Source: Ochrovirga pacifica
Lineage (GTDB): Bacteria; Bacteroidota; Bacteroidia; Flavobacteriales; Flavobacteriaceae
Assembly (NCBI RefSeq): GCF_000220525.1
Contig: NZ_AFPK01000068.1
Coordinates: forward strand, 1 to 64,000
Length of the DNA stretch: 64,000 nucleotides
Direction: 5' to 3'
Part shown: positions 1 through 64,000 of the stretch, piece by piece
How positions within the stretch are numbered: the stretch's first letter is position 1
Layout of the letters: every line of letters starts with the position of its first letter
Made by a program: the position numbers and the translations under genes
Notes under the pieces: model-generated
Database searches by the model: none
Seen by the model: the letters and a program-made list of their open reading frames with translations, nothing else
Told to the model about the DNA's origin: nothing

Positions 1-19
1 AGGGATTTTTTATTTGATA

Positions 20-55
20 ACATCCCGATTCTATAAACAGAATCGGGATGTTTTT
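20..55 (+). terminator. Intrinsic terminator of a gene left of the window
   Basis: A perfect inverted repeat with a 13-bp stem (20-32 with 39-51) and a 6-base loop is followed by a T run at 51-55. It has the form of a rho-independent terminator read on the plus strand. The gene it serves is outside the window. Confidence 0.75.
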
Positions 56-301
56 GTTTGGATACCTGTTTTTATACTCTTAAAATGAAAGGCTTAAACA
101 GAGGAACAGTTTAAAATTAGACATAAAAAAAAAGCGTTAAAACTAACACTTTTTTTAGATAGGGTCGGTTAAATCATAGCAAATCTTCCCAATTTATTTT
201 CTTTTTTTCGAAGCATAAAATTTAGAAATTTTATACCTTTATTGTGGTAAGTAAAAGTTATTTTACCTTTTACAAATTTAAATTAGTAATAAAGAATATA
301 C

Positions 302-321
302 AACTGTGTCTTTACGCAGTT
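302..321. promoter_or_regulatory. Palindromic operator-like site ACTGTGT-N4-ACGCAGT
   Basis: ACTGTGT (303-309) and ACGCAGT (314-320) form an inverted repeat with one mismatch, 21 bp before the regulator start codon. An identical arrangement with the same 4-base spacer occurs at 58673-58690, upstream of the second rteC gene. The position suggests autoregulation of the LuxR-type regulator, which is inference. The rest of the 56-341 intergenic stretch is AT-rich and shows nothing else I can name. Confidence 0.4.
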
Positions 322-341
322 TTTAAATAATACTCAAATTA

Positions 342-1073
342 ATGGATTTAGAAAGTTTAGGTTCACACACAAAGAGTTTGGTAACCAATATACCAGTTGA
401 CCAAGAACACCCAACATATAAGCATTATAAAGAGACTTTGCCATCATTCCCTAACCAAGCAGTATACATATATTCTTTTAAAGAGAATAGAATGGTATAT
501 GCACAGGGATGGGAAGAAATTTTAGGGTATAGTGATGATGAGATTACGATGTTAACGATTGTAACAATTACAACTCCTAGATTTTTAAAATTTTCTGCTG
601 AGTTGAATGACAAAGCAATGATGTTTTTGGCTAATCAAACAGAGAACCTAGAAGAGTATAGTTTTACATTAGAGTTAGAAAAGGTACATAAGAATGGTAC
701 AATAGTACCTTTGTTTTCTAGAGTGGGTATTCATAAAGCGGACAATGGACAAATAGAGGAGATTATAGGTTACTCTGAGGTAATAAAAACTTTAAAGTTA
801 GGTGATGTAATGCAATACGCCGCTTACGGACCTAAGGTAAATGAATTTGAAGCTGCTTTAAACCAGGAGTTATTTCAGCATTATGCAATTTCAAGAAAAG
901 AACGTGAAGCGTTAATTTTAGCTGCAAAAGGTTATGCTTTTAAAGAAATAGCGGAAGAGTTAGGAGTATCTCAATCTGCTATAGAAAAGAGAATTATACC
1001 TTTATACAGAAGGTTTAATGTAAAGAGTTTACCTCATTTGATTGGTTTTGCTTATCAAAATAATATATTGTAA
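342..1073 (+). CDS. PAS domain-containing LuxR-family transcriptional regulator
   Basis: This 243-residue protein has a PAS-like sensor region (about residues 35-150, with the WEEILGYSDDEI segment typical of PAS folds). A C-terminal LuxR-type helix-turn-helix follows (about 180-240; ISRKEREALILAAKGYAFKEIAEELGVS split over the helices). Such proteins in Flavobacteriia are cytoplasmic DNA-binding regulators whose PAS domain may sense a small ligand or a protein partner. No receiver domain is present, so it is not a classical response regulator. It stands alone, convergent with the next gene, with an operator-like palindrome just upstream. The ligand and targets cannot be read from sequence. Confidence 0.85.
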   Translation: MDLESLGSHTKSLVTNIPVDQEHPTYKHYKETLPSFPNQAVYIYSFKENRMVYAQGWEEILGYSDDEITMLTIVTITTPRFLKFSAELNDKAMMFLANQTENLEEYSFTLELEKVHKNGTIVPLFSRVGIHKADNGQIEEIIGYSEVIKTLKLGDVMQYAAYGPKVNEFEAALNQELFQHYAISRKEREALILAAKGYAFKEIAEELGVSQSAIEKRIIPLYRRFNVKSLPHLIGFAYQNNIL

Positions 1074-1102
1074 ATCTCTATTACCAAGAGAGATTTACAA
1101 TA
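1066..1102. terminator. Bidirectional terminator between convergent genes
   Basis: A 14-bp inverted repeat (1066-1079 with 1089-1102) spans the stop codon of the LuxR-type regulator and the last codons of the convergent ATPase gene. It can therefore end transcription from both sides. The terminator overlaps coding sequence at both ends because only 7 bases separate the genes. Confidence 0.6.
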
Positions 1103-2085
1103 CTGATTTTATCCTTGGGAACTCCAATAGCCTTAGGTAATTGTGACCATTCTTCTTTTTCGTCCTCTTTATTAACACCCAAAACCCAAATCACATTTTT
1201 ATTCTTTAAAATTTCTCTATTTTTAGATTCAGATTCATTGGTTAATGCATCTACCAATTCTAAGAATTGTTCGTGTGTAATGGCATTAAAATTATCAGGA
1301 TTAATATCATCAATAATAAGATATTTACAATTATCCCAAGTCCAAAGTAATTCATTGTTTATTTGTTCAGGATTGTGAAATAAAGTAAAGAGTTTGGTTG
1401 CTGTAATGTAGGTACAAGTTTGTTTTTTTAGAGCAAGTTCGTTTGCAATGGCAACTCCTAAGTTTGATTTACCTTCGTTTACACTTCCATAGATTAATAA
1501 GTGATTTCCTGTAGATTTAGGAGTATTATTAATATAACTTTCAACAATATCTTTTTCTTCTTCGTCTAAAAACTCACCTTTCCACTGAGATAATCGATAT
1601 TGAAAAGGAAAGTAAGCATACTGTTGATAAATTCTAGTTGTGTACCAATAAACAAAAGGGTAAAATAAGGCTATTAATAGTAAAATTGATACCCATTTTA
1701 TATTTTGATTAAGCGGATTGATAACAACACAAGAAACCATTGCTCCTAAGGCAAAATAAAGAACATCAGTAATAGTATCAAAAATAAGATGATCCCATTT
1801 GGGTTTAAAAACACGATCCTTTTTTGAAAAAAATAAAGGAAGTACCAAGTTGAAGAACTCGAAATAAGCCCACACAGAGGCAACTATAATACTGTAGTAA
1901 ACAGGGGGATGTTCATTTCTATATAAAACACTTAAAACAATACTTGGAAAAAAACCTAAAGTAAAATGGCCTAGTTGATTAGCGAGCCATGCGTAGGTTA
2001 AACTGACTCCTCTTTGTGAGTCTTTTCCAAATAAATCTTTTACAAATAATTGTTTTACAAATACTTTAGGGTTGATTTTTTCCAC
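1081..2085 (-). CDS. Membrane-anchored P-loop ATPase of unknown function
   Basis: The N-terminal half (about residues 30-165) holds about four hydrophobic segments. The C-terminal half is an ATPase domain with Walker A GSVNEGKS (about 201-208) and Walker B YLIIDDI (about 260), resembling the DnaA/IstB-like AAA fold. The start is GTG, because an in-frame TAA lies just upstream and there is no ATG. I do not recognise the family. A membrane-tethered ATPase of this layout could act in signalling or in defence, but nothing nearby supports either. It stands alone between the regulator and the pfl operon. Confidence 0.7.
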   Translation of the reverse strand: MEKINPKVFVKQLFVKDLFGKDSQRGVSLTYAWLANQLGHFTLGFFPSIVLSVLYRNEHPPVYYSIIVASVWAYFEFFNLVLPLFFSKKDRVFKPKWDHLIFDTITDVLYFALGAMVSCVVINPLNQNIKWVSILLLIALFYPFVYWYTTRIYQQYAYFPFQYRLSQWKGEFLDEEEKDIVESYINNTPKSTGNHLLIYGSVNEGKSNLGVAIANELALKKQTCTYITATKLFTLFHNPEQINNELLWTWDNCKYLIIDDINPDNFNAITHEQFLELVDALTNESESKNREILKNKNVIWVLGVNKEDEKEEWSQLPKAIGVPKDKISIVNLSW

Positions 2086-2203
2086 AATTCTTTAAAATAA
2101 CAGTTTTAGCATGGGCAAGTTACTTATTTTTTCAAAGCAATCAAACAAAGAAATCTATATAAAATTGTTAATATCTTGTAGTCTGATTGCTTTTAGAACA
2201 CTA

Positions 2204-3460
2204 CTAAGAAGCAGCAATGGCTACTTTTTTTGTTTTGATAGTATTTGAAATTTGTATTTTCATTAAAATTGAAAACACAAGAGCAATTATGAATAAATTT
2301 GAAAAAATAACTAGTGTGGTATCTAAAGAACCTGTTTTGGTTTTAACCACATCGTAAATGGTTGGTCCTATAACTCCAGCCAATCCCCATGCAGCCAATA
2401 CCATTCCGTGAATTGCTCCTAATTGCTTAGTTCCAAACAAATCGCCTAAAAAAGCAGGCAAGGTAGAAAAACCACCTCCGTACATGGTAATTACGGTAAA
2501 TAGTACAATTAAGAATGCAGTTTCTACCTGAATTTTAGGTAAAAAGTAAAAGGCAAGTATTTGAAAAGAAAAGAAGATGATAAAGGTATTTGCTCTCCCT
2601 AAATAATCGGACAATGTAGACCAAGTAATTCTTCCCAAGCCGTTAAATACACCAATGAAACCAACAACAGCAGCAGCTTGCATAGGAGTGTAGTTTAGTT
2701 TTTCTTGCATCATTGGACTAGCAGCAGAAATAATTGCAATTCCACAAGAGATGTTGATAAACATCATAATCCACATGTAATAAAACCTAGAAGTTTTTAG
2801 AGCTTCGTTGGCACTACTGTTAGACAAATCTTGTTTGATGTGTTTTTGTGCTCCTGCTTTAAAACCATTAGGAACATATCCTTCCGGAGGTCTTTCTATG
2901 TATCTGGCAGATGAAAGAATTAGTATCATATAAATAATTCCTAATATATAAAAGGCATTGGCAACCCCAACAGATTCAAATAATTTAGCCATTACAGGTC
3001 CAAAAATTAGAGCAGCAAAACCAAAACCCATAATGGCCATTCCTGTTGCCAAACCACGTTTGTCTGGAAACCATTTTACCAAGGTACTTACAGGGGTAAT
3101 ATACCCTAATCCAAGCCCAATACCACCTATAACACCATAACAGATATAAAATAAGGTTAACGATTCTAACTGTACTGCAAAGCCAGCACCTAAAACACCA
3201 ATACCATAAAATAATCCTGCAGTTGTACCACTAATTTTAGGTCCTACTTTTTCTACCCATCTTCCTAAAAAGGCAGCAGACAATCCTAACAATAAAATGG
3301 CAATTTTAAATGCCCATTTAATCACACTACCTTCTACACCAAACACATCTTTTACAGGATTTGTCATAACTGAATATGCGTATACAGAACCAATGGAAAT
3401 ATGAATTCCTACTGCTGAAGCTGCAATGAGCCATCGATTTTTTATTTTTTGTGATTTCAT
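2204..3460 (-). CDS. MFS transporter, OFA (oxalate/formate antiporter) family
   Basis: The protein has 418 residues with twelve predicted membrane segments. It begins with the RWLIAASAVGIHISIGSVYAYSV-type helix (given here only as its family-typical opening) seen in OFA transporters. It is the last gene of the pflB-pflA-transporter operon, 12 bases after pflA, so export of formate or exchange of a carboxylate made during fermentation is the natural guess. OFA members also carry other anions, so the substrate is inferred from context only. Residues around the first helix and the loop between helices 2 and 3 match MFS topology. Confidence 0.8.
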   Translation of the reverse strand: MKSQKIKNRWLIAASAVGIHISIGSVYAYSVMTNPVKDVFGVEGSVIKWAFKIAILLLGLSAAFLGRWVEKVGPKISGTTAGLFYGIGVLGAGFAVQLESLTLFYICYGVIGGIGLGLGYITPVSTLVKWFPDKRGLATGMAIMGFGFAALIFGPVMAKLFESVGVANAFYILGIIYMILILSSARYIERPPEGYVPNGFKAGAQKHIKQDLSNSSANEALKTSRFYYMWIMMFINISCGIAIISAASPMMQEKLNYTPMQAAAVVGFIGVFNGLGRITWSTLSDYLGRANTFIIFFSFQILAFYFLPKIQVETAFLIVLFTVITMYGGGFSTLPAFLGDLFGTKQLGAIHGMVLAAWGLAGVIGPTIYDVVKTKTGSLDTTLVIFSNLFIIALVFSILMKIQISNTIKTKKVAIAAS

Positions 3461-3472
3461 CTATGTTCGTTT

Positions 3473-4222
3473 TTAATTAATTTTTACTTTCTGAAAATAG
3501 TTGCTTAAAATATGAGCTGCTTGTTGTAGTTCTTCTTCTGTATTTTCTCTTGCATTTTTCAATTCGTATTCCCACCCTAAAGCCTCCCATTTATGAATTC
3601 CTAATTTGTGGTAAGGCTGAAGTTCTATTTGCTCTATATGCTTATAATTTTTAAAATAATTACCCAAGGCATGTAAAAGTTCGGGTGTATTTGTAATTTC
3701 TGGAATTAGTACATAGCGTAACCACATTTTTTTGCCTGATGTTTCTCTGTATTTTGCAAACTGAAACGTGGTTTCTTTATTCTTTACTCCTGTTATTTTT
3801 TGATAGCCTTCTTCGGTCATATGCTTAATATCTAGCATGACCAAGTCTGCATAATTGTCTAAAAGTTCTTTGACAGGATGATTTAAAATTCTACCATTGG
3901 TATCTATATTGGTATGAATACCTTCTTCTTTTAAACGTTTGAAAAATGTAATCAGGTTTTTGGCTTGTAACATAGGTTCTCCACCAGATACAGTAACACC
4001 TCCATTTTTTCCAAAATAAGATTTCATCCGAATGGCACGTTGTACCAAATCTTCAATTTCATATTCAGAACCACCTTGAGTGTCTATGGTATCAGGGTTG
4101 TGGCAATACAAACATTTTAGTTTACAGCCTTGTAAAAAGACAACCATTCTTATACCTGGTCCGTCATGAGTTCCGAAAGATTCTATAGAATGTACGTTTA
4201 GTGTGTGGTTTGTAGTTTTCAT
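3473..4222 (-). CDS. pflA: Pyruvate formate-lyase-activating enzyme (radical SAM)
   Basis: This 249-residue radical SAM enzyme has the CxxxCxxC iron-sulfur motif (CKLKCLYC, about residues 33-40) and the glycine-rich GGEPM SAM-binding segment (about 80). It uses a [4Fe-4S] cluster and S-adenosylmethionine to install the glycyl radical on PflB. The gene lies between pflB and the OFA transporter in one operon. The 141-base gap from pflB holds a long inverted repeat that could lower expression of the activase relative to its substrate protein. Length and motifs fit PflA closely. Confidence 0.95.
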   Translation of the reverse strand: MKTTNHTLNVHSIESFGTHDGPGIRMVVFLQGCKLKCLYCHNPDTIDTQGGSEYEIEDLVQRAIRMKSYFGKNGGVTVSGGEPMLQAKNLITFFKRLKEEGIHTNIDTNGRILNHPVKELLDNYADLVMLDIKHMTEEGYQKITGVKNKETTFQFAKYRETSGKKMWLRYVLIPEITNTPELLHALGNYFKNYKHIEQIELQPYHKLGIHKWEALGWEYELKNARENTEEELQQAAHILSNYFQKVKIN

Positions 4223-4248
4223 AGCAAAGGGGATGAAATGTTAAAAAA

Positions 4249-4330
4249 AGGGATTCAAAAAATACCGATTGTACTTTTTATTTTTAAAAAGTGGCTCTAA
4301 TACAGAGTCAGTTTTATTTTTTGAATCCCT
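4249..4330 (-). promoter_or_regulatory. Long intercistronic stem-loop between pflB and pflA
   Basis: A perfect 16-bp inverted repeat (4249-4264 with 4315-4330) encloses about 50 bases that contain a second small hairpin around the CTCTAATACAGAG segment. In the mRNA this would form a strong stem between the pflB stop and the pflA start. Likely roles are partial termination or mRNA stabilisation, giving more PflB than PflA. The structure is seen directly; its role is inferred. Confidence 0.55.
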
Positions 4331-4363
4331 AATAACAACTAATACTACTACTTATGGTTTAGT

Positions 4364-6592
4364 TTACATAGACTTATGGAAAGAACGTGTAATTACTTCT
4401 AACTGTTGTTCTTTGGTTAGCCTGATAAAATTAACAGCATATCCAGAAACACGAAGGGTTAGCTGTGGGTGGTTTTCAGGATGTTCCATTGCATCTAATA
4501 AAGTTTCTTTATCTAATACGTTTACATTTAAGTGTTGTGCTCCGTTGTTAAAATATCCGGTTAACGTAGCAACTAAATTGTCTACTCTGTCTTTTTCATT
4601 AGCTCCCAATGATTTAGGGATGATAGAGAATGTGTTAGAAATTCCATCTTGAGAATCGTTATAATCAATTTTAGCAACAGAGTTTAAAGAAGCTAATGCA
4701 CCATTGGTATCACGTCCGTGCATAGGATTTGCTCCGGGTGCAAACGGAACTCCTTTTTTACGACCATCAGGTGTAGCTCCTGTTTTTTTACCGTACACTA
4801 CGTTAGAGGTAATGGTTAATACAGACATAGTGGGTTCTGCATTTTTGTAAACAGGCAACTTTTTTAGTTCATTATTAAAATCTCTTACAGCATTTTTTGC
4901 AAATACATCTACACGATCATCATCATTTCCATATTTTGGAAAATCTCCTTCAATTTCAAAATCTACTGTTAAACCTTCATCATTTCTAATTGGTTTTACT
5001 TTGGCATATTTAATAGCAGATAAAGAATCTGCTACAATAGATAAACCAGCAATACCATAAGCAATGTTTACATGTGGATTGGTGTCTATCAAAGCCATTT
5101 GAGCTTTTTCATAATAGTATTTATCGTGCATATAGTGAATAATATTCATAGCATCGTTGTAAACACCAGCAACATGTCTCATGGCAATTTTAAAGTTATA
5201 CATCACTTTTTCAAAATCTAGGTATTCATCAGGATCACAAGGTTCAATACCTTCTACCATTAGTGTTCCTGTATTTTCACATTTACCACCATTAATGGCC
5301 AGTAATAATGTTTTTGCTAGGTTGGTTCTTGCTCCAAAGAATTGGATTTGTTTTCCTATTTCTTGGTAAGATACACAACAAGCAATTCCATAATCGTCAG
5401 ACCCTCTAGAGATACGCATCAAATCATCATTTTCAAATTGAATTGACGATGTGTCGATTGCTACTTTAGCACAGAATTTTTTAAAATTTTCTGGAAGTAA
5501 AGGAGACCATAGCACGGTAATGTTTGGTTCAGGAGAAGGGCCTAAGTTGTACAGTGTGTGTAAAAAACGGAAAGCTGTTTTGGTTACTTTGCTACGACCA
5601 TCATTTAACATTCCACCAATAGCTTCTGTAACCCAAGTAGGATCCCCTGCAAAAATTTCATCATAGGCAGCCATACGTAAATGACGAACCATTCTTAATT
5701 TCATTACAAACTGATCTATATATTCTTGTGCTTCTTCTTCAGTAATCAATCCATCATTTAAGTCTTTTTCAATAAAAATGTCTAAAAATGTAGATACATT
5801 TCCTAAAGACATAGCTGCACCATCTTGTTCTTTTACAGCTGCTAAATAAGCCATGTATGTCCATTGTACAGCTTCTCTTGCATTTTGTGCAGGACGAGTT
5901 AAGTCTAAACTGTAATGGTTTCCCATTAAAACCATATCTTTTAAAGCTTTTATTTGTTCTGCTACTTCTTCTCTTAAACGGATGGTAGCATCGCACATAG
6001 GCCCTGTAATATTTTCTAAATCTGCTTTTTTGTCGGCAATCAATTTATCTATTCCAAATAAAGCAACTCTTCTATAATCTCCAATAACTCTACCACGAGC
6101 ATAATTATCAGGTAAACCAGTTAAAAATCCAAGGGATCTGTATTTTTTTATTTCTGCATTGTAAGCATCAAAAACACCATCGTTATGGGTTTTAACATAT
6201 TTAGTAAATAAATTTTGTATGTCTCTACTGGGCTCTAATCCGTGTTCTTGTAGTGCTTTTACTACTACTTTATAACCCCCAAAAGGTTTCATTGCTCTTT
6301 TAAGCAACTCATCGGTTTGTAGCCCTACAATAGTTTCATTTTCTTTATCAATATAACCTGCTTTAAAATTGGCTATACCCGAAATGGTTTTTGTATCAAT
6401 AGCACGGATTCCGTTATTTTGTCTTTCCTCTTGCATGGCTTTTTTACAAATATCCCAAAGCTTTTGTGTCTTGCTACTAGGACCTACTAAAAAACTATAA
6501 TCTCCGTGGTATGGCTGAATATTTTTGTATACAAATTCTTTTACACTGACGACAGTATTGTCTAATTCTGGTTGATGGTCGATGGTTTTCAT
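4364..6592 (-). CDS. pflB: Formate C-acetyltransferase (pyruvate formate-lyase)
   Basis: This 742-residue glycyl-radical enzyme cleaves pyruvate with CoA to acetyl-CoA and formate during anaerobic growth. The adjacent catalytic cysteines are in GIACCVSYQ (Cys405-Cys406). The radical glycine is in RVSGYAVNF (Gly717), matching the E. coli Cys418/419 and Gly734 layout. It is the first gene of the operon with pflA and an OFA transporter. A Crp/Fnr-like palindrome lies about 75 bases upstream, in line with oxygen-responsive control. The divergent flavodoxin is a plausible electron donor to the activating enzyme. A fermentative branch in this organism is implied. Confidence 0.97.
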
Positions 6593-6665
6593 AAGATTAA
6601 ATTTTAGATGTTTTATGCTATTGTTTCTATAAAGTAAAATAAATACTATTTAGTCTTTATTTATA

Positions 6666-6677
6666 TGATTTTTATCA
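6666..6677. promoter_or_regulatory. Crp/Fnr-family binding-site-like palindrome
   Basis: TGAT-TTTT-ATCA is a perfect palindrome with the spacing of the FNR consensus TTGAT-N4-ATCAA. It sits in the divergent region between pflB and the flavodoxin gene, whose products both suit anaerobic metabolism. The match to the core is direct; binding and the regulator are inferred. The outer bases (A on the left, C on the right) deviate from the consensus. Confidence 0.5.
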
Positions 6678-6733
6678 CATTTATAAAACTAGAAATATTT
6701 ATTTTTATTTATTAAGAATAAATAAAAATAAAT

Positions 6734-6741
6734 TAACTTTG
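6734..6741 (+). promoter_or_regulatory. Predicted -7 element of the flavodoxin promoter
   Basis: TAACTTTG fits the Bacteroidota -7 consensus TAnnTTTG and lies 26 bases before the flavodoxin ATG. No convincing -33 TTG is present at the usual spacing, which would suit an activator-dependent promoter. Confidence 0.4.
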
Positions 6742-6767
6742 TGATAACAATTATAATTAAGTAAAAG

Positions 6768-7283
6768 ATGGAACATACAGTCGGTTTATTTTTTGGATCA
6801 GATACTGGAATTACAGAAGAACTAACGCACGATATTGTGGAGGGTTTTAAGGAAGTAGCCGTAAAAGAAGTGTCTGAAGCCAAAGCAGAAGATTTTGAAT
6901 CTTATGATTTAATTTTATTGGGACTGTCTACCTGGTACGATGGTGATTTGCAAAGTGATTGGGAAGATTTTTTTGAAGAGTTTAAAACAATTGATTTTAC
7001 AGGAAAAAAAGTCGCAATTTATGGTTTAGGAGATCAAATAGGTTACGCAGAATATTTTATTGATGGAGTAGGAATTTTAGCAGAAGTTGTAATAGAAAAT
7101 GGAGGAGAAGTAGTGGGTAAATGGTCTGTTGAGGGTTATAAACATACCGAATCTAAGGCAATTATACCTAATGATACAGCTTATTTTTATGGTTTGGCTT
7201 TAGATAATGATAATGAATCTGAATTGAATGAAGAGCGAATTAATCAATGGATAGAGCAAGTTAAAAAAGAATTTAACCTATAG
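6768..7283 (+). CDS. fldA: Flavodoxin (FMN-binding electron carrier)
   Basis: This 171-residue long-chain-type flavodoxin has the N-terminal phosphate-binding loop FFGSDTGITEE (about residues 8-18). Its aromatic FMN-stacking region is STWYDGDLQSDW (about 55-66), and it carries a GLGDQIGYAEYF segment. It is a small acidic cytosolic one-electron carrier. Divergence from pflB across a shared regulatory region suggests it supplies electrons to the radical SAM activase PflA, as flavodoxin does in E. coli. The pairing is inferred from position. A strong terminator follows. Confidence 0.93.
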   Translation: MEHTVGLFFGSDTGITEELTHDIVEGFKEVAVKEVSEAKAEDFESYDLILLGLSTWYDGDLQSDWEDFFEEFKTIDFTGKKVAIYGLGDQIGYAEYFIDGVGILAEVVIENGGEVVGKWSVEGYKHTESKAIIPNDTAYFYGLALDNDNESELNEERINQWIEQVKKEFNL

Positions 7284-7315
7284 CATATTACATTTTCGTT
7301 TTGTTTGTTTTTGTA

Positions 7316-7348
7316 AAAACACCTATTGCCAATGGCAATAGGTGTTTT
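7316..7348. terminator. Bidirectional terminator, 15-bp stem
   Basis: A perfect 15-bp stem (7316-7330 with 7334-7348) with a 3-base loop lies between the convergent flavodoxin and carboxynorspermidine decarboxylase genes. The A- and T-rich stem edges allow function in both directions. Confidence 0.8.
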
Positions 7349-7350
7349 GT

Positions 7351-8487
7351 TTAGGACAATCTAGACTTGTAGTCATGGTAGGTAAATTTGCGAATTGTTT
7401 TAAGGCGGTTTTCTTTTGTCCAGATACAAATGTCTGGATGTTTAACTCCATTAAACATAGTGGTTTTTACCATGGTATAGTGAATCATGTCTTTAAAAAC
7501 CAGTTGGTCGCCTATTTGTAATTCTTTTTCAAACGCATAAGGTTCCATAAAATCACCCGCTAAGCAACTAGTACCTCCCAATCTATATACAAATTTGCTA
7601 TGGCTATCAGGATTGCATGCCCCTACAATTTTGGGTCTGTAAGGCATTTCTAAAGTATCGGGCATATGGGCTGTAAAAGAAACATCTAGCATGGCTGTTT
7701 TCACTCCTCTGCTTTGTACAATATCCAACACAGTAGTTGTTAATACGCCTGTTTCCCAAGCAAATGCACTTCCTGGTTCTAAAATAATTTGCACATTGTA
7801 CTTTTTTTTAAAAGCTTTTAGAAGTTGAATCAAATGTTGCGTATCATAACCTTTACGAGTCATTAAGTGTCCGCCTCCCATATTAATCCATTTGATTTGA
7901 TGTAAATAATCACCAAAGCGTTGTTCTAAAGCAATCAATGTTTTTTCCAATGCATAGGAATCCGATTCGCACAATACATGAAAATGCAACCCTTCAATTC
8001 CTTCAGGCAATTTTTCGGGCATAAAATCTTTAAGAACTCCTAGTCTAGATTTTGGGGAACTCGGGTTGTATAAATCGACTTCTACATCACTTTGTTCTGG
8101 GTTGATGCGTAATCCACAAGAAATTTTATGTTTTGCCGTTAAAGTTTGTTTGTAGTAGTGATTGAATTGAGCCACGGAGTTGAATACAATATGAGAGCTA
8201 TAGCTCATTAATTCTTCAAACTCATCAGGAACATAAGCAGCAGCATACACATGTGCTTTGGTTTTCATTTCTTCAAAACACAAACGAGCTTCGTACAAAG
8301 AGCTAGCGGTTGCTCCTTTAATATATTCTTGAACAATAGGAAAAGCTCCCCACATTGCAAAACCTTTAAAAGCTAAAATGATTTCTATTTCTGCTTGGTC
8401 TTGTACATTTTTTATTAATGATAGGTTGTTGCGTAGCAATTGTTCGTCTAACACAAAAGCTGTGTTGGGTATTTTAGTGTAATCCAT
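7351..8487 (-). CDS. nspC: Carboxynorspermidine/carboxyspermidine decarboxylase
   Basis: This 378-residue PLP enzyme belongs to the alanine racemase-fold decarboxylases. The PLP lysine is in ILAFKGFAMWG (Lys41). The glycine-rich phosphate loop is NMGGGHLMTRKGYD (about 203-216) and the EPGSAFAW segment (about 237) is present. It removes CO2 from carboxyspermidine (or carboxynorspermidine) to give the polyamine. Its partner dehydrogenase lies immediately upstream and the putrescine-forming pair beyond that, so spermidine is the likely product. A hairpin in the 75-base gap separates it from the dehydrogenase, so the two may be co-transcribed with partial attenuation. Confidence 0.92.
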   Translation of the reverse strand: MDYTKIPNTAFVLDEQLLRNNLSLIKNVQDQAEIEIILAFKGFAMWGAFPIVQEYIKGATASSLYEARLCFEEMKTKAHVYAAAYVPDEFEELMSYSSHIVFNSVAQFNHYYKQTLTAKHKISCGLRINPEQSDVEVDLYNPSSPKSRLGVLKDFMPEKLPEGIEGLHFHVLCESDSYALEKTLIALEQRFGDYLHQIKWINMGGGHLMTRKGYDTQHLIQLLKAFKKKYNVQIILEPGSAFAWETGVLTTTVLDIVQSRGVKTAMLDVSFTAHMPDTLEMPYRPKIVGACNPDSHSKFVYRLGGTSCLAGDFMEPYAFEKELQIGDQLVFKDMIHYTMVKTTMFNGVKHPDICIWTKENRLKTIRKFTYHDYKSRLS

Positions 8488-8500
8488 GTATTAGTAAAAA

Positions 8501-8537
8501 AATAGCAAGTACTTCTAAAAAAGAAATACTTGCTATT
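8501..8537 (-). terminator. Hairpin between the two carboxyspermidine genes
   Basis: An 11-bp inverted repeat (8501-8511 with 8527-8537) with an A/T-rich flank lies between the dehydrogenase and decarboxylase genes. On the minus strand it is followed by a run of seven T, so it may be a partial terminator inside the operon. Confidence 0.5.
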
Positions 8538-8562
8538 GGTGTATTATTAATTTTTTTTAAAA

Positions 8563-9759
8563 TTAGTTTACTTCCAAGTCACCGTTGATTTCTTCTTGCC
8601 AAGGCAAACCGTATTTTCCAATCAATTCCATAAATGGATCTGGGTTAAATTCTTCTACATTAAACACCCCAGGTTTTCTCCATTTACCAGTTAAAAACAA
8701 CATAGCCCCTAACATAGCTGGTACCCCTGTAGTGTATGATACTCCTTGAGAAGAAGTATCTTCGTATGCATCTTGGTGTTTACAGTTGTTCCAAACGTAA
8801 TAGGTTTTTTCTTTTCCATCTTTAATTCCTTTAATTCTACATCCTATAGAAGTTTCACCAGTATAACCATCTGCCAATTGCTCTGGTTTTGGCAAGGTTT
8901 CTTTAAGGAACTGTAGCGGAACAATTTCTACTCCTTTGTATAGAATAGGTTTAATACTAGCCATTCCAATGTTTTGAATTACACGTAGGTGTGTTAAATA
9001 TTCATCACCAAAAGTCATCCAGAAACGAGCTCGTTTTAGGGTTGGAAAGTTCTTCACCAAAGATTCTAACTCTTCATGATATATAACATAAGAGTTACGA
9101 GGTCCAATATTAGGGTAATTTAATGCTTGTTTAATTTCATGTGGTTCGGTTTCCACCCATTGTCCATTTTCCCAATAACGTCCTTTTTGAATCACCTCAC
9201 GGATGTTAATCTCTGGGTTAAAGTTGGTAGCAAATGCTTTTCCGTGGTCTCCTGCATTACAGTCAACAATGTCTAAATAGTGAATCTCATCAAAATGATG
9301 TTTGGCCGCATGAGCAGTATAAATACTAGTTACTCCAGGATCAAAACCACAACCTAAAATAGCGGTCAATCCTTTTTCTTTAAACTTATCTTGATAAGCC
9401 CATTGCCAACTGTACTCAAATTTAGCCTCATCTTTAGGTTCGTAGTTTGCAGTATCTAAATAGTTAACGCCTGTTTCTAAACAAGCATCCATAATGGTTA
9501 AATCCTGATAAGGCAATGCAACGTTGATTACCAATTCAGGTTGAAACTCATTGAACAACGCTACCAATTCTGGCACGCTATCCGCATCCACTTGTGCGGT
9601 TTGAATTTTTCTATCCGTAATTAAAGCTGCAATTGCATCACATTTAGATTTTGTTCTGCTTGCCAACATAATTTCAGAAAAAACTTCAGGAGCAGCAGCA
9701 CACTTTTGTGCAACAACGCTACCAACTCCACCAGCACCAATGATTAAAACTTTAGACAT
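8563..9759 (-). CDS. Carboxyspermidine dehydrogenase (saccharopine dehydrogenase family)
   Basis: This 398-residue protein opens with the Rossmann nucleotide-binding motif KVLIIGAGGVGSVVAQKCA. It has the family segment ILGCGFDPGVTSIYTAHAAK (about 155-174). In the alternative spermidine pathway the enzyme reductively condenses aspartate semialdehyde with putrescine to form carboxyspermidine. Position directly upstream of nspC favours this over lysine metabolism, which uses the same family. Databases often call it saccharopine dehydrogenase. Its gene symbol in this lineage varies (CASDH, lys1), so none is given. Confidence 0.88.
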   Translation of the reverse strand: MSKVLIIGAGGVGSVVAQKCAAAPEVFSEIMLASRTKSKCDAIAALITDRKIQTAQVDADSVPELVALFNEFQPELVINVALPYQDLTIMDACLETGVNYLDTANYEPKDEAKFEYSWQWAYQDKFKEKGLTAILGCGFDPGVTSIYTAHAAKHHFDEIHYLDIVDCNAGDHGKAFATNFNPEINIREVIQKGRYWENGQWVETEPHEIKQALNYPNIGPRNSYVIYHEELESLVKNFPTLKRARFWMTFGDEYLTHLRVIQNIGMASIKPILYKGVEIVPLQFLKETLPKPEQLADGYTGETSIGCRIKGIKDGKEKTYYVWNNCKHQDAYEDTSSQGVSYTTGVPAMLGAMLFLTGKWRKPGVFNVEEFNPDPFMELIGKYGLPWQEEINGDLEVN

Positions 9760-9870
9760 TTTAAATGTTGTTAAATAGATTTATAATTTTTGGTAAAAGT
9801 AATTTTTTTTTGACCTGACCATCAAAAATAATTATTTTTTTAACGATTGTAAAATATTGTTTATCAGTGG

Positions 9871-10755
9871 TTAATCTATATATCTTTTGGTCAAATTACC
9901 ATAGCCATCAATTCGCCTATCCCTAAAGAAAGGCCAAATTCTTCTTACGTCTTCTGTTCTTTGTTTATCTATAGTAATTACTTGATTGATTGCTTCTTTT
10001 TGAGTTCCTTGCCATAAAATTTCTCCTTGAGGACCTGTTACAAAACTAGTTCCCCAAAATTCAATTCCGTTAGTAACGTTGGTCCAGTCTTTTTCAAAAC
10101 CTACTCTGTTTACAGCTATAACAGGCAATCCATTGGCAACTGCATGGGCACGTTGTGATATTTGCCAAGCATCACGTTGTCTGGCTTTCTCTGTTTCAGA
10201 ATCGGTGCTTTCGTAACCAATAGCGGTAGGATAAATTAAAACTTCTGCACCAGCTAAGGCCATCAATCTAGCAGCTTCAGGATACCATTGATCCCAACAA
10301 ACCAAAACACCTAACTTTCCTACGGATGTTTGTATAGGTTGAAATCCTAAATCGCCAGGAGTAAAGTAGAATTTTTCGTAGTAAGCAGGATCATCAGGAA
10401 TGTGCATTTTTCTATATTTTCCGGCTTCGGTTCCATCTTTTTCAAAAACTACTGCGGTGTTGTGGTATAAGCCAGGAGCTCTTTTTTCGAACAAAGAAGT
10501 TACCAGAACAATGTTTAGTTCTTTGGCAATGGCCGCAAATTGATGGTAAGAAGGACCAGGAATGGTTTCGGCCCAATTAAACATGGTAACTTCTTCTGCT
10601 TGACAAAAGTAAATACCTGTATGTAGTTCTTGCAACACAACTAGTTCTGCACCTTCTTTGGCACATTGTCTAATTCCTGCAATAGATTTATTGATGTTAT
10701 CTTGTTTGTCTGTAGTGCAAGATTGTTGCACAATACCTACTTTTAATAAATTCAT
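9871..10755 (-). CDS. aguB: N-carbamoylputrescine amidase
   Basis: This 294-residue nitrilase-superfamily amidohydrolase has the expected Glu-Lys-Cys triad: Glu43 in VVLQELHTG, Lys116 in KYRKMHIPD and Cys153 in VLVCWDQWYPE. It hydrolyses N-carbamoylputrescine to putrescine, CO2 and ammonia. It follows the agmatine deiminase gene by about 100 bases on the same strand and precedes the carboxyspermidine genes, giving agmatine to putrescine to spermidine in one locus. The DQWYPEAARL segment after the cysteine is typical of AguB. Confidence 0.93.
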   Translation of the reverse strand: MNLLKVGIVQQSCTTDKQDNINKSIAGIRQCAKEGAELVVLQELHTGIYFCQAEEVTMFNWAETIPGPSYHQFAAIAKELNIVLVTSLFEKRAPGLYHNTAVVFEKDGTEAGKYRKMHIPDDPAYYEKFYFTPGDLGFQPIQTSVGKLGVLVCWDQWYPEAARLMALAGAEVLIYPTAIGYESTDSETEKARQRDAWQISQRAHAVANGLPVIAVNRVGFEKDWTNVTNGIEFWGTSFVTGPQGEILWQGTQKEAINQVITIDKQRTEDVRRIWPFFRDRRIDGYGNLTKRYID

Positions 10756-10857
10756 TTTAGAATGATGAAATGATGTAAAATACGATTTTTTGTATTTGGA
10801 TTGTTTTGTTTCTTAAAGAAACATCCAACCTTTTAAAGATACAATAGTTGTTAGAGA

Positions 10858-11889
10858 TTATAAAATATTTAATTCAACTTGTTGGGGATACTGCATACTT
10901 ATGCAATGCAAAGATCCGTGTTGATCAATTAACGGTTTACAGTCCAAACCAATAATTTTTCTGTCAGGAAAAATGGTTTGTAATATTTCCAAAGCTAGCG
11001 GGTCTTGTGGCACCTTATAAACAGGAACCAAAACTGCTTTATTAGTAATTAAAAAATTGGCATAGGTAGCAGGAATTCGTTCTCCATTTGCATCAAAACA
11101 TGCATCTGGCCAAGGCAAAGCCACTAAATTATACGGTTGCTGGTTTACGTTGGTAAATGTTTTTAGTTGTGCTTCCATGTTTTGTAAAGCCTCATAATGC
11201 TCATCACGCTTATCATCACACTTTACGTAAGCAATGGTCTTGTTGTTGCAAAATCTAGCCAAGGTGTCTATATGAGAATCTGTATCATCACCAGCCAAAT
11301 ATCCATAATCTAACCACAATATTTTTTTAACTCCTAGTTGCTTTTTTAAATAGGTTTCAATTTGATGTTTATCTAAAGTTGGATTTCTAAATATAGACAA
11401 CAGACACTGGCTAGTTGTTAGCAGTGTTCCATTTCCGTCAGATTCTATGGCTCCTCCTTCTAAAACAAAATCTAACTTAGTGCTAGGAACGTTTTTTAAC
11501 ACCGTATTTTTTAAATTTTGGGTGATTTGATTGTCTAAATCTGCCTTAAACTTTTGCCCCCAACCATTAAATATAAAATCTAACAAAATTGGTGTTTCAT
11601 TTTCTAAAACAGTAATAGCAGCATGATCTCTTGCCCAAGTATCATTTGATGGAACCTGAACAAAATAAATTGGATACGGGCTAATGTTTGTAAAATAAGA
11701 TTGAACCTTATGTACGTCGTAACAGCCTACCAACACAGGAACATAATTTGCCGTTGTGTGAATAATGTTTACAAAGCAATTAACTACTTCTTTGTACATA
11801 TACGCCCAATCGCTTTCTGGAGTGGGAAAGGTAAATTGCACAAAACTTTGAGGTTCCCATTCTGCAGGAAACCGTCTATCTTTTAACAT
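10858..11889 (-). CDS. aguA: Agmatine deiminase
   Basis: This 343-residue guanidino-group-modifying enzyme converts agmatine to N-carbamoylputrescine. Family signatures visible are FPTPESDW (about 25-32), NDTWARDHAAI (about 81-91) and FVLEGGAIESDG (about 141-152). The catalytic cysteine lies in the C-terminal HGSLHCISMQYP (Cys329). That last motif departs slightly from the usual GGGxxHC form. No arginine decarboxylase is in the window, so the agmatine source lies elsewhere. It heads the polyamine gene set. Confidence 0.9.
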   Translation of the reverse strand: MLKDRRFPAEWEPQSFVQFTFPTPESDWAYMYKEVVNCFVNIIHTTANYVPVLVGCYDVHKVQSYFTNISPYPIYFVQVPSNDTWARDHAAITVLENETPILLDFIFNGWGQKFKADLDNQITQNLKNTVLKNVPSTKLDFVLEGGAIESDGNGTLLTTSQCLLSIFRNPTLDKHQIETYLKKQLGVKKILWLDYGYLAGDDTDSHIDTLARFCNNKTIAYVKCDDKRDEHYEALQNMEAQLKTFTNVNQQPYNLVALPWPDACFDANGERIPATYANFLITNKAVLVPVYKVPQDPLALEILQTIFPDRKIIGLDCKPLIDQHGSLHCISMQYPQQVELNIL

Positions 11890-11937
11890 GATTTTAAAGG
11901 AATATAACCGAGCAAATGTAGTTGTTTTTTGGTTTGC

Positions 11938-12660
11938 TTATTTATTTTTTACGTAAATTAATTTGTGTCTGCTTTTACTGTTTTCTCGTTGTTCAATATC
12001 AAACAAACCAATAGATTTTATCATGGGAGTCAATTTGTCAAAACCATAGTTTCTAGAGTCAAAACTGGGCCTTTTTTTCTGAATCAAACTACCTACATCT
12101 CCTAAAAAAGCCCATCCGTCATCATCAGACATATCCGAAATACTGGACTGAATTAGTCGGATTACTTTGGGAGTAATGTCGTCATTTTTATCATTGTCAT
12201 TATTTTTAACTGGGGCACTTTGTTTTTGCTTTTTTCGTAAGACTTCAATAAAAATAAAACGATCGCAAGCTACAATAAAAGGAGTGGGGGTTTTCTTTTC
12301 TCCAATTCCTAAAACTTGCATGCCAGCCTCTCTTAACCTAGTGGCTAATTTGGTAAAATCACTATCGCTAGAAACCAAACAAAATCCATCTACTTTGTCC
12401 GTGTACAGAATGTCCATAGCATCAATAATCATGGCAGAATCTGTTGCGTTTTTTCCTGTAGTGTATGCGTATTGTTGTATGGGAGTTATGGCATTTTCTA
12501 GTAAAACATCTTTCCATTTTGCCAAATGTGGGCGAGTCCAATCTCCATAAATTCGTTTAATGGTAGGATTTCCATATTTGGCAATTTCTTCCATCATTTC
12601 TTTTACAGGGGTTGCAGGGATGTTGTCTGCATCTATCAGTACGGCTAAGTTGGTATTCAT
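11938..12660 (-). CDS. NYN domain RNase-like protein with C-terminal LOTUS/OST-HTH domain
   Basis: The protein has 240 residues. The N-terminal NYN (PIN-like) domain (about 1-145) shows LAVLIDADNIP and the acidic SSDSDFTKLATRLREAG region (about 97-112), where metal-binding aspartates of this family lie. The C-terminal 70 residues (GWAFLGDVGSLIQ to the end) match the OST-HTH/LOTUS winged-helix layout. These proteins, also called LabA-like, are presumed RNA-binding nucleases. The gene lies 5 bases after an AsmA-like gene on the same strand, so they are probably co-transcribed, but no functional link is evident. Confidence 0.88.
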   Translation of the reverse strand: MNTNLAVLIDADNIPATPVKEMMEEIAKYGNPTIKRIYGDWTRPHLAKWKDVLLENAITPIQQYAYTTGKNATDSAMIIDAMDILYTDKVDGFCLVSSDSDFTKLATRLREAGMQVLGIGEKKTPTPFIVACDRFIFIEVLRKKQKQSAPVKNNDNDKNDDITPKVIRLIQSSISDMSDDDGWAFLGDVGSLIQKKRPSFDSRNYGFDKLTPMIKSIGLFDIEQRENSKSRHKLIYVKNK

Positions 12661-12665
12661 AAAAG

Positions 12666-14204
12666 TTAGTTGTCTAGTTCTTTAGGATTTATTAAGTCAG
12701 GTAATATAATGGATTGAAAGCCGCTTTTTAAGGCAAACCACCAGCTGTGATACATGGATCTATTTTTTGGGCGAACATAATAAATAGTACCAGTTTGATG
12801 ATCTTCGCTTTTGGGTGTGTTGTTGTTGTTTATTAGTAATTGATTGATTAAAAAAGAGGGCAACGCCTTTATATCATATACTCGGGTATCTTCTAACAAC
12901 CCCATTTTTATATTTTGATAATCCATAGCCACCCATCCTTGAGCAATGTCGTTGTTTCCAAATATTTTAAAATCAAGTTTATCACAGGCTCCAGAAACAA
13001 TTCTTATTTTTCTATTTAGATGCAAAAAAGGATTGAAAATCTTATAATCAAAAGGTGCTACACTTCCTTTTATTTCGTAAGGAAATAGTGGAGCTTGGGT
13101 ATGAAATAATATTTCTAATTTCATATTTGTTTTTCCTAAAACAGCGGTAGAAAGCTGGGTGCGGATGGTGTGGTTTTTTTTATTCTGTATGTTATATAGA
13201 GTAGCTTGAATGCTGTCAAAATAAATTGTACTGAATTTTTGAGTTGCTTTGCTTTTTACCTCAATATCAATTCTGTTATTGTTTAACGTAATTTCATTAA
13301 TTTTTAAAGGAAACGGACAAGACATTAAAAGCTCATTTAGCAAGGGTTTGTAAGCAGTAGGGTTAGCCTCTTTATTCTCATCTACTTCGACTTTTAAGAG
13401 TGTGTTCATCAACAAAATTTTATCTAACTCTATTACTCTTTTGGGTTGTAAAAGCTTGTCTAAGTGAATGTTTTGTAATACTACTTTAGGAACGGTTAGC
13501 TCTGTTCTTGGTTTTTTATATTTAAATTTGGTTTCCCATTCTTGTGTGGTAAAGCTAGGGAGTAGTTGTAAATCACTTAAAATTGTTTTGTCTTTACTAG
13601 CTTGTATTTTGGTAAGTTGAATGCTATACGCTCCTCCTTTTTTTTGATATGTAATTTGATTGGCATCTACCATAAAATCACTAAAACTAAAATTACCATT
13701 GTTATAATGTAGATTTTTAAGTTGAGCTTGGGTTAGCGATGCTTGAATTTTTTTAGATGGGTGTTGAATATGAAAAACAAAATCTACCAGTTCTAGTTGA
13801 TGAGTTCCCAAAGTGTAACCAAATTCTTTTGTTTTTGTTTGCTTTTTGGAGGTAGATATAGTTTGATGTGATGAAATATTTCCATGCTGAACTAAAACGT
13901 CATCAAATTGAATTTTTTTAGAAAAGAGTAAAGAAAACCAATGTAAGTTATGCACCTTTATTTGATTAACTTCTATTTGTAATTGTTCTTTTTTTTGATA
14001 GTTTATACCATATATATTTACATCTTGTAAATGCCAAGCAATGTCTACCTCTTTAATACTAAGTCCATCAACTTTTTGTAGTTTGTCTTTTATAATAGAG
14101 CTCAATAAAATAGAGCCAATCCATAAAATAGAACAGAGAATTAGAAGAAAAATACCAAAGTATTTTAAGAAAGAAATAGGAGGAAAATAAAAACGTTGTT
14201 TCAT
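12666..14204 (-). CDS. AsmA/DUF748-like envelope protein
   Basis: About 512 residues from the ATG chosen here; an upstream GTG at 14222 would add six. One N-terminal membrane segment (FGIFLLILCSILWIGSILL, about 12-30) is followed by a long beta-rich region with repeated short amphipathic strands. That is the layout of AsmA-like and DUF748 proteins in the bacterial envelope. These may move or shield lipids between inner and outer membrane. The family call rests on layout rather than on a firm motif. It precedes the NYN protein gene by a few bases. Confidence 0.6.
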   Translation of the reverse strand: MKQRFYFPPISFLKYFGIFLLILCSILWIGSILLSSIIKDKLQKVDGLSIKEVDIAWHLQDVNIYGINYQKKEQLQIEVNQIKVHNLHWFSLLFSKKIQFDDVLVQHGNISSHQTISTSKKQTKTKEFGYTLGTHQLELVDFVFHIQHPSKKIQASLTQAQLKNLHYNNGNFSFSDFMVDANQITYQKKGGAYSIQLTKIQASKDKTILSDLQLLPSFTTQEWETKFKYKKPRTELTVPKVVLQNIHLDKLLQPKRVIELDKILLMNTLLKVEVDENKEANPTAYKPLLNELLMSCPFPLKINEITLNNNRIDIEVKSKATQKFSTIYFDSIQATLYNIQNKKNHTIRTQLSTAVLGKTNMKLEILFHTQAPLFPYEIKGSVAPFDYKIFNPFLHLNRKIRIVSGACDKLDFKIFGNNDIAQGWVAMDYQNIKMGLLEDTRVYDIKALPSFLINQLLINNNNTPKSEDHQTGTIYYVRPKNRSMYHSWWFALKSGFQSIILPDLINPKELDN

Positions 14205-14276
14205 TGCAATTAAGTCTAGCACTAAAGTTAAAGAATTAGCTGCACAAAGTGCAACAAATCAAAAAGAAGAAATAAA

Positions 14277-14301
14277 AAAGACCACTTGTAGAGTGGTCTT
14301 T
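14277..14301 (-). terminator. Terminator of trxB
   Basis: A 10-bp inverted repeat (14277-14286 with 14292-14301) lies 22 bases after the trxB stop. On the minus strand it is followed by a T-rich run (TTTTTTATT), as expected of an intrinsic terminator. Confidence 0.75.
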
Positions 14302-14323
14302 ATGTATTATTGGTAAAGGTAAC

Positions 14324-15271
14324 TTAGTCTAAGCTACCTAAATAACGTTCTGCATCCAAAGCAGCCATACAACCTGTACCTGCAGCAGTAACGGCTTGTC
14401 TGTACTCATGGTCTTGCACATCACCCGCAGCAAATACCCCAGGTTTGTTGGTTTTGGTAGATTTTCCTTTGGTGATTAAATATCCGGTCTCATCCATGTC
14501 CAATTGACCTTTAAAAATTTCTGTATTTGGTTTGTGACCAATAGCAATAAAAACTCCAGTTACAGGAATTTCATGTTTGTCTCCTGTTTTATTGTTAACA
14601 ACTCTAACTCCTTCGACTACATTATCACCTAAAACTTCATCTAGTTCAGTATTGAACAATACTTCTATATTTTCAGTTTTGTTAACTCTGTGTTCCATTG
14701 CTTTAGAGGCTCTAAAATAATCTTTTCTAACCAACATTGTTACTTTGTTACAAATGTTAGCTAGGTAAGTGGCTTCCTCTGCTGCTGTATCACCAGCTCC
14801 CACTACAACTACATCTTGTTTTCTGTAAAAAAAACCGTCACAAGTAGCACAAGCCGAAACACCACCACCTTTTAATTTCTCTTCACTTTCTAACCCTAGA
14901 TATTTAGCGGTAGCTCCTGTGGTAATAATTACGGTTTCTGCTTCAATTTGTTTAGAACCGTCAATAGTTACTTTGTGAATTCCTCCCACTTCATTACTAA
15001 AATCAACAGCAGTAGCCAAACCAAAACGAACTTCAGTTCCAAAACGTTCAGCCTGTTTTTTTAAATCCTCCATCATTGCTGTACCATCGGTTCCGTTTGG
15101 GTATCCAGGAAAGTTATCTACTTCTGTAGTAGTGGTTAACTGTCCTCCCATTTGCATTCCTGTATACATTACTGGGTTTAAGTCTGCTCTAGAAGCATAT
15201 ATAGCAGCAGTATAACCTGCAGGACCTGATCCGATAATCAAGCATTTTATTCTTTCAATAGTATTTGACAT
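14324..15271 (-). CDS. trxB: Thioredoxin-disulfide reductase
   Basis: This 315-residue FAD/NADPH flavoprotein has the N-terminal FAD motif GSGPAGYTAAIYASRA. The redox-active pair is Cys141-Ala-Thr-Cys144 in SACATCDGFF, and the NADPH motif is VVVGAGDTAAEEA (about 156). The C-terminal GVFAAGDVQD segment is also present. It reduces thioredoxin in the cytosol. It is the last chromosomal gene before the integrated island, and in the empty-site arrangement it would lie next to the tRNA-Pro gene. Size and motifs are those of the low-molecular-weight bacterial enzyme. Confidence 0.97.
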   Translation of the reverse strand: MSNTIERIKCLIIGSGPAGYTAAIYASRADLNPVMYTGMQMGGQLTTTTEVDNFPGYPNGTDGTAMMEDLKKQAERFGTEVRFGLATAVDFSNEVGGIHKVTIDGSKQIEAETVIITTGATAKYLGLESEEKLKGGGVSACATCDGFFYRKQDVVVVGAGDTAAEEATYLANICNKVTMLVRKDYFRASKAMEHRVNKTENIEVLFNTELDEVLGDNVVEGVRVVNNKTGDKHEIPVTGVFIAIGHKPNTEIFKGQLDMDETGYLITKGKSTKTNKPGVFAAGDVQDHEYRQAVTAAGTGCMAALDAERYLGSLD

Positions 15272-15420
15272 TTTTCTACGTTTTTAGAATTTATCCGTCG
15301 CTAAATTAATTTTTTTTATACAGTTAGATATAGCATTTGGCATAACTTTTTATGATGGAGCGATTGGAAGTGTTTATAAAGTAAAAAGGAGGTGCTATTT
15401 TTTGAAGGTGACCTAAAATA

Positions 15421-15454
15421 AAAAAGCCAAAACTTAAGAAAGTTTTGGCTTTTT
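15421..15454. terminator. Terminator originally serving the tRNA-Pro transcript
   Basis: A perfect 14-bp stem with a 6-base loop is edged by A5 and T5 runs and abuts the left copy of the island's 21-bp repeat. If the island is removed by joining the two repeats, this hairpin falls directly after the tRNA-Pro 3' end. It is therefore probably the tRNA transcript's own terminator, now displaced 23 kb by the insertion. The hairpin is observed; the reconstruction is inference. Confidence 0.7.
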
Positions 15455-15470
15455 GTCGGGGTGGCAGGAT
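15450..15470 (-). repeat. Left attachment-site repeat (copy of tRNA-Pro 3' end)
   Basis: The 21 bases match 38368-38388 exactly, and the shared core is ttttgtcggggtggcaggat. The right copy is the 3' end of tRNA-Pro plus the bases just beyond it. This copy lacks the rest of the tRNA. It marks the far end of the integrated island. Confidence 0.9.
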
Positions 15471-15648
15471 GACACCCAAACTGCCACTATGCAGTAAAAT
15501 CAATACTTTCAGAAGTAGACTAAAACAGTGTGAACCGAAATGTAGACCTATCTGTTAGTTTGAAATAGTATTTTTTATCTGAACGTCTTACTACAAATTT
15601 ACAATTTTAACTCCATTAAAACCAGTCAATTTACATCAAATATTATGA

Positions 15649-15846
15649 TTAATCTATTAAATATTTGTTGACAATTTCCTCTTCTATTCCGCTGTATTCA
15701 ACAAATTCTTTGATTGTAATAAATTGATATGACTCCTTTCCAAAGTAGTTTCTAATATCGTTTAAAAGCTTACGCCCATAACGTTCACTACGTCCTGTAA
15801 TACGCTGAATATCTTTTGGGTATATGCAAGCTCTTTTTGGGGTCAT
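15649..15846 (-). CDS. Small putative DNA-binding protein
   Basis: The protein has 65 residues. The segment DIQRITGRSERYGRKLLNDIRNY resembles a helix-turn-helix read as two basic helices (about residues 12-34), followed by an acidic C-terminal helix. It lies at the left edge of the island, 180 bases inside the attachment repeat, and is divergent from the plus-strand cassette that follows. Similar small proteins are common next to phage-like genes in Bacteroidota, but I do not know a function. It could regulate the cassette or the element end. Confidence 0.5.
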   Translation of the reverse strand: MTPKRACIYPKDIQRITGRSERYGRKLLNDIRNYFGKESYQFITIKEFVEYSGIEEEIVNKYLID

Positions 15847-16069
15847 AATACTTTATCTATGCTTTATCCGTACATCATCCATGCTTTATTGTTTTATGAT
15901 TATGGTGATGATGATGCGTTGTTAAAATGTTGGAAACCCGAATGGGTTTTCAATATTTTAATGACGTTTTTGGTTGTATCGGAATGAATGACCGAAAACG
16001 GAATTACTTTTTTAACAACGTGCTATAAAATTACGTGATTTGGTTTCATTAATCAAAAAACGAATTATT

Positions 16070-16825
16070 ATGGCAAAACAAACTGGAATTATTAAACTGA
16101 AAGGAACTATCGGTGGTATTTCCTTTTACAAAACGACTGACGGACATCTTGCACGCGAGAAAGGCGGTGTTGATGGCAATCGCATCGCAAATGATCCTGC
16201 GTTTCAGAGAACGCGTGAAAATGGCTCTGAATTTGGACGAGCAGGTAAAGGCGGTAAGCTCTTACGAAATGCTATTCGTATTCTTTTGCAAAATGCAAAG
16301 GACAAACGTGTGGTGTCTCGTTTGACGAAAACTTTGGTTGCGGTTACCAAAACCGACACAACCAATGAAAGAGGTTTAAGAACCTTACAGGATGGTGATT
16401 TAAGCTTATTAAACAGCTTTGAATTCAATTTGAATGGAAAGTTAGGTACAACACTTTTTGCTCCGTTCTCGAATGCTTTTGACCGTGTTTCTGGTGATGC
16501 TACGGTTAACCTTGATGCATTTTCTCCAACTGTTAGAATTGCAGCTCCTTCGGGAACCACGCATTTTAAAGTAGTAATGGGTGCTTCTGAATTGGATTTT
16601 GAGAACGAGACCTCGACATTTGAAAATGATGAGACTGCTATTCTACCATATACCGCTGCTGATACAGCTGCTATTGCCTTGACAGCTTCTTTGACCGCTA
16701 ACTCAACTTTGTCTGTTGTTCAGGTGTTGGGAATTGAGTTTTACCAAGAGGTAAATGGGCAAATGTACGAGCTTAAGAACGGTGCTTACAACGCTTTAGC
16801 AATTGTTATTGTAGATACTCCTTAA
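16070..16825 (+). CDS. Conserved hypothetical protein, first gene of the small island cassette
   Basis: This 251-residue protein starts MAKQTGIIKLKGTIGGISFY. The upstream TTG at 16040 is rejected in favour of the ATG that opens this conserved start. The N-terminal half is basic with many Gly, Arg and Lys residues (HLAREKGG to about 95). The C-terminal half is beta-rich and alanine/threonine-rich, like a structural protein. The gene is close-packed with three downstream genes (gap 2 bases, then overlaps). Base composition is more GC-rich than its neighbours, a sign of separate origin. I know no function; a phage structural or nucleic-acid-binding role is possible. Confidence 0.65.
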   Translation: MAKQTGIIKLKGTIGGISFYKTTDGHLAREKGGVDGNRIANDPAFQRTRENGSEFGRAGKGGKLLRNAIRILLQNAKDKRVVSRLTKTLVAVTKTDTTNERGLRTLQDGDLSLLNSFEFNLNGKLGTTLFAPFSNAFDRVSGDATVNLDAFSPTVRIAAPSGTTHFKVVMGASELDFENETSTFENDETAILPYTAADTAAIALTASLTANSTLSVVQVLGIEFYQEVNGQMYELKNGAYNALAIVIVDTP

Positions 16826-16827
16826 GT

Positions 16828-17274
16828 ATGGAATTAGTACTGCATAGAGCCTATTTTGAAGAGGGCACCAATGGTGCTCTCTTTACTTCTGGTAAATCTT
16901 TCGACTCCGCTCAAGACAGGTTTCTTTGTCATACTATTGAATTGCCCTGGAACGATAACAAACGAAATATTTCCTGTATTCCTGAAGGTGTTTATGAAGT
17001 TGAACCTCATTTTTCTAAACGGTTTAAACATCATTTGATTTTGAAGGGTGTCAAAGGTAGAAGTTTTATACTATTTCATCCTGCGAATGATGCGTTGAAA
17101 GAACTTCAAGGTTGTATTGCTCCAGTAACTTATTTGAATGGTCCCGGCAAAGGTATTTACTCTAAAAATGCCATGCAGAAACTCTTGTCTTTGGTGTATC
17201 AGGCTAAAGACCGAAAAGAACCAATTTTATTAACTATTAAATCTCAGAATTATGAACATTGTAGAACGCTATAA
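16828..17274 (+). CDS. DUF5675-like protein
   Basis: The 148-residue protein matches the pattern of the DUF5675 family: an opening TIELPWNDNKRNISCIPEGVY-like region (about 37-57), the ILFHPAND box (about 80-87) and the LQGCIAP box. The His/Cys spacing in these boxes recalls the L,D-transpeptidase/YkuD-like fold, so a cell-wall role has been guessed for the family. The stretch around 16905-16925, encoding FDSAQDRF, matches a dispersed Bacteroidota repeat and looks inserted in frame. The neighbours are two holin-like membrane proteins, which fits a lysis-type cassette. Confidence 0.7.
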   Translation: MELVLHRAYFEEGTNGALFTSGKSFDSAQDRFLCHTIELPWNDNKRNISCIPEGVYEVEPHFSKRFKHHLILKGVKGRSFILFHPANDALKELQGCIAPVTYLNGPGKGIYSKNAMQKLLSLVYQAKDRKEPILLTIKSQNYEHCRTL

Positions 17275-17494
17275 AAAACCAACTCCCAAATTCTTTAAAA
17301 CTTTACGAAATATTGGAATTGCTCTTGCTACAGCTGGCGGTGCGATTATAGCTGCACCAATTAGCATGCCTGCCATTGTGGTAACTATTGCTACTTATAT
17401 GACCGTTGCCGGAACTGTAGCCACCACAGTAAGTCAAGCAGTTGTTACTGATGATGAAAACACTGAAACAGATGAGAATGACGATGGACTATAA
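17252..17494 (+). CDS. Small membrane protein, holin-like
   Basis: The protein has 80 residues with two hydrophobic helices (about 20-40 and 43-63), a basic N-terminus and an acidic tail (DDENTETDENDD). It overlaps the end of the DUF5675-like gene by 23 bases and the start of the next gene, showing translational coupling. The layout resembles class II holins, but sequence alone cannot prove membrane-lesion activity. Confidence 0.6.
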   Translation: MNIVERYKKPTPKFFKTLRNIGIALATAGGAIIAAPISMPAIVVTIATYMTVAGTVATTVSQAVVTDDENTETDENDDGL

Positions 17495-17672
17495 CACCAA
17501 ATCTGCCATTATTGGTGGTACTTTCTTTTCATCAATTTTGAATATTGGTGTTGAGGATTTGATTACTACCATTGTTTTGGCTATTGTTGGTGCAATCGTG
17601 AGTTTCTTTGTTTCTCTAATACTTAAAAAACTGATCACTTTTCTTGGGGCAAAGTGTCGTAGGTGGAAGTGA
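17478..17672 (+). CDS. Small membrane protein, second holin-like gene
   Basis: About 64 residues from the ATG at 17478; a second ATG lies at 17484. There is one long or two short hydrophobic helices (ILNIGVEDLITTIVLAIVG and VSFFVSLILKKLITFL) and a basic C-terminus (KCRRWK). It overlaps the preceding gene by 17 bases. A terminator follows. It may work with the preceding small membrane protein as a holin/antiholin-type pair, which is inference from layout. Confidence 0.55.
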   Translation: MTMDYNTKSAIIGGTFFSSILNIGVEDLITTIVLAIVGAIVSFFVSLILKKLITFLGAKCRRWK

Positions 17673-17705
17673 TTATTGATGTGGCGCGGTGGAAAATATA
17701 AATAA

Positions 17706-17732
17706 AGGGCATTTGAAAAATGCTCTTTTTTT
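17706..17732 (+). terminator. Terminator of the small cassette
   Basis: GGGCATT (17707-17713) pairs with AATGCTC about 5 bases later, allowing one G-T pair, and is followed by T7. It ends the plus-strand cassette 16070-17672. Confidence 0.7.
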
Positions 17733-17751
17733 ATGCGCGGTGTTGAGGTGG

Positions 17752-17788
17752 ATGCCCCCTAACCCCCAAAGGGGGAATAGTGGGGCAT
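17752..17788. repeat. Nested palindrome, dispersed-repeat type
   Basis: ATGCCCC (17752-17758) pairs with GGGGCAT (17782-17788). Inside, CCCCC (17763-17767) pairs with GGGGG (17771-17775). The CCCCTAACCCCCAAAGGGG core is a widespread intergenic repeat in Bacteroidota genomes, so it is probably a REP-like copy rather than a gene-specific signal. Confidence 0.5.
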
Positions 17789-17874
17789 TTACCGCAGACA
17801 CAAGGCAAAACATTAATAATTGCTGTAACCTACACCGTTGAAATGGGTGGTGGGGAAAAGTGGTTCAACATAGC

Positions 17875-18759
17875 TTAATGTTCTTCTTTTATACTTTTAC
17901 TAATACCACTAATAAAGTCTTTGATTTCAACAGGTAGCAACTCAAATTTCTTTTTAGACTCATTAGAAATAAAACAAATATCATGTATCATTAAGGATGT
18001 TAAGTATATTGCTAATCGGACTAATGGATCTGTAAATTCTTTTGTTATTACTTTACCCCTAAAACCCTTAAAATATTCAAGTGAAGGATAGTTAGAATGC
18101 AAGTGAATAGAAGAATCTTTATATACATTAACAAATGCTCTTTGTTTGCAAGTATGTTTTACTAATTCAATTATTTTTAATGGCCTGACTTTATTTTCTA
18201 CTACTAAAAATCTCCAAGAAATTCTTTTCTTGGACAAGTTATAAATTTTCAATAGCTCACTATCTGATAAGGTGTTTTTATAATTTGAGGTTTCAATTTC
18301 ATTAATTGTTTTACTTATTTCAAGTTTATAACTATCTAAAATTTCTTTTGCACCTTCAAAATCATCTTCGTATATCTCTAATTTTTGTTTTTGAAAAAGA
18401 CCATCTAATTTCCACAATAAAAATCTAAATTTTTTTTCATCTGAAGTTTTAGGCTCAACAAAGATGTGATTAAAGGCAGAATAAGTTTCAATTATGGCTC
18501 TTATAGTTGAGTTTACTGTAAATAAATCATAACCTCGTTGCTTAATAACTTCTCCGGACTTTTTCCTTTCTATAATGCCTTTTGATAAATGAAAAAAAGA
18601 TGAAGAATGTATAGCGAATTTATCAATTAAAAGATTTGAATATTCTTGCCAGACAGGTATTTCTTCACTGCTTAATGGATAATAGGTCATGGTTAATGGA
18701 CCTAAAAGTAAGTATTCATAAAATTCTAACGGATTATCATATAAAACTTGCTCATTCAT
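17875..18759 (-). CDS. Hypothetical helical protein (possibly DUF5677-like)
   Basis: This 294-residue, mostly helical protein has no signal peptide. Notable segments are SSFFHLSKGIIERKK (about 52-66), TVNSTIRAIIETYSAFNHIF (about 81-100), HLHSNYPSLEYF (about 217-228) and a hydrophobic LAIYLTSLMIHDICF stretch (about 248-262). The helix pattern and His/Tyr placement recall the DUF5677/HEPN-like group, but this is a weak match. It lies in the defence part of the island, downstream of the RT pair on the same strand but 400 bases beyond the ncRNA terminator. It is probably a separate unit and might be another defence gene. Confidence 0.55.
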   Translation of the reverse strand: MNEQVLYDNPLEFYEYLLLGPLTMTYYPLSSEEIPVWQEYSNLLIDKFAIHSSSFFHLSKGIIERKKSGEVIKQRGYDLFTVNSTIRAIIETYSAFNHIFVEPKTSDEKKFRFLLWKLDGLFQKQKLEIYEDDFEGAKEILDSYKLEISKTINEIETSNYKNTLSDSELLKIYNLSKKRISWRFLVVENKVRPLKIIELVKHTCKQRAFVNVYKDSSIHLHSNYPSLEYFKGFRGKVITKEFTDPLVRLAIYLTSLMIHDICFISNESKKKFELLPVEIKDFISGISKSIKEEH

Positions 18760-18850
18760 AAATTTTTACTTCTTAAAAATGATAAATATAGTATTAATAA
18801 AAACGTAAGTTGATTGTAAAGCACTGATTTCAGTACGGTAAAGTGGTTAT

Positions 18851-18930
18851 TTTACATAATGGCGTTATAACTACAGCTTTGGAGATGCGGTGGGTGTAGC
18901 GGCTGCTATTATAACTACCCGTTATGTAAA
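18851..18930. repeat. Imperfect long inverted repeat in a gene-free stretch
   Basis: TTTACATAATGG (18851-18862) faces CCGTTATGTAAA (18919-18930), 11 of 12 paired. Inner arms GTTATAACTAC and ATAACTACCC point the same way. The rest of 18760-19156 holds no gene I can support. The stretch resembles integron attC-like remnants common in Bacteroidota, but the attC core motifs are not convincingly present. Confidence 0.4.
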
Positions 18931-19156
18931 CATAGCTTTGGGTAGTTTTTTGGTGTGCGCTTTGGGAACAGCTCTTTGCTTTTTTGTTTAACCTATTTTC
19001 TACAAATAATTCCTTTAAACAAAACAAGCAATGTGCTGTGTGAGGGTTGGCAGCCAAAAACTACAAGAGCGTTGGCAAGCGGAACAAACCAAAAGACAGA
19101 GGATTTTGAGGAACGAAAAAACTGGGTTTTGGGTTTGTGGGGAAATCAATAAATGT

Positions 19157-19296
19157 AAAAAAATAGGGTGAAGACTCTACCTTCACCCCTAAAAACTCTA
19201 AAAGTTTTGTTGGGGCTTGTGTGTGATAGTTACCAGAATAAACTACAAATTATGGCTTTCAAGAGTGTACTCAATTTCTTGAGTACGTTGCCCCAA
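19157..19296 (-). ncRNA. Candidate DRT3 template RNA
   Basis: Read on the minus strand, this RNA begins at the stop of the second RT gene. TTGGGGC (19290-19296) pairs with GCCCCAA (19210-19216), a 7-bp closing stem. Inside are a perfect 8-bp hairpin with a 4-base loop (19267-19286), a 5-bp hairpin (19227-19231 with 19241-19245) and the tract CACACACA (19218-19225), one base from the closing stem. After the domain comes an intrinsic terminator (8-bp stem 19166-19173 with 19181-19188, then TATTTTTTT). A CA-repeat template beside a double-stranded boundary is what a Drt3a-type enzyme needs to make a GT repeat. Transcription may be by read-through; a weak AATATTTG -7-like element lies at the 5' edge. 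Confidence 0.8.
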
Positions 19297-19301
19297 ATAT
19301 T

Positions 19302-21608
19302 TTAATAAACACTATGACCTCTTTTTGTGTTTAGTTCTTTCCCTAAATCATTTTCCTTCCAGCTGTAAAACCAATCTGAAGCATAGCTCGCAATTTTTTC
19401 AATGATGTCATTTTTATCTGCAATGCTTGTGCCCGCATCAAAAAACTTAATTTTGTCTAAAACTTGTCGTCTAAAATCTCTTATTTCTGCATCAGTAGTA
19501 CCAACATATGGACAAGTAAGTACATCTATCAATAAGAAAATATCTTCAGCATTATTCTTTTCAAAGTTATTAAACTTTTCGATAATTATTTTCTGAATAT
19601 CAGCTCTTATTACAGTGTATTTTTGATTAGAATCAACATTTATATAATTTAACAAAGAAATAATTGTGAAATAATTCATACTACTGTTAAGAATTTTGAC
19701 ATTTTGATTATCTATATGAAAAACTCGAAAGTGTTTATTTATTAATTCTTCTTCAAAACGATAATTTTCTCCTAACTCATTAATTATAGGTAATAAATAC
19801 AAAGTTTCTACTTCTGCATATTCAGACGAAAGACTTTTTTGAAATACTAATGAAATACCATCATATATTCTTTTGAAAATATTATGTTTTTTATCAAAAT
19901 CAAATGCTATGTATTTTAATTCTTCAGTACTCGCATTTGGGACTTTAACCAAATAGCTTTGTTTTGTACGCTCCTGATTTTTAATAAAATCAATAATTCT
20001 AAATAATATATGGCAAACTTTAATTGAATAGGTTACCCTTGGAAGAACAGAATAAATAAAAAATGTTAATTCAATTATTTCATTAATATTTTTAAATAAT
20101 TGATTATGGTATGACTTTAATTCTTTCTCTTGTTCTTTTATTTCTTCAAAAATTTCATCTAATTTTTCTTGATGTTTGGGTTTTTCATTTTCTTCAACAT
20201 CATCTAATTTTGTTTCTGTATCACGTTTCTGAACATACAAGTGAAGTACCGCTTCCTGTTCTTCTTGTATCTTTTTTATTAAACTTTTGAGCTTGTTGAA
20301 AATAATTGCCAAAAAGTAATTTTGTAGATCTTTGTAACTTGTTTCAGTTTTGGCCAAAATGGCTTTATAGTTAGTAATAATATCTTTGGCTGAATAATAT
20401 TTTAAACCAATTTGTTTTTTCATTTCCGAATCATAAAACTGAAAAATCATTGAATGTTCAATCAATTTTCTGATTTCCTCTTTGGCAATCGTAATATTTG
20501 TTATGATTGGTTTAGGAAGAATTTTAGTTTTAGAGTCATTAAAAAACAGATTGTATTCTTGTAGCTTGATTTTGTATAAGCTTAAAATTTCCGATTTAAT
20601 TTTATCATCGTTGTAAAAAACAAAAAAATCATCTACATATCTATAAATATCATAATCCTCCTTATACTTATAACCTTTACTATATAATTCTTTTTCAACA
20701 TTTTTATCAATTCTTTGCAAAATAAGTTCAGCAAATATTCTTGAAAACTCTGGACCAATTACAATACCATTTGTTTCATTGTAGTTCATTTGCTGCATTA
20801 CTCTATCAAACTTACCACCAAAGGAATCTTTATTGGTAAATAAATTATCCTTTACAATTTTCTTATTAGATAATGCCCAGGAAAGAGTATGTGTATAAAT
20901 ACTATCAAAACATCTTGAAATATCAAATTTCATCAAATTATCAAAACGTTTTTCTGCTCTTTGATACTCGTATGATTCATAAAACTCATAAATATTGCTA
21001 TATTTCTGATAGGAAAAGAATGTTTTCAAACTTGTATATTCTTTATCTGTCGTTTCAATTATTTCAATATCTTGATTTTTAGATTTCTTTTTTTTATTGG
21101 TATTATCTTTATAGTATTTTAATGATGAGACTTTACTCGGTTTTCTCAATGAAAATCTACTCAACTTTGTATTGTATAGAATTGTATTTTTATACTTATC
21201 ATAAAATCCTACCAGGTAAAGTTGGTTTATTGGATGAATTACGGTTAATTCCCTGTAATCATTGTCTTTATGAGTTATTTTGAATTTAAAAGGGATTGTT
21301 AAAAAAACCTTTTCAAAAGCTGTTTCGTTAAATTTGAAATAATCAAAATTTGTGTCATTTATAAAATTTACATTATTAGGAATTCCAAAAAGAGTTTGAA
21401 TCAATCTCTTTAATACTCCGGAATGGTCTTTGCTAAACTGAATAGCTCTATTGCTTTCATCAATAACTACTTTATTTTTGACTAAAAAATTGTAAAAATG
21501 CCTATTTGAAAAAAATGGCGGAACCTCATAAGGCAATATATCAGAAAGAACAACTCTTTCTTTCTTATATCCTATATTATGTCCTGATTTTCTTCTCATC
21601 TTTTCCAT
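19302..21608 (-). CDS. drt3b: Defence-associated reverse transcriptase, DRT3 second subunit (Drt3b/UG8-like)
   Basis: The protein has 768 residues. The RT palm is clear: motif A FDISRCFDSIYTHT (about 227-240), motif B NGIVIGPEFSRIFAE (about 278-292) and motif C YRYVDDFFVFYND (about 317-329). A long helical C-terminal part follows, with a charged coiled-coil (about 440-510). The IGPEFSRIFAE form of motif B is that of the Abi/UG reverse transcriptases rather than of group II introns. The gene overlaps the upstream RT gene by 13 bases. In DRT3 systems, as I recall the literature, this subunit makes the complementary dinucleotide-repeat strand without a nucleic-acid template. The pairing and ncRNA support the type 3 call. 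Confidence 0.85.
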   Translation of the reverse strand: MEKMRRKSGHNIGYKKERVVLSDILPYEVPPFFSNRHFYNFLVKNKVVIDESNRAIQFSKDHSGVLKRLIQTLFGIPNNVNFINDTNFDYFKFNETAFEKVFLTIPFKFKITHKDNDYRELTVIHPINQLYLVGFYDKYKNTILYNTKLSRFSLRKPSKVSSLKYYKDNTNKKKKSKNQDIEIIETTDKEYTSLKTFFSYQKYSNIYEFYESYEYQRAEKRFDNLMKFDISRCFDSIYTHTLSWALSNKKIVKDNLFTNKDSFGGKFDRVMQQMNYNETNGIVIGPEFSRIFAELILQRIDKNVEKELYSKGYKYKEDYDIYRYVDDFFVFYNDDKIKSEILSLYKIKLQEYNLFFNDSKTKILPKPIITNITIAKEEIRKLIEHSMIFQFYDSEMKKQIGLKYYSAKDIITNYKAILAKTETSYKDLQNYFLAIIFNKLKSLIKKIQEEQEAVLHLYVQKRDTETKLDDVEENEKPKHQEKLDEIFEEIKEQEKELKSYHNQLFKNINEIIELTFFIYSVLPRVTYSIKVCHILFRIIDFIKNQERTKQSYLVKVPNASTEELKYIAFDFDKKHNIFKRIYDGISLVFQKSLSSEYAEVETLYLLPIINELGENYRFEEELINKHFRVFHIDNQNVKILNSSMNYFTIISLLNYINVDSNQKYTVIRADIQKIIIEKFNNFEKNNAEDIFLLIDVLTCPYVGTTDAEIRDFRRQVLDKIKFFDAGTSIADKNDIIEKIASYASDWFYSWKENDLGKELNTKRGHSVY

Positions 21609-23080
21609 ATTGAATTGATTTCAGCAATGCCGAATTGTAATATCCCTTCGTTATTCTGATTATTTACATCATTTCGTTTTCTGTTATGACTTTTATACTT
21701 TTTGTTTTTTAATGGTAATACTTGAAATGTTTTCTTCTTAAATCCTTCTGCAAAAGAATATTTAAGGATTGTTTCCTTTTCATCAGTTGTTAATCCAGCT
21801 CTATTGATATGCCATTTAAGTCTTGTTTGAAGTTTTTGAAGAGATACATCATTGTTCAAAAATGGATTAGAATAATATATTCCAACAAAAACTTTATCCT
21901 TGTTATTTCTTAATTTTGTATTTGAAGTGAGATAATTGATCCGAGCTGATAATAATTTAAAAGCGTTCTTTCTATTGTGTTTCTTTTTCTTTTCGAAATG
22001 CTGAAATGATAATTTGATTTTTTTGAAATATTTGTCGATTTTAGTTTTTGAAAGCCTAACACTTAAATCTTTACTTTTTATACTGCCGTTAGTTTTATAT
22101 GTAATTACACTTCCTATATCATAACCTAAATATTGAATTGTTTTGCTAACGAAATTAGGATTATTGTCATTAAATCTTAAATCAAAAACTCCTTCTAAAA
22201 GGTTATACTCTTCTGTTTTTTTAACATTCAAAACAAGTTCTTCACTTGTTATTAAATTTGTTAGTTTAGCTTTATAATCAGTTAATTGAGCTGGCTCAAT
22301 ATTTTTAGATTTAGGAACGAAAATAGCAACTATATCATCTACATATCTTGCGTAGTAAACTAAATCATCAAGTTCCCTAATTTTGTTATCTACACTTCTC
22401 ATAAAGAGTTCAGATAAATAGGCACTTATACCAACACCTCGTGGAACACCTTTGGCTATTTCAGGATTAGTCTGACCGGTTAAACTATTATAGCTCGTAA
22501 AAATTTGATGGATAAACTTTTTTGTTTTGATACTCAGCAAATAATCGCTATCAATTTTGTTCAATAATTTCTTTTGAGGAATTGATTCGTAAAAACTTTT
22601 AATATCTGTACGGATAACATATTTAGGAAAGTTGTCTTCTAATAGATTTAATAACTCACTTAATATCGCATATCTTGAAGACTGTTTTACGTTATAAGTC
22701 TTGTTTATATTGTCTTGAATTTTTTTAGAGATAAAAAAATTATGGACATTTTTTTCAAATACATAACTCTGGCCTCCATAATTACCTCCTAATTCTAAAT
22801 TAATAGTATGGGAATTAATTTCATCAGCAACCGTATCTAAAACACCAGAAACAAGTACATCCCTTTCTTTTTTTAATTTATTCTTTTCAGTATAAAGTAG
22901 TCTTTTTGCATCAAACTCTGTTTCTTGTTGTATTTGTTTCCCAATATTTTTTAATTCCCCAACTTTAGCTAAAGAATCTACAAAATCTTCTTTGAATTTT
23001 TTCTCGACATTAATTCCTTTTCGATTTTCTTTATCGAATATTTCCTGAAACGATTTAGATGAAAATGATTGGTCTAACAT
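21596..23080 (-). CDS. drt3a: Defence-associated reverse transcriptase, DRT3 first subunit (Drt3a/UG3-like)
   Basis: The 494-residue RT has motif A VIRTDIKSFYESIP (about 155-168), motif B AKGVPRGVGISAYLSEL (about 209-225), motif C YYARYVDDIVAIF (about 242-254) and a following LNVKKTEEYNL. The C-terminal thumb region is basic. No maturase, endonuclease or DGR repeat is nearby, which argues against a group II intron or a diversity-generating element. It is the first gene of the RT pair and overlaps its partner by 13 bases. In DRT3 this subunit is reported to copy an ACAC-type ncRNA template into a GT repeat. The CA tract found downstream fits that. Confidence 0.85.
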   Translation of the reverse strand: MLDQSFSSKSFQEIFDKENRKGINVEKKFKEDFVDSLAKVGELKNIGKQIQQETEFDAKRLLYTEKNKLKKERDVLVSGVLDTVADEINSHTINLELGGNYGGQSYVFEKNVHNFFISKKIQDNINKTYNVKQSSRYAILSELLNLLEDNFPKYVIRTDIKSFYESIPQKKLLNKIDSDYLLSIKTKKFIHQIFTSYNSLTGQTNPEIAKGVPRGVGISAYLSELFMRSVDNKIRELDDLVYYARYVDDIVAIFVPKSKNIEPAQLTDYKAKLTNLITSEELVLNVKKTEEYNLLEGVFDLRFNDNNPNFVSKTIQYLGYDIGSVITYKTNGSIKSKDLSVRLSKTKIDKYFKKIKLSFQHFEKKKKHNRKNAFKLLSARINYLTSNTKLRNNKDKVFVGIYYSNPFLNNDVSLQKLQTRLKWHINRAGLTTDEKETILKYSFAEGFKKKTFQVLPLKNKKYKSHNRKRNDVNNQNNEGILQFGIAEINSIWKR

Positions 23081-23096
23081 TTTTTAATCAAAACTT

Positions 23097-23217
23097 GAAT
23101 AAATAAAAGAGCCAATGAAATTTCATTAGCTCTTAATATTATATAATATACTTTGAGACTATTTGGCAGCCTAAATATACAAATTATGTGTTTGGTTTCT
23201 TATGGTTTACCATAATT
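23097..23217 (-). promoter_or_regulatory. Promoter/leader module of the DRT3 operon
   Basis: The stretch upstream of drt3a shares 18 identical bases (23172-23189, taaatatacaaattatgt on plus) with the Wadjet upstream region. It also shares a hairpin block and a GGTTTACC motif. A 28-bp near-perfect palindrome (23106-23133) sits 26 bases before the start codon and is followed by TTTTATTTATT on the minus strand, like an attenuator terminator. TATATTTA within the shared block is close to the -7 consensus. Confidence 0.6.
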
Positions 23218-23324
23218 TACATTTTCATCTCCTTTTATCTTCATGTTTCTTGTAGAACCAATCAAATTGAAACTACCACTATCTTCTATCTGAAATGCTT
23301 TTGCCATTCATAGCACCTTTATTC

Positions 23325-24275
23325 TTATAATTCACTTTTTAATTCCAACAACTCTATCAAATCCATAGATTCTTCTTCTACCCATTCATCATTTGAGATA
23401 AGCTGTTTAATTATATCTGTTTGAAATCTTGTAAAATCATCTTTCTTCAGTTTAGAAAAATCTTCCCTTTTCCATTTACTGTTATGGTTAGGTGAATTGA
23501 CAGGAAGCGCATGACATAGGTCTTTCGGTTCTAACAAATTCACATCAACTCCTTTTAAATTAAAGATTTCCTTTATTCTTGAAAAGATAGTTAAACCGTG
23601 ATAATCCCAATCACAAAAATAAAATATTGGATGTGAGATTTTTTCAAGTGATAAGTCTAATAAAGGTTTCGTATTATTACCTCCAACATACCATAACTCT
23701 ACACCACGCTTTTTATATACAGTAGGCACTTTCAAACAAGCAATATTTTCACAAATAACAATGACTTGAGGGTTTATACAATCTACTACGATACGCCAAA
23801 AATTATTTTTAGGGTCTTTTTCCGGAAACTCATCTATGTCTAAAAGTTTTAAAACATCTTTTTTTAATCCTGGTTTACCCGATAAGTATTTCGCTCCTTT
23901 TCTTTTAAAAACCCTACTTGAAAATGTGTATTCTGTTGTTAAGGTTTCTTTTAGTTTTTCCTTATTATTAAATATGAATATTAATGATTCGAGGTCTGAC
24001 TTATCATACCTTTTATGAGCATTATTATCTATTCCTGATTTTTCGAAGAAGCTATTATAGTATTCAAAAGTTTCTTTGAAATGTTGCTCATAAAAAAGGC
24101 TAAATCTTGGTGTAGACTCTAAGAAATTATGATTGCCTGTCTTATATTTTATCAACTTCTTTTGGTTGTATATAACCTGGTTAATAAAATCATCATTCAA
24201 CATCTTTAACCGTGTCTTTCCAGCTATGTACAATTCATTTAATCCTTTAAGGTATTTCCATTCTATATCTTTCAA
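23325..24275 (-). CDS. jetD: Wadjet nuclease subunit JetD
   Basis: The 316-residue protein has a C-terminal Toprim-like region: VIVICENIACLKV (about 168-180) supplies the glutamate and FCDWDYHGLTIF (about 211-222) the DxD pair. This is the arrangement of JetD, which cuts plasmid DNA after loop extrusion. The start is TTG, since a TAG lies just upstream in frame and no ATG precedes the conserved YIAGKTRLKML opening. It is shorter than many JetD proteins of about 380 residues. It follows jetC by 9 bases and is the last gene of the operon. Confidence 0.85.
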   Translation of the reverse strand: MKDIEWKYLKGLNELYIAGKTRLKMLNDDFINQVIYNQKKLIKYKTGNHNFLESTPRFSLFYEQHFKETFEYYNSFFEKSGIDNNAHKRYDKSDLESLIFIFNNKEKLKETLTTEYTFSSRVFKRKGAKYLSGKPGLKKDVLKLLDIDEFPEKDPKNNFWRIVVDCINPQVIVICENIACLKVPTVYKKRGVELWYVGGNNTKPLLDLSLEKISHPIFYFCDWDYHGLTIFSRIKEIFNLKGVDVNLLEPKDLCHALPVNSPNHNSKWKREDFSKLKKDDFTRFQTDIIKQLISNDEWVEEESMDLIELLELKSEL

Positions 24276-24284
24276 AATTGTATT

Positions 24285-27200
24285 CTATTTAGAGTCTATA
24301 AAAACCGGTATTGGTGGATAATTCACTTTTTTATCTTCTTCTAAGTTGTTTTGAAGTAAATAAATGTTTTGACTTTCTTTATTTACCTTATTTGGCGAGA
24401 TGGAAAGTGATAATAATTGATAGTGGTTATCCTTTGCAATTTCGTAGAGCATATCAAAATTACTGCCTAATCCTTCTGCTTCGTCTATAGGCATAAAACG
24501 CACTCCTGACTTAATTTTACTATTATTTTCAATTAAAGATAATCTTGCTATACAGAGTAAAGCTATGGCCGAATATGTTTGACTTGTACTACCTGCATTT
24601 TTTCCTTTATTCGATTCAATTGTAAACTTTAAATCATAATATGATTTAGGGCTTAGTAATTGTTTATAGGTTGGATGCGTATTTTTTGGACCACCACATC
24701 TATGAAAAGCTTCAATCATTTTCTCTTCTAACGAGGCAAACTTTTCTAATCCTTTGCTAAATACTTTTAAATCATCTAAAAGATTGTTGGCTAAACCTAA
24801 AGAAGATTCTTCATTGATTTTTTCAATAAAATCTTGCATCCAATCTCTAGGATAAGATTTGTTAATATCCTGTCTTAAATAGGCTTTATGATTACCTGTG
24901 ATAAGTTTATTGTCATCAATTAAAAAATTCTTTACTCTTCTAACATAATCCAATTGATTACTAACTTCTGCATTTACCTCATCAATAATAGTATTTAGTC
25001 TTTGAAGCTTTCTTCCATTAAGTTCTTGATTTTTTTGATTAATGTCTTTTAGTCTTTTATCAATATTCTCAATAATTTCTCTGTCTAAAGTTTCTCCATC
25101 TTTAAAAATCTCTGGTGGTAATATTTCTTGACAAAGACCCGTAAAATCCCCTGTATTTTCATAACGCAAATAATTATTTTCCATATAACTTCTCGCAATT
25201 GAATTATATGCTCCTATATATGCGGTATTACTTTTATTATGTTTGACTTCAAGAGTATTTACAGAGAATTCTGTTAACTCAATTTCAGGGTGTTTTTCAT
25301 TTAGTATATCATTTTCAAAGTTTGATTTATACTTATCTGAAAGTTCTTTTAATTCGTTTTCAAAACTTAATGATTTTTCATCTAATTGGATAAGTAACTC
25401 AGCTGGATTAATGTACTTTTTCTGAACAAGTAAAAAATCTTGAAACGTTTGATAATAATTTTCAGAATTGGATAATGAATCCAATATCAAACTGCTATCA
25501 TTTGTTGTTTTATGTTGGTATTCGTATTTCTTTTCAAACTCATTAAGATTCTTGAGGTATTCAACCTTAGGAAAATCTTGTAATGATGTTTTAAGGTTAG
25601 TTTGTAGTGTTTTCAGCTTACTTCTTTTTGTATCTACTTCAACGTACTTTTTCTTCGCCAGAGAATAGTTATTGGATAATTCCGTTGCTTTTACAAATAA
25701 TGAAGTATACTCATTAATTTCCTTTAAATCAAGTTTATAAAAATCGTAAGTTTTAGTATCATTTATGGCATCTTTTGAATTCCAAGCCGTAATATATTCT
25801 TTTGGGTTTTCTAGGTCACCAAAAGTATCTTGTAACACATTCAATTTACTTTCTTTTTCCTTTAGCTTTTCTATTTCCTCACCTAATGTTATACTTTGTT
25901 TTTTGAAAATATTCTTGATTTCACCTTTGTCTAAAGTATTAAATATAGGTTCTTGAATAAATGGAATAAACTCCTTAATGCCGTTAAGGTCTAGCCAAAA
26001 TCCATCAGCATTCTTTTTATAAATTGAAAAATTTTCAAATAGCTCTTTGGGTGCTGGAATATATTTTTCTTTAATGTCTACAGGCTCATCTACAATGATA
26101 AAGTCTTGGTACTTGTTTAGAATACTTTCTTCTTCTACAGAAAGCTCTCGATTCAAATTCAAAGCCCAATATGCAAGTGATTTTTCATTTTCTATATCAT
26201 TGATGCTATTAAGTCTTTCTTTATTCTCAATATCCTTTAAGATAGTAGCTCTCTCAGCTTGTAATTTGATTAGAATATCGTTATCCCAAGTTCTGCTTTG
26301 AAAGAAATATAGTAGCTTTTTATCTGATAGTTTTTGTTTAAGAATATTGATTTTATCTATTATTGTTTTTGATTTATGATACTTTTCGTACTTCTTTAAA
26401 ATATCATCTTTACTACAATTTAATAGCTTCATCCAGCTATGAAATTTTTCTACAGCTTTATTCTTTTCCTCCAAATCCTTTTGGGCAGCAAAAGCACTAT
26501 TGAACTCATCCTCAATTTCGTTTAATTCCGAGATGATTTTATCTACTTTACTTTGAGCTATTGTTTCTAAAAAAGAAAGATTATACTCACTTCTGTAAAA
26601 ATTATTGAGTGTATCAATAACCTCTTTATGAGTAGCTATTGACTGTTTTTTTGTAAAAACATATTTGGCTAATAAAAACTCCTTTAGAGTGGCTTCTTCT
26701 TCATCCTTTTTATTTAGTAAATCCACTAAATCATTATGCTTGTTTTTGAGTTTTTCTATTTCGGCAGAATTATCCTTAAATTTTTCAACATCAGAGCTTA
26801 GTTCTTTTACGGCTTCATTAAATTGTTTTTCAAACTTCTTTTCGGACTCATCACCAAATAAAAACTCTTTTAATTTATCACTTTTAGAAGTGTCCAAGGA
26901 TTCTCTAGAAAAGGCCTGAATAATTTTAGAGTAGTTTTTTAATACCTTATCGTTTTTTGAAATATTTACCGGAATGATATTATTTTCATCATTACATAGT
27001 ATTTTATGATACTTATTTGGGGTTGACCAAGAAGCACAAGTGAAACCTAAAGAACCAAAAACATGATCCTTAAATTGTTCAATAGGAAGTATCTTTTTAT
27101 TATCAATAAAATGGGAAACACCTATTGGCCTGTTAAAAGGAACTAATTTGGTTTCTTCAGAAAAGTCATTTCCATTCTGAATAATGAACATATGAGAAGC

Positions 27201-27524
27201 TCCTGTACTTTCTAGATAAATACCAATCACAATGAATTTATTTTCTTCAACTTCTATATTAAGAAAAGCATATCCAAAATCAGTCCCTCTACCATCGGTT
27301 TTTAATACCATTGTTTTTGGCAACCTATCATCTGTACTTTTTGTGGGAGAATGAAATGCTCCAGTTCCCACAAAAATTAATTGTAGTAAGTCTGAAATTA
27401 AACTTTTGCCAGAACCACCTTCTCCTACAAAATCTGTTCGAAAAGAATTAAACTCATAATCGAACTCTTGATGATGTATAATATTGAGCGTTGATAGTCT
27501 TTTGATTTTAGGATATTTTATCAT
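24285..27524 (-). CDS. jetC: Wadjet SMC-like ATPase JetC
   Basis: This 1079-residue SMC/MukB-type motor has Walker A GEGGSGKS (residues 34-41) near the N-terminus and a long coiled-coil region (about 215-870) with a central hinge-like break. The C-terminal head carries a signature-like STSQTYSAIALLCIARLSL (about 975-993) and Walker B VRFMPIDEAEG (about 1005). It drives DNA loop extrusion for sensing circular plasmid DNA. It overlaps jetB by 4 bases (ATGA type) and jetD follows. Order A-B-C-D and sizes match Wadjet; the subtype (I, II or III) is not settled here. Confidence 0.88.
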   Translation of the reverse strand: MIKYPKIKRLSTLNIIHHQEFDYEFNSFRTDFVGEGGSGKSLISDLLQLIFVGTGAFHSPTKSTDDRLPKTMVLKTDGRGTDFGYAFLNIEVEENKFIVIGIYLESTGASHMFIIQNGNDFSEETKLVPFNRPIGVSHFIDNKKILPIEQFKDHVFGSLGFTCASWSTPNKYHKILCNDENNIIPVNISKNDKVLKNYSKIIQAFSRESLDTSKSDKLKEFLFGDESEKKFEKQFNEAVKELSSDVEKFKDNSAEIEKLKNKHNDLVDLLNKKDEEEATLKEFLLAKYVFTKKQSIATHKEVIDTLNNFYRSEYNLSFLETIAQSKVDKIISELNEIEDEFNSAFAAQKDLEEKNKAVEKFHSWMKLLNCSKDDILKKYEKYHKSKTIIDKINILKQKLSDKKLLYFFQSRTWDNDILIKLQAERATILKDIENKERLNSINDIENEKSLAYWALNLNRELSVEEESILNKYQDFIIVDEPVDIKEKYIPAPKELFENFSIYKKNADGFWLDLNGIKEFIPFIQEPIFNTLDKGEIKNIFKKQSITLGEEIEKLKEKESKLNVLQDTFGDLENPKEYITAWNSKDAINDTKTYDFYKLDLKEINEYTSLFVKATELSNNYSLAKKKYVEVDTKRSKLKTLQTNLKTSLQDFPKVEYLKNLNEFEKKYEYQHKTTNDSSLILDSLSNSENYYQTFQDFLLVQKKYINPAELLIQLDEKSLSFENELKELSDKYKSNFENDILNEKHPEIELTEFSVNTLEVKHNKSNTAYIGAYNSIARSYMENNYLRYENTGDFTGLCQEILPPEIFKDGETLDREIIENIDKRLKDINQKNQELNGRKLQRLNTIIDEVNAEVSNQLDYVRRVKNFLIDDNKLITGNHKAYLRQDINKSYPRDWMQDFIEKINEESSLGLANNLLDDLKVFSKGLEKFASLEEKMIEAFHRCGGPKNTHPTYKQLLSPKSYYDLKFTIESNKGKNAGSTSQTYSAIALLCIARLSLIENNSKIKSGVRFMPIDEAEGLGSNFDMLYEIAKDNHYQLLSLSISPNKVNKESQNIYLLQNNLEEDKKVNYPPIPVFIDSK

Positions 27525-28171
27525 TTCAATTCTTTAAATATTTCATCACGACTTAGGATTTCCTTTTCATAAAAATTTATAAACCTATCAAATGCAGGAA
27601 GTAATTCGAACTCATCTTCATTTATTTTTACCCAACCAATTTTCTGAAATTCTACCAAGGCAGATTTGATTTCCCTATCGATGGCTTCATCATTTAATTT
27701 ACTAGGGTTTTTATTCTTAGACTTACCTATCAATCTATAAATACCTGGTTTAATGTCTTCATAATCAATTCGCATTTTTCTCTTTAATTCAGATATTGAG
27801 TTTAGATCTATTTCTTTTTGAATGTATATTATTTCATAAATAATGAACCCAATAATAACGTGTTCATTTTTAAGATAATGTCTATGGTCTCTTCTGATAT
27901 TACCTCTATTGTGCGGATCATTGAAATTGAGGTAGTAATATTTGTCCGGATATTCTCCGCCAGATGATAAGTCTACTTTAAAAAGCTCCTTATAATAAAG
28001 TTTTAAACTTTCTTCATTTTCAACAATATAGTTATACAAGTCTATTTGCCTTCCCTCTTGCTGAATATGAACACCATCCTTTAATTTATAATCAATTTCA
28101 GCAAACAATTCTTTTGTTTCACTATTCTGTAAAAAACTTTCTATAGTGGTTTTTGAACTTCCATTTTCCAT
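27521..28171 (-). CDS. jetB: Wadjet MukE-like (KITE) subunit JetB
   Basis: The protein has 216 residues with two winged-helix-like parts, as in MukE/DUF4194 proteins. Visible are a conserved IGFIIYEIIYIQKE helix (about 108-121) and the LVEFQKIGWVKINEDEFELLPAF region (about 170-192), the usual winged-helix tail. It bridges the kleisin JetA and the ATPase. The start overlaps the end of jetA by 31 bases, and its stop overlaps jetC by 4. The call rests mainly on size, operon place and helix pattern. Confidence 0.8.
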   Translation of the reverse strand: MENGSSKTTIESFLQNSETKELFAEIDYKLKDGVHIQQEGRQIDLYNYIVENEESLKLYYKELFKVDLSSGGEYPDKYYYLNFNDPHNRGNIRRDHRHYLKNEHVIIGFIIYEIIYIQKEIDLNSISELKRKMRIDYEDIKPGIYRLIGKSKNKNPSKLNDEAIDREIKSALVEFQKIGWVKINEDEFELLPAFDRFINFYEKEILSRDEIFKELK

Positions 28172-29487
28172 AAACTAATGTTTTTAAAATTGTTATTTTT
28201 CTCTAATTCTTCTTTCAATTTCACCTCTATTTTTTCTTGATTTCGTAATCTTTTTATAACATTAAACAAAGCTGATATTGCCACCTGATTATCATTTTCA
28301 GCTTCAAGTATTTCAAAAAACAACTGACTTAAATTAACTTTTTGTCCAAGTTCGATTCTCGACAGAATTAGATTTTCCCAATCCATTATCTTCTTTTGTT
28401 GGGATATTTTCTTTTCTACTTTCTCCTGGTTTTCCTTCATCAAGCTTTTGTTTTGTTTATAGCTTTGAATTGTTCTAGGTTTGGATGGAAAAAGCTCTAT
28501 ATCTTTTCTTAAGATTGTAAAATTTGGTGTATCTATATGTATTTTAGGTGTACTTAGTTGATTTGGAAAAATTATCTCCTTTTTACCATCAATAATTTCG
28601 ATACTACTGTTTTCTAGAAGATACCGTATAAAATTTTGGATTTTAGAGTTAAATCGAGGTCTATTAAGTGCAGAAAACAGCTGTCTTATTCTAGGTTGAA
28701 TTCGTTCTAGCTTTTTATCAATTGTGTTTAATCTCCTGTTTGTATAACTTATGAAAGAGTTTACCTCAGATATTAAATCATTAATATAAGAATCGTCAAT
28801 ATTTCTTTTCTCTAAAAGAGCTCTGATAATTTTTGTTTGCTCATAAGCAGACCTCAACTCTTTATTTTGTTCTTTTGCATTATCTAGGCTTCCTTCAACA
28901 CCTCTTAAAACATCAACAAATTTCTGTTCCGAAAAATTAATATCTTCTTTAAGTTGTTCAATTGAATTTGCAATTTGTTTTTCAAGAAAATCTATCTGTT
29001 CCCTCAATTTAGGTTCAAATCCTTTATAATGAATTTCTAACCACTCCTTTAATTTTTCAGTTTCTTCATCTTTGATTTCCTTTAGTAACGAAGTGATGTC
29101 CGTACATAGAACTTTAATTTTTGTAGGATTAAAAGCTCCTAGAAGAGTAGTTTTGGCATGTTCGCAAAATCTGTATGCATAGTCTTTAAAAACATACTTT
29201 TGGGTTTCTTGATTGTAGTCTAAAAAATATTCTTGCAATTCATAAATATATCCACTGTAATCTTCGGTTTGTTGTCTATGCTGAGGTTGGAATATTTTAA
29301 CAAAAGCTTTATGTATATCTCTTTCAGTAAATTCTTTGTTTACTATATCACCTTTATCCATTTGCTCATACAAATAGATAATAGCCAGCCCTACTTTTCG
29401 TTTAGGAAATAACTGAGCGTACGTTTTACTTTGCTTTATTTCATCAAAGAAATTGAATTCAATTTTGTTGTTTTTTTTCAAATTCAT
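28141..29487 (-). CDS. jetA: Wadjet kleisin-like subunit JetA
   Basis: This 448-residue, highly helical protein starts with a winged-helix-like N-terminus (YAQLFPKRKVGLAIIYLYEQM) and has long coiled-coil segments (about 155-290), as in MukF/DUF3375 kleisins. Its C-terminal region (WENLILSRIELGQKVNLSQLFFEIL) is a likely winged-helix contact to JetC. It is the first gene of the Wadjet operon. The 5' region contains the same promoter/hairpin module as the RT operon. Assignment comes from position plus architecture. Confidence 0.8.
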   Translation of the reverse strand: MNLKKNNKIEFNFFDEIKQSKTYAQLFPKRKVGLAIIYLYEQMDKGDIVNKEFTERDIHKAFVKIFQPQHRQQTEDYSGYIYELQEYFLDYNQETQKYVFKDYAYRFCEHAKTTLLGAFNPTKIKVLCTDITSLLKEIKDEETEKLKEWLEIHYKGFEPKLREQIDFLEKQIANSIEQLKEDINFSEQKFVDVLRGVEGSLDNAKEQNKELRSAYEQTKIIRALLEKRNIDDSYINDLISEVNSFISYTNRRLNTIDKKLERIQPRIRQLFSALNRPRFNSKIQNFIRYLLENSSIEIIDGKKEIIFPNQLSTPKIHIDTPNFTILRKDIELFPSKPRTIQSYKQNKSLMKENQEKVEKKISQQKKIMDWENLILSRIELGQKVNLSQLFFEILEAENDNQVAISALFNVIKRLRNQEKIEVKLKEELEKNNNFKNISLWKMEVQKPL

Positions 29488-29498
29488 TGAAACTTAAA

Positions 29499-29615
29499 TA
29501 AATAAAAAAGCCAATGAAATATCATTAGCTATTAAAAACTTTGAGTGCTTAGAGATTTTTTAATACACTAAATATACAAATTATGTAGTTGATTTATTAC
29601 GGTTTACCTTATTTT
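29499..29615 (-). promoter_or_regulatory. Promoter/leader module of the Wadjet operon
   Basis: Homologous to the module at 23097-23217. It contains the 18-base identical block at 29569-29586 and the palindrome-like GCCAATGAAAT-ATCATTAGC hairpin about 20 bases before the jetA start, then a T-rich run on the minus strand. The GGTTTACC motif lies near its distal end. The preceding ATPase gene ends at 29634, so this is a new transcription unit. Confidence 0.6.
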
Positions 29616-29633
29616 GTTAAAATTTGTTTACAG

Positions 29634-30296
29634 TTAAATTCTTTTATCCTTACTTTCCTTATCAAAAGCAATCAAATTAAAGAGCTGTCGCATTCTGGAA
29701 CGCACTCTATTGCCGTATCTTTCTTCTAATTCTTGAGCATTGAGGTTTGTAGTTGCGTGAGTTCTAATTTTTCGCTGAAGAAATAAATCGTAACGAGATA
29801 AGAGGATTTCGCCCATGACATTGCAGTCTTTTCCGAAATGTCTTCCGGTTGTTTCTACTCCTAAATCATCAAAACAATAGAAGTTGCTGTTGCCATATTC
29901 TTGGATAGTTTTGTAGCCTATGTTATTAAAAGCAAACGTGATGTTTCTTGCAGGTATCAATTCGTACGATTTTTGGTGTGGTACAATGTGCCTCAAAAGT
30001 TTCATTAAACTAGTTTTACCACAACCCACAGGACCAGATAACAGAATACCTTTATTTGGGTCGATATTTAATTTTGCACAAGCTTCAAAATCGCGAATGA
30101 AATAAATACATAGTTTGTAGAGCACAACCTCATCTTCTTCATAAATCTTGAAGTTTTTGCCAAATAGCAACTTTCCTTTTGCATCGAGGTAAATGAGTAT
30201 TCTTTTGAAATCATAATAGATATGATTGTCTTTTAACTCTCCAAGTTTGTATTGCACTCCTTTTTCGATAATGATATGTGGTTGCTCATTTTTCAT
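29634..30296 (-). CDS. DnaC/IstB-like ATPase of the element backbone
   Basis: This 220-residue AAA+ ATPase has Walker A GPVGCGKTS (about 88-96) and Walker B FYCFDDLGVE (about 139-148). The sensor-type ATTNLNAQELEERYGNRVRSRM follows (about 181-202), with the terminal arginine-rich helix seen in helicase loaders. It overlaps the initiator-like gene by 4 bases and has a close homologue at 60737-61387 in island 2. A role as helicase loader for element replication is inferred from this pairing, as with lambda O and P. Alternatively it could serve integration/excision. Confidence 0.75.
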   Translation of the reverse strand: MKNEQPHIIIEKGVQYKLGELKDNHIYYDFKRILIYLDAKGKLLFGKNFKIYEEDEVVLYKLCIYFIRDFEACAKLNIDPNKGILLSGPVGCGKTSLMKLLRHIVPHQKSYELIPARNITFAFNNIGYKTIQEYGNSNFYCFDDLGVETTGRHFGKDCNVMGEILLSRYDLFLQRKIRTHATTNLNAQELEERYGNRVRSRMRQLFNLIAFDKESKDKRI

Positions 30297-30829
30297 AAAG
30301 GTTCATTGTAGTTTTTATTTTTAGTAGTCTTTAGGTTGTCCATATTTGGGACACTGCTATTTTGTTTTAAATCATTTTCAGAATCATTAAAATCTGAATT
30401 TTTAAAATTTTTCTGTTTATTACTGTTTATGTTTTCTATAGTTTGTATATGTTTATATATAGGTACCAGTGCTTGTCCACTGCTTGTCTCAATTTGAGTA
30501 GAGTTGTGTCCTACTACTTGTCCAGTACTTGTCCCAAATTTGAACATCTTAATTTTACTCCCTCTATACGGATTGTGGGATGGGAAATACACGATATATT
30601 TCCAATGATTTAATTCCTTGATGCATCTGTGATAAGTAGATTTAGAGCCTATTTTAGATAACTGCATAACCTCATCACGGTTTATAAAAAACTCTTCTAA
30701 AAACCGGTTTAAATTCCACAACTGAAATAAAGCAACATATAAGCTTATATGTGTGGGGTTTAATCGACTATCTTTCGAGAATTGGTTGAAAACTGCGTTG
30801 AGATGCTTGATGTAATTTACTTCTTCCAT
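30293..30829 (-). CDS. Replication-initiator-like winged-helix protein
   Basis: The protein has 178 residues. The N-terminal domain (to about 100) resembles a winged helix: LNPTHISLYVALFQLWN, then NRDEVMQLSKIGSKSTYHRCIKELNHWKYI, as in DnaD- or RepA-like initiators. The rest is low-complexity and, at DNA level, is made of repeated GGACAAGTA-type units. A homologue lies at 60103-60585 in island 2 with similar repeats in the same place. I infer an origin-binding protein whose binding sites lie within its own gene. The product is not named in any family I can state firmly. Confidence 0.6.
   Translation of the reverse strand: MEEVNYIKHLNAVFNQFSKDSRLNPTHISLYVALFQLWNLNRFLEEFFINRDEVMQLSKIGSKSTYHRCIKELNHWKYIVYFPSHNPYRGSKIKMFKFGTSTGQVVGHNSTQIETSSGQALVPIYKHIQTIENINSNKQKNFKNSDFNDSENDLKQNSSVPNMDNLKTTKNKNYNEPL
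30466..30540 (-). repeat. Iteron-like repeats inside the initiator-like gene
   Basis: On the minus strand four units of GGACAAG(T/C)A(C/G)T type occur in about 75 bases, in two pairs spaced by 11-12 bases, with a GGACACAACT variant between. The TTTGGGACAAGTA sequence recurs in the sister gene at 60396-60480. The candidate role is an origin of replication. Confidence 0.55.
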
Positions 30830-30835
30830 ATAAGT

Positions 30836-30870
30836 GAGATTGCCACGTCGCTATTGCTCCTCGCAATGAC
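30836..30870. repeat. Dispersed REP-like repeat
   Basis: This 35-base imperfect palindrome runs from GAGATTGCC to CTCGCAATGAC and is of a type widely scattered in Bacteroidota. Its ATTGC and GCAAT arms pair. It separates the initiator-like gene from the small HTH gene. Confidence 0.6.
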
Positions 30871-30871
30871 A

Positions 30872-31150
30872 CTAAAACTTATTATGGATGCGGTTTTCTT
30901 CCATTACCTTTAGAATTTCTTCGTAATCGTAATAGATAACACCACCAACTTTTGTGTAGGGTAGTGTGCCATTAATACGAAGATTTTGTAATGTTCCTGG
31001 TGAGATACTTAAGAGGTCGCGAACCTCTGGTGATTTGAGCCACTTTTTGGTATTAAAGCCTGATTGGTGGTTAATGATTGCTTTGATGTCTTCCAGTAAT
31101 TCTTCTTTGAATTCTCGAAGATCTTCGGTAGTGATAATTGTTGCTGCCAT
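30872..31150 (-). CDS. Small HTH protein (excisionase/MerR-like)
   Basis: The 92-residue protein has a C-terminal excisionase-type helix-turn-helix: KWLKSPEVRDLLSISPGTLQ (about 40-59) then LRINGTLPYTKVGGVIYYDYEE (about 60-81), the usual DUF3853/Xis-like form. It is close to the island 2 protein at 59826-60098, identical in the LRINGTLPYTK segment. In CTnDOT-like elements small basic proteins here control excision, so Xis or a regulator is a fair guess. Inverted repeats that might be operator sites lie upstream, between it and rteC. Confidence 0.75.
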   Translation of the reverse strand: MAATIITTEDLREFKEELLEDIKAIINHQSGFNTKKWLKSPEVRDLLSISPGTLQNLRINGTLPYTKVGGVIYYDYEEILKVMEENRIHNKF

Positions 31151-31221
31151 AATAAAGTTTTAAATTAAATAGCTACCGCATTGAACTTACATTCGCAGCA
31201 GTAGCTATTAATGTGATTTAG

Positions 31222-31281
31222 TTCACGAACTTTATTATTTTAATAAATATGTGTTCGTGAATCTGTCGATTTGACTTTCGT
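31222..31281. promoter_or_regulatory. Inverted repeat and ACGAAAGTCAAATC motif between rteC and the HTH gene
   Basis: TTCACGAAC (31222-31230) pairs with GTTCGTGAA (31253-31261). GATTTGACTTTCGT follows at 31268-31281 and recurs upstream of both integrases and in the same place of island 2. By analogy with CTnDOT, where RteC binds an inverted repeat upstream of the excision operon, this may be an RteC operator. Confidence 0.45.
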
Positions 31282-31345
31282 TTGGCAAATATGAAGTGAA
31301 TTGACAATCTTTATTCACAACGGGGATTGTATTGTGAACGATTTT

Positions 31346-32188
31346 TTAATAATCGGTATCATCCATCCGTTTTATTAATTTTTCTTTCAGCGAATTAATG
31401 AATTTTGTTCTTTCTGATTTGCGTACTCGAATCTCTAAAAAGGCACGTCTATATTGCCCTAAATTGACATCAAAAATATGCTCAAAATAAGAAGCAACAT
31501 CTTTTAAATCTATACTACCATTATTGAACACTCCTTCTGAGTGTAGCGCATAAATAAGTTCAATAAGTGCTACTTTTGAGCTGGTCCAAGTGAGTTTCAT
31601 GTTGGGTTTGTGTTGTGATTTTTCGCCATTGCTTTTATTATCAATCATAATTAATTGATTCTCTATATACAATTGAATTAAATCATTGGCCAATATTTTG
31701 GCTACCTTAAAATCGTGTGAGGTAGAAAAGCTTGTATCTGCTTCAAAATAGTAGCTATCTAAAGACATTTTTATATCAAAACTACTTCGCAAAAAATATT
31801 TATGGTCTAAATAGGTGCTGCCTGAGCGATAGTATTTATAAAACTCCAGTTCGTTATCGAAAAATGCCTTTAACTTCACCAATTCATTGTTGTAATACTT
31901 TTTTACTATTCTACTACCACCATTTGGTCTTTTCATTTCAATTTTGAAAAGCGTATTATAGTAAATTAGTTTAGAGGTAAACTGCGGCTTTATTTCTTTA
32001 AAGAATTTAATTTCTTCTGCATCAGTTTTAAACTTTGTTTTTGACAGAAGAGTCCTTAATGAGTTTATTGTTTTTAAAATCACTTCTAAAGCCTTTTCAC
32101 AACGAAGAGACTGGTTATCTATTTCTAAATCTATAAAGCTTAATTGATCGTTAAGTTTGGTAAGTAGGTTTGTGATTTTTTGAGTCAA
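31346..32188 (-). CDS. rteC: RteC-like regulator
   Basis: The 280-residue helical protein has the RteC-type C-terminal pattern: KLTWTSSKVALIELIYALHSEGVFN (about 200-224), then VNLGQYRRAFLEIRVRKSERTKFI (about 245-268). RteC in CTnDOT activates excision genes. The start is TTG at 32188, chosen because it aligns with the ATG start of the island 2 homologue (both then read x-ITxL). The two homologues are clearly diverged. In island 1 the gene is separated from the integrase by the receptor/two-component cargo. Confidence 0.88.
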   Translation of the reverse strand: MTQKITNLLTKLNDQLSFIDLEIDNQSLRCEKALEVILKTINSLRTLLSKTKFKTDAEEIKFFKEIKPQFTSKLIYYNTLFKIEMKRPNGGSRIVKKYYNNELVKLKAFFDNELEFYKYYRSGSTYLDHKYFLRSSFDIKMSLDSYYFEADTSFSTSHDFKVAKILANDLIQLYIENQLIMIDNKSNGEKSQHKPNMKLTWTSSKVALIELIYALHSEGVFNNGSIDLKDVASYFEHIFDVNLGQYRRAFLEIRVRKSERTKFINSLKEKLIKRMDDTDY

Positions 32189-32240
32189 TTGTACTTTATT
32201 TGATTAGTCATAATACAACAGGTGTTCCTTTTTTAAAAGA

Positions 32241-32279
32241 TAAAAGCGACTGAACATATTAAATTTCAAGTCGCTTTTA
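32241..32279. terminator. Terminator between the receptor and rteC
   Basis: An 11-bp inverted repeat (32241-32251 with 32269-32279) with flanking T/A runs lies after the receptor stop codon and before rteC. It can end the receptor transcript on the minus strand. Confidence 0.65.
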
Positions 32280-32334
32280 ACAGATGGCTCCTTTTCAAAC
32301 AGGATCTATATAAATAAAACAATGATAGGTTTAA

Positions 32335-34748
32335 CTAAAATTTATATTTCATCCCCAAAGTAATAACCTGTGTCTCATAATAGTTTGTTGATGTTAAATT
32401 AAAACCGTCGCCAATTATTGATTTTTTTATTCCAAAAGTGTTTAATAAATCTGTGGCTGATAATTTAATTTCTCCTTTGTCCTTTAGAACGTTTTTCTTT
32501 AGTCCAAAATCCACTGAATAGCGTTCTTTTACTTTTCCTTGTGGAATAATATTGGGCGCATAATAGACAGCCGATAATTGAAAGTCCATTTTATAAGGCA
32601 ATGTTATATTGTTATTCAACTTAAAATTCCAAGTATTGCTTTTGCTTTCGTCAAAATAAAAAGGTTGTGGAGATGGGTAAATACTTGTTCCCGAAAAAGC
32701 ATTTATTTTATTTGTGTACCAGTTAAAACTTCCATTGACATCCCAATTATTTGTAACAGTTTGTTCCAATGTTATCTCAAATCCTAAATTAGAACCTTTA
32801 CCCAAATTTTGAGGAATTGAATTAATAATGGTATTAGGTGTTGTATTATCATTTGTAAAAATACGCTCAAAAATATCTTTTATTGAACGGTAAAATCCAG
32901 CGAGATAAACAGAACCCCCTTTCCATTTAGTTTTATAGGCCAACTCAAAAGTTTGAGTGAATTGAGGTCTTAAATACGGGTTGCCAGTTTTTAAAATTTC
33001 AGGGTCGTCATATTTTGGGAATGGTCGCAATTCAAATTCTCCAGGGCGATCAATTCTACGATTATAAAAAGCTGAGATTTTATTGTTTTTATCTGCTTTT
33101 AAGGTTAGCCTAACATTTGGGAAAAACTTAAAATAATTATAAGCATCATTTTTGGTGTAATAAATGTTTGCAGGGTCAATATCATAATTTATGGTAGTTT
33201 GTTCCACTCTAAGACCGCCTTCAATATCTAGCTTTTCTCCTTCATGTATTAAGTTGGCATATAAGGCATAAACATCTTGGTTATATTCTGACCATTCTCC
33301 TAAATTTGGGTCTAAAACCGAATTTGTTCCAGGGTTTATTTTATAAGAAATAGGGATTTTTCGAATTTCTACCTTTGATCCCAATTCTATTCTACCAGAC
33401 CTTAACGGTTTAACATAATCTACATTTAAGTCTGTAACAATTTCATCAACCAACAAATGTGTTTCGTCTGTTGAATTTCCTGTATCACTTGTATCTGTAA
33501 ATGGAAATAATTCATCTTCACCTCCTTTGGTATACAAAAACCCAACATCTAAAGTGTGACCTACTTGTTTAAAATTATGAGTGAAATTTCCAGCGTAATT
33601 TATAAAGCGTGTATTTTCATCTTCCGCCCATGACCACAAACGTTTTCTACTACCATCTGAAATAAAATCATAAGGAACATCACCTCTATCAATATGATAT
33701 TCATCTTGAAATAGTGAGTACAGTGTTAATTTATTGCTATCATCTATAAACCAATCAAGACCTGCTTTTATATTGTACAACTCTTGCGTTCTGTTTTCTA
33801 AAAACTGAGAATTGATATTAGGGTTTCCGTTTGAATAAATACGTGTTGTAAATTCATTACTGTTAACTCTTTTTCTAACAATACCATCTGTTTGTAAAAA
33901 TAAATTCACACTTTTTGAGCGGTAGTTTATGTTAAAAGATGGGTTTGTTTTTGGAGTAAACGCATATTTATCCATGATGTTGGGAAGATTCGCTTTTCTA
34001 ACATTTAATTCCCCTACACCAAAGTTCAATCCTACATTTCCGTTAAACCCTTTTTTATTTCTTTTTTATAAATAATATTCACAATTCCTGCCAAACCTCT
34101 AGAATCATATTTTGCAGATGGGTTGTTAATAATTTCAATTCTTTCGATATTAGAAGCAGGAATATTTTCCAGCCCTTTTTGGTTACCAAAACCAGTAAGA
34201 CTGGATTGTTTACCGTCTATAAGTACCGTTACTTTATCACTTCCCCTAAGCAAGATTTTACCTTCATTATCAACAGTAACTCCTGGAAGATTTCTCATAG
34301 CATCCATAGCAGAGCCTCCTGCCTGTGAAATATTGTTTTCAATGTTGAAACTTTTTTTGTCCAGACTAGAACTTACTATGTCTTTTTTTGCTGTAATTAC
34401 AACCTCGCTAAGGTTTTCTGAAAATTCCTGTAATTCAATTTTACCAAGGTCAAAAGCATTATTTAAACTACCTACCAAAACAGGGATTTCTTTTTCTTTA
34501 TAGCCAATAAATGATATTTTGACTTTATAATTCCCTTCTTTTAAACCTTTTATAGAAAACCTACCGTTTTCATCTGTTATTGAACCCGTTACCGTAGCAT
34601 CGCTATCGTTGGTTATAAGAATGTTAGCAAAAGGAATCGGATTTTTGGTTGACAACTCTATTACTCGCCCTGATATAGTGGCATTGCCTTGAGCATAAGA
34701 TTGAATGGTAAAGATTAGCGTAAAAGCAAGTGTAAAATAAAATTTCAT
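32335..34748 (-). pseudogene. TonB-dependent receptor (outer membrane beta-barrel family), frameshifted
   Basis: Two consecutive reading frames together make one receptor of about 800 residues. The first piece (34032-34748) has a signal peptide ending SYAQ, a CarboxypepD_reg-like domain (about 25-110) and a plug domain with RGSDKVTVLIDG and SAKYDSRGLAGIVNII. The second (32335 to about 34047) is the barrel, ending in LGMKYKF. A lost A in the A-run at 34051-34056 breaks the frame: restoring it yields KKGFNGNVGLNFG without a stop. The start is ATG 34748; the upstream TTG at 34778 is rejected. It may be a true pseudogene, a phase-variable tract or a sequencing error. Ligand unknown; it adjoins a two-component system. 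Confidence 0.85.
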
Positions 34749-34819
34749 TATTGATTGTTTTGAATTGAACACCTGCAAACATAAATCTCAATTCTGAAAA
34801 CATTTAGAACACTCCCTTT

Positions 34820-36103
34820 TTAGAATAAAACAGTAAAGGTATGTTTATTGGGAAAGATAAATTGATAGGATATTTTATACCCCAAAGTATCACAAATCTG
34901 TTTTACAATTGCCAATCCCAGCCCAACACTTTCTATTTGTTGGGATTGTTTGTAAAAGCGCTCAAATACCCTATCTTTTTGCAAAGAAACATTTATACCC
35001 GTATTTGTAAAACTAAGCGAACTATCTTTTAGAACTATTTTTATTGTACCTCCCTCAATATTATATTTTATAGCATTTCCCATTAAGTTAATAATGAGCG
35101 ATTGTATCAATTGTTTATTTGATACTATAGGCTTTATATTGGAAATTTCAGAAACAACATGAATCTTTTTTAAATCAATATGTTCTTTAAACATATCATG
35201 AATTTCATCAATAATATCTGATACTATTACGGAATCTTTTTTAGCAAATTGATTGTTCTCAATTTTAGAGAGCATCAGTAAATTCCTGTTCAACTTTGTT
35301 AAAAGATTGACATGTTTACTAATTTTATTGATTATTTCAGACTGATTTTTACTTATTTGTTTATCCTGTACCAATAAATCTACTTGATTCTTTATGACCG
35401 CCAAAGGGGTCTGCGTTTCGTGGGCCGCATTTTCGGTAAACTCTTTTTGTGCCCTAAAAATCTGAATATTATTTTCTGTCAGCTTTTGAACGGAATGGTT
35501 TAACGTATTAAATTCTTCTATATCTGAAGATACAGTTTCTATAGGTTGTTCGCTATCAATCTTGTAAGATTGCAATTTTGAAATAATAAAATAAAATGGC
35601 TTCCATGTTTTTTTTGAGAAATAACTATTCAACAATAACATTCCTGTTAAGAATATTAGAAAAAGAACGATTTGTACAAAAACAATGCCTTGGATTAAAT
35701 CTTCGCTTTCAACCAAATCTTTTCTAATTATAATTTTATACCAATTATTGTTCGCCTCAACTATCGATTTCAACTCTCTATAAGGTTCCACATGCTGCCT
35801 TGAAATTTCATAAAAATTATTATAATAAATGGAGTCCTTTGCTAGATGGTTCCCTGAAATTTGAGTGATGGAAATACCGGCATCTGTTTTTGATAAGGCT
35901 TCAGAAAATTGAACGATGGATATACTGTCCATATCTTTTTCTTCAATTCCGTTAATGATATTTTCTTTTTGATAAATTAAAGTATCATCAACATCTGAAA
36001 TCCATAAGTCTTGTACTAGAAAGTAAAATACTGGAACACTTATTAGAAAAATAATGATTGAAAAAACTAGATATAATTTTAAGGTTTTACGCAAGAGCTT
36101 CAT
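34820..36103 (-). CDS. Sensor histidine kinase
   Basis: The 427-residue inner-membrane kinase has membrane helices at about 10-32 and 140-163 flanking a periplasmic domain. The H-box is NAAHETQTPLAVIK (about 227-240), the N-box LMGNAIKYN and the G-box SVGLGLAIVKQ. It overlaps its response regulator by 4 bases, and the frameshifted TonB receptor follows it, so the system may respond to the receptor ligand or regulate its gene. It is not the RteA/RteB pair of CTnDOT, because its partner is OmpR-type rather than NtrC-type. Confidence 0.92.
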   Translation of the reverse strand: MKLLRKTLKLYLVFSIIIFLISVPVFYFLVQDLWISDVDDTLIYQKENIINGIEEKDMDSISIVQFSEALSKTDAGISITQISGNHLAKDSIYYNNFYEISRQHVEPYRELKSIVEANNNWYKIIIRKDLVESEDLIQGIVFVQIVLFLIFLTGMLLLNSYFSKKTWKPFYFIISKLQSYKIDSEQPIETVSSDIEEFNTLNHSVQKLTENNIQIFRAQKEFTENAAHETQTPLAVIKNQVDLLVQDKQISKNQSEIINKISKHVNLLTKLNRNLLMLSKIENNQFAKKDSVIVSDIIDEIHDMFKEHIDLKKIHVVSEISNIKPIVSNKQLIQSLIINLMGNAIKYNIEGGTIKIVLKDSSLSFTNTGINVSLQKDRVFERFYKQSQQIESVGLGLAIVKQICDTLGYKISYQFIFPNKHTFTVLF

Positions 36104-36786
36104 GACTGTTGTATTTCAAATTTATAGCCCATCCCGTAAATTGTTTTGATGTAACCCATACACCCAGCTTCTTTCAGTTTTTTCTTCAAATTTTTAATAT
36201 GTGCATAAATAACGTCGAAATTATCAAACATATCGGCATGGTCTCCCATTAAATGTTCTGCAATAGTACTTTTGGTTAAAACCCTTTTGGGTGCCGACAT
36301 AAAAAACAGAAGAAGTTCATATTCTTTAGGAGACAATCTTTCAACGGGTTTTTGATTGAAAAAAACAGTTTTTTCTATAAGATTAACACTAATATCCCCC
36401 AAATTAAGTAGATTATTTCCGTTAAATTTTCGCCTGCGAACAACTGCCATAATTCGCATTGACAGTTCTGCCAAATGAAATGGTTTAACCAGATAATCAT
36501 CCGCTCCAATTACAAGACCTTTCAATCTATCATCTAGAGAATCTTTAGCAGAAATAATAATTACTCCATCTTGCTTATGGTTCTTTTTTAATGATTCTAA
36601 AATGGTAAAACCATTACCATCTGGGAGAGATATATCTAATAATATACAGTCATATTCATAAAGCTCTATCTTCTCAATTGCTTTTTCTACGGTATTTGCA
36701 GTTTCGCAAATATAGCCTTCGGCAGAAAGATATTTTTCAATACTTTCAGCTAAATCATAATTATCTTCAATTAAGAGAATTTTCAT
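36100..36786 (-). CDS. OmpR-family response regulator
   Basis: The protein has 228 residues. The receiver has the phosphoacceptor aspartate in DCILLDISLPDG (Asp51), the AKDSLDDRLKGL region and the lysine in DDYLVKPFH. The winged-helix DNA-binding domain (about 128-226) has RLSPKEYELLLFFM and YGMGYKFE. It is the first gene of a two-gene operon with the kinase. Its probable target is the adjacent receptor gene, by position only. Confidence 0.93.
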   Translation of the reverse strand: MKILLIEDNYDLAESIEKYLSAEGYICETANTVEKAIEKIELYEYDCILLDISLPDGNGFTILESLKKNHKQDGVIIISAKDSLDDRLKGLVIGADDYLVKPFHLAELSMRIMAVVRRRKFNGNNLLNLGDISVNLIEKTVFFNQKPVERLSPKEYELLLFFMSAPKRVLTKSTIAEHLMGDHADMFDNFDVIYAHIKNLKKKLKEAGCMGYIKTIYGMGYKFEIQQS

Positions 36787-36891
36787 TTGAAAAATGATGT
36801 TAATTTAAACAACTGCACTTTTTTCTAAAATTTTATTATCTTCAAAGTTAATGGATTTCTTACTAAAAAACAGGACTAACAAGATTGACCC

Positions 36892-38142
36892 TCAAGAAAC
36901 TTCTTGGTTTCCATTATTTTTTGCTACATAAATTTTCTTTTTGAGCAATTGCATATCCTCACTCACTTTACGTTCAATTACCCTAGCATATATTTGGGTA
37001 GTTGCAATTTTTGAATGTCCAAGTAATTTTGACACTGTTTCTATTGGGACACCATTACTTAAAGTTATTGTAGTTGCGAAAGTGTGACGAGCTATGTGGA
37101 AAGTTAGATTCTTTTTGATTTTGCATAAATCCGCAATTTCTTTTAAATATGAGTTGAGCTTTTGATTTGAAATATTAGGGAATAAGGTTTTTGTTTTCTT
37201 GGTTTTAATATGCTCTTTGTATTTCTGAATTAATTCTTCAGCAATTGGAAGTAACGGAATTTTTACTTTGTTATGAGTTTTTTGTCTATTGGTGATTATC
37301 CATTTGCCACCATCAATACCAATCGTAATATTATCTTCGTTGAGGTTCATAACATCAATATACGATAAGCCTGTATAGCAACTAAAAACAAATAAATCTT
37401 TAACGAGCTCCAGTCTTTCAATTTCAAACTCTTTTTCAATAATGGTTTGCAGTTCATCTTCACTTAAAAACTCACGCTCATTCTTGATATACGAAGGCTT
37501 GAATTTTATAAAAGGATCTTTATCTATCCACTCCATTTTATAGGCTAATGTTACCATTTTACGAAGTCGTTGGATATGCTTCATAACTGTGTTGTTTTCC
37601 ATTTGCTTTTGATGGTCCTCCGGAACATAGGAACGTAAGAACTTTTCAAAATCAACCAGAAAACGAAACGTCAATTGTGATAAATAGATGTCTTGTATTT
37701 TCTTTTTGGTTAGAAAAAGCTTGATGTACTTTTGGGTAGTGAAGTAGTTCTTTAAAGTACCATAACTCAAAGATTCGCTCATTTGGGTGTTGTGATAATC
37801 AACCAATGTTAACAAAGAATATTCTTCATTATCTTCTCCAAGAAAACGAGCTTTGATTGATTGAGCGCATACAAACGCTTTTTCTTTTACAAGTTCATCA
37901 TGAGCCTCATAGATTCTATTTTTAACCTGGTCTAAATATCTGTTGAGTAATCGAGACTCTTGTTTGTTGCCTCTTGCTTTTCCTTTGTTTGATTCCCATT
38001 CAGATATAATTACTTTTCGTTGCAAACTGATATTTGCACGTTTACCGTTTACTGTTATTCGAGCAAAAACAGAAACTTCATTATTAATCTTACGTGAAGC
38101 ACTTACCCAAAATGATAAGCTAAAGGTGGTTTGTGATTGCAT
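36892..38142 (-). CDS. int: Tyrosine recombinase (IntDOT-like integrase) of island 1
   Basis: About 416 residues from the ATG at 38142. That start is preferred to 38166 because both islands share AGACGA-N2-ACTATG at this point. The order is an N-terminal arm-binding domain, a SAM-like domain and a catalytic domain. In the catalytic box CYTGLSYIDVMNL the first arginine is replaced by Ser, as in CTnDOT IntDOT. HIARHTFATT gives His-x-x-Arg, and the nucleophile is Tyr in TQIYARV. It lies about 200 bases from the right attachment site in tRNA-Pro. It is closely similar to the island 2 integrase. Confidence 0.95.
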   Translation of the reverse strand: MQSQTTFSLSFWVSASRKINNEVSVFARITVNGKRANISLQRKVIISEWESNKGKARGNKQESRLLNRYLDQVKNRIYEAHDELVKEKAFVCAQSIKARFLGEDNEEYSLLTLVDYHNTQMSESLSYGTLKNYFTTQKYIKLFLTKKKIQDIYLSQLTFRFLVDFEKFLRSYVPEDHQKQMENNTVMKHIQRLRKMVTLAYKMEWIDKDPFIKFKPSYIKNEREFLSEDELQTIIEKEFEIERLELVKDLFVFSCYTGLSYIDVMNLNEDNITIGIDGGKWIITNRQKTHNKVKIPLLPIAEELIQKYKEHIKTKKTKTLFPNISNQKLNSYLKEIADLCKIKKNLTFHIARHTFATTITLSNGVPIETVSKLLGHSKIATTQIYARVIERKVSEDMQLLKKKIYVAKNNGNQEVS

Positions 38143-38174
38143 AGTTGTCGTCTTTTTGTTAAACATTCATCGAG

Positions 38175-38270
38175 ACGAAAGTCAAATCAACTATTTCAAT
38201 TACAGTATTTTAAGTATCTATTCGGTTAACACTTTTTTACTTTGTTAACTGTTAACCGAATTGTTAACCG
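38175..38270. promoter_or_regulatory. Integrase arm-site candidates
   Basis: ACGAAAGTCAAATC (38175-38188) matches the motif at 57339-57352 upstream of the other integrase (inverted) and the sites next to both HTH genes. Further on, ATTCGGTTAACAC and two copies of GTTAACCGAATT form inverted and direct repeats (about 38219-38272). Repeats between integrase and attachment site are typical arm-type sites. Function is inferred. Confidence 0.5.
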
Positions 38271-38315
38271 AATTAAACTATATTAATTCAATTCTTATGA
38301 TAGTCTAAAAACCAT

Positions 38316-38349
38316 AAAACCTTGTAAATCATACAATTTACAAGGTTTT
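38316..38349. terminator. Hairpin between tRNA-Pro and the integrase
   Basis: AAAACCTTGTAAA pairs with TTTACAAGGTTTT (13-bp stem, 8-base loop). It now lies after the tRNA-Pro 3' end. A similar AAACCTTATAAAC hairpin follows tRNA-Asp in island 2, so both elements bring a replacement terminator for the tRNA they split from its own. Confidence 0.6.
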
Positions 38350-38367
38350 AGTTTCTATTGGCATTAA

Positions 38368-38388
38368 TTTTTGTCGGGGTGGCAGGAT
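38368..38388 (-). repeat. Right attachment-site repeat
   Basis: Identical to 15450-15470. It covers the last 15 bases of the tRNA-Pro gene plus a few bases beyond, so insertion leaves the tRNA intact. Confidence 0.9.
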
Positions 38389-38448
38389 TCGAACCTGCGA
38401 CCTCCGCGTCCCAAACGCGGCGCGATAACCGGGCTACGCTACACCCCG
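38374..38448 (-). tRNA. tRNA-Pro (anticodon TGG)
   Basis: A 75-base cloverleaf with acceptor CGGGGTG/CACCCCG, the TTCGAAT T-loop and anticodon loop TTTGGGA between CGCGT/ACGCG arms. The 3' end is the attachment site of island 1. The CCA end is not encoded. Confidence 0.95.
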
Positions 38449-38498
38449 ATAGATGGTTATCATTAAAAAAAGCTCCATAAAAAATAAGGAGCTCATAG

Positions 38499-38571
38499 AG
38501 CGGGAGACCGGGTTCGAACCGGCGACATTCAGCTTGGAAGGCTGACGCTCTACCAACTGAGCTACTCCCGC
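38499..38571 (-). tRNA. tRNA-Gly (anticodon TCC), copy 1
   Basis: A 73-base cloverleaf with acceptor GCGGGAG/CTCCCGC, anticodon loop CTTCCAA and T73 discriminator. It is the closest of three identical copies to tRNA-Pro. Confidence 0.95.
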
Positions 38572-38612
38572 GGTAGAATTGTTTTGAAGTTGTAAAATCA
38601 CATTAAAAATAG

Positions 38613-38685
38613 AGCGGGAGACCGGGTTCGAACCGGCGACATTCAGCTTGGAAGGCTGACGCTCTACCAACTGAGCTACTCCCGC
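38613..38685 (-). tRNA. tRNA-Gly (anticodon TCC), copy 2
   Basis: Same sequence as the copy at 38499-38571, 41 bases away. Confidence 0.95.
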
Positions 38686-38723
38686 GGTAGATTTTACAAA
38701 ATCAAAATAGTTTAAAAATTTAG

Positions 38724-38796
38724 AGCGGGAGACCGGGTTCGAACCGGCGACATTCAGCTTGGAAGGCTGACGCTCTACCAACTGAGCTACTCCCGC
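38724..38796 (-). tRNA. tRNA-Gly (anticodon TCC), copy 3
   Basis: Same sequence as the other two copies. The spacers of the three copies differ, so these are older tandem duplications. Confidence 0.95.
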
Positions 38797-38823
38797 GAAA
38801 ATTTTTAATAATTCATCTTATAG

Positions 38824-38896
38824 AGCGAAAAACCGGGTTCGAACCGGCGACCTCGACCTTGGCAAGGTCGCGCTCTACCAGCTGAGCTATTTTCGC
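38824..38896 (-). tRNA. tRNA-Gly (anticodon GCC)
   Basis: A 73-base cloverleaf with acceptor GCGAAAA/TTTTCGC and anticodon loop CTTGCCAA region reading GCC. Confidence 0.93.
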
Positions 38897-38917
38897 TTTT
38901 CTTTGAAAGAACTTTTG

Positions 38918-38991
38918 TAGCGAGAACGAGAGTTGAACTCGTGACCTCCGGGTTATGAATCCGACGCTCTAACCAACTGAGCTACCTCGCC
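38918..38991 (-). tRNA. tRNA-Met (anticodon CAT)
   Basis: A 74-base cloverleaf with acceptor GGCGAGG/TCTCGCT (one G-T pair) and loop TTCATAA. It is of elongator type by its D-arm; an Ile2 (lysidine) identity cannot be excluded. The anticodon stem has one A-C mismatch next to the loop. Confidence 0.85.
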
Positions 38992-39001
38992 ATTGCGGAT
39001 G

Positions 39002-39032
39002 CAAATATATGTCAAATCTGTTTTATGACAAA
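39002..39032 (-). promoter_or_regulatory. Promoter of the tRNA cluster
   Basis: On the minus strand TTTG, 19 bases, TATATTTG, then 10 bases to the first tRNA base. This is an exact match to the Bacteroidota housekeeping promoter form. Confidence 0.75.
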
Positions 39033-39107
39033 AGAAAAAAATAACTTTTTTTTATAACGTACAATGGCTCTTGTTAATCAGAAAGTTATATGCTATAAGG
39101 CTTGTGT

Positions 39108-40541
39108 TTAACTATCCTCTTGGGCTCTTTCTAATAGTTTTTGATTGAATTCTTTACTGTTGGTTTTTATTCCTAATTCTTTTAACTTTTCAACTTTTAC
39201 AATTAGATTGCCTCTTCCTGTTAATTTTTTCATAGTAGTATCATAGGTACCTTGTACGGTGTTCAGTTGTTTTCCTAGTTTTATTAATTCTTCGGTTAGG
39301 GCTACAAACTGTTCGTATAAACGAGTGGCATGAGTTGCGATATCTAGTGCATTTTTTTGTTGTTTCTCATTCTTCCACATGCTTTCGATGGTTCTAAGTG
39401 TAGCTAACAATGTACTTGGAGTAACGATGACAATATTTTTAGAAAAGGCTTTGTTATACAGTTCTCCATCTTGTTCTAAGGCCAAAGCAAAAGCAGGTTC
39501 TATTGGGATAAACAAAAGCACAAAGTCAGGAGATTCTATTTGGTACAATTCAGAATATTTTTTACTGCTTAGTTGATCGATATGCCTGTACAAAGAAAGT
39601 AAGTGTTCTTTAGTAGCCTGAATTTTGTCGTTTTCTTGAGTTGCAGCTACAATTTTTTCGTAAGCAGTTAAACTTACTTTAGAATCTACAATCATCTTGC
39701 GATTGTCGGGTAGATTGATAATTACATCGGGACGTAATCGTGTTTTGTTTTCTAGGTCTGTATCAAAACTTTTTTCCAGCTCATATTCTCTTCCTTTTTC
39801 TAAACCTGATTTCTCTAGAACTCTTTCAAGAATCATTTCCCCCCAATTACCTTGAGTTTTACTATCGCCTTTAAGAGCTTTGGTTAAATTTTCAGCATCT
39901 TTACTCATTTGCTGATTCAGCTCTTTTAACCCAGATATTTGTTGACGCAAAGCAGCATTTCTATCAATATTTTCTTTATTGGTATCTTCTACTTTTTTTT
40001 CGAAAGATTGAATTTTTTCTTGCAGTGGCTGTAATATTTGACTGATGTTTTTCTGATTTTGATCAGAAAATGTTTTGGACTTTTCTTCAAGAATTTTATT
40101 AGCAAGATTTTCAAACTCTTTGGTAAATTTTTCTTGAAGTTTTTCTATTTCATTTTTGTTTTCACTTAAGTCTACAGTAAGTTCTTCTATTTTTGCATTG
40201 GCTCTTTCTAAAAGGATTACAGCGTTTTCCTTATCATTATGTAAAAGTTTAAGATCGTGATCTTTTTGTTTGCGAAGTTGCTCTAGCTCTTGTTTGGCTT
40301 TTTCGGAAGTTGCCCATAGCAAGTCTTTGCTTTCTTTTAATGCCAACTCCATTTTACGCAGTACTTCATCAGCATTTGCTTTTTGTAGTTCTAATTCTTT
40401 TTCTTTTAGTTTGATGCTTTCTTGTAAAGAAGCTTCTTGTTGAGAGGCTTGTAAAAGGGCAATTTTTTTCCCTATTAAAAATCCAACTAAGATTCCAATA
40501 AGTAAACTCATCAATACATAAATCATTTCCATACTGTGCAT
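39108..40541 (-). CDS. rmuC: DNA recombination protein RmuC
   Basis: The protein has 477 residues: an N-terminal membrane anchor (about 5-25), a long coiled coil (about 30-195), then the RmuC nuclease-like domain (about 215-440). That domain shows KTQGNWGEMILERVLEKSGL, RPDVIINLPDNRKMIVDSKVSL and FVLLFIPIEPAFALAL. RmuC limits DNA inversions and has been linked to phage restriction. It starts one base into the end of gcvT, suggesting co-transcription. Confidence 0.95.
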   Translation of the reverse strand: MHSMEMIYVLMSLLIGILVGFLIGKKIALLQASQQEASLQESIKLKEKELELQKANADEVLRKMELALKESKDLLWATSEKAKQELEQLRKQKDHDLKLLHNDKENAVILLERANAKIEELTVDLSENKNEIEKLQEKFTKEFENLANKILEEKSKTFSDQNQKNISQILQPLQEKIQSFEKKVEDTNKENIDRNAALRQQISGLKELNQQMSKDAENLTKALKGDSKTQGNWGEMILERVLEKSGLEKGREYELEKSFDTDLENKTRLRPDVIINLPDNRKMIVDSKVSLTAYEKIVAATQENDKIQATKEHLLSLYRHIDQLSSKKYSELYQIESPDFVLLFIPIEPAFALALEQDGELYNKAFSKNIVIVTPSTLLATLRTIESMWKNEKQQKNALDIATHATRLYEQFVALTEELIKLGKQLNTVQGTYDTTMKKLTGRGNLIVKVEKLKELGIKTNSKEFNQKLLERAQEDS

Positions 40542-41623
40542 TATTTTTTATAAAAAGGAAGTTTTACAACTTTTGCTTTAAGATTTTTATTTCTTACCTG
40601 AATAAAAATTTCAGATCCTAAACTACTATATTCTGTAGCAACATATCCCAAGCCAATAGCTTTGTTTAAGGTTGGAGACATGGTGCCAGAAGTAACCATT
40701 CCTATAGGGTTAGATGCATTGTTTACAATTAAATAATCTTTTCTGGGAACTCCTTTATCAACCAATTCGAAACCAATTAATTTTTTTGAAACTCCATTTT
40801 GTTTTTGATATTCAAGCTCTTTTTTGTGAATAAAGTCTTTGTTAAATTTCGTTACCCAACCCAAACCAGCTTCAATAGGCGAGGTAGTGTCATCAATATC
40901 ATTTCCGTACAAACAATATCCCATTTCTAACCTTAAGGTATCTCTAGCAGCAAGTCCAATAGGTTGAATACCGTAGTCTTTACCTGCTTCTAAAACACGA
41001 TTCCAAATTTGTTCAGCTTCCGAGTTTTTACAATAAATTTCAAAACCACCTGCTCCAGTGTATCCTGTTGCAGAAATAATTACGTTGTCTATACCTGCAA
41101 AATCTCCTATTTTAAATTTATAAAATGGAATCGCAGCCAAATTTACAGATGTAAGTTCTTGCAAGGCTTCTGTAGTTTTAGGACCTTGAATGGCTAATAG
41201 CGAATAGTTGTCGGATACATTTCTTAGCAATGCATTTGTGTCGTTTTGTTGATTGATCCAATCCCAGTCTTTTTGAATATTAGCTGCGTTTACTACCAGT
41301 AAAAAGGTGTTTTCTTTAATTCTGTAAATCAATAAATCATCAACAATTCCTCCTTTGTTGTTTGGAAGGTAAGAATATTGAGCATCTCCTATGTTCAGTT
41401 TATTAGCATCATTGGCACTAACTTTTTGTATTAACGCTAGTGCATCGGAACCTTCAATTAAGAACTCTCCCATGTGCGAAACATCAAAAATTCCTAAAGC
41501 TTCTCTTACTGTTTTGTGTTCTATTTTAACTCCTTGGTATTGTACAGGCATTTGGTAACCAGCAAAGGGTACTAGTTTGGCATGTAAACTTTTATGAATA
41601 GAGTGTAGGCTTGTTTTTTTCAT
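40541..41623 (-). CDS. gcvT: Glycine cleavage system T protein (aminomethyltransferase)
   Basis: The 360-residue folate-binding enzyme has the N-terminal HAKLVPFAGYQMPVQY segment, the FDVSHMGEF motif and the C-terminal barrel. It transfers the methylene group from the aminomethylated H protein to tetrahydrofolate. The P and H protein genes are not adjacent. It precedes rmuC. Confidence 0.95.
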   Translation of the reverse strand: MKKTSLHSIHKSLHAKLVPFAGYQMPVQYQGVKIEHKTVREALGIFDVSHMGEFLIEGSDALALIQKVSANDANKLNIGDAQYSYLPNNKGGIVDDLLIYRIKENTFLLVVNAANIQKDWDWINQQNDTNALLRNVSDNYSLLAIQGPKTTEALQELTSVNLAAIPFYKFKIGDFAGIDNVIISATGYTGAGGFEIYCKNSEAEQIWNRVLEAGKDYGIQPIGLAARDTLRLEMGYCLYGNDIDDTTSPIEAGLGWVTKFNKDFIHKKELEYQKQNGVSKKLIGFELVDKGVPRKDYLIVNNASNPIGMVTSGTMSPTLNKAIGLGYVATEYSSLGSEIFIQVRNKNLKAKVVKLPFYKK

Positions 41624-41826
41624 GTTTCTAAATTGTAAAAAAGCAAAATTAAGGTTTTATGTAAAAAAGTTATGTATTCGTGTTATATTTTATATCTTGT
41701 ATAGAGCGGATTTATGCTGATTATCATACTAGTTTTGTGGGGCATAGCTGAAGCAGGTTAACAAAGGTTTATAGATGCTTGTTATTATCCTGTATTACGT
41801 ATTTTATACGTATTTATTAAGGCATG

Positions 41827-41859
41827 TTGGCTGTAATTCTTCTGAATGCGTTATATTTG
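41827..41859 (+). promoter_or_regulatory. Predicted promoter of the exopolysaccharide operon
   Basis: TATATTTG (41852-41859) is a perfect -7 element; a TTG lies 22 bases upstream. It is about 95 bases before the first gene. The 41624-41953 gene-free stretch shows nothing else definite. Confidence 0.5.
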
Positions 41860-41953
41860 TCTTTCGATGTGTTTGCAATGAAAAATGAAAATTAAATAGA
41901 AAGCTGCCCCTACTAAAACTAAAACTAAAAACTATTAACGTTTAAGCTAAACT

Positions 41954-43189
41954 ATGGAATTTATCAATTGGTTGTACTCATTACAATTCAAAATGAAAGC
42001 ATATCCCTTAGTTATTCAGATTTCTATTGCTTTTATTTTTATGAGTCTCTTTATGTCACTGTTCTTTTTGGTGTATTTAACACTATTAAGAAGGGTATAT
42101 GCTATTAGAGAACGACTAGAGGACAAGGTAGCACCTAAAATTCATGAACTTTTCGAGAAAATTTTGTTTGAAGATTATTTAGATACCGAAGACGAAGTTA
42201 GAAAAGAATTTGAAAAAACGGTGAACAAAGGGAAAAGAAAAAAGAAAGTAGTAGGGAAGAAAAAACAAGTAAGTAACTCTTATGAGATGGACTTGGCAAT
42301 TGATACGCTGATCCGAATCAAATCCAATTCTTTTGAAGAATCTAAAAGGTATCCATTAATATTTAACGCTTTACAATTAGAAAAGTACTTGAATTCTAAA
42401 TTCAACTTTACCTCTTCAGGAACCAAAAAGAAAGCAATTGAATACTTTTCAGATTTGGGGATGTCTAACTCAGATGCTACCATTCTAACGTACACTTATA
42501 GTAGTAACGAAGAGGTACAAACCGAAGCTAGACTATCTTACTTGAACTTAAGTAAGAACGACCCGTATCGATTTTTTGACGAATTAAAAGGAGATATGAC
42601 CAAATGGAGTCAGGTAAAATTGATGAACCTTTTAATTGAACAATCTAATACAGTTGGTTTGCCCAACTTTGGTAAGTGGATTGGATATTCTAACAATGAC
42701 TCTTTGGTAATTTTCTTGTTAAAAGCAGCAGCCTACTTTAACCAAAGAAAAGCTATAGAAGTAATTAGAACCAAAATTAAAGACGAAAATCACGAATTAA
42801 GAGCCGAAGCAATTTTAGCTTTAGGAAAATTAGGAGATTTAGAGTTCGAAGACGAATTAAAGAGGATATACTTTAACGAACCAGATATTTGTCAGGAAGC
42901 AATTATCAAAGCAATTGGTTTCCTAGCTTCAGGAAAATCAGTAACGTTTTTAAAATCTTGTTTTGATGAAAATAAAGACCTAGATGCTCAGAAAAATATT
43001 GCATTGGTAATTTATGACTATGGAGAAGAAGGTAAAAAAATCTTTATGGAGATGAAACGTGAAATGCAAGAAGAATACGAAAAAGAGAAAAAAGAAAGTA
43101 AAGAAAATAATGAGTTTATGGATGTTGGAATAATCTACAAAGATTTGTTGTTTAAACATGCCGAAAATGATTTAATCTTATACAAATAA
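41954..43189 (+). CDS. Membrane-anchored HEAT-repeat protein
   Basis: The 411-residue protein has one N-terminal membrane helix (about 20-45), a charged linker rich in lysine (about 90-107), then alpha-helical repeats of HEAT type: LRAEAILALGKLGD and CQEAIIKAIGFLASGK. A cytosolic scaffold for the glycosyltransferase that follows 7 bases later is the simplest idea. It is the first gene of a five-gene operon. Confidence 0.75.
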   Translation: MEFINWLYSLQFKMKAYPLVIQISIAFIFMSLFMSLFFLVYLTLLRRVYAIRERLEDKVAPKIHELFEKILFEDYLDTEDEVRKEFEKTVNKGKRKKKVVGKKKQVSNSYEMDLAIDTLIRIKSNSFEESKRYPLIFNALQLEKYLNSKFNFTSSGTKKKAIEYFSDLGMSNSDATILTYTYSSNEEVQTEARLSYLNLSKNDPYRFFDELKGDMTKWSQVKLMNLLIEQSNTVGLPNFGKWIGYSNNDSLVIFLLKAAAYFNQRKAIEVIRTKIKDENHELRAEAILALGKLGDLEFEDELKRIYFNEPDICQEAIIKAIGFLASGKSVTFLKSCFDENKDLDAQKNIALVIYDYGEEGKKIFMEMKREMQEEYEKEKKESKENNEFMDVGIIYKDLLFKHAENDLILYK

Positions 43190-43196
43190 AAAGCAT

Positions 43197-44609
43197 ATGT
43201 TAGAAAGTATCACAGAATTTTATGAGACGTTTGTGTTTTATTACGCTTCCTCTATGATATTCAGTTATTTGGTGCTGGCTACTTTTTCATCCATCAACTT
43301 GATGAGATATAAAAGTTACAACTCAGACAAAGACGATGAGGTGTTGATGAAATCTCCACTTACGCCAGGAGTTTCCATTGTTGCACCTGCATATAACGAA
43401 GAAAAAACAATTATTGTAAACGTAAATTCCCTACTAACTTTAGAATATCCTCTTTTTGAGGTGGTAATTGTAAACGATGGTAGTAAAGACAAAACTTTAG
43501 AAAAACTAATATCTGAGTTTGATTTGGTAGAGGTAGATTTCTTGTACATCGAAAAAATTAAGACCAAACCTTTTAAAAGGGTATTCAAATCTACCAATCC
43601 AAAATACTCCATCTTAACCGTTGTAGATAAAGAGAATGGTGGAACCAAAGCCGATGCCTCCAATGCAGGAATCAATGCCTCTGTATTTCCCTATTATTTA
43701 AGTACCGATGTAGATTGTGTATTGAATAGAAAGACTTTGTTGAAAATGATTAAACCATTCTTGAACTCTAAAAAAAGGGTGGTAGGAGTAGGTTCTACTT
43801 TACGAATGTTAAATGGTTGCGAAGTAAAAGATGGGGTGGTAACAAGAGTAAGTCCACCAAAAAGATTGATTCCCTGTTTTCAAGAGCTAGAATATATCCG
43901 AGCTTATTTATTGGGGAAAATGGGATGGTCTTTTATCAACTCAGTACCCAACATTTCTGGAGGTTTAGGACTTTTTGATAAAGAAATTGCTATTAAGGCA
44001 GGAGGATATTCGGGAGATTCACATGCCGAAGATATGGACATGGCAACCAAGCTAGCAAGATATATGATGAACAACAACATGAAATATAGATTGGTATACA
44101 TTCCTATTTCTTGTTGTTGGACAGAAGGACCTGATAACGTTCAGGTATTAAACAGACAAAGAACTCGATGGAGTTCTGGATTGGCACAGATTTTTAGAGT
44201 GTATAGAGAAGTGCTGTTTAATAGAAAATACAAACGTTTAGGACTTGTGGCTTTTCCATATACATTTATATATGAGTTCTTGGCTCCTATTATTGAAGGT
44301 GTTGGAATTTTGTTCTTTATTTATCTAATCCTAGTAAATAAAGTAAACTGGGACATGTTCTTTATCATTTTCCTATATTCCTATACGTTTGCTATATTTA
44401 TAACAACATTGGTAGTTATTCAGGATCATATTGTGTTTAAGCATTACAAAAAGATTACCGAAGTACTCCGATTGATTTTAATGGGATTTTTAGAACCTAT
44501 TTTATACCATCCTCTAATTGTATTTTTTGCCTTAAAAGGGTATTTTAACTTTTATGTAGGAAAGGAATTAAAATGGGGAACGATGACAAGAAAAGGTGTC
44601 AATACTTAA
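43197..44609 (+). CDS. Processive family 2 glycosyltransferase (membrane)
   Basis: This 470-residue polysaccharide-synthase-type GT2 has one N-terminal membrane helix and a catalytic domain. The catalytic domain shows IVAPAYNEEKT, VVIVNDGSKD, the second aspartate motif LSTDVDC (about 176), the base in HAEDMDMA (about 280) and QRTRW (about 319). Two to three C-terminal helices follow. This set is that of cellulose, PNAG and hyaluronan synthases. The downstream TPR/barrel gene suggests export of the product. The sugar made is unknown. Confidence 0.88.
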   Translation: MLESITEFYETFVFYYASSMIFSYLVLATFSSINLMRYKSYNSDKDDEVLMKSPLTPGVSIVAPAYNEEKTIIVNVNSLLTLEYPLFEVVIVNDGSKDKTLEKLISEFDLVEVDFLYIEKIKTKPFKRVFKSTNPKYSILTVVDKENGGTKADASNAGINASVFPYYLSTDVDCVLNRKTLLKMIKPFLNSKKRVVGVGSTLRMLNGCEVKDGVVTRVSPPKRLIPCFQELEYIRAYLLGKMGWSFINSVPNISGGLGLFDKEIAIKAGGYSGDSHAEDMDMATKLARYMMNNNMKYRLVYIPISCCWTEGPDNVQVLNRQRTRWSSGLAQIFRVYREVLFNRKYKRLGLVAFPYTFIYEFLAPIIEGVGILFFIYLILVNKVNWDMFFIIFLYSYTFAIFITTLVVIQDHIVFKHYKKITEVLRLILMGFLEPILYHPLIVFFALKGYFNFYVGKELKWGTMTRKGVNT

Positions 44610-44622
44610 ATTGCTCTTAACA

Positions 44623-47556
44623 ATGAAAATCAATATAAAAAACAATATATTACTGGTATTCTTACTTACAATTTCTTCTGTTTTTGCACAAGAAATAGAA
44701 GTGCAAAATGAGTATTTGGATGCAGGAATGGAAGCAGATAAAAATGGAGAATACAGAAAAGCTGCCGATATCTGTTTAGAAGGACTTAGAAAAACGCCCT
44801 ATGATATTGACTTAAAACAATTGTTAGGGAAGAGTTACATGAATATGAAAATGATGGATAGTGCTCGTTATTTTCTTCAAAAAGTAATTTTACAAGACGA
44901 CAACAATGTAACTTCTAGACATTATTTGGTCAATATAGAGTATCAAACTAAAAGATATTCAAGTGCAATTTGTTATGTAAACGAATTGTTAGAAAAAACA
45001 CCGTATTGGAAAGGGTTGTGGTTAAAGAAAATTGCTATTTACAACGACCTAGAAAACTACGGAGAAGTAAAAAGAGCCGTAACTAGATTACGTCAAATAT
45101 TTCCAAATGACTCTGTTGTAGAAGCCAACTATAGTTATATCATGACTCAAGAAGGACTTAGAAATGCCAAGTCAGGAAATTTAGCACAAGCCAAACAAAC
45201 CTATTTGGATGTACTGAAAGAAAAGCCAGATGACAAAGTAGCTTTCTTAAGATTGATTAACATAGAAAATTCTGCAGGTAGAACAGCAAGTGCATTAGAG
45301 TATGCCGAAAGAGGGCTGGCTTATTATCCTAATGATTTAGAGTTGATTCAGAAAAAAATAGGATGTTTAGAATTGTTAGAACGATATGATGCAGCAATCA
45401 GTTATTTAAAAGCCAAAAGAACAGAAGTTCCTGCACAGTTTTTTAACCAAACACATAGGTATTTAGTACATCAAGCAGCTATCTTCTTCGAAAATACAGA
45501 TCCTTATGTATTGCATTTAAAATCCTATGATTTGGATGGAAATAGAGATTCTTATAATTATTTGCTGGGAAATTCAATCGATAAAGGGCATTATACAGAA
45601 TCTTTGCGATTAATTTCTGAAGGTTTGTTAAGAAATCCATCCGATAAAAAATTGTTGATTCAACAAATGTTGGTATATAAAAAACTGAACGATACTCCTA
45701 GGTATAGAAAAGCTGTTTTTGCTTTGCATGAAAAGTTTCCAGGAGATTACGACATCAACCAAGAATATGCAATGGTTTTGCTAGAAGAAGCCAAAGAATA
45801 TACCTTGCAAAAACAATATCAAGCTGCTTTAGATAACTATTTTATCTTAAAAAAGTTTCCAGATTACAACGCGATTGCAGATAGTAACATATTTGCACTG
45901 TACGCATTACAGAACAATACTTCTGATGCTTTAAGCCAAATTGATGCTATGGTAGAAGCTTCTCCAAACGAAAAAATCAACTTGGTAAAAAAAGCACAAT
46001 TGTTGGCTGATATCAAAAATTTTGAAGCTTCTTTAGAAATTATAGAAGCGTTAATGAATGAGTTTCCAGAAGAAGAACAGTACAAAAAGCAATACGTTTA
46101 TTATTCAGAATTGTATTTAAAAGAACTGTTGTTAGATATGCAATACAAAAAGGCGTTCCCTGTTGCTGATAAAAGTTTAGAAGTAAACAGAAAAACAAAA
46201 CTTTCGTACACTTATGCAATCAACGCAGCAGCTGCACTTAAAGATTATCAAAAAATGTTAATTTATGCAGATAGTGCGGTTTACAACCATCCTGATGAAG
46301 TAGATTTTAAAATCAAAAAAATAGCCGCTTTGTCAGGTATGAAAGAACATGATAAAGCAACAGCTTTGTTAGAAGAGTTGAATGATGCAGATCCCAAAGA
46401 TGTAGTAGTTGCAGGAATTTTGTCAGAAGAACGTTTTAAATTAGCAACCATTGCCGAAGAAGAAGGAGATACACTAAAGGCCAATTTATTGTACAACTCC
46501 GTATTGGTTTTAGATTCTTTAAACATTCCTACATACCAAAGATTGGTGAACTTATCTATCAATCAAAAAGATACGACCAATGCTATGATATACGTAAATC
46601 GTGCCTTAGAAATAGAACCCAATCCCGAAAGTCGTTTTTTTATGTATAAAAAAGGAGTGATTTTTGAAATGATGGACGAGTTTGAGTATGCTTACTACTA
46701 TCAAAAAATGAGTCAAGCTCCCAAAGAGGTAGATCTAACCGATCATTTAGATTATTTAACGTACGATCCTTTAATAAATCATATTGGAGTTAGTTATTTA
46801 AGAGTGTATTCCGGACAAGAAAGTTTTACTTCTGCGGTTGCAAGTATTTATTATCTTAGAAAATTGGAGAAAAATGAGTACGGGCTTGCAATGCATTATG
46901 CCACCAAACCCACTGGGGTAGGTTTACAGTTACAAGGAACCTGGGTACATAAATTCAACAAAAAACTGTATGCTCAAGCTGATGCTTACTACGGTTCTAT
47001 GTTTTTTCCTAGGATAAAATTATCGGTTGCTGCCTACAAAGCTCTTAATGAAGGATGGTCGGTAAATGCTGGCTTAGGATTTACACGTTTACAGAACAGA
47101 AGAAACTTTTTTAACGTACAAGGAGGGGTTACCAAAGAATTAGGTGATTTTATTGTAACCGCTAGGTTGAATATTTTGTACGGAGATGAATTTGAATACG
47201 ATGTAAACGGAGCTATTACGGAAGAAAACAAAAGGCTATACAACAATATTTTTGCACAAGGAACGTATAATATAAACGATAATGGAGATACATTTATGGC
47301 CATGGCATCTGCGGGGAATGCACCTCAGGATGACTTTTCTACCAATTTCCAAATTAATACGTTTACAACCTATACCAATTCTATGGTAGGTGCAGGTTAC
47401 AGGTGGCATAGAAAACACAAGTATACCTATGGAATACAAGGAAATTGGTACAGTTTTCAAGTTATTCAGGATGTAATACAAGACAATCAGTTGTTAAATA
47501 CAATAAGTAGGGTAGATCAGTATCATGTGTTTTTTGTAATTCAAACCAAATTCTAA
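44623..47556 (+). CDS. TPR protein with C-terminal YaiO-like outer membrane barrel
   Basis: About 977 residues from the ATG at 44623. A signal peptide ending SVFAQ is followed by some fifteen TPR-like helical repeats (about 25-690). A beta-rich C-terminal part of about 250 residues then ends in aromatic VIQTKF. This is the PgaA/BcsC layout (periplasmic TPR plus outer membrane porin), here with a YaiO-like barrel. It would carry the polymer of the upstream GT2 across the outer membrane. Confidence 0.85.
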   Translation: MKINIKNNILLVFLLTISSVFAQEIEVQNEYLDAGMEADKNGEYRKAADICLEGLRKTPYDIDLKQLLGKSYMNMKMMDSARYFLQKVILQDDNNVTSRHYLVNIEYQTKRYSSAICYVNELLEKTPYWKGLWLKKIAIYNDLENYGEVKRAVTRLRQIFPNDSVVEANYSYIMTQEGLRNAKSGNLAQAKQTYLDVLKEKPDDKVAFLRLINIENSAGRTASALEYAERGLAYYPNDLELIQKKIGCLELLERYDAAISYLKAKRTEVPAQFFNQTHRYLVHQAAIFFENTDPYVLHLKSYDLDGNRDSYNYLLGNSIDKGHYTESLRLISEGLLRNPSDKKLLIQQMLVYKKLNDTPRYRKAVFALHEKFPGDYDINQEYAMVLLEEAKEYTLQKQYQAALDNYFILKKFPDYNAIADSNIFALYALQNNTSDALSQIDAMVEASPNEKINLVKKAQLLADIKNFEASLEIIEALMNEFPEEEQYKKQYVYYSELYLKELLLDMQYKKAFPVADKSLEVNRKTKLSYTYAINAAAALKDYQKMLIYADSAVYNHPDEVDFKIKKIAALSGMKEHDKATALLEELNDADPKDVVVAGILSEERFKLATIAEEEGDTLKANLLYNSVLVLDSLNIPTYQRLVNLSINQKDTTNAMIYVNRALEIEPNPESRFFMYKKGVIFEMMDEFEYAYYYQKMSQAPKEVDLTDHLDYLTYDPLINHIGVSYLRVYSGQESFTSAVASIYYLRKLEKNEYGLAMHYATKPTGVGLQLQGTWVHKFNKKLYAQADAYYGSMFFPRIKLSVAAYKALNEGWSVNAGLGFTRLQNRRNFFNVQGGVTKELGDFIVTARLNILYGDEFEYDVNGAITEENKRLYNNIFAQGTYNINDNGDTFMAMASAGNAPQDDFSTNFQINTFTTYTNSMVGAGYRWHRKHKYTYGIQGNWYSFQVIQDVIQDNQLLNTISRVDQYHVFFVIQTKF

Positions 47557-47566
47557 TTTTGGCCGT

Positions 47567-49663
47567 ATGAGAAAAATAGGAGTTGCTTTTTTTATGTTGC
47601 TAACAATCTTAGTCCGAGGACAAGGAAAGGATTTGTATGTTTATCAAAAAGGAGTACATACGCCAATAATATATATGCCTAAGTTTAGCAGTATGCTAAC
47701 CAATCCAATCAGTCATTTTCAAAAAGAGATCAAGGAAAAAACGGGCTTACTTATTTCTTTCTCCCCATCAAAAAGAAAAAATGATATCAACTTTCACTTT
47801 AAAATCGTTAAAGTATTAAGCAGCTATAATGTAGTGTTGGATGGAAGTGATTTGGTAATTAGCGCATCGGATGAAAGCGGTTTTATAGAGGCAGTAGATT
47901 ATTTGGTAAACGATTACTTGGTGTTTACCAAAGATCAAGAAATTAAAATACCCACCAAAATACAACCCAAACCAACCCATAATTCGAGGTTAAAATATAG
48001 AGAAGTGTATTTTTCTCAAAATTTTCAGCCACAGACAAGGTCTTTTTATAAGAATCAATACTTAGAAACAGAATGGGGCTTGTGGGGACACAATATTCGT
48101 AAATGGGTAAAAAAAGAACAACCATCGGAGTTGATTTATGCATTGCATAACGGAGAAAGAAATTCAGATCAACTGTGTTTTTCTAGTGTTGAACTAGAGC
48201 AAATTATTGAAAAAAATATAGCATACTTTAAGGAAAATGAGCCGTCGTTAAAAAGATTTATGATTGCACCAGACGACAATTCCATTGTTTGCCAATGCAA
48301 TTTGTGCAAGGCTAAAGGAAATACCAAAAAAAATGCAAGTCCTGCGGTCTACAGCTTACTGGCTCAATTAGCAAAAAGGCATACAGACCTAAGTTTTTGG
48401 TCTTTGGGTTATGTAACAACCAAAACACCACCAACATTTCAATTACCTAAAAATGTAGGGGTGTTGTTAAGTACCATTGATTGTCAAGAGGCCTTGCCCT
48501 TAAAGGAAACCCCTAAAGGGAAAACATTTCTTAACCATATAGCAACTTGGAATTCGAAAATTCAGAATATTTTTATATGGGATTATGTTGTTAATTTTGA
48601 TAATTACATGGATTTTTATCCCATTTACAAATCCACACAAAAAAACTTAAAATCGTACATAGAACATGGAGTTACTGGTGTTTTTTTGCATGGTAGTGGT
48701 TACGAATATTCAGTAGCCGAAGAAGTAAAATACCATGTGCTTTCTCGTTTAATGCTAGATCCTAATGCAGACGTAAATCAACTAATAAAAGAGGGGGTTG
48801 TTAAGTATTATCCAGAACTTTCGGCTATCTTAACCCCTTACCTTATCAACATAGAAAACAAAGCGGTTAATTCTCAAAAAAAACAACACATTTATAGCGG
48901 AATTAAATTAGCTAATAAACGTTATTTGGCATTGGAGGAATTGGAAAGTTTGTTAAAGGAATTAAAGTCTTTTAATTCAGAAAAAACAAGTAAATTAAAA
49001 TTAGCTTTGTTGTATTTGCAGTTAGAACTGATGCATGTAAACGGACTTAAGAATGAAGGAATGGGAACGCTGAATGATAATAATATTCAGCTAACAAGAG
49101 ATGTATCTGGAAAACTGTCTGAGTTAGAGAGATTGATGCAAAGTACTGGGTTGAATCAAATTAACGAAAAAAAAGATACCTTTTCTAATTATGTTCATCA
49201 GTGGAAAGAATTTTTAAAACGAATTAAAAACAATCCTTCCTTTTTCAACACAAGCATTAGAACTTTTTCTACTTTAGATGAAGATTACAATCAGATAAAA
49301 GTGTTGAATGACGGAGCTTTTGGATTTAATAATTATAATGACAACTGGTTGATTTTTAGCGGAAAGGAATTGTTAATTAACGTTAACAATGCTAAGTTTG
49401 TAGATAAAAAAGTAACCAAACTAGAAATAGGTTTTCTGTCAGATGTAAAACACAAAATATATTTGCCAAGTTTGATACAGGTTTATGATAAATCGAATAA
49501 TCTAGTGAAAGAAATTCCTATGTTTACAAAAAAAATAAATGGTTCTCATGTAGAAATTCTAGAGATTTTGTTACCTTATACAGAAGGAAATTTTTCTTAC
49601 AACTTGCGATTTGTTAATGATCACAAATCTATAGCAATTGATGAAATAAGATTTTTAAGATGA
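47567..49663 (+). CDS. DUF4838-like secreted protein
   Basis: The 698-residue protein has a signal peptide (MRKIGVAFFMLLTILVRGQG). The central part has APDDNSIVCQCNLCKAKG, the Asp plus CxCxxC pattern of DUF4838, followed by ATWNSKIQNIFIWDYVVNF. DUF4838 proteins have a TIM-barrel like glycoside hydrolases. In this operon the protein could trim or modify the exported glycan, a place that PgaB takes in PNAG systems. Four bases overlap with the next gene. Confidence 0.75.
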   Translation: MRKIGVAFFMLLTILVRGQGKDLYVYQKGVHTPIIYMPKFSSMLTNPISHFQKEIKEKTGLLISFSPSKRKNDINFHFKIVKVLSSYNVVLDGSDLVISASDESGFIEAVDYLVNDYLVFTKDQEIKIPTKIQPKPTHNSRLKYREVYFSQNFQPQTRSFYKNQYLETEWGLWGHNIRKWVKKEQPSELIYALHNGERNSDQLCFSSVELEQIIEKNIAYFKENEPSLKRFMIAPDDNSIVCQCNLCKAKGNTKKNASPAVYSLLAQLAKRHTDLSFWSLGYVTTKTPPTFQLPKNVGVLLSTIDCQEALPLKETPKGKTFLNHIATWNSKIQNIFIWDYVVNFDNYMDFYPIYKSTQKNLKSYIEHGVTGVFLHGSGYEYSVAEEVKYHVLSRLMLDPNADVNQLIKEGVVKYYPELSAILTPYLINIENKAVNSQKKQHIYSGIKLANKRYLALEELESLLKELKSFNSEKTSKLKLALLYLQLELMHVNGLKNEGMGTLNDNNIQLTRDVSGKLSELERLMQSTGLNQINEKKDTFSNYVHQWKEFLKRIKNNPSFFNTSIRTFSTLDEDYNQIKVLNDGAFGFNNYNDNWLIFSGKELLINVNNAKFVDKKVTKLEIGFLSDVKHKIYLPSLIQVYDKSNNLVKEIPMFTKKINGSHVEILEILLPYTEGNFSYNLRFVNDHKSIAIDEIRFLR

Positions 49664-50205
49664 TAAAAAATATACTCATTACGTTACTAAGCTTTTTGGC
49701 TCTTTCTTGTGGACAATACGCAAGAGAGCAAGCCTTAAACTCCCTTGAAAAAACGTCGATGGTTGTAGAAGATACCTTAAGACATTACTACCCTATAGTA
49801 AGGGGGAGCGTACTAAATACTTCATTTAAATTTACTAATACAGGAGAAAAGCCTTTGGTGATTAAAGATGTTATTCCTTCTTGTGGATGCATTGTTGTAG
49901 ATTATCCAGAATCTGTTATACTTCCTGATGGTATAGGTTTTATCAATGTAGCATATAACAGTAGAAAAAACATTGGTTTTGTAGAAGCTTATATTGATAT
50001 ATATGCCAATCTAGATTCTGTAATGAAACAAACGGTGGTTTTTGATGTAAATGTTGTTACCCACGCAGACTATACTAGGGATTATGAGGAAATGTACAAC
50101 AAGTACTTAGAAGAAGAAAAATCCAATGCTTTAGAAAAAGGAGTAGAGGGAGACCCTACTCAACAAGGATATTTTGTAGAGCTTGGAGGGGAAATGAAAT
50201 TCTAA
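49660..50205 (+). CDS. DUF1573 lipoprotein
   Basis: The 181-residue protein has a lipoprotein signal with LALSCG lipobox (Cys17). One immunoglobulin-like DUF1573 domain follows: FKFTNTGEKPLVIKDVIPSCGC (about 54-75) with VDYPE and VAYNSR. These small envelope lipoproteins are common in Bacteroidota and their function is unknown. It is the last gene of the glycan operon. Confidence 0.85.
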   Translation: MIKNILITLLSFLALSCGQYAREQALNSLEKTSMVVEDTLRHYYPIVRGSVLNTSFKFTNTGEKPLVIKDVIPSCGCIVVDYPESVILPDGIGFINVAYNSRKNIGFVEAYIDIYANLDSVMKQTVVFDVNVVTHADYTRDYEEMYNKYLEEEKSNALEKGVEGDPTQQGYFVELGGEMKF

Positions 50206-50227
50206 AATTACCTTTTTTAATAAACAT

Positions 50228-50265
50228 AAAAAAAGCTTCTGTATAATTGTACTGAAGCTTTTTTT
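50228..50265. terminator. Bidirectional terminator, 12-bp stem
   Basis: AAAAAAAGCTTC (50228-50239) pairs with GAAGCTTTTTTT (50254-50265). It lies between the convergent DUF1573 and thrC genes. Confidence 0.8.
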
Positions 50266-50281
50266 CTAAGAAAAGTTTTAT

Positions 50282-51580
50282 CTAAGACTTTAAGAAATCT
50301 GTTAGCCCTTTGTAATCAGAAATTTTAATAGCTGTTTTAGGTTGATCTATAACTGCTTTTATTTGTTTTGGTAATTCAATTGTTTCTGCTACACCAGGAT
50401 ACAATACATCTAAAAACTTTACAGGATGTGCTGTTTCTAAGAAGATACCTTGCGTGTTTTCTGCTGTTTTTAAGTAATTTTTTAAGGCCAAATAGCCAAT
50501 AGCTCCATGAGGTTCAGCTACATACTGGTGTTTTTTATGCAAATGTCCCATAGCTGCGGTAGCTTCTTCATCAGTATAAGAAAATCCTTTTAGGTTGCTA
50601 CGTAACTTTTCGATATCAAAGTCGTGTAATTTCTCTATTCTAATAAAGTTGCTCGGAGCTCCAACGTCCATAGCGTTAGAAATAGTAGCTATGGTCGGCT
50701 TAGGTTCGTATATTCCAGATTCTAAGTAAGCAGGAACCACTCTATTTACATTGGTACCTGTAACAAACTCTTTGATGGGTAAGCCTAATTTTTGTGCAAT
50801 CATTCCTGCACAAATATTACCAAAATTACCACTAGGTACAGAAAAAACGAGCTCTTTAGAGGTGTCTTTTAGTTGTTTATAAGCAAAGAAAAAGTAAAAT
50901 GCCTGTGGTAACCAACGAGCTATATTGATAGAGTTGGCAGATGTTAAGGTTCTGTATTCTTTTAGAGATGGGTCTAAGAAAGCTGTTTTTACCATGTCTT
51001 GACAATCGTCAAAAGCACCGTCAACCTCCAAAGCCGTTATGTTTTGTCCTAAGGTGGTCAGTTGCTTTTCTTGTACTTCAGACACCTTTCCACTAGGATA
51101 TAAAATTACTACATTTACCCCGTCAACTCCTAAAAAACCACTGGCTACTGCACCTCCAGTATCTCCAGATGTTGCAACCAATACGGTAACGTCTTTGTCG
51201 TTTTTTTCTTGTTGGTTAAAATATCCCAAACAACGAGCCATAAAACGGGCTCCTACATCTTTAAAAGCCATTGTAGGACCATGAAACAATTCCAAAGAAC
51301 CAATGTTTTCTTCAATAGGCACGACAGGGAAATCAAAACACAATACGTCTTTTACAATGGTTCTAAGTTCTTGTTCAGGAATTTCATCACCTACGAATTG
51401 TTGTATAATTTCGTAAGCAATTTCATCATTGCTGTATTTGTCTAAGTTGTTGATGAAATCTTGAGATAAAGGAGTAATGCTTTCTGGAAAATACAAGCCT
51501 CTATCGGGTGCAATTCCGTTGACTACTGCATCTCTAAAAGATACATCAGGAGCTTTTTCGTTTAAACTAAAATATTTCAT
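50282..51580 (-). CDS. thrC: Threonine synthase
   Basis: The 432-residue PLP enzyme converts O-phosphohomoserine to threonine. The PLP lysine is in HGPTMAFKDVGARF (about 95-108), the phosphate-binding motif in ATSGDTGGAVASG (about 136) and the C-terminal domain has EPHGAIGYLAL. It is the last gene of thrA-thrB-thrC. The operon is controlled by a leader attenuator upstream of thrA. Confidence 0.96.
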   Translation of the reverse strand: MKYFSLNEKAPDVSFRDAVVNGIAPDRGLYFPESITPLSQDFINNLDKYSNDEIAYEIIQQFVGDEIPEQELRTIVKDVLCFDFPVVPIEENIGSLELFHGPTMAFKDVGARFMARCLGYFNQQEKNDKDVTVLVATSGDTGGAVASGFLGVDGVNVVILYPSGKVSEVQEKQLTTLGQNITALEVDGAFDDCQDMVKTAFLDPSLKEYRTLTSANSINIARWLPQAFYFFFAYKQLKDTSKELVFSVPSGNFGNICAGMIAQKLGLPIKEFVTGTNVNRVVPAYLESGIYEPKPTIATISNAMDVGAPSNFIRIEKLHDFDIEKLRSNLKGFSYTDEEATAAMGHLHKKHQYVAEPHGAIGYLALKNYLKTAENTQGIFLETAHPVKFLDVLYPGVAETIELPKQIKAVIDQPKTAIKISDYKGLTDFLKS

Positions 51581-51668
51581 TGTTCGTAGCTTTAAGCTGT
51601 TTTTTTGTGTTTATATGTGGGATTGATGCTATGCTTTTGTTTAGCAAATTACTTAAATGAATGGTGTG

Positions 51669-52592
51669 CTATAGAATCTTAATCCCTTGATCGTTTACTT
51701 TAGAAATGTGAATATCGTATTGTACCCCTACTTTATTGTATACAGCTTTCATGGCTTCTGCAACTTTTTGGGCTGTTTGTTCGCCTTTACTTAAAGCAAA
51801 AATAGAAGGTCCAGATCCTGAAATTCCAGAACCCAAAGCTCCTGCTTCTTTACAAGCTTCTTTTACAAGGTCAAAAGCGGGAATTAAAATAGAACGGATA
51901 GGTTCTACAATCTCATCATGTAGTGAACGAGAAAGCAAATCGTAATCTTCCGTGTACAAAGCACTCACCAAAGCTCCAATATTTCCCCATTGGGTAATGG
52001 CTGTTTTTAAACGTAGTTTGCTTTTTAGAATTTCTCTTGCATCGGCAGTTTTTACCTCTATTTGTGGGTGTATTACTGTAGCGTACAGTTCCGAAGGTGT
52101 GTGTAGTTTAATAACATCCAAAGGTTGGGTAGCTCTTACCAAGGTAAAACCCCCTAGCAAGGCCGGAGCAACATTGTCTGCATGTGGAACTCCGCTAGCT
52201 AGTTCCTCACCTTTCATAGCAAAAGCAATAAGCTCGTGCTGACTAAAAGGTTGTCCAAGTAATTGATTTACTCCGTAGACAGCCCCTGTGCTACTAGCAG
52301 CAGAACTACCAATTCCACTACCAGGTTTTATGTTTTTATAGATTTCTATTTCAAAACCATCTGTGGTATTGTTCAATTTCTTTAGCATGGCCAATACAGC
52401 AACTCCTGCTACATTTTTTTCAGCTTCTAAAGGCAGATCCTGACCTATTATTTTAGTGATTTTAACACCTGGTTCTTCGACTTTACGAATCACCATTTGA
52501 TCACCTGTGGTATCTAAACAAAGTCCTAATACATCAAAACCACAGGAAACGTTGGCGATAGTAGCTGGACAAAATATTTTTATTTCTTTCAT
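51669..52592 (-). CDS. thrB: Homoserine kinase
   Basis: The 307-residue GHMP-family kinase has the ATP loop PGSGIGSSAASS (about 87-98), the N-terminal CPATIANVSCGFD and the C-terminal GSGISGSGPSIFAL. The start is ATG 52592, since the 25 residues upstream are not family-like and include a lysine-rich tract. It phosphorylates homoserine for ThrC. Confidence 0.96.
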   Translation of the reverse strand: MKEIKIFCPATIANVSCGFDVLGLCLDTTGDQMVIRKVEEPGVKITKIIGQDLPLEAEKNVAGVAVLAMLKKLNNTTDGFEIEIYKNIKPGSGIGSSAASSTGAVYGVNQLLGQPFSQHELIAFAMKGEELASGVPHADNVAPALLGGFTLVRATQPLDVIKLHTPSELYATVIHPQIEVKTADAREILKSKLRLKTAITQWGNIGALVSALYTEDYDLLSRSLHDEIVEPIRSILIPAFDLVKEACKEAGALGSGISGSGPSIFALSKGEQTAQKVAEAMKAVYNKVGVQYDIHISKVNDQGIKIL

Positions 52593-52680
52593 TTTTTTCT
52601 TTTTAGTATTAAGTAATAAGTACAAAGCAATAAGTTTTTTACAATACTTTTTTTTGCTTTGTACCATATACTAATTACTA

Positions 52681-55128
52681 CTAACCACGTCCTATTCTAA
52701 TAATATCAGCAAAAATTCCTGAAGCTGTAACATCAGCACCAGCACCAGCACCTTTTACTATTAAAGGGAACTCTGGGTATCTTTCGGTAAAAAACAGGAC
52801 AATATTATCACTTCCTTGTAGGTTGTAAAATGGATGTTGTGCATCTACCTCTTGCAAAGATACATTAGCTTTTCCTTCTTTGTATTCTGCTACGTATTTT
52901 AACTGCGTGTTGTTGGCAGCAGCTGTATCTTTTATTTTATTAAAATGAGCTTCCTCTGCAATTAATGTCTTTTTAAAGTCTTCTACACTAGCAGCTTCTA
53001 AACTAGATGTTGGCAAAAAAGAAATATTCTCAATATCTTCTAAATTCATTTTTGCACCGCTTTCACGTGCTAGAATTAATATTTTTCTGGCAACATCAAC
53101 ACCGCTTAAATCAATTCTAGGATCTGGTTCTGTGTATCCTAATGCTCCTGCTTGATCCACGATTTCAGCAAAATTAGCATCTCCTACAAAAGAGTTAAAA
53201 ATAAAGTTTAGAGAACCAGATGCTACTGCTTGAATTTTTTTGATTCGGTCTCCTGATTGCACCAAATTATTTAAAGTGTTGATAATTGGAAGTCCCGCAC
53301 CCACGTTGGTTTCAAACAAGTAGGGAGCATTGTATTCTTGAGATATTTTTTTTAACCTTGCATAAATACTGTATTCCGAAGATGCTGCAATTTTGTTACA
53401 CGTAACTACAGCAATACTTTCTTTTAAATAATCAGCATACAAACCAGCAATAGTAGCATTGGCAGTATTGTCTACAAATACGCTGTTGATGAGGTTCATT
53501 TCTTTTACATGCTCCAAGAACAAATCAAGGTTTAGCTCTTCTCCACAATCGATTAGATGTTGTTTCCAGTCAGAAGTTAAATCCAAACCTTCGGCATCAA
53601 AAATCATTTTTTTAGAGTTGGCCATACCAACTACCTGTATGTTTAGCTGTAGCGTGTCTAGTAAATAATCTTTTTGTTGTTCTATTTGCTCAATCAATTT
53701 ACCTCCTACATTTCCTACACCTACTATAAATAGATTTAGTTTGGTAATGTGTTCTTCAAAAAACTCTTCATGTAGGCTATTTAATGCTTTGGTTACGTTT
53801 TTACTATCAATAACTGTAGAAATGTTTCTTTCTGAAGCTCCCTGTGCAATTGCGTGTATGTTTACGTTGTCTTTTCCTAAGGCACTAAACATTTTACCAC
53901 TAATCCCTTGATGACTTTTCATTTCTTCACCTACAATAGCTACAATGGCCATTTTGGTTTCTATGTGCAAAGGATCAATTTTTCCTAGACTTAATTCGTA
54001 TGCAAACTCATCCTGAATAGCCAATTCTGCTTTTTCAACATCGTCCATATCAATTGCAATACAAATAGAATGTTCAGATGAAGCTTGGGTAATTAAAATA
54101 ACATTGACTTCTTTTTCAGACAAGGCACTAAACAATCGTTTAGAAACTCCAGGGATTCCAATCAAACCATTTCCTTCGACAGTAGCAAGAGCAATGTTGT
54201 CTATATGGCTAATTCCTTTTACAAGAGCATCACCTTGTGTATTTTGATCATTTATAAAAGACCCCGGATCTTCTGGAGAAAAGGTGTTTTTTATATACAA
54301 TGGTATGTTTTTGTGCATTACAGGTTGTACCGTTGGAGGATACAATACTGAAGCTCCAAAGTGAGATAGTTCCATCGCTTCGCTGTACGATAATTTTTCT
54401 ATCGGTTTTGCCTGTTTTACCAATTTGGGATTTGCAGTATACATACCGCTAACATCGGTCCATATTTCTAATTGCTCTACTTCTAAAGCGGCAGCAATAA
54501 TTGCAGCAGTATAGTCAGAACCACCACGTCCTAGTGTAGTTTTTTCACCCGCAGGGTTGCAAGCAATAAATCCTGGCAATACAGTAATGTTATGCGAGTT
54601 GTTTGAAAAGTATTCTTTAATATTATTTTCAGTAAGATCCTGAATCACACTAGCGTTTCCAAAATTACTGTTCGATATAATCAATTCGCCAGAATTTTTG
54701 TAAATAGCATCCAACTCTCTACATTGTAGTGCTTTGGTAATGATAAATGTAGATAAAAACTCTCCGTAACTAACAATGGTATCTTTTGTTTTGGCAGAAA
54801 GTTCTTGAAGCAAAGAAACCCCTTCTAAAATGTTCTCTAGTTCGTTGATTCGTTTTTTAACACCGCTTAAAACACTTCCTTGACTGTTTACTGGAATTAA
54901 TTCTCGTACAATATCAAAATGATTTTGTTCTAGCATAGCCAAATCTTGGGTATACGTATCGTCTTGTTGTTGTGCTTTATTTGCCATTGCAATCAGTGCG
55001 TCTGTAGTTTTGTTGATGGCAGAAAACACTACAGCAATTTGCTGAGAATTGTTTTTAAGGATATCAATTACGCGTTCAATATTCTGAGCTGAGGCAATAG
55101 AAGTACCTCCAAATTTTAATATTTTCAT
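52681..55128 (-). CDS. thrA: Bifunctional aspartokinase/homoserine dehydrogenase
   Basis: The protein has 815 residues. The aspartokinase domain (about 1-285) starts KILKFGGTSIASAQNI and has TLGRGGSDYTA. Two ACT domains follow (about 300-450) and sense threonine. The homoserine dehydrogenase domain (about 460-815) has the Rossmann motif FIVGVGNVGG and VASGSLNFIFN. It commits aspartate to homoserine in two separate steps. A threonine-rich leader peptide and hairpin precede it. Confidence 0.97.
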   Translation of the reverse strand: MKILKFGGTSIASAQNIERVIDILKNNSQQIAVVFSAINKTTDALIAMANKAQQQDDTYTQDLAMLEQNHFDIVRELIPVNSQGSVLSGVKKRINELENILEGVSLLQELSAKTKDTIVSYGEFLSTFIITKALQCRELDAIYKNSGELIISNSNFGNASVIQDLTENNIKEYFSNNSHNITVLPGFIACNPAGEKTTLGRGGSDYTAAIIAAALEVEQLEIWTDVSGMYTANPKLVKQAKPIEKLSYSEAMELSHFGASVLYPPTVQPVMHKNIPLYIKNTFSPEDPGSFINDQNTQGDALVKGISHIDNIALATVEGNGLIGIPGVSKRLFSALSEKEVNVILITQASSEHSICIAIDMDDVEKAELAIQDEFAYELSLGKIDPLHIETKMAIVAIVGEEMKSHQGISGKMFSALGKDNVNIHAIAQGASERNISTVIDSKNVTKALNSLHEEFFEEHITKLNLFIVGVGNVGGKLIEQIEQQKDYLLDTLQLNIQVVGMANSKKMIFDAEGLDLTSDWKQHLIDCGEELNLDLFLEHVKEMNLINSVFVDNTANATIAGLYADYLKESIAVVTCNKIAASSEYSIYARLKKISQEYNAPYLFETNVGAGLPIINTLNNLVQSGDRIKKIQAVASGSLNFIFNSFVGDANFAEIVDQAGALGYTEPDPRIDLSGVDVARKILILARESGAKMNLEDIENISFLPTSSLEAASVEDFKKTLIAEEAHFNKIKDTAAANNTQLKYVAEYKEGKANVSLQEVDAQHPFYNLQGSDNIVLFFTERYPEFPLIVKGAGAGADVTASGIFADIIRIGRG

Positions 55129-55149
55129 AGATGTAGAAAAAGGATTGAG

Positions 55150-55201
55150 AAAAAAAATAGTACTTGATTTTTAATGGATAACATGTCAATTAAATTTCAA
55201 G
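55150..55201 (-). terminator. Attenuator terminator upstream of thrA
   Basis: On the minus strand CTTGAAATTTAAT (55189-55201) pairs with ATTAAAAATCAAG (55163-55175), 11 of 13 bases. After five bases comes a run of T8 (55150-55157). It starts 11 bases after the leader peptide stop and ends about 22 bases before the thrA ATG, as in classic amino-acid attenuators. Confidence 0.7.
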
Positions 55202-55211
55202 ATTTTGCGGT

Positions 55212-55295
55212 TTATACATATAAATAGTGAAGATACCCCCAAGGGGTTGTAGTAACAAAAGTGATAACTGTATATGTAGTTTTACTATTTTTCAC
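55212..55295 (-). CDS. thrL: Threonine operon leader peptide
   Basis: A 27-codon ORF starts at GTG (an in-frame TGA lies two codons upstream) and ends at TAA. It encodes the segment TTYTVITFVTTTP: seven Thr of 27 residues, most in one cluster, with Val and Ile beside them. Ribosome stalling on Thr codons would decide whether the hairpin after the stop codon terminates transcription. It is too short for standard ORF calling. The GTG start lacks a clear ribosome binding site, which is common in this phylum. Confidence 0.7.
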   Translation of the reverse strand: MKNSKTTYTVITFVTTTPWGYLHYLYV

Positions 55296-55402
55296 GGCTC
55301 AAAATTAAGAAAATAATTAAAAAAAGAGGTTTAATTGTGTATAAAATCATACCAAATAAACAGGAAAGCCTGTGAATCAGATGAATTTACTTATAAGAAT
55401 TG

Positions 55403-55410
55403 TATATTTG
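55403..55410 (+). promoter_or_regulatory. Predicted -7 element for the acyl-CoA dehydrogenase gene
   Basis: TATATTTG matches the Bacteroidota -7 consensus exactly and lies 31 bases before the chosen ATG. The -33 region is weak. Confidence 0.5.
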
Positions 55411-55441
55411 CACCACTAAATTTAAAAAGACAAATACGCAT

Positions 55442-56950
55442 ATGTCCTTAAAAGAGATACAAAATATTTCTTTCGATAGTTTCTTAAAAGATTTTAAAGA
55501 AACTTTAAAAAGCGTTTTTTACGAGAAAGATGATATTCAGAAATTTAGCCAGGTTAGAGGTTTTCCTTCTTTGGTCTTTAGAGATATCATGGCAAAAAAG
55601 CCGTTGTCGGTTGCTATTCCCGAAGAACATGGAGGTAGAGGTGTAAAGGTAAAAGAATGTTTGGGAGTGCTTGAGGCTGCTTCGTACGAATCGTTGCCTT
55701 TATCGTTAACGTTTGGAATTAACATTGCTCTTTTTTTAGAGCCTGTAGCAAAGTACGCAAAAGAAGAAGTAAAAGCCCCTATTTTTAATCGCTTTCTAGA
55801 AGAAAGAAACATGGGAGGGCTTATGATTACAGAACCTAGTTTTGGATCGGATGCATTAAGCATGGAAACATCAAACACCTATGCCGATGGGAAATACCAC
55901 ATACAAGGTTACAAACACTGGCAAGGATTAACAGGTTTGGCCGATTATTGGTTGATCACCTCAAGAAAAAAAGGAGCAGATGGAAAATTAGCAAGAGATA
56001 TAGACTTCTTTATTGCCGATAATCAAGATCCAGAACAAAGAGTTATTGTAGAAGAGTACTACAACAACGCTGGATTGTATGCCATCCCTTATGGAAACAA
56101 TAGACTGGATTTAAAAGTTCCAGAAAATCAAAAGTTAGAAGGAGGAAGCACAGGAATAAAGTTGATGTTAGATTTATTGCACCGCTCTAGAATGCAATTT
56201 CCAGGAATGGCTATGGGATTCATCAAAAGAATGATGGACGAAGCAATAGAACATTGTCACAATAGAATTGTAGGTGGAAAAAACTTGTTGGCTTTAGATA
56301 AAGTAAAAGAACAAATTGCCAACATCCAATCTGCATTTACAGTATGTTCTGCAATGTGTGCTAGAAGTTCTGAAACAAGTGGTATTGATAAAGAACTGGC
56401 AACTTGTCAAGTGGAAGCAAATAGTATGAAGTCTGTAATTACAGATATGATGCAAGCAGCAGCACAAACATTGGTACAACTTTCAGGGTCTTCTGGTTAC
56501 AAAGAAGAGAATATAGGAGCACGTGGGATTATGGATAGTAGAGCTTTTATGATTTTTGAAGGATCAAATGAAATGCTATACACACAGATTTCAGAAGCTG
56601 TGATGAAGTTGATGAAACGTAAGAAAATGACCAATTTGTTTGAGTTTTTAAATCAATATGATTTAACGGCTAAGTCTTCTGACTTTTTTAAAGAAACCTT
56701 AAGTTTTAACTTAAACATGGATTTACCACAGCGTAAGATGGTAGATCTAGGAAAGATTATTGGTAGGGTAGTTTCGGCCAACTTTGTAATAGATTTAGGT
56801 TTTAAAGGATTTCGATCAGATTTAGTGTCTGAATGTATTACAAGTCTTAAACATGAAATTACAGCAAGTGTTAGTTCTCTAACATTTCAAGAAAGCACAA
56901 CTTTAATTACCGACTATAGACAGGGGAGTTCTTGGTTAGAGTTTTCTTAA
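55442..56950 (+). CDS. Acyl-CoA dehydrogenase family protein
   Basis: About 502 residues from the ATG at 55442; the TTG at 55400 is rejected because it would lie before the predicted promoter element. Features are VAIPEEHGGRGVK, LMITEPSFGSDA (FAD/substrate motif, about 122-133), GYKHWQGLTGLADYWLIT and the C-terminal helical domain with GARGIMDSRAFMIFEGSNEML. It is longer than typical 380-residue members, so the substrate is unclear. Confidence 0.88.
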   Translation: MSLKEIQNISFDSFLKDFKETLKSVFYEKDDIQKFSQVRGFPSLVFRDIMAKKPLSVAIPEEHGGRGVKVKECLGVLEAASYESLPLSLTFGINIALFLEPVAKYAKEEVKAPIFNRFLEERNMGGLMITEPSFGSDALSMETSNTYADGKYHIQGYKHWQGLTGLADYWLITSRKKGADGKLARDIDFFIADNQDPEQRVIVEEYYNNAGLYAIPYGNNRLDLKVPENQKLEGGSTGIKLMLDLLHRSRMQFPGMAMGFIKRMMDEAIEHCHNRIVGGKNLLALDKVKEQIANIQSAFTVCSAMCARSSETSGIDKELATCQVEANSMKSVITDMMQAAAQTLVQLSGSSGYKEENIGARGIMDSRAFMIFEGSNEMLYTQISEAVMKLMKRKKMTNLFEFLNQYDLTAKSSDFFKETLSFNLNMDLPQRKMVDLGKIIGRVVSANFVIDLGFKGFRSDLVSECITSLKHEITASVSSLTFQESTTLITDYRQGSSWLEFS

Positions 56951-56971
56951 CTATTTGATTTAAAACAAGCT

Positions 56972-57002
56972 AAAAAAGTGATGTGAAAAACATCACTTTT
57001 TT
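56972..57002 (+). terminator. Terminator of the acyl-CoA dehydrogenase gene
   Basis: AAAAAAGTGATG (56972-56983) pairs with CATCACTTTTTT (56991-57002), 12 bp with a 7-base loop, then a T. Confidence 0.8.
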
Positions 57003-57025
57003 TGTGAAAAAACTTTACTTTTTTG

Positions 57026-57055
57026 TTGTTGCAATGTAATAAAGTTGTATATTTG
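57026..57055 (+). promoter_or_regulatory. Promoter of tRNA-Asp
   Basis: TTG (57026-57028), 19 bases, then TATATTTG (57048-57055), 32 bases before the tRNA. This is an exact fit to the phylum's promoter form. Confidence 0.75.
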
Positions 57056-57087
57056 CAACCGCTAACACGATATGTATCGTACGCAAC

Positions 57088-57161
57088 GGTCTGGTAGTTC
57101 AGCTGGTTAGAATACCTGCCTGTCACGCAGGGGGTCGCGGGTTCGAGTCCCGTCCAGACCG
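57088..57161 (+). tRNA. tRNA-Asp (anticodon GTC)
   Basis: A 74-base cloverleaf with acceptor GGTCTGG/CCAGACC, loop CTGTCAC, T-loop TTCGAGT and G73. Its 3' end faces the integrase of island 2, so it is the likely attachment site. Confidence 0.95.
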
Positions 57162-57184
57162 CAAAAGAAACATCAAACTCTTAC

Positions 57185-57217
57185 AAAACCTTATAAACGC
57201 TATGTTTATAAGGTTTT
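57185..57217 (+). terminator. Terminator after tRNA-Asp
   Basis: AAAACCTTATAAAC (57185-57198) pairs perfectly with GTTTATAAGGTTTT (57204-57217), then T3. It probably came with island 2 (compare 38316-38349). Confidence 0.75.
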
Positions 57218-57338
57218 TTTATTTGTAATGATTTGAATGAAAACCAAAATATTTCATATATTAGGTCAGTAATTCGGTTAGTACAATTCAAATCTTAAAA
57301 ATACTAACCTCTTTACCTTGAAAAGATACTATTAGTTT

Positions 57339-57352
57339 GATTTGACTTTCGT
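57339..57352. promoter_or_regulatory. Shared motif GATTTGACTTTCGT upstream of the integrase
   Basis: An exact copy of the motif at 31268-31281 and, inverted, 38175-38188 and 59780-59793. It is about 30 bases before the integrase start in both islands. ATTCGGTTAGTA at about 57270 resembles the island 1 repeats. Confidence 0.5.
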
Positions 57353-57382
57353 CTAAATGTTTCATCACTAAAGACGATTACT

Positions 57383-58642
57383 ATGGTATCATCAAACACT
57401 TATTCATTACTTACCTGGTTATATACTCAAAAAGTAGAACCTGGTTTTGCAACTATTTATTTTAGAATTACTATAAATTCTAAACGAGCCAATATTAGTT
57501 TAAACAAGAAAGTTAAAATTGATTCATGGGATAATTCCAAGTCAAAATTTAAGGGAAATTCAAATGAAGCGAGAATTTTAAATCAATATTTAAAAGAGGA
57601 AGAGTCTAAAATTGCAAAAGCTTATAGAGAATTAGAACTTGAAGGAAAGCTAATAACTGCTCAATTAGTAAAAGCAAGGTATTTAGGAACCGACCAAAAA
57701 CAAAAAACCTTACAAGAACTGATTACCTATCATAATCAATTTGTTGAAAACAAAATCCATAAAGACACTTTACGTAGTTACAAAACTTCTCAAACCTACC
57801 TTTTTTCCTACCTAAATGAACTACTAAAAACTACCGATTTATATCTAAAAGAATTAGACTATCAATTTCTTTTAGGCTTTGAAACTTATCTAAGAAGCTA
57901 CCAACCTACAAACGGTCAGTTAAAAATTCAGAATAATACAGTCATGAAACACATTCAAAGACTTCGTAAAATGATAAAGATGGCGGTTGAATTGGAATGG
58001 ATTAACAAAGACCCTTTTATTAGATTCTCTCCTACTATCGAAAAGAAACAAAGAGAATATTTAACGGAAAACGAATTGAATAAAATTCAAAACTATCAAC
58101 CAAAAATAGAAAGATTACGCTTGGTAAAAGACCTATTTTTATTTAGTTGTTATACAGGATTATCTTACATTGATATTAGAAACTTATCTTCGGATAATAT
58201 TGTAAAAGGAATTGATGGTGGTAACTGGATTATCACCAAAAGACAGAAAACAGGAATTTCTGTGAAAGTTCCGTTGTTGGAACCTGCCGAAAAATTGATT
58301 TTTTCAACTACCGAAAACTACCGAAAAATTGATTTGAATAAAATCTTCCCAACTATCTCAAATCAGAAGTTAAATAGCTACTTAAAAGAAATTGCAGATT
58401 GTTGTGGAATTACTAAGAATTTAACCTTTCACATGGCACGCCACACCTTTGCTACTACGGTTACTTTATCCAATGGAATTCCAATTGAAACGGTTTCAAA
58501 AATGTTAGGACATACCAAGCTTACCACGACACAGATTTACGCTAAAATTATAGACAAAAAAATAAGTGAAGACATGCAGCTTTTGAAAAACAAATTCAGT
58601 TCTAAATCTCGTAAATCACTGATTTTAAAACACTCATCTTGA
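57383..58642 (+). CDS. int: Tyrosine recombinase (IntDOT-like integrase) of island 2
   Basis: The 419-residue homologue of the island 1 integrase, more than half identical by eye over the catalytic part. Features are KRANISLNKKVKIDSW (arm-binding domain), SCYTGLSYIDIRNL with Ser in place of the first arginine, HMARHTFATT and the tyrosine in TQIYAKI. Its stop lies inside a terminator hairpin. It starts 221 bases after tRNA-Asp. Confidence 0.95.
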   Translation: MVSSNTYSLLTWLYTQKVEPGFATIYFRITINSKRANISLNKKVKIDSWDNSKSKFKGNSNEARILNQYLKEEESKIAKAYRELELEGKLITAQLVKARYLGTDQKQKTLQELITYHNQFVENKIHKDTLRSYKTSQTYLFSYLNELLKTTDLYLKELDYQFLLGFETYLRSYQPTNGQLKIQNNTVMKHIQRLRKMIKMAVELEWINKDPFIRFSPTIEKKQREYLTENELNKIQNYQPKIERLRLVKDLFLFSCYTGLSYIDIRNLSSDNIVKGIDGGNWIITKRQKTGISVKVPLLEPAEKLIFSTTENYRKIDLNKIFPTISNQKLNSYLKEIADCCGITKNLTFHMARHTFATTVTLSNGIPIETVSKMLGHTKLTTTQIYAKIIDKKISEDMQLLKNKFSSKSRKSLILKHSS

Positions 58643-58650
58643 GTGTTTTT
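58627..58650 (+). terminator. Terminator of the island 2 integrase
   Basis: AAAACACTCA (58627-58636) pairs with TGAGTGTTTT (58640-58649), then T3; it overlaps the last codons. Confidence 0.75.
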
Positions 58651-58672
58651 TTAGTTTCAGTACACCTGTACG

Positions 58673-58690
58673 ACTGTGTTTTTACGCAGT
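58673..58690. promoter_or_regulatory. Second ACTGTGT-N4-ACGCAGT palindrome
   Basis: Same arms and spacer as the site at 303-320. It is 60 bases upstream of the island 2 rteC gene. A host PAS-LuxR regulator could act on it, by analogy only. Confidence 0.4.
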
Positions 58691-58750
58691 TGATTTTTAT
58701 TAACAATATGTGTTTCAATATTTTCATAGATATATTATTAAAAAAATCCT

Positions 58751-59602
58751 ATGAAAAACATTACCAAATTAATGGATGCATATCATGCATCACTAAAAAA
58801 AATTGAATCTAAAAATCTTGCCAAACACAAACAATTAAAGTACAAAATACAAGCTTCAAAAAGGTATTCGCATCAAATAAGGGTCTATGTTCGTGACATG
58901 AAATTTAAAGATTTGAACGAAGAAATTACCTTTTTTAAAACCATCAAACCTAAAATTACAGCAGACATTAAACTTTATAATCATCAATTGGCTTATCATC
59001 AAGAAAAGCCATTTATATGTCTAGGAAAACAGAAAAAATACATCCAAAAAAAGCTACGAGAATTAGAAGTCAAAAAGAAGAAACATCTAAAGTTTTACAG
59101 GTATATGAAACTGGAGGAAACAGCTTATGATGAATTGTATTTCTCAAGAGAAAAAGAACGTCTAGAATTGTTTCCTTTTTCGGATTTTAATGATACAGAT
59201 ATTGACTTTACAACTTCACATGATCAATTAGCATGTGAAGTAAAAACCTATGATGTTTTATGTGAGTTCTACAAACAAGAACTTCATTGTATTTCAAATG
59301 TGGAAGCAGGTTTTTATGATACGTCATTAAATAGACCAGCTACTAATAATCATTTGCATTGGACAGGCTCCAAAACAGATTTAGTAGAGTTAATTTATGC
59401 TCTTAAAACTTCTGGTGTTATCAATAATGGAGATTATCAAATTAAGGAATTAATAGAGGTTTTCAGTGACATATTTAATATTGAATTAGGTAATTTTTAT
59501 AAAACATTTTCTGAAATAAGAAACAGAGCTAACAACCAAACTAAATTCATTAATAAATTAGCATTAAATCTTGTTAAAAAAATAGAAATCGATGATATCT
59601 AA
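58751..59602 (+). CDS. rteC: RteC-like regulator of island 2
   Basis: The 283-residue protein has HLHWTGSKTDLVELIYALKTSGVIN (about 207-231) and ELGNFYKTFSEIRNRANNQTKFI, as in island 1. The N-terminal part is basic and lysine-rich (about 93-113). In this island it directly follows the integrase. A set of hairpins lies between it and the HTH gene. Confidence 0.88.
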   Translation: MKNITKLMDAYHASLKKIESKNLAKHKQLKYKIQASKRYSHQIRVYVRDMKFKDLNEEITFFKTIKPKITADIKLYNHQLAYHQEKPFICLGKQKKYIQKKLRELEVKKKKHLKFYRYMKLEETAYDELYFSREKERLELFPFSDFNDTDIDFTTSHDQLACEVKTYDVLCEFYKQELHCISNVEAGFYDTSLNRPATNNHLHWTGSKTDLVELIYALKTSGVINNGDYQIKELIEVFSDIFNIELGNFYKTFSEIRNRANNQTKFINKLALNLVKKIEIDDI

Positions 59603-59604
59603 AA

Positions 59605-59793
59605 TCGGTAGTTGATGGAACTACCGAAAACGGCATTTCTAAAATATTTATTTAGAAATATTCTTATTTAAAAAACCTCAACCCATATAAACGTTGAGGT
59701 TTTTAATTTCACAAAAATATTTTTCGGTAGTACGAACAACTACCGAATAAAATCCATCAAAGCATTGCAATTTTGAAAAACGAAAGTCAAATC
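59605..59793. promoter_or_regulatory. Hairpins and shared motif between rteC and the HTH gene
   Basis: TCGGTAGTT-N5-AACTACCGA (59605-59627), a terminator with 12-bp stem (59671-59704), TTCGGTAGT-N7-ACTACCGAA (59723-59747), and ACGAAAGTCAAATC (59780-59793). The two CGGTAGT palindromes use the same arm. Island 1 has a different palindrome in the same place, which suggests each RteC has its own operator. Confidence 0.5.
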
Positions 59794-59825
59794 AAACTAT
59801 TAGTGAACCATTAAAATTGCAAATT

Positions 59826-60098
59826 ATGCCAAAAGAAATTATTACTACAGATGATTTAAGAGAGTTTAAATTAGAAATGTTAGAAGAGTTTAAAAAAATA
59901 TTTAAATCTCATACTTCTCCCAAAACAAAGAAGTATTTAAAATCTAATGAGATTATGGAACTACTTCAAGTGAGTCCAGGAACTTTACAAACACTTCGTA
60001 TCAACGGAACGTTACCTTACACCAAAATTGGAGGTATTATTTATTACGATGCTGAAGAAATTCAGAAAGTCATGGATGAGAATAAAGTAAAACATTGA
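59826..60098 (+). CDS. Small HTH protein (excisionase-like) of island 2
   Basis: About 90 residues; the ATG at 59826 is used and the TTG at 59817 rejected. The KYLKSNEIMELLQVSPGTLQ helix-turn-helix and LRINGTLPYTKIGGIIYYD are very close to the island 1 protein. It is followed after 4 bases by the initiator-like gene. Confidence 0.75.
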   Translation: MPKEIITTDDLREFKLEMLEEFKKIFKSHTSPKTKKYLKSNEIMELLQVSPGTLQTLRINGTLPYTKIGGIIYYDAEEIQKVMDENKVKH

Positions 60099-60102
60099 GT
60101 TT

Positions 60103-60585
60103 ATGGCTGAGATTAATTACATATCACATCTCAGTAATTTCTTTGTTAAAATACAAACCGACTCAAAAATGAATCCTACGCACGTAAGCATGTATATGGC
60201 TTTGTTCTATCATTGGAACAAAGCCAGATTTACTACGGAGTTTTTTATCAATAGAAATGAAATCATGTTAATGTCAAGGATTGGTTCTAAGGGAACTTAT
60301 CACAAATGTTTACGTGATTTATCAGAGTGGAAATATATCATTTACAAACCTTCTCATAACCCTCATATTGGAAGTAAAATTTACATGTTCGATTTTGGGA
60401 CAAGTAGTGTACAAGTAGTGAACCGATACCGTACCAAAAGTGGGACAACTACCGTATCAAAAGTGGGACAAGTATCGGGGCCTTATATAAACAATAATAA
60501 ACATAGTAAACATTATAAACAGGAAAATCAAAATTCTGATTATTTAAAAGTTGAAAATGACAAAGATTATAACCAACCTTTATGA
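60103..60585 (+). CDS. Replication-initiator-like protein of island 2
   Basis: The 160-residue protein has MNPTHVSMYMALFYHWN, then NRNEIMLMSRIGSKGTYHKC, parallel to island 1. The variable C-terminal part (about 100-135) is encoded by iteron-like repeats. No transposase or relaxase features are present. Confidence 0.6.
   Translation: MAEINYISHLSNFFVKIQTDSKMNPTHVSMYMALFYHWNKARFTTEFFINRNEIMLMSRIGSKGTYHKCLRDLSEWKYIIYKPSHNPHIGSKIYMFDFGTSSVQVVNRYRTKSGTTTVSKVGQVSGPYINNNKHSKHYKQENQNSDYLKVENDKDYNQPL
60396..60480 (+). repeat. Iteron-like repeats inside the initiator-like gene of island 2
   Basis: ACAAGTAGTG occurs twice 11 bases apart. Then come two 23-base units that differ at two positions (each with CAAAAGTGGGACAA). 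The TTTGGGACAAGTA unit is shared with island 1. Confidence 0.6.
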
Positions 60586-60642
60586 GCAATTTTTTTTTCA
60601 AAAAATAAAAGTTCCGGCCGATTTTAAAATCATAAAAAATGC

Positions 60643-60694
60643 AATGTCAGTTCGAGTGATTTTGTTTCCGAAGTATTCGGAAAAAAAATGTATC
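60643..60694. repeat. REP-like dispersed repeat
   Basis: The stretch between GTCAGTTCGAGTG and GTATCGAGAAC, with a central TCCGAAGTATTCGGA palindrome, resembles scattered Flavobacteriia repeats. It lies in the gap before the ATPase gene. Confidence 0.45.
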
Positions 60695-60736
60695 GAGAAC
60701 AAAACCAATTCGTAATTCTAAATTCATAATTAAAAA

Positions 60737-61387
60737 ATGCACCCACACATCATACACGAAAAAGAAACCCTATTCGAATTAGGCACCATAGAAAACAACA
60801 TCATCCACTATGATTTTGATAAAATCGTTGGTTACCTCAACTACAAAGGAAGATTAACCTTTGGAAAAAACTTTAAAATCTACGAAGATGATATGTTTTT
60901 ACTCTACAAGCTTTGCTTGTATTTTATCAGAGATTATAAGAACTGTGAAAAATACGGATTAGATCCCCATAAAGGAATTTTGCTTTCTGGACCCGTAGGT
61001 TGTGGAAAAACAAGTTGGATGAAGTTATTAAAACATATTTCTCCAAACGTTATCAATTACGAAGTAATTCCTAGCAGATTCTTAACCTTTCAATTCAATA
61101 GCAAAGGTTTTGAGGTCATTGAAAAATACGGATCTAGCTTTTCTTTTTGTTTTGATGATTTAGGAGTAGAACCTGATGGAAAACACTTTGGACAAGATTG
61201 TAATGTCATGGGAGAAATATTACTCTCCAGGTACGATTTATTCCTCCAAAACAAAAAACTAACATTTGCTACCACCAACCTCAACGCAGGAGAAATAGAC
61301 AAACGTTACGGTTCCAGAGTTCGTTCACGTATGAGACAGTTGTTTAATTTAGTGGCTTTTGATAAGACTTGTAAGGATAAAAGATGA
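60737..61387 (+). CDS. DnaC/IstB-like ATPase of island 2
   Basis: The 216-residue protein has Walker A GPVGCGKTS (about 89-97), FCFDDLGVEPDG (Walker B, about 140-151) and RYGSRVRSRMRQLFNLVAFD. It is the close homologue of the island 1 ATPase. The gap of 150 bases from the initiator-like gene contains a dispersed repeat, which island 1 lacks. Confidence 0.75.
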   Translation: MHPHIIHEKETLFELGTIENNIIHYDFDKIVGYLNYKGRLTFGKNFKIYEDDMFLLYKLCLYFIRDYKNCEKYGLDPHKGILLSGPVGCGKTSWMKLLKHISPNVINYEVIPSRFLTFQFNSKGFEVIEKYGSSFSFCFDDLGVEPDGKHFGQDCNVMGEILLSRYDLFLQNKKLTFATTNLNAGEIDKRYGSRVRSRMRQLFNLVAFDKTCKDKR

Positions 61388-61698
61388 TAAAATAACTCTC
61401 TGTAAATAATTAAAGTTAACTAATAATTTATTTTTAAAAAGCAGGAAAAAAATTACTCTATGATTAAATCATATAAATTTTAAAGAGTAATTAATTCAAA
61501 AAGTTATGTAATAATTTTAATGGCTGTCTAGCATTTACCAACTGGAATTATTTTTTGTTTAGGACAAAAAGTGGGGGCTACTGATTGTGGTACAAACACA
61601 TAAAAAGAATCTAGTAATGTATAAATTCTGTAATTATAATTTCAAGTAAAACTTTTGCAATCTTGTTGCATGGTTTTTTAGCTATATTTGAAATCAAG
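61388..61698. other. AT-rich gene-free stretch
   Basis: No gene, tRNA or strong hairpin is visible. A TATATTTG -7-like element lies at 61683-61690 with a TTG 17 bases upstream. It would place the transcription start almost at the ATG of the next gene, so I regard it as doubtful. Confidence 0.4.
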
Positions 61699-62019
61699 AT
61701 GAAAATTATAACTTTAATATTATCTGTATTTATACTTTCCATATCAGCGATGACATGTGGAGATACTATTGCTAGTGCTTCCCATAATGAGTCATATAAT
61801 CATATTGAAAATAAAACCCATAATCATTCACAAGAGACAAAAGATAGTTGCACGCCCTTTTGTACTTGTCAATGCTGTGGTATCTCAATTACATCTCCAA
61901 TACTATATATCTTTGATATAATAAAAAAATATAGTACATACTCTTGTACTTTTTATTATACTTCATTTTATTGTTTTAATTATAAGAATGGTGTTTGGCA
62001 CCCACCGATGGTTGGTTAA
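61699..62019 (+). CDS. Small exported His/Cys-rich protein (DUF6660-like)
   Basis: About 106 residues from the ATG at 61699. It has a signal-like N-terminus (ITLILSVFILSISAMTCG), a His/Asn-rich part (SHNESYNHIENKTHNHSQ) and a Cys cluster (CTPFCTCQCCG). Such proteins precede RND metal pumps in Flavobacteriia and may bind metal in the periplasm. It is 70 bases before the czcA-like gene. Confidence 0.65.
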   Translation: MKIITLILSVFILSISAMTCGDTIASASHNESYNHIENKTHNHSQETKDSCTPFCTCQCCGISITSPILYIFDIIKKYSTYSCTFYYTSFYCFNYKNGVWHPPMVG

Positions 62020-62089
62020 ACTTTAATTAAAGGATACCTATGTCCTTTCCTTACTTTTTTAAGTTTAATTTTTAATAAATCATATTTTT

Positions 62090-64000
62090 ATGTTCGATAA
62101 AATAATTACTTATTCTGTACAGAATAAGTTTGTTATAGGGCTGTTTATGGCCGCTTTAACTATTTGGGGGATATTTTCTCTACGCCAATTACCTATTGAT
62201 GCTGTACCTGACATCACTAACAATCAAGTTCAAATAATTACAATTTCACCCACACTTGCCACACAAGAAGTAGAACAATTTGTTACAACACCTGTAGAAC
62301 TTTCACTACAAAGTCTTCAAAAAGTTGAAGAAATAAGATCTATTTCACGTTTTGGATTATCTGTGATTACTGTAGTGTTTGAAGAAAACTATGATATATA
62401 TCTAGCAAGACAATTAGTAACAGAACGTATTAAAGAAGCAGAAAATGCAATTCCATCAGATTTAGGAACGCCTGAAATGTCTCCGATATCTACAGGTTTA
62501 GGAGAAATATATCAGTATGTAGTTAGACCTGAGAAAGGTTTTGAAAATAAATTTTCTGCCTCAGATTTAAGAACTATTCAAGACTGGGTAGTGAAAAGAC
62601 AACTATTAGGTATAGAGGGAGTTGCTGAAATAAATTCAATGGGTGGTTATTTAAAACAATATGAAGTAGCTGTAAACCCTGAATTGTTAAAATCAGTTAA
62701 TTTAAGCATTTTAGATATTTTTAATGCTCTAGAAAAGAGTAATGAAAATACAGGTGGTGCATATATTGAAAAAAATTCAAATGCATATTATATTCGTTCA
62801 GAAGGCCTAGCTAAATCTTTAGATGATATAGGAAATATTGTAATTAATGAAACAGGAGATACCCCTGTATTAATAAAAGATGTTGCAACTATACAATATG
62901 GTAAGGCTCCACGTTATGGTGCATTAGTTAGAGACGGTAAAGAAGTTGTAGGTGGTAAAGTCATGATGTTTAAAGGAGCAAACTCATCCGAAGTCACAGA
63001 GTTGGTAAAAGAAAGGGTGCTCCAAATTCAAAAATCACTACCCGAAGGAGTCGTCATCGAGCCTTATTTAGTAAGAGATAAATTAGTTAGTACAGCAATT
63101 GGAACGGTAAAGAAAAACCTTATTGAAGGTGGATTGATAGTAATTTTCATTTTAGTTTTATTATTAGGTAATTGGAGAGCTGGATTAATAGTAGCTTCTG
63201 TAATTCCATTTGCAATGCTTTTTGCAGTGTCAATGATGAATTTATTTGGTATTTCTGCTAACCTTATGAGTTTAGGTGCTATTGATTTTGGTTTAATTGT
63301 AGATGGTGCTGTTATTATTGTAGAGGCTATTGTTCATAGACTTCAAATAAAACACTCTGGTAAATTACTAAGTCAATCAAAAATTGATAAAGAAGTTATA
63401 TCATCATCTCAAAAAATAAGAAGCTCTGCAGCATTTGGAGAGATAATCATTTTAATGGTTTACATACCTATTTTAGCCTTAGTGGGTATAGAAGGTAAAA
63501 TGTTTAAACCCATGGCACAAACAGTAATGTTAGCTATAGTAGGGGCATTAATTTTATCTTTAACATATGTGCCAATGATGGCTGCACTTTTTTTAAATAA
63601 AAAAATATCTAATAAAAGAACATTCGCCGATAAAATCATAGATTTTTTTCAAAAAGGGTACACTCCTGTTTTAAAAAAAGCAATGCAGTTTAAACAACTA
63701 TTTGTAGGAGGAACTATCGTTTTATTTCTAATAAGTGCTTTTGTATTTAGTAAAATGGGTGGAGAATTTATTCCAACATTAGAAGAAGGGGACTTAGCAA
63801 TGCAACATATTTTACCACCTGGTAGTTCACTTTCTCAAAGTATCGAAACTGCAAAAATGATACAGAAAAAACTATTAAAAGATTTCCCTGAAGTTACGGA
63901 TGTCGTTGCTAACATTGGTTCAGCAGAAATTCCTACTGACCCAATGCCTGTAGAAATAGCCGATTATGTATTAATCATGAAACCAAAATCAGAATGGACT
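62090..64000 (+). CDS. czcA: CzcA/CusA-family heavy-metal RND efflux pump (3' end outside the window)
   Basis: The first 637 codons are present, starting MFDKIITYSVQNKFVIGLF. Features are the VPDITNNQVQIIT porter segment, the transmembrane motif AIDFGLIVDGAVIIVE (about 398-413; a DFG-x-x-x-DGA form with acidic residues of metal RND pumps) and GEFIPTLEEGDLAM (about 560-573). It is the inner-membrane, proton-driven subunit of a CzcCBA/CusCBA-type export complex. It was not fully readable because the window ends. CzcB and CzcC are probably downstream. Confidence 0.93.
   Translation, partial: MFDKIITYSVQNKFVIGLFMAALTIWGIFSLRQLPIDAVPDITNNQVQIITISPTLATQEVEQFVTTPVELSLQSLQKVEEIRSISRFGLSVITVVFEENYDIYLARQLVTERIKEAENAIPSDLGTPEMSPISTGLGEIYQYVVRPEKGFENKFSASDLRTIQDWVVKRQLLGIEGVAEINSMGGYLKQYEVAVNPELLKSVNLSILDIFNALEKSNENTGGAYIEKNSNAYYIRSEGLAKSLDDIGNIVINETGDTPVLIKDVATIQYGKAPRYGALVRDGKEVVGGKVMMFKGANSSEVTELVKERVLQIQKSLPEGVVIEPYLVRDKLVSTAIGTVKKNLIEGGLIVIFILVLLLGNWRAGLIVASVIPFAMLFAVSMMNLFGISANLMSLGAIDFGLIVDGAVIIVEAIVHRLQIKHSGKLLSQSKIDKEVISSSQKIRSSAAFGEIIILMVYIPILALVGIEGKMFKPMAQTVMLAIVGALILSLTYVPMMAALFLNKKISNKRTFADKIIDFFQKGYTPVLKKAMQFKQLFVGGTIVLFLISAFVFSKMGGEFIPTLEEGDLAMQHILPPGSSLSQSIETAKMIQKKLLKDFPEVTDVVANIGSAEIPTDPMPVEIADYVLIMKPKSEWT

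What the first reader, a model, noticed from the sequence alone, without database searches (positions are those of the whole stretch)
19157..23080. DRT3-like two-RT operon with a readable CA-repeat template RNA
Two adjacent RT genes overlap by 13 bases. Right after the second, on the same strand, lies a compact RNA with a closing stem, inner hairpins, a CACACACA tract one base from the stem and a perfect intrinsic terminator. The RT motifs and pairing are seen; that DRT3 uses an ACAC template to make dinucleotide-repeat DNA is knowledge as I recall it; the joining of the two is inference. The RNA is unannotated by ORF methods and would be a divergent Bacteroidota example.
Basis: partly seen in the sequence, partly recalled or inferred. 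Interest (0 to 1): 0.92.

Follow-up and report, generated by a model that had tools for sequence, protein, structure and literature searches.

The report
DRT3 antiphage operon with pseudoknotted RNA
This is a member of a known bacterial antivirus system in which two reverse transcriptases and a small RNA are thought to build a simple repeated DNA; the new part is that its RNA is of a compact, knotted type unlike that of the Escherichia coli systems closest to the solved structures.

Summary
The two minus-strand genes are equivalog-level Drt3a (403 bits, cut-off 200) and Drt3b (722 bits, cut-off 350). A folded RNA lies directly downstream (z -4.3), with CACACACA one base from its closing stem and a terminator behind it. 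DRT3, its downstream RNA, its ACACAC template and its mechanism are already published (PMC13174585; Deng et al. 2026 not readable here), so this is not a new system.

Added here: the Drt3b gate, catalytic and primer residues named in the preprint section I read are kept in the window protein. A CA tract lies downstream of drt3b in 101 of 101 distinct loci, 100 credibly. DRT3 RNAs fall into two kinds that follow a split of the Drt3b tree. The group with the E. coli systems closest to the solved structures has a long RNA and no pseudoknot signal. The window and most loci examined have a compact RNA with a covarying pseudoknot between the terminator-hairpin loop and a segment inside the closing stem. 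The papers I could search do not mention it. The operon sits on a probable 22.9-kb island at tRNA-Pro. New variant of a known kind.

The parts
21596..23080 (-). drt3a (UG3-type RT, 494 aa), predicted to copy the ACAC RNA template into poly(dGdT)
   Evidence: NF041747 403 bits, cut-off 200; PADLOC E 8.8e-105; in 93 aligned Drt3a D159, G215, V247, D248, D249 are kept in 93 of 93, Y246 is Y in 82 and F in 11
19302..21608 (-). drt3b (UG8-type RT, 768 aa), predicted protein-templated and protein-primed poly(dCdA) synthase; E28, R119, D229, R290, D326/D327, Y768 correspond to E. coli E22, R71, D182, R241, D278/D279, Y666
   Evidence: NF041748 722 bits, cut-off 350; PADLOC E 1.8e-179; residues mapped by counting on the alignment, the tyrosine by its C-terminal place
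19157..19301 (-). DRT3 ncRNA, compact type (extent inferred: from the drt3b stop codon to the end of the U run)
   Evidence: fold z -4.34; model R1 from 21 other RNAs scores 17.4 bits here with filters off, but misses it with default filters
19290..19296 (-). P1, 5' arm of closing stem (UUGGGGC)
19210..19216 (-). P1, 3' arm of closing stem (GCCCCAA)
19267..19286 (-). H1, hairpin between P1 and the pseudoknot segment, seen in the window's clade
   Evidence: 8 of 8 pairs in the window, compensatory changes among relatives; only 2 of 7 with the arms tried for L066
19262..19266 (-). pseudoknot 5' segment ACUCU
   Evidence: 4-5 of 5 pairs in 9 of 9 clade RNAs; group tests
19226..19246 (-). hairpin ending at the template (GUAGUU-loop-AACUAU), candidate template boundary
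19218..19225 (-). template tract CACACACA
   Evidence: sequence; conserved
19192..19208 (-). middle hairpin AAAACUU-UUA-GAGUUUU
   Evidence: fold
19165..19189 (-). terminator hairpin, followed by A and U7 (19163-19157)
   Evidence: fold, sequence
19174..19178 (-). pseudoknot 3' segment AGAGU in the terminator-hairpin loop
15450..15470 (.). 21-bp direct repeat, probable left end of the island that carries the operon
38368..38388 (.). 21-bp direct repeat at the 3' end of tRNA-Pro (38373-38448 -), probable right end of the island

Best explanation
A DRT3 antiphage system of the compact-RNA lineage, carried on a probable integrated island. Drt3a binds the downstream RNA and copies its single-stranded CACACACA repeatedly into poly(dGdT); the hairpin that ends at the template acts as the boundary, and realignment on the repeat allows continued addition. 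Drt3b, without a nucleic-acid template, adds dC and dA alternately from its C-terminal tyrosine Y768, with E28 and R290 as the base gates. The two strands anneal to repetitive double-stranded DNA, whose build-up is the toxic or signalling output during infection. Shown here: gene identity, gate, catalytic and primer residues, template, closing stem, pseudoknot covariation in the group. Inferred from the published E. coli systems: the activities and the defence outcome. Proposed here: the terminator-hairpin loop folds back on the segment beside the closing stem (pseudoknot) and so holds the template region in shape.
For: Families. Solved relatives: 26cz and 9z6y. Published mechanism: PMC13174585 and review PMC13314766. 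Residues: in 98 full-length Drt3b of 101 distinct loci R119, D229, R290, D326 and D327 are kept in 98 of 98; E28 is E in 96, D in L061 and R in L034, whose gene start seems to lie on another contig; the terminal Tyr aligns in 97 of 98, and the other (L100) also ends in Tyr. Template. Pseudoknot: on 21 RNAs its 6 pairs are 95.2% formed, 4 of 6 with changes on both sides; true partners score 12.1 against 8.4 (sd 0.37, maximum 9.4 of 300) when partners are swapped among RNAs, 86 of 91 compact RNAs scored; a second version with 93 RNAs gives 12.1 against 7.8.
Against: No expression or activity data. With default filters model R1 does not find the window RNA in the 64-kb window; its only match there is elsewhere, E 0.18. 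The right place is found only when 501 bases are searched with filters off (17.4 bits, E 1.8e-4). In the window's own clade the pseudoknot core CUC/GAG does not vary, so there the support is weak: one compensatory change (L069), G-U changes, and one mismatch each in L067 and L070. 22 of 93 RNAs classed compact score under 10. In one search one of five measures (number of standard pair types) is below its shuffles (22 against 26.6), and the 21 RNAs were picked by me after looking at the sequences. Conservation of R290 and of YVDD in the loci is partly built in, because the search patterns contain them.
Confidence: 0.92

Rival explanations
1. A decayed or silent DRT3 copy left on a degenerating island.
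For: Gene remnants occur nearby in a close relative: upstream of DRT3 in L065 only a 29-residue stretch of the JetD-like gene was matched.
Against: Both RTs are full length with the tested residues intact; the RNA helices are intact, and relatives with Drt3b 85%, 88% and 96% identical keep the same elements.
Confidence: 0.05
2. The CA tract and stems are only a 3' UTR with an ordinary terminator; the pseudoknot complementarity is a by-product of conserved sequence.
For: The last hairpin does look like a normal intrinsic terminator; in the window's clade the pseudoknot core does not vary.
Against: Tract credible in 100 of 101 loci. Closing stem, pseudoknot and terminator stem together: 74 cells changed on both sides against 26.4 in shuffles, 0 of 500 as high. 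Swapping partners among RNAs lowers the pseudoknot score well below the real one; the long-RNA group, as a contrast, shows no difference (7.31 against 7.28, 13 RNAs).
Confidence: 0.03
3. The pseudoknot is regulatory, controlling termination or read-through of the operon, and not part of the working RNP.
For: One partner is the loop of the terminator-like hairpin itself.
Against: It is also present where the last hairpin is not followed by a clear U run, e.g. L123 and L131 in A4; it lies beside the template closing stem. Neither point is decisive.
Confidence: 0.15

Closest known systems
DRT3 of E. coli, structure 26cz and preprint PMC13174585 (L174 is a close, not identical, match: 1308.7 bits over its 667 aa)
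   Same: Gene order, downstream RNA, (AC)3 template near a closing stem; in L174 the gate, catalytic and primer residues stand at the published numbers.
   Different: 26cz scores only 254 bits with the window's Drt3b. In L174 the template starts 128 nt after the stop codon and the last hairpin has a short CGCAAG loop; the long group shows no pseudoknot signal.
DRT3 structure 9z6y/9z6z (depositors name Drt3a and Drt3b)
   Same: Both RTs match the window.
   Different: Of the four loci tested against it, L007 and L171 score best, and both are in the long-RNA group; its own RNA was not seen.
Compact-type DRT3 of E. coli GYB01 (L175; plasmid CP083496, L059, has the same RNA)
   Same: Short RNA with CACACAC beside the closing stem and, by eye, UCAGGC/GCCUGA as pseudoknot (the script did not pick it, score under 10); on the window's side of the tree split.
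   Different: About a third identical in Drt3b to the window (33.8% for the plasmid copy); no hairpin corresponding to H1 seen.
DRT10 and DRT9 (Class 2 DRT with repeat-templating ncRNA; PMC12632851, passages read)
   Same: [quoted passage not shown] repeated realignment (DRT10).
   Different: One RT; the DRT10 RNA lies upstream of a SLATT gene; templates differ.

Membership tests
DRT3 | UG3-type RT (Drt3a) | tested here: met
   NF041747 403 bits, cut-off 200
DRT3 | UG8-type RT (Drt3b) beside it | tested here: met
   NF041748 722 bits, cut-off 350; 13-base overlap
DRT3 | ncRNA downstream with (AC)3 template next to a closing stem | tested here: met
   by sequence and fold, not by expression
DRT3 | Drt3b gates E22, R241 and stacking R71 | tested here: met
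   E28, R290, R119
DRT3 | C-terminal priming tyrosine (Y666) | tested here: met
   Y768, last residue
DRT3 | ncRNA matches the published covariance model | not testable with these tools
   The model is not held; Rfam has no match in 12000-30000 at gathering score
DRT3 | poly(dGdT) and poly(dCdA) made; defence against phage | not testable with these tools
   needs experiment
Compact, pseudoknotted DRT3 RNA group (defined here) | pseudoknot between terminator-hairpin loop and segment inside P1 | tested here: met
   ACUCU/AGAGU, 5 of 5 pairs in the window; group tests
Compact, pseudoknotted DRT3 RNA group (defined here) | Drt3b on the compact side of the tree | tested here: met
   12 against 91 split, support 0.976; window clade of 9, support 1.0

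The most novel reading that the evidence does not exclude
DRT3 exists as two deep lineages with differently built RNPs: a long-RNA lineage, which includes the E. coli systems closest to the solved structures, and a compact lineage in which the terminator hairpin is itself part of the enzyme's RNA core, docked by a conserved pseudoknot that fixes the ACAC template in Drt3a, so that transcription termination and assembly of the template domain are one step.
Probability: 0.35. Interest if true: 0.6.

Novelty: new variant of a known kind. Interest (0 to 1): 0.42.

Why it matters
DRT3 is a system in which one DNA strand is templated by RNA and the other by protein side chains. In the loci examined both codes, the ACAC tract (100 of 101) and the Drt3b gates (R290 98 of 98, E28 96 of 98), stay fixed while the RNA around the template changes in sequence but keeps its pairing. 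That makes the pseudoknot directly testable by compensatory mutation, for instance in an E. coli version (L175) that can be moved into laboratory strains, and it offers a second RNP to compare with the solved ones.

Tried and rejected
Rfam at gathering score: no family in 12000-30000. Viral contigs with the window's Drt3b alone: no relative; with alignment A2: 8. Model R1 with default filters missed the window RNA. In 73 other loci it gave 61 matches at E up to 1: 59 begin within about 100 nt of the drt3b stop codon, 2 lie elsewhere (L104 minus strand, L058 at 7655); 14 loci had none, including the 6 long-RNA loci given. Of the window's clade it found L064, L066, L067, L068, L070 (E 0.0022-0.81) and missed L063, L065, L069.

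Search for a template that changes together with the Drt3b gates: none found in these loci. MFE hairpin GCCA/UGGU before the template: set aside in favour of a hairpin ending at the template, found in 9 of 9 clade members, weakest in L063 (4 pairs, 2 nt away); over 91 RNAs the mean score at the template is 9.6 against 5.5 at random places downstream. MAFFT alignment A3 of the window's clade shifts the pseudoknot segment, so helix arms were placed by hand; for L066 the H1 arms tried do not pair (2 of 7). A conserved third gene: seven window proteins (six of the island set and the DUF5677 protein) were sought in the 93 loci L058-L150 (at most 4 kb on either side); matches were a JetD fragment in L065 and distant integrase matches in four loci. 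The L035 CACACA downstream hit: rejected as coding.

Rows dropped or moved: L001 (the window itself) was not parsed, and 7 duplicates were removed before the count of 101; L010, L059, L149 (short or broken Drt3b) before the residue count; L005, L078, L082, L122, L136 had no hairpin or stem. In one search L059 was left out as the same RNA as L175; L173 counted as compact only because its annotated stop lies further downstream; L087 counted as long by offset (130 nt). For the tree I set the long label by hand: L087, whose RNA looks compact and scores 15, was left out of it, and L171-L174 were put in.
Full report
WHAT IS THERE. Two genes on the minus strand overlap by 13 bases: 21596-23080 (494 aa) and 19302-21608 (768 aa). 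Directly behind the second, on the same strand, lies a 145-nt stretch; folded with a few flanking bases (161 nt) it is more stable than each of 200 shuffles (z -4.34). Its parts, in order: P1 5' arm 19296-19290, hairpin H1 19286-19267, ACUCU 19266-19262, a hairpin that ends at the template 19246-19226, CACACACA 19225-19218, one A, P1 3' arm 19216-19210, a middle hairpin 19208-19192, a terminator hairpin 19189-19165 with AGAGU in its loop (19178-19174), A, and U7 (sequence; helices).

GENE IDENTITY. NCBIfam equivalogs Drt3a (403 bits, cut-off 200) and Drt3b (722 bits, cut-off 350); PADLOC agrees. The only PDB sequence matched by the first protein at E up to 0.001 is Drt3a of 9z6y; the best two of 11 for the second are 26cz and Drt3b of 9z6y. 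In four of the five plasmid records fetched first, the relatives are annotated drt3a and drt3b (the fifth has a broken drt3b).

MECHANISM ALREADY IN PRINT. In preprint PMC13174585 I read the abstract, the section on the Drt3b structure and passages found by word search. It reports a downstream ncRNA whose ACACAC is copied by DRT3a into poly(dTdG), and a Drt3b that makes poly(dCdA) without nucleic-acid template from Y666, with E22, R71 and R241 at the active site. Of the review PMC13314766 I saw the abstract, part 1 of 2 of its section 4, and passages; it describes Deng et al. 2026, which is not held. So neither the system nor its layout is new.

DOES THE WINDOW KEEP THE WORKING PARTS. Counting on the alignment with 26cz puts E22, R71, D182, F187, R241, Y276, V277 and D278 at E28, R119, D229, F234, R290, Y324, V325 and D326; Y666 corresponds by place to the last residue, Y768. 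Held locus L174 (E. coli, 667 aa, a close but not identical match to 26cz, 1308.7 bits) carries E, R, D, R, YVDD and Y at the published numbers 22, 71, 182, 241, 276-279 and 666, which checks the numbering. In 98 full-length Drt3b (of 101 distinct loci) R119, D229, F234, R290, Y324, D326 and D327 are kept in 98 of 98; V325 is V in 95 and I in 3; E28 is E in 96, D in L061, and R in L034, whose N-terminus seems to lie on another contig. The terminal tyrosine aligns in 97, and the remaining one (L100) also ends in Y. The selection used patterns with IGPEFSR and YVDD, so conservation of R290 and of YVDD is partly built in for those loci; the loci came from a profile instead.

THE TEMPLATE. Of 108 parsed loci (window included), 101 are distinct downstream of drt3b. 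All 101 have (CA)3 or (AC)3 within 250 nt; 50 shuffles give 11.7 on average, 22 at most; opposite-strand (GT)3 occurs in 3. L035 is an exception in substance: its tract is inside the next gene. No other dinucleotide template was seen in these loci.

TWO KINDS OF RNA. In 91 of 101 loci the tract starts less than 100 nt after the stop codon. A FastTree tree of 103 Drt3b proteins has one branch (support 0.976) that separates the 12 proteins that I had labelled long (11 with a long RNA, plus L035) from the other 91; the window's clade of 9 has support 1.0. The label was set by hand: L087, with an offset of 130 nt but a compact-looking RNA and a pseudoknot score of 15, was not labelled long and falls among the 91. 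L174, the close match to 26cz, is in the long group; 9z6y scores best with L007 (448 bits) and L171 (380 bits) of four loci tried, both in the long group. The loci were gathered by likeness to the window, so 91 to 12 is not a census. Among the 14 strong profile matches (E below 1e-60, own genome left out) 11 are compact by offset and 3 are L007, L034 and L035 (offsets).

THE PSEUDOKNOT. In compact RNAs a segment just inside the P1 5' arm is complementary to the loop of the last hairpin, in many different spellings: CCGUC/GACGG, CGCUCA/UGAGCG, CUGAC/GUCAG, CCAGA/UCUGG, CAAACUUC/GAAGUUUG. On 21 aligned RNAs (A4, picked by me from the compact ones) P1, pseudoknot and terminator stem together are 96.4% paired, with 74 cells changed on both sides against 26.4 in shuffles (0 of 500 as high), covariation score 0.618 against 0.321 (0 of 500), and 12 pairs with a change on both sides against 8.9 (3 of 500). 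One measure goes the other way: 22 further pair types against 26.6. Sliding partners by 1-3 columns drops pairing to 26-49%. The pseudoknot helix alone is 95.2% paired, with changes on both sides in 4 of 6 pairs. A test without alignment: real partners score 12.09 on average, partners swapped among RNAs 8.44 (sd 0.37, maximum 9.43 of 300), 86 of 91 scored. A second version gives 12.07 against 7.84 (93 RNAs, 71 at 10 or more against 35.6 with swapping), while 13 long-offset RNAs give 7.31 against 7.28 (6 at 10 or more against 4.5; L171, L172 and L174 are among these 6). 22 of the 93 score under 10; for some of these (L119, L134, L175) I see the pairing by eye in a hairpin the script did not pick. 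The helices of A4 were chosen after inspection, which favours them; the swap test does not have that bias.

IN THE WINDOW'S CLADE. The pairing is ACUCU/AGAGU, 5 of 5 in the window and 4-5 of 5 in all 9 RNAs, with one compensatory change (L069 A-U for U-A) and G-U changes; P1 changes in compensation at its third pair. Hairpin H1 sits between P1 and the pseudoknot segment here, unlike in most compact RNAs; for L066 the arms tried for it do not pair. Taken alone this clade would be weak evidence; its weight comes from the same element at the corresponding place in the wider group.

R1, built from the 21 RNAs of A4 without any of the window's clade, matched just after drt3b in 59 of 73 other loci at E up to 1. 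It did not find the window RNA with default filters, and scored it 17.4 bits in the right register in a 501-base search with filters off. The window RNA is a divergent member.

SURROUNDINGS. A 21-bp repeat at 15450-15470 and at 38368-38388 (3' end of tRNA-Pro) brackets 22.9 kb with a tyrosine integrase (36892-38166), RteC (31346-32188), and a condensin-like set upstream of DRT3: MksE 27521-28171 (Pfam 1.5e-20), a 1079-aa protein 24285-27524 without a family match in three libraries, a 448-aa protein 28141-29487 with only a weak match, and a JetD-like protein 23325-24275 (weak: Pfam 21.6 bits, cut-off 22; PADLOC 2.5e-5). The trxB gene lies beside the left repeat. Of the 19 relatives' trxB loci held, 8 have a tRNA-Pro gene within the stretch held (about 1.5 kb on either side of trxB), among them G002, whose trxB is 88% identical; 11 have none. 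That is what an unoccupied site would look like in the 8, but I did not align the junction.

PRINTED RECORD OF THE PSEUDOKNOT. 'pseudoknot' does not occur in the text of PMC13174585 or PMC13314766. A search for DRT3 with pseudoknot gave two papers: one on DRT2 (seen only as a listing) and the DRT10 preprint, whose single use concerns telomerase RNA. Figures, supplements and Deng et al. were not seen, so I do not claim that it is unpublished.

VERDICT. A sound, well-read DRT3 locus; a new variant at the RNA level of a known system. Interest 0.42.

Noticed in passing
L177:2507-2625 (+), upstream of L177:2630-3943 and 3951-5852: Outlier DRT3-like pair (Drt3b E 7.7e-116, Drt3a 239 bits with UG17 172 bits). 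No credible RNA downstream, but a folded RNA upstream (z -4.29) with a GGGCGAGG/CCUCGCCC closing stem and AAAACACAACACAUUA before its 3' arm: a 5-nt repeat in place of the dinucleotide. One of 294 genomes of its class at E 1e-30.
   Followed up: partly
L180:2572-6025 and L181 (Pediococcus and Lactiplantibacillus plasmids): Head-to-head pair of RTs (Drt3a 240 bits, Drt3b 399 bits in PADLOC for L180; annotated only as RNA-directed DNA polymerase). A folded RNA with ACACAC lies between them on the minus strand, upstream of the Drt3a-like gene (L180:3750-3960, z -5.66). A possible DRT3 layout of Bacillota.
   Followed up: partly
window 23325-29487 (-): Four-gene condensin-like set directly upstream of DRT3: MksE and (weakly) JetD matched; the 448-aa and 1079-aa proteins are called MksF and MksB only by gene order, from memory. 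Perhaps a divergent Wadjet-type system.
   Followed up: partly
window 15450-38388: Probable 22.9-kb island at tRNA-Pro with 21-bp repeats, integrase, RteC and HTH_17 protein; trxB and tRNA-Pro lie together in 8 of 19 relatives' loci.
   Followed up: partly
L171-L174 (E. coli): drt3 beside ogr/Delta-like, polarity-suppression or tyrosine-integrase genes; I recall these as marks of P4-like satellites.
   Followed up: no
window 23097-23137: Inverted repeat between the JetD-like gene and drt3a, about 20 bases before the drt3a start, looking like a terminator; the drt3 promoter was not located (seen by eye).
   Followed up: no
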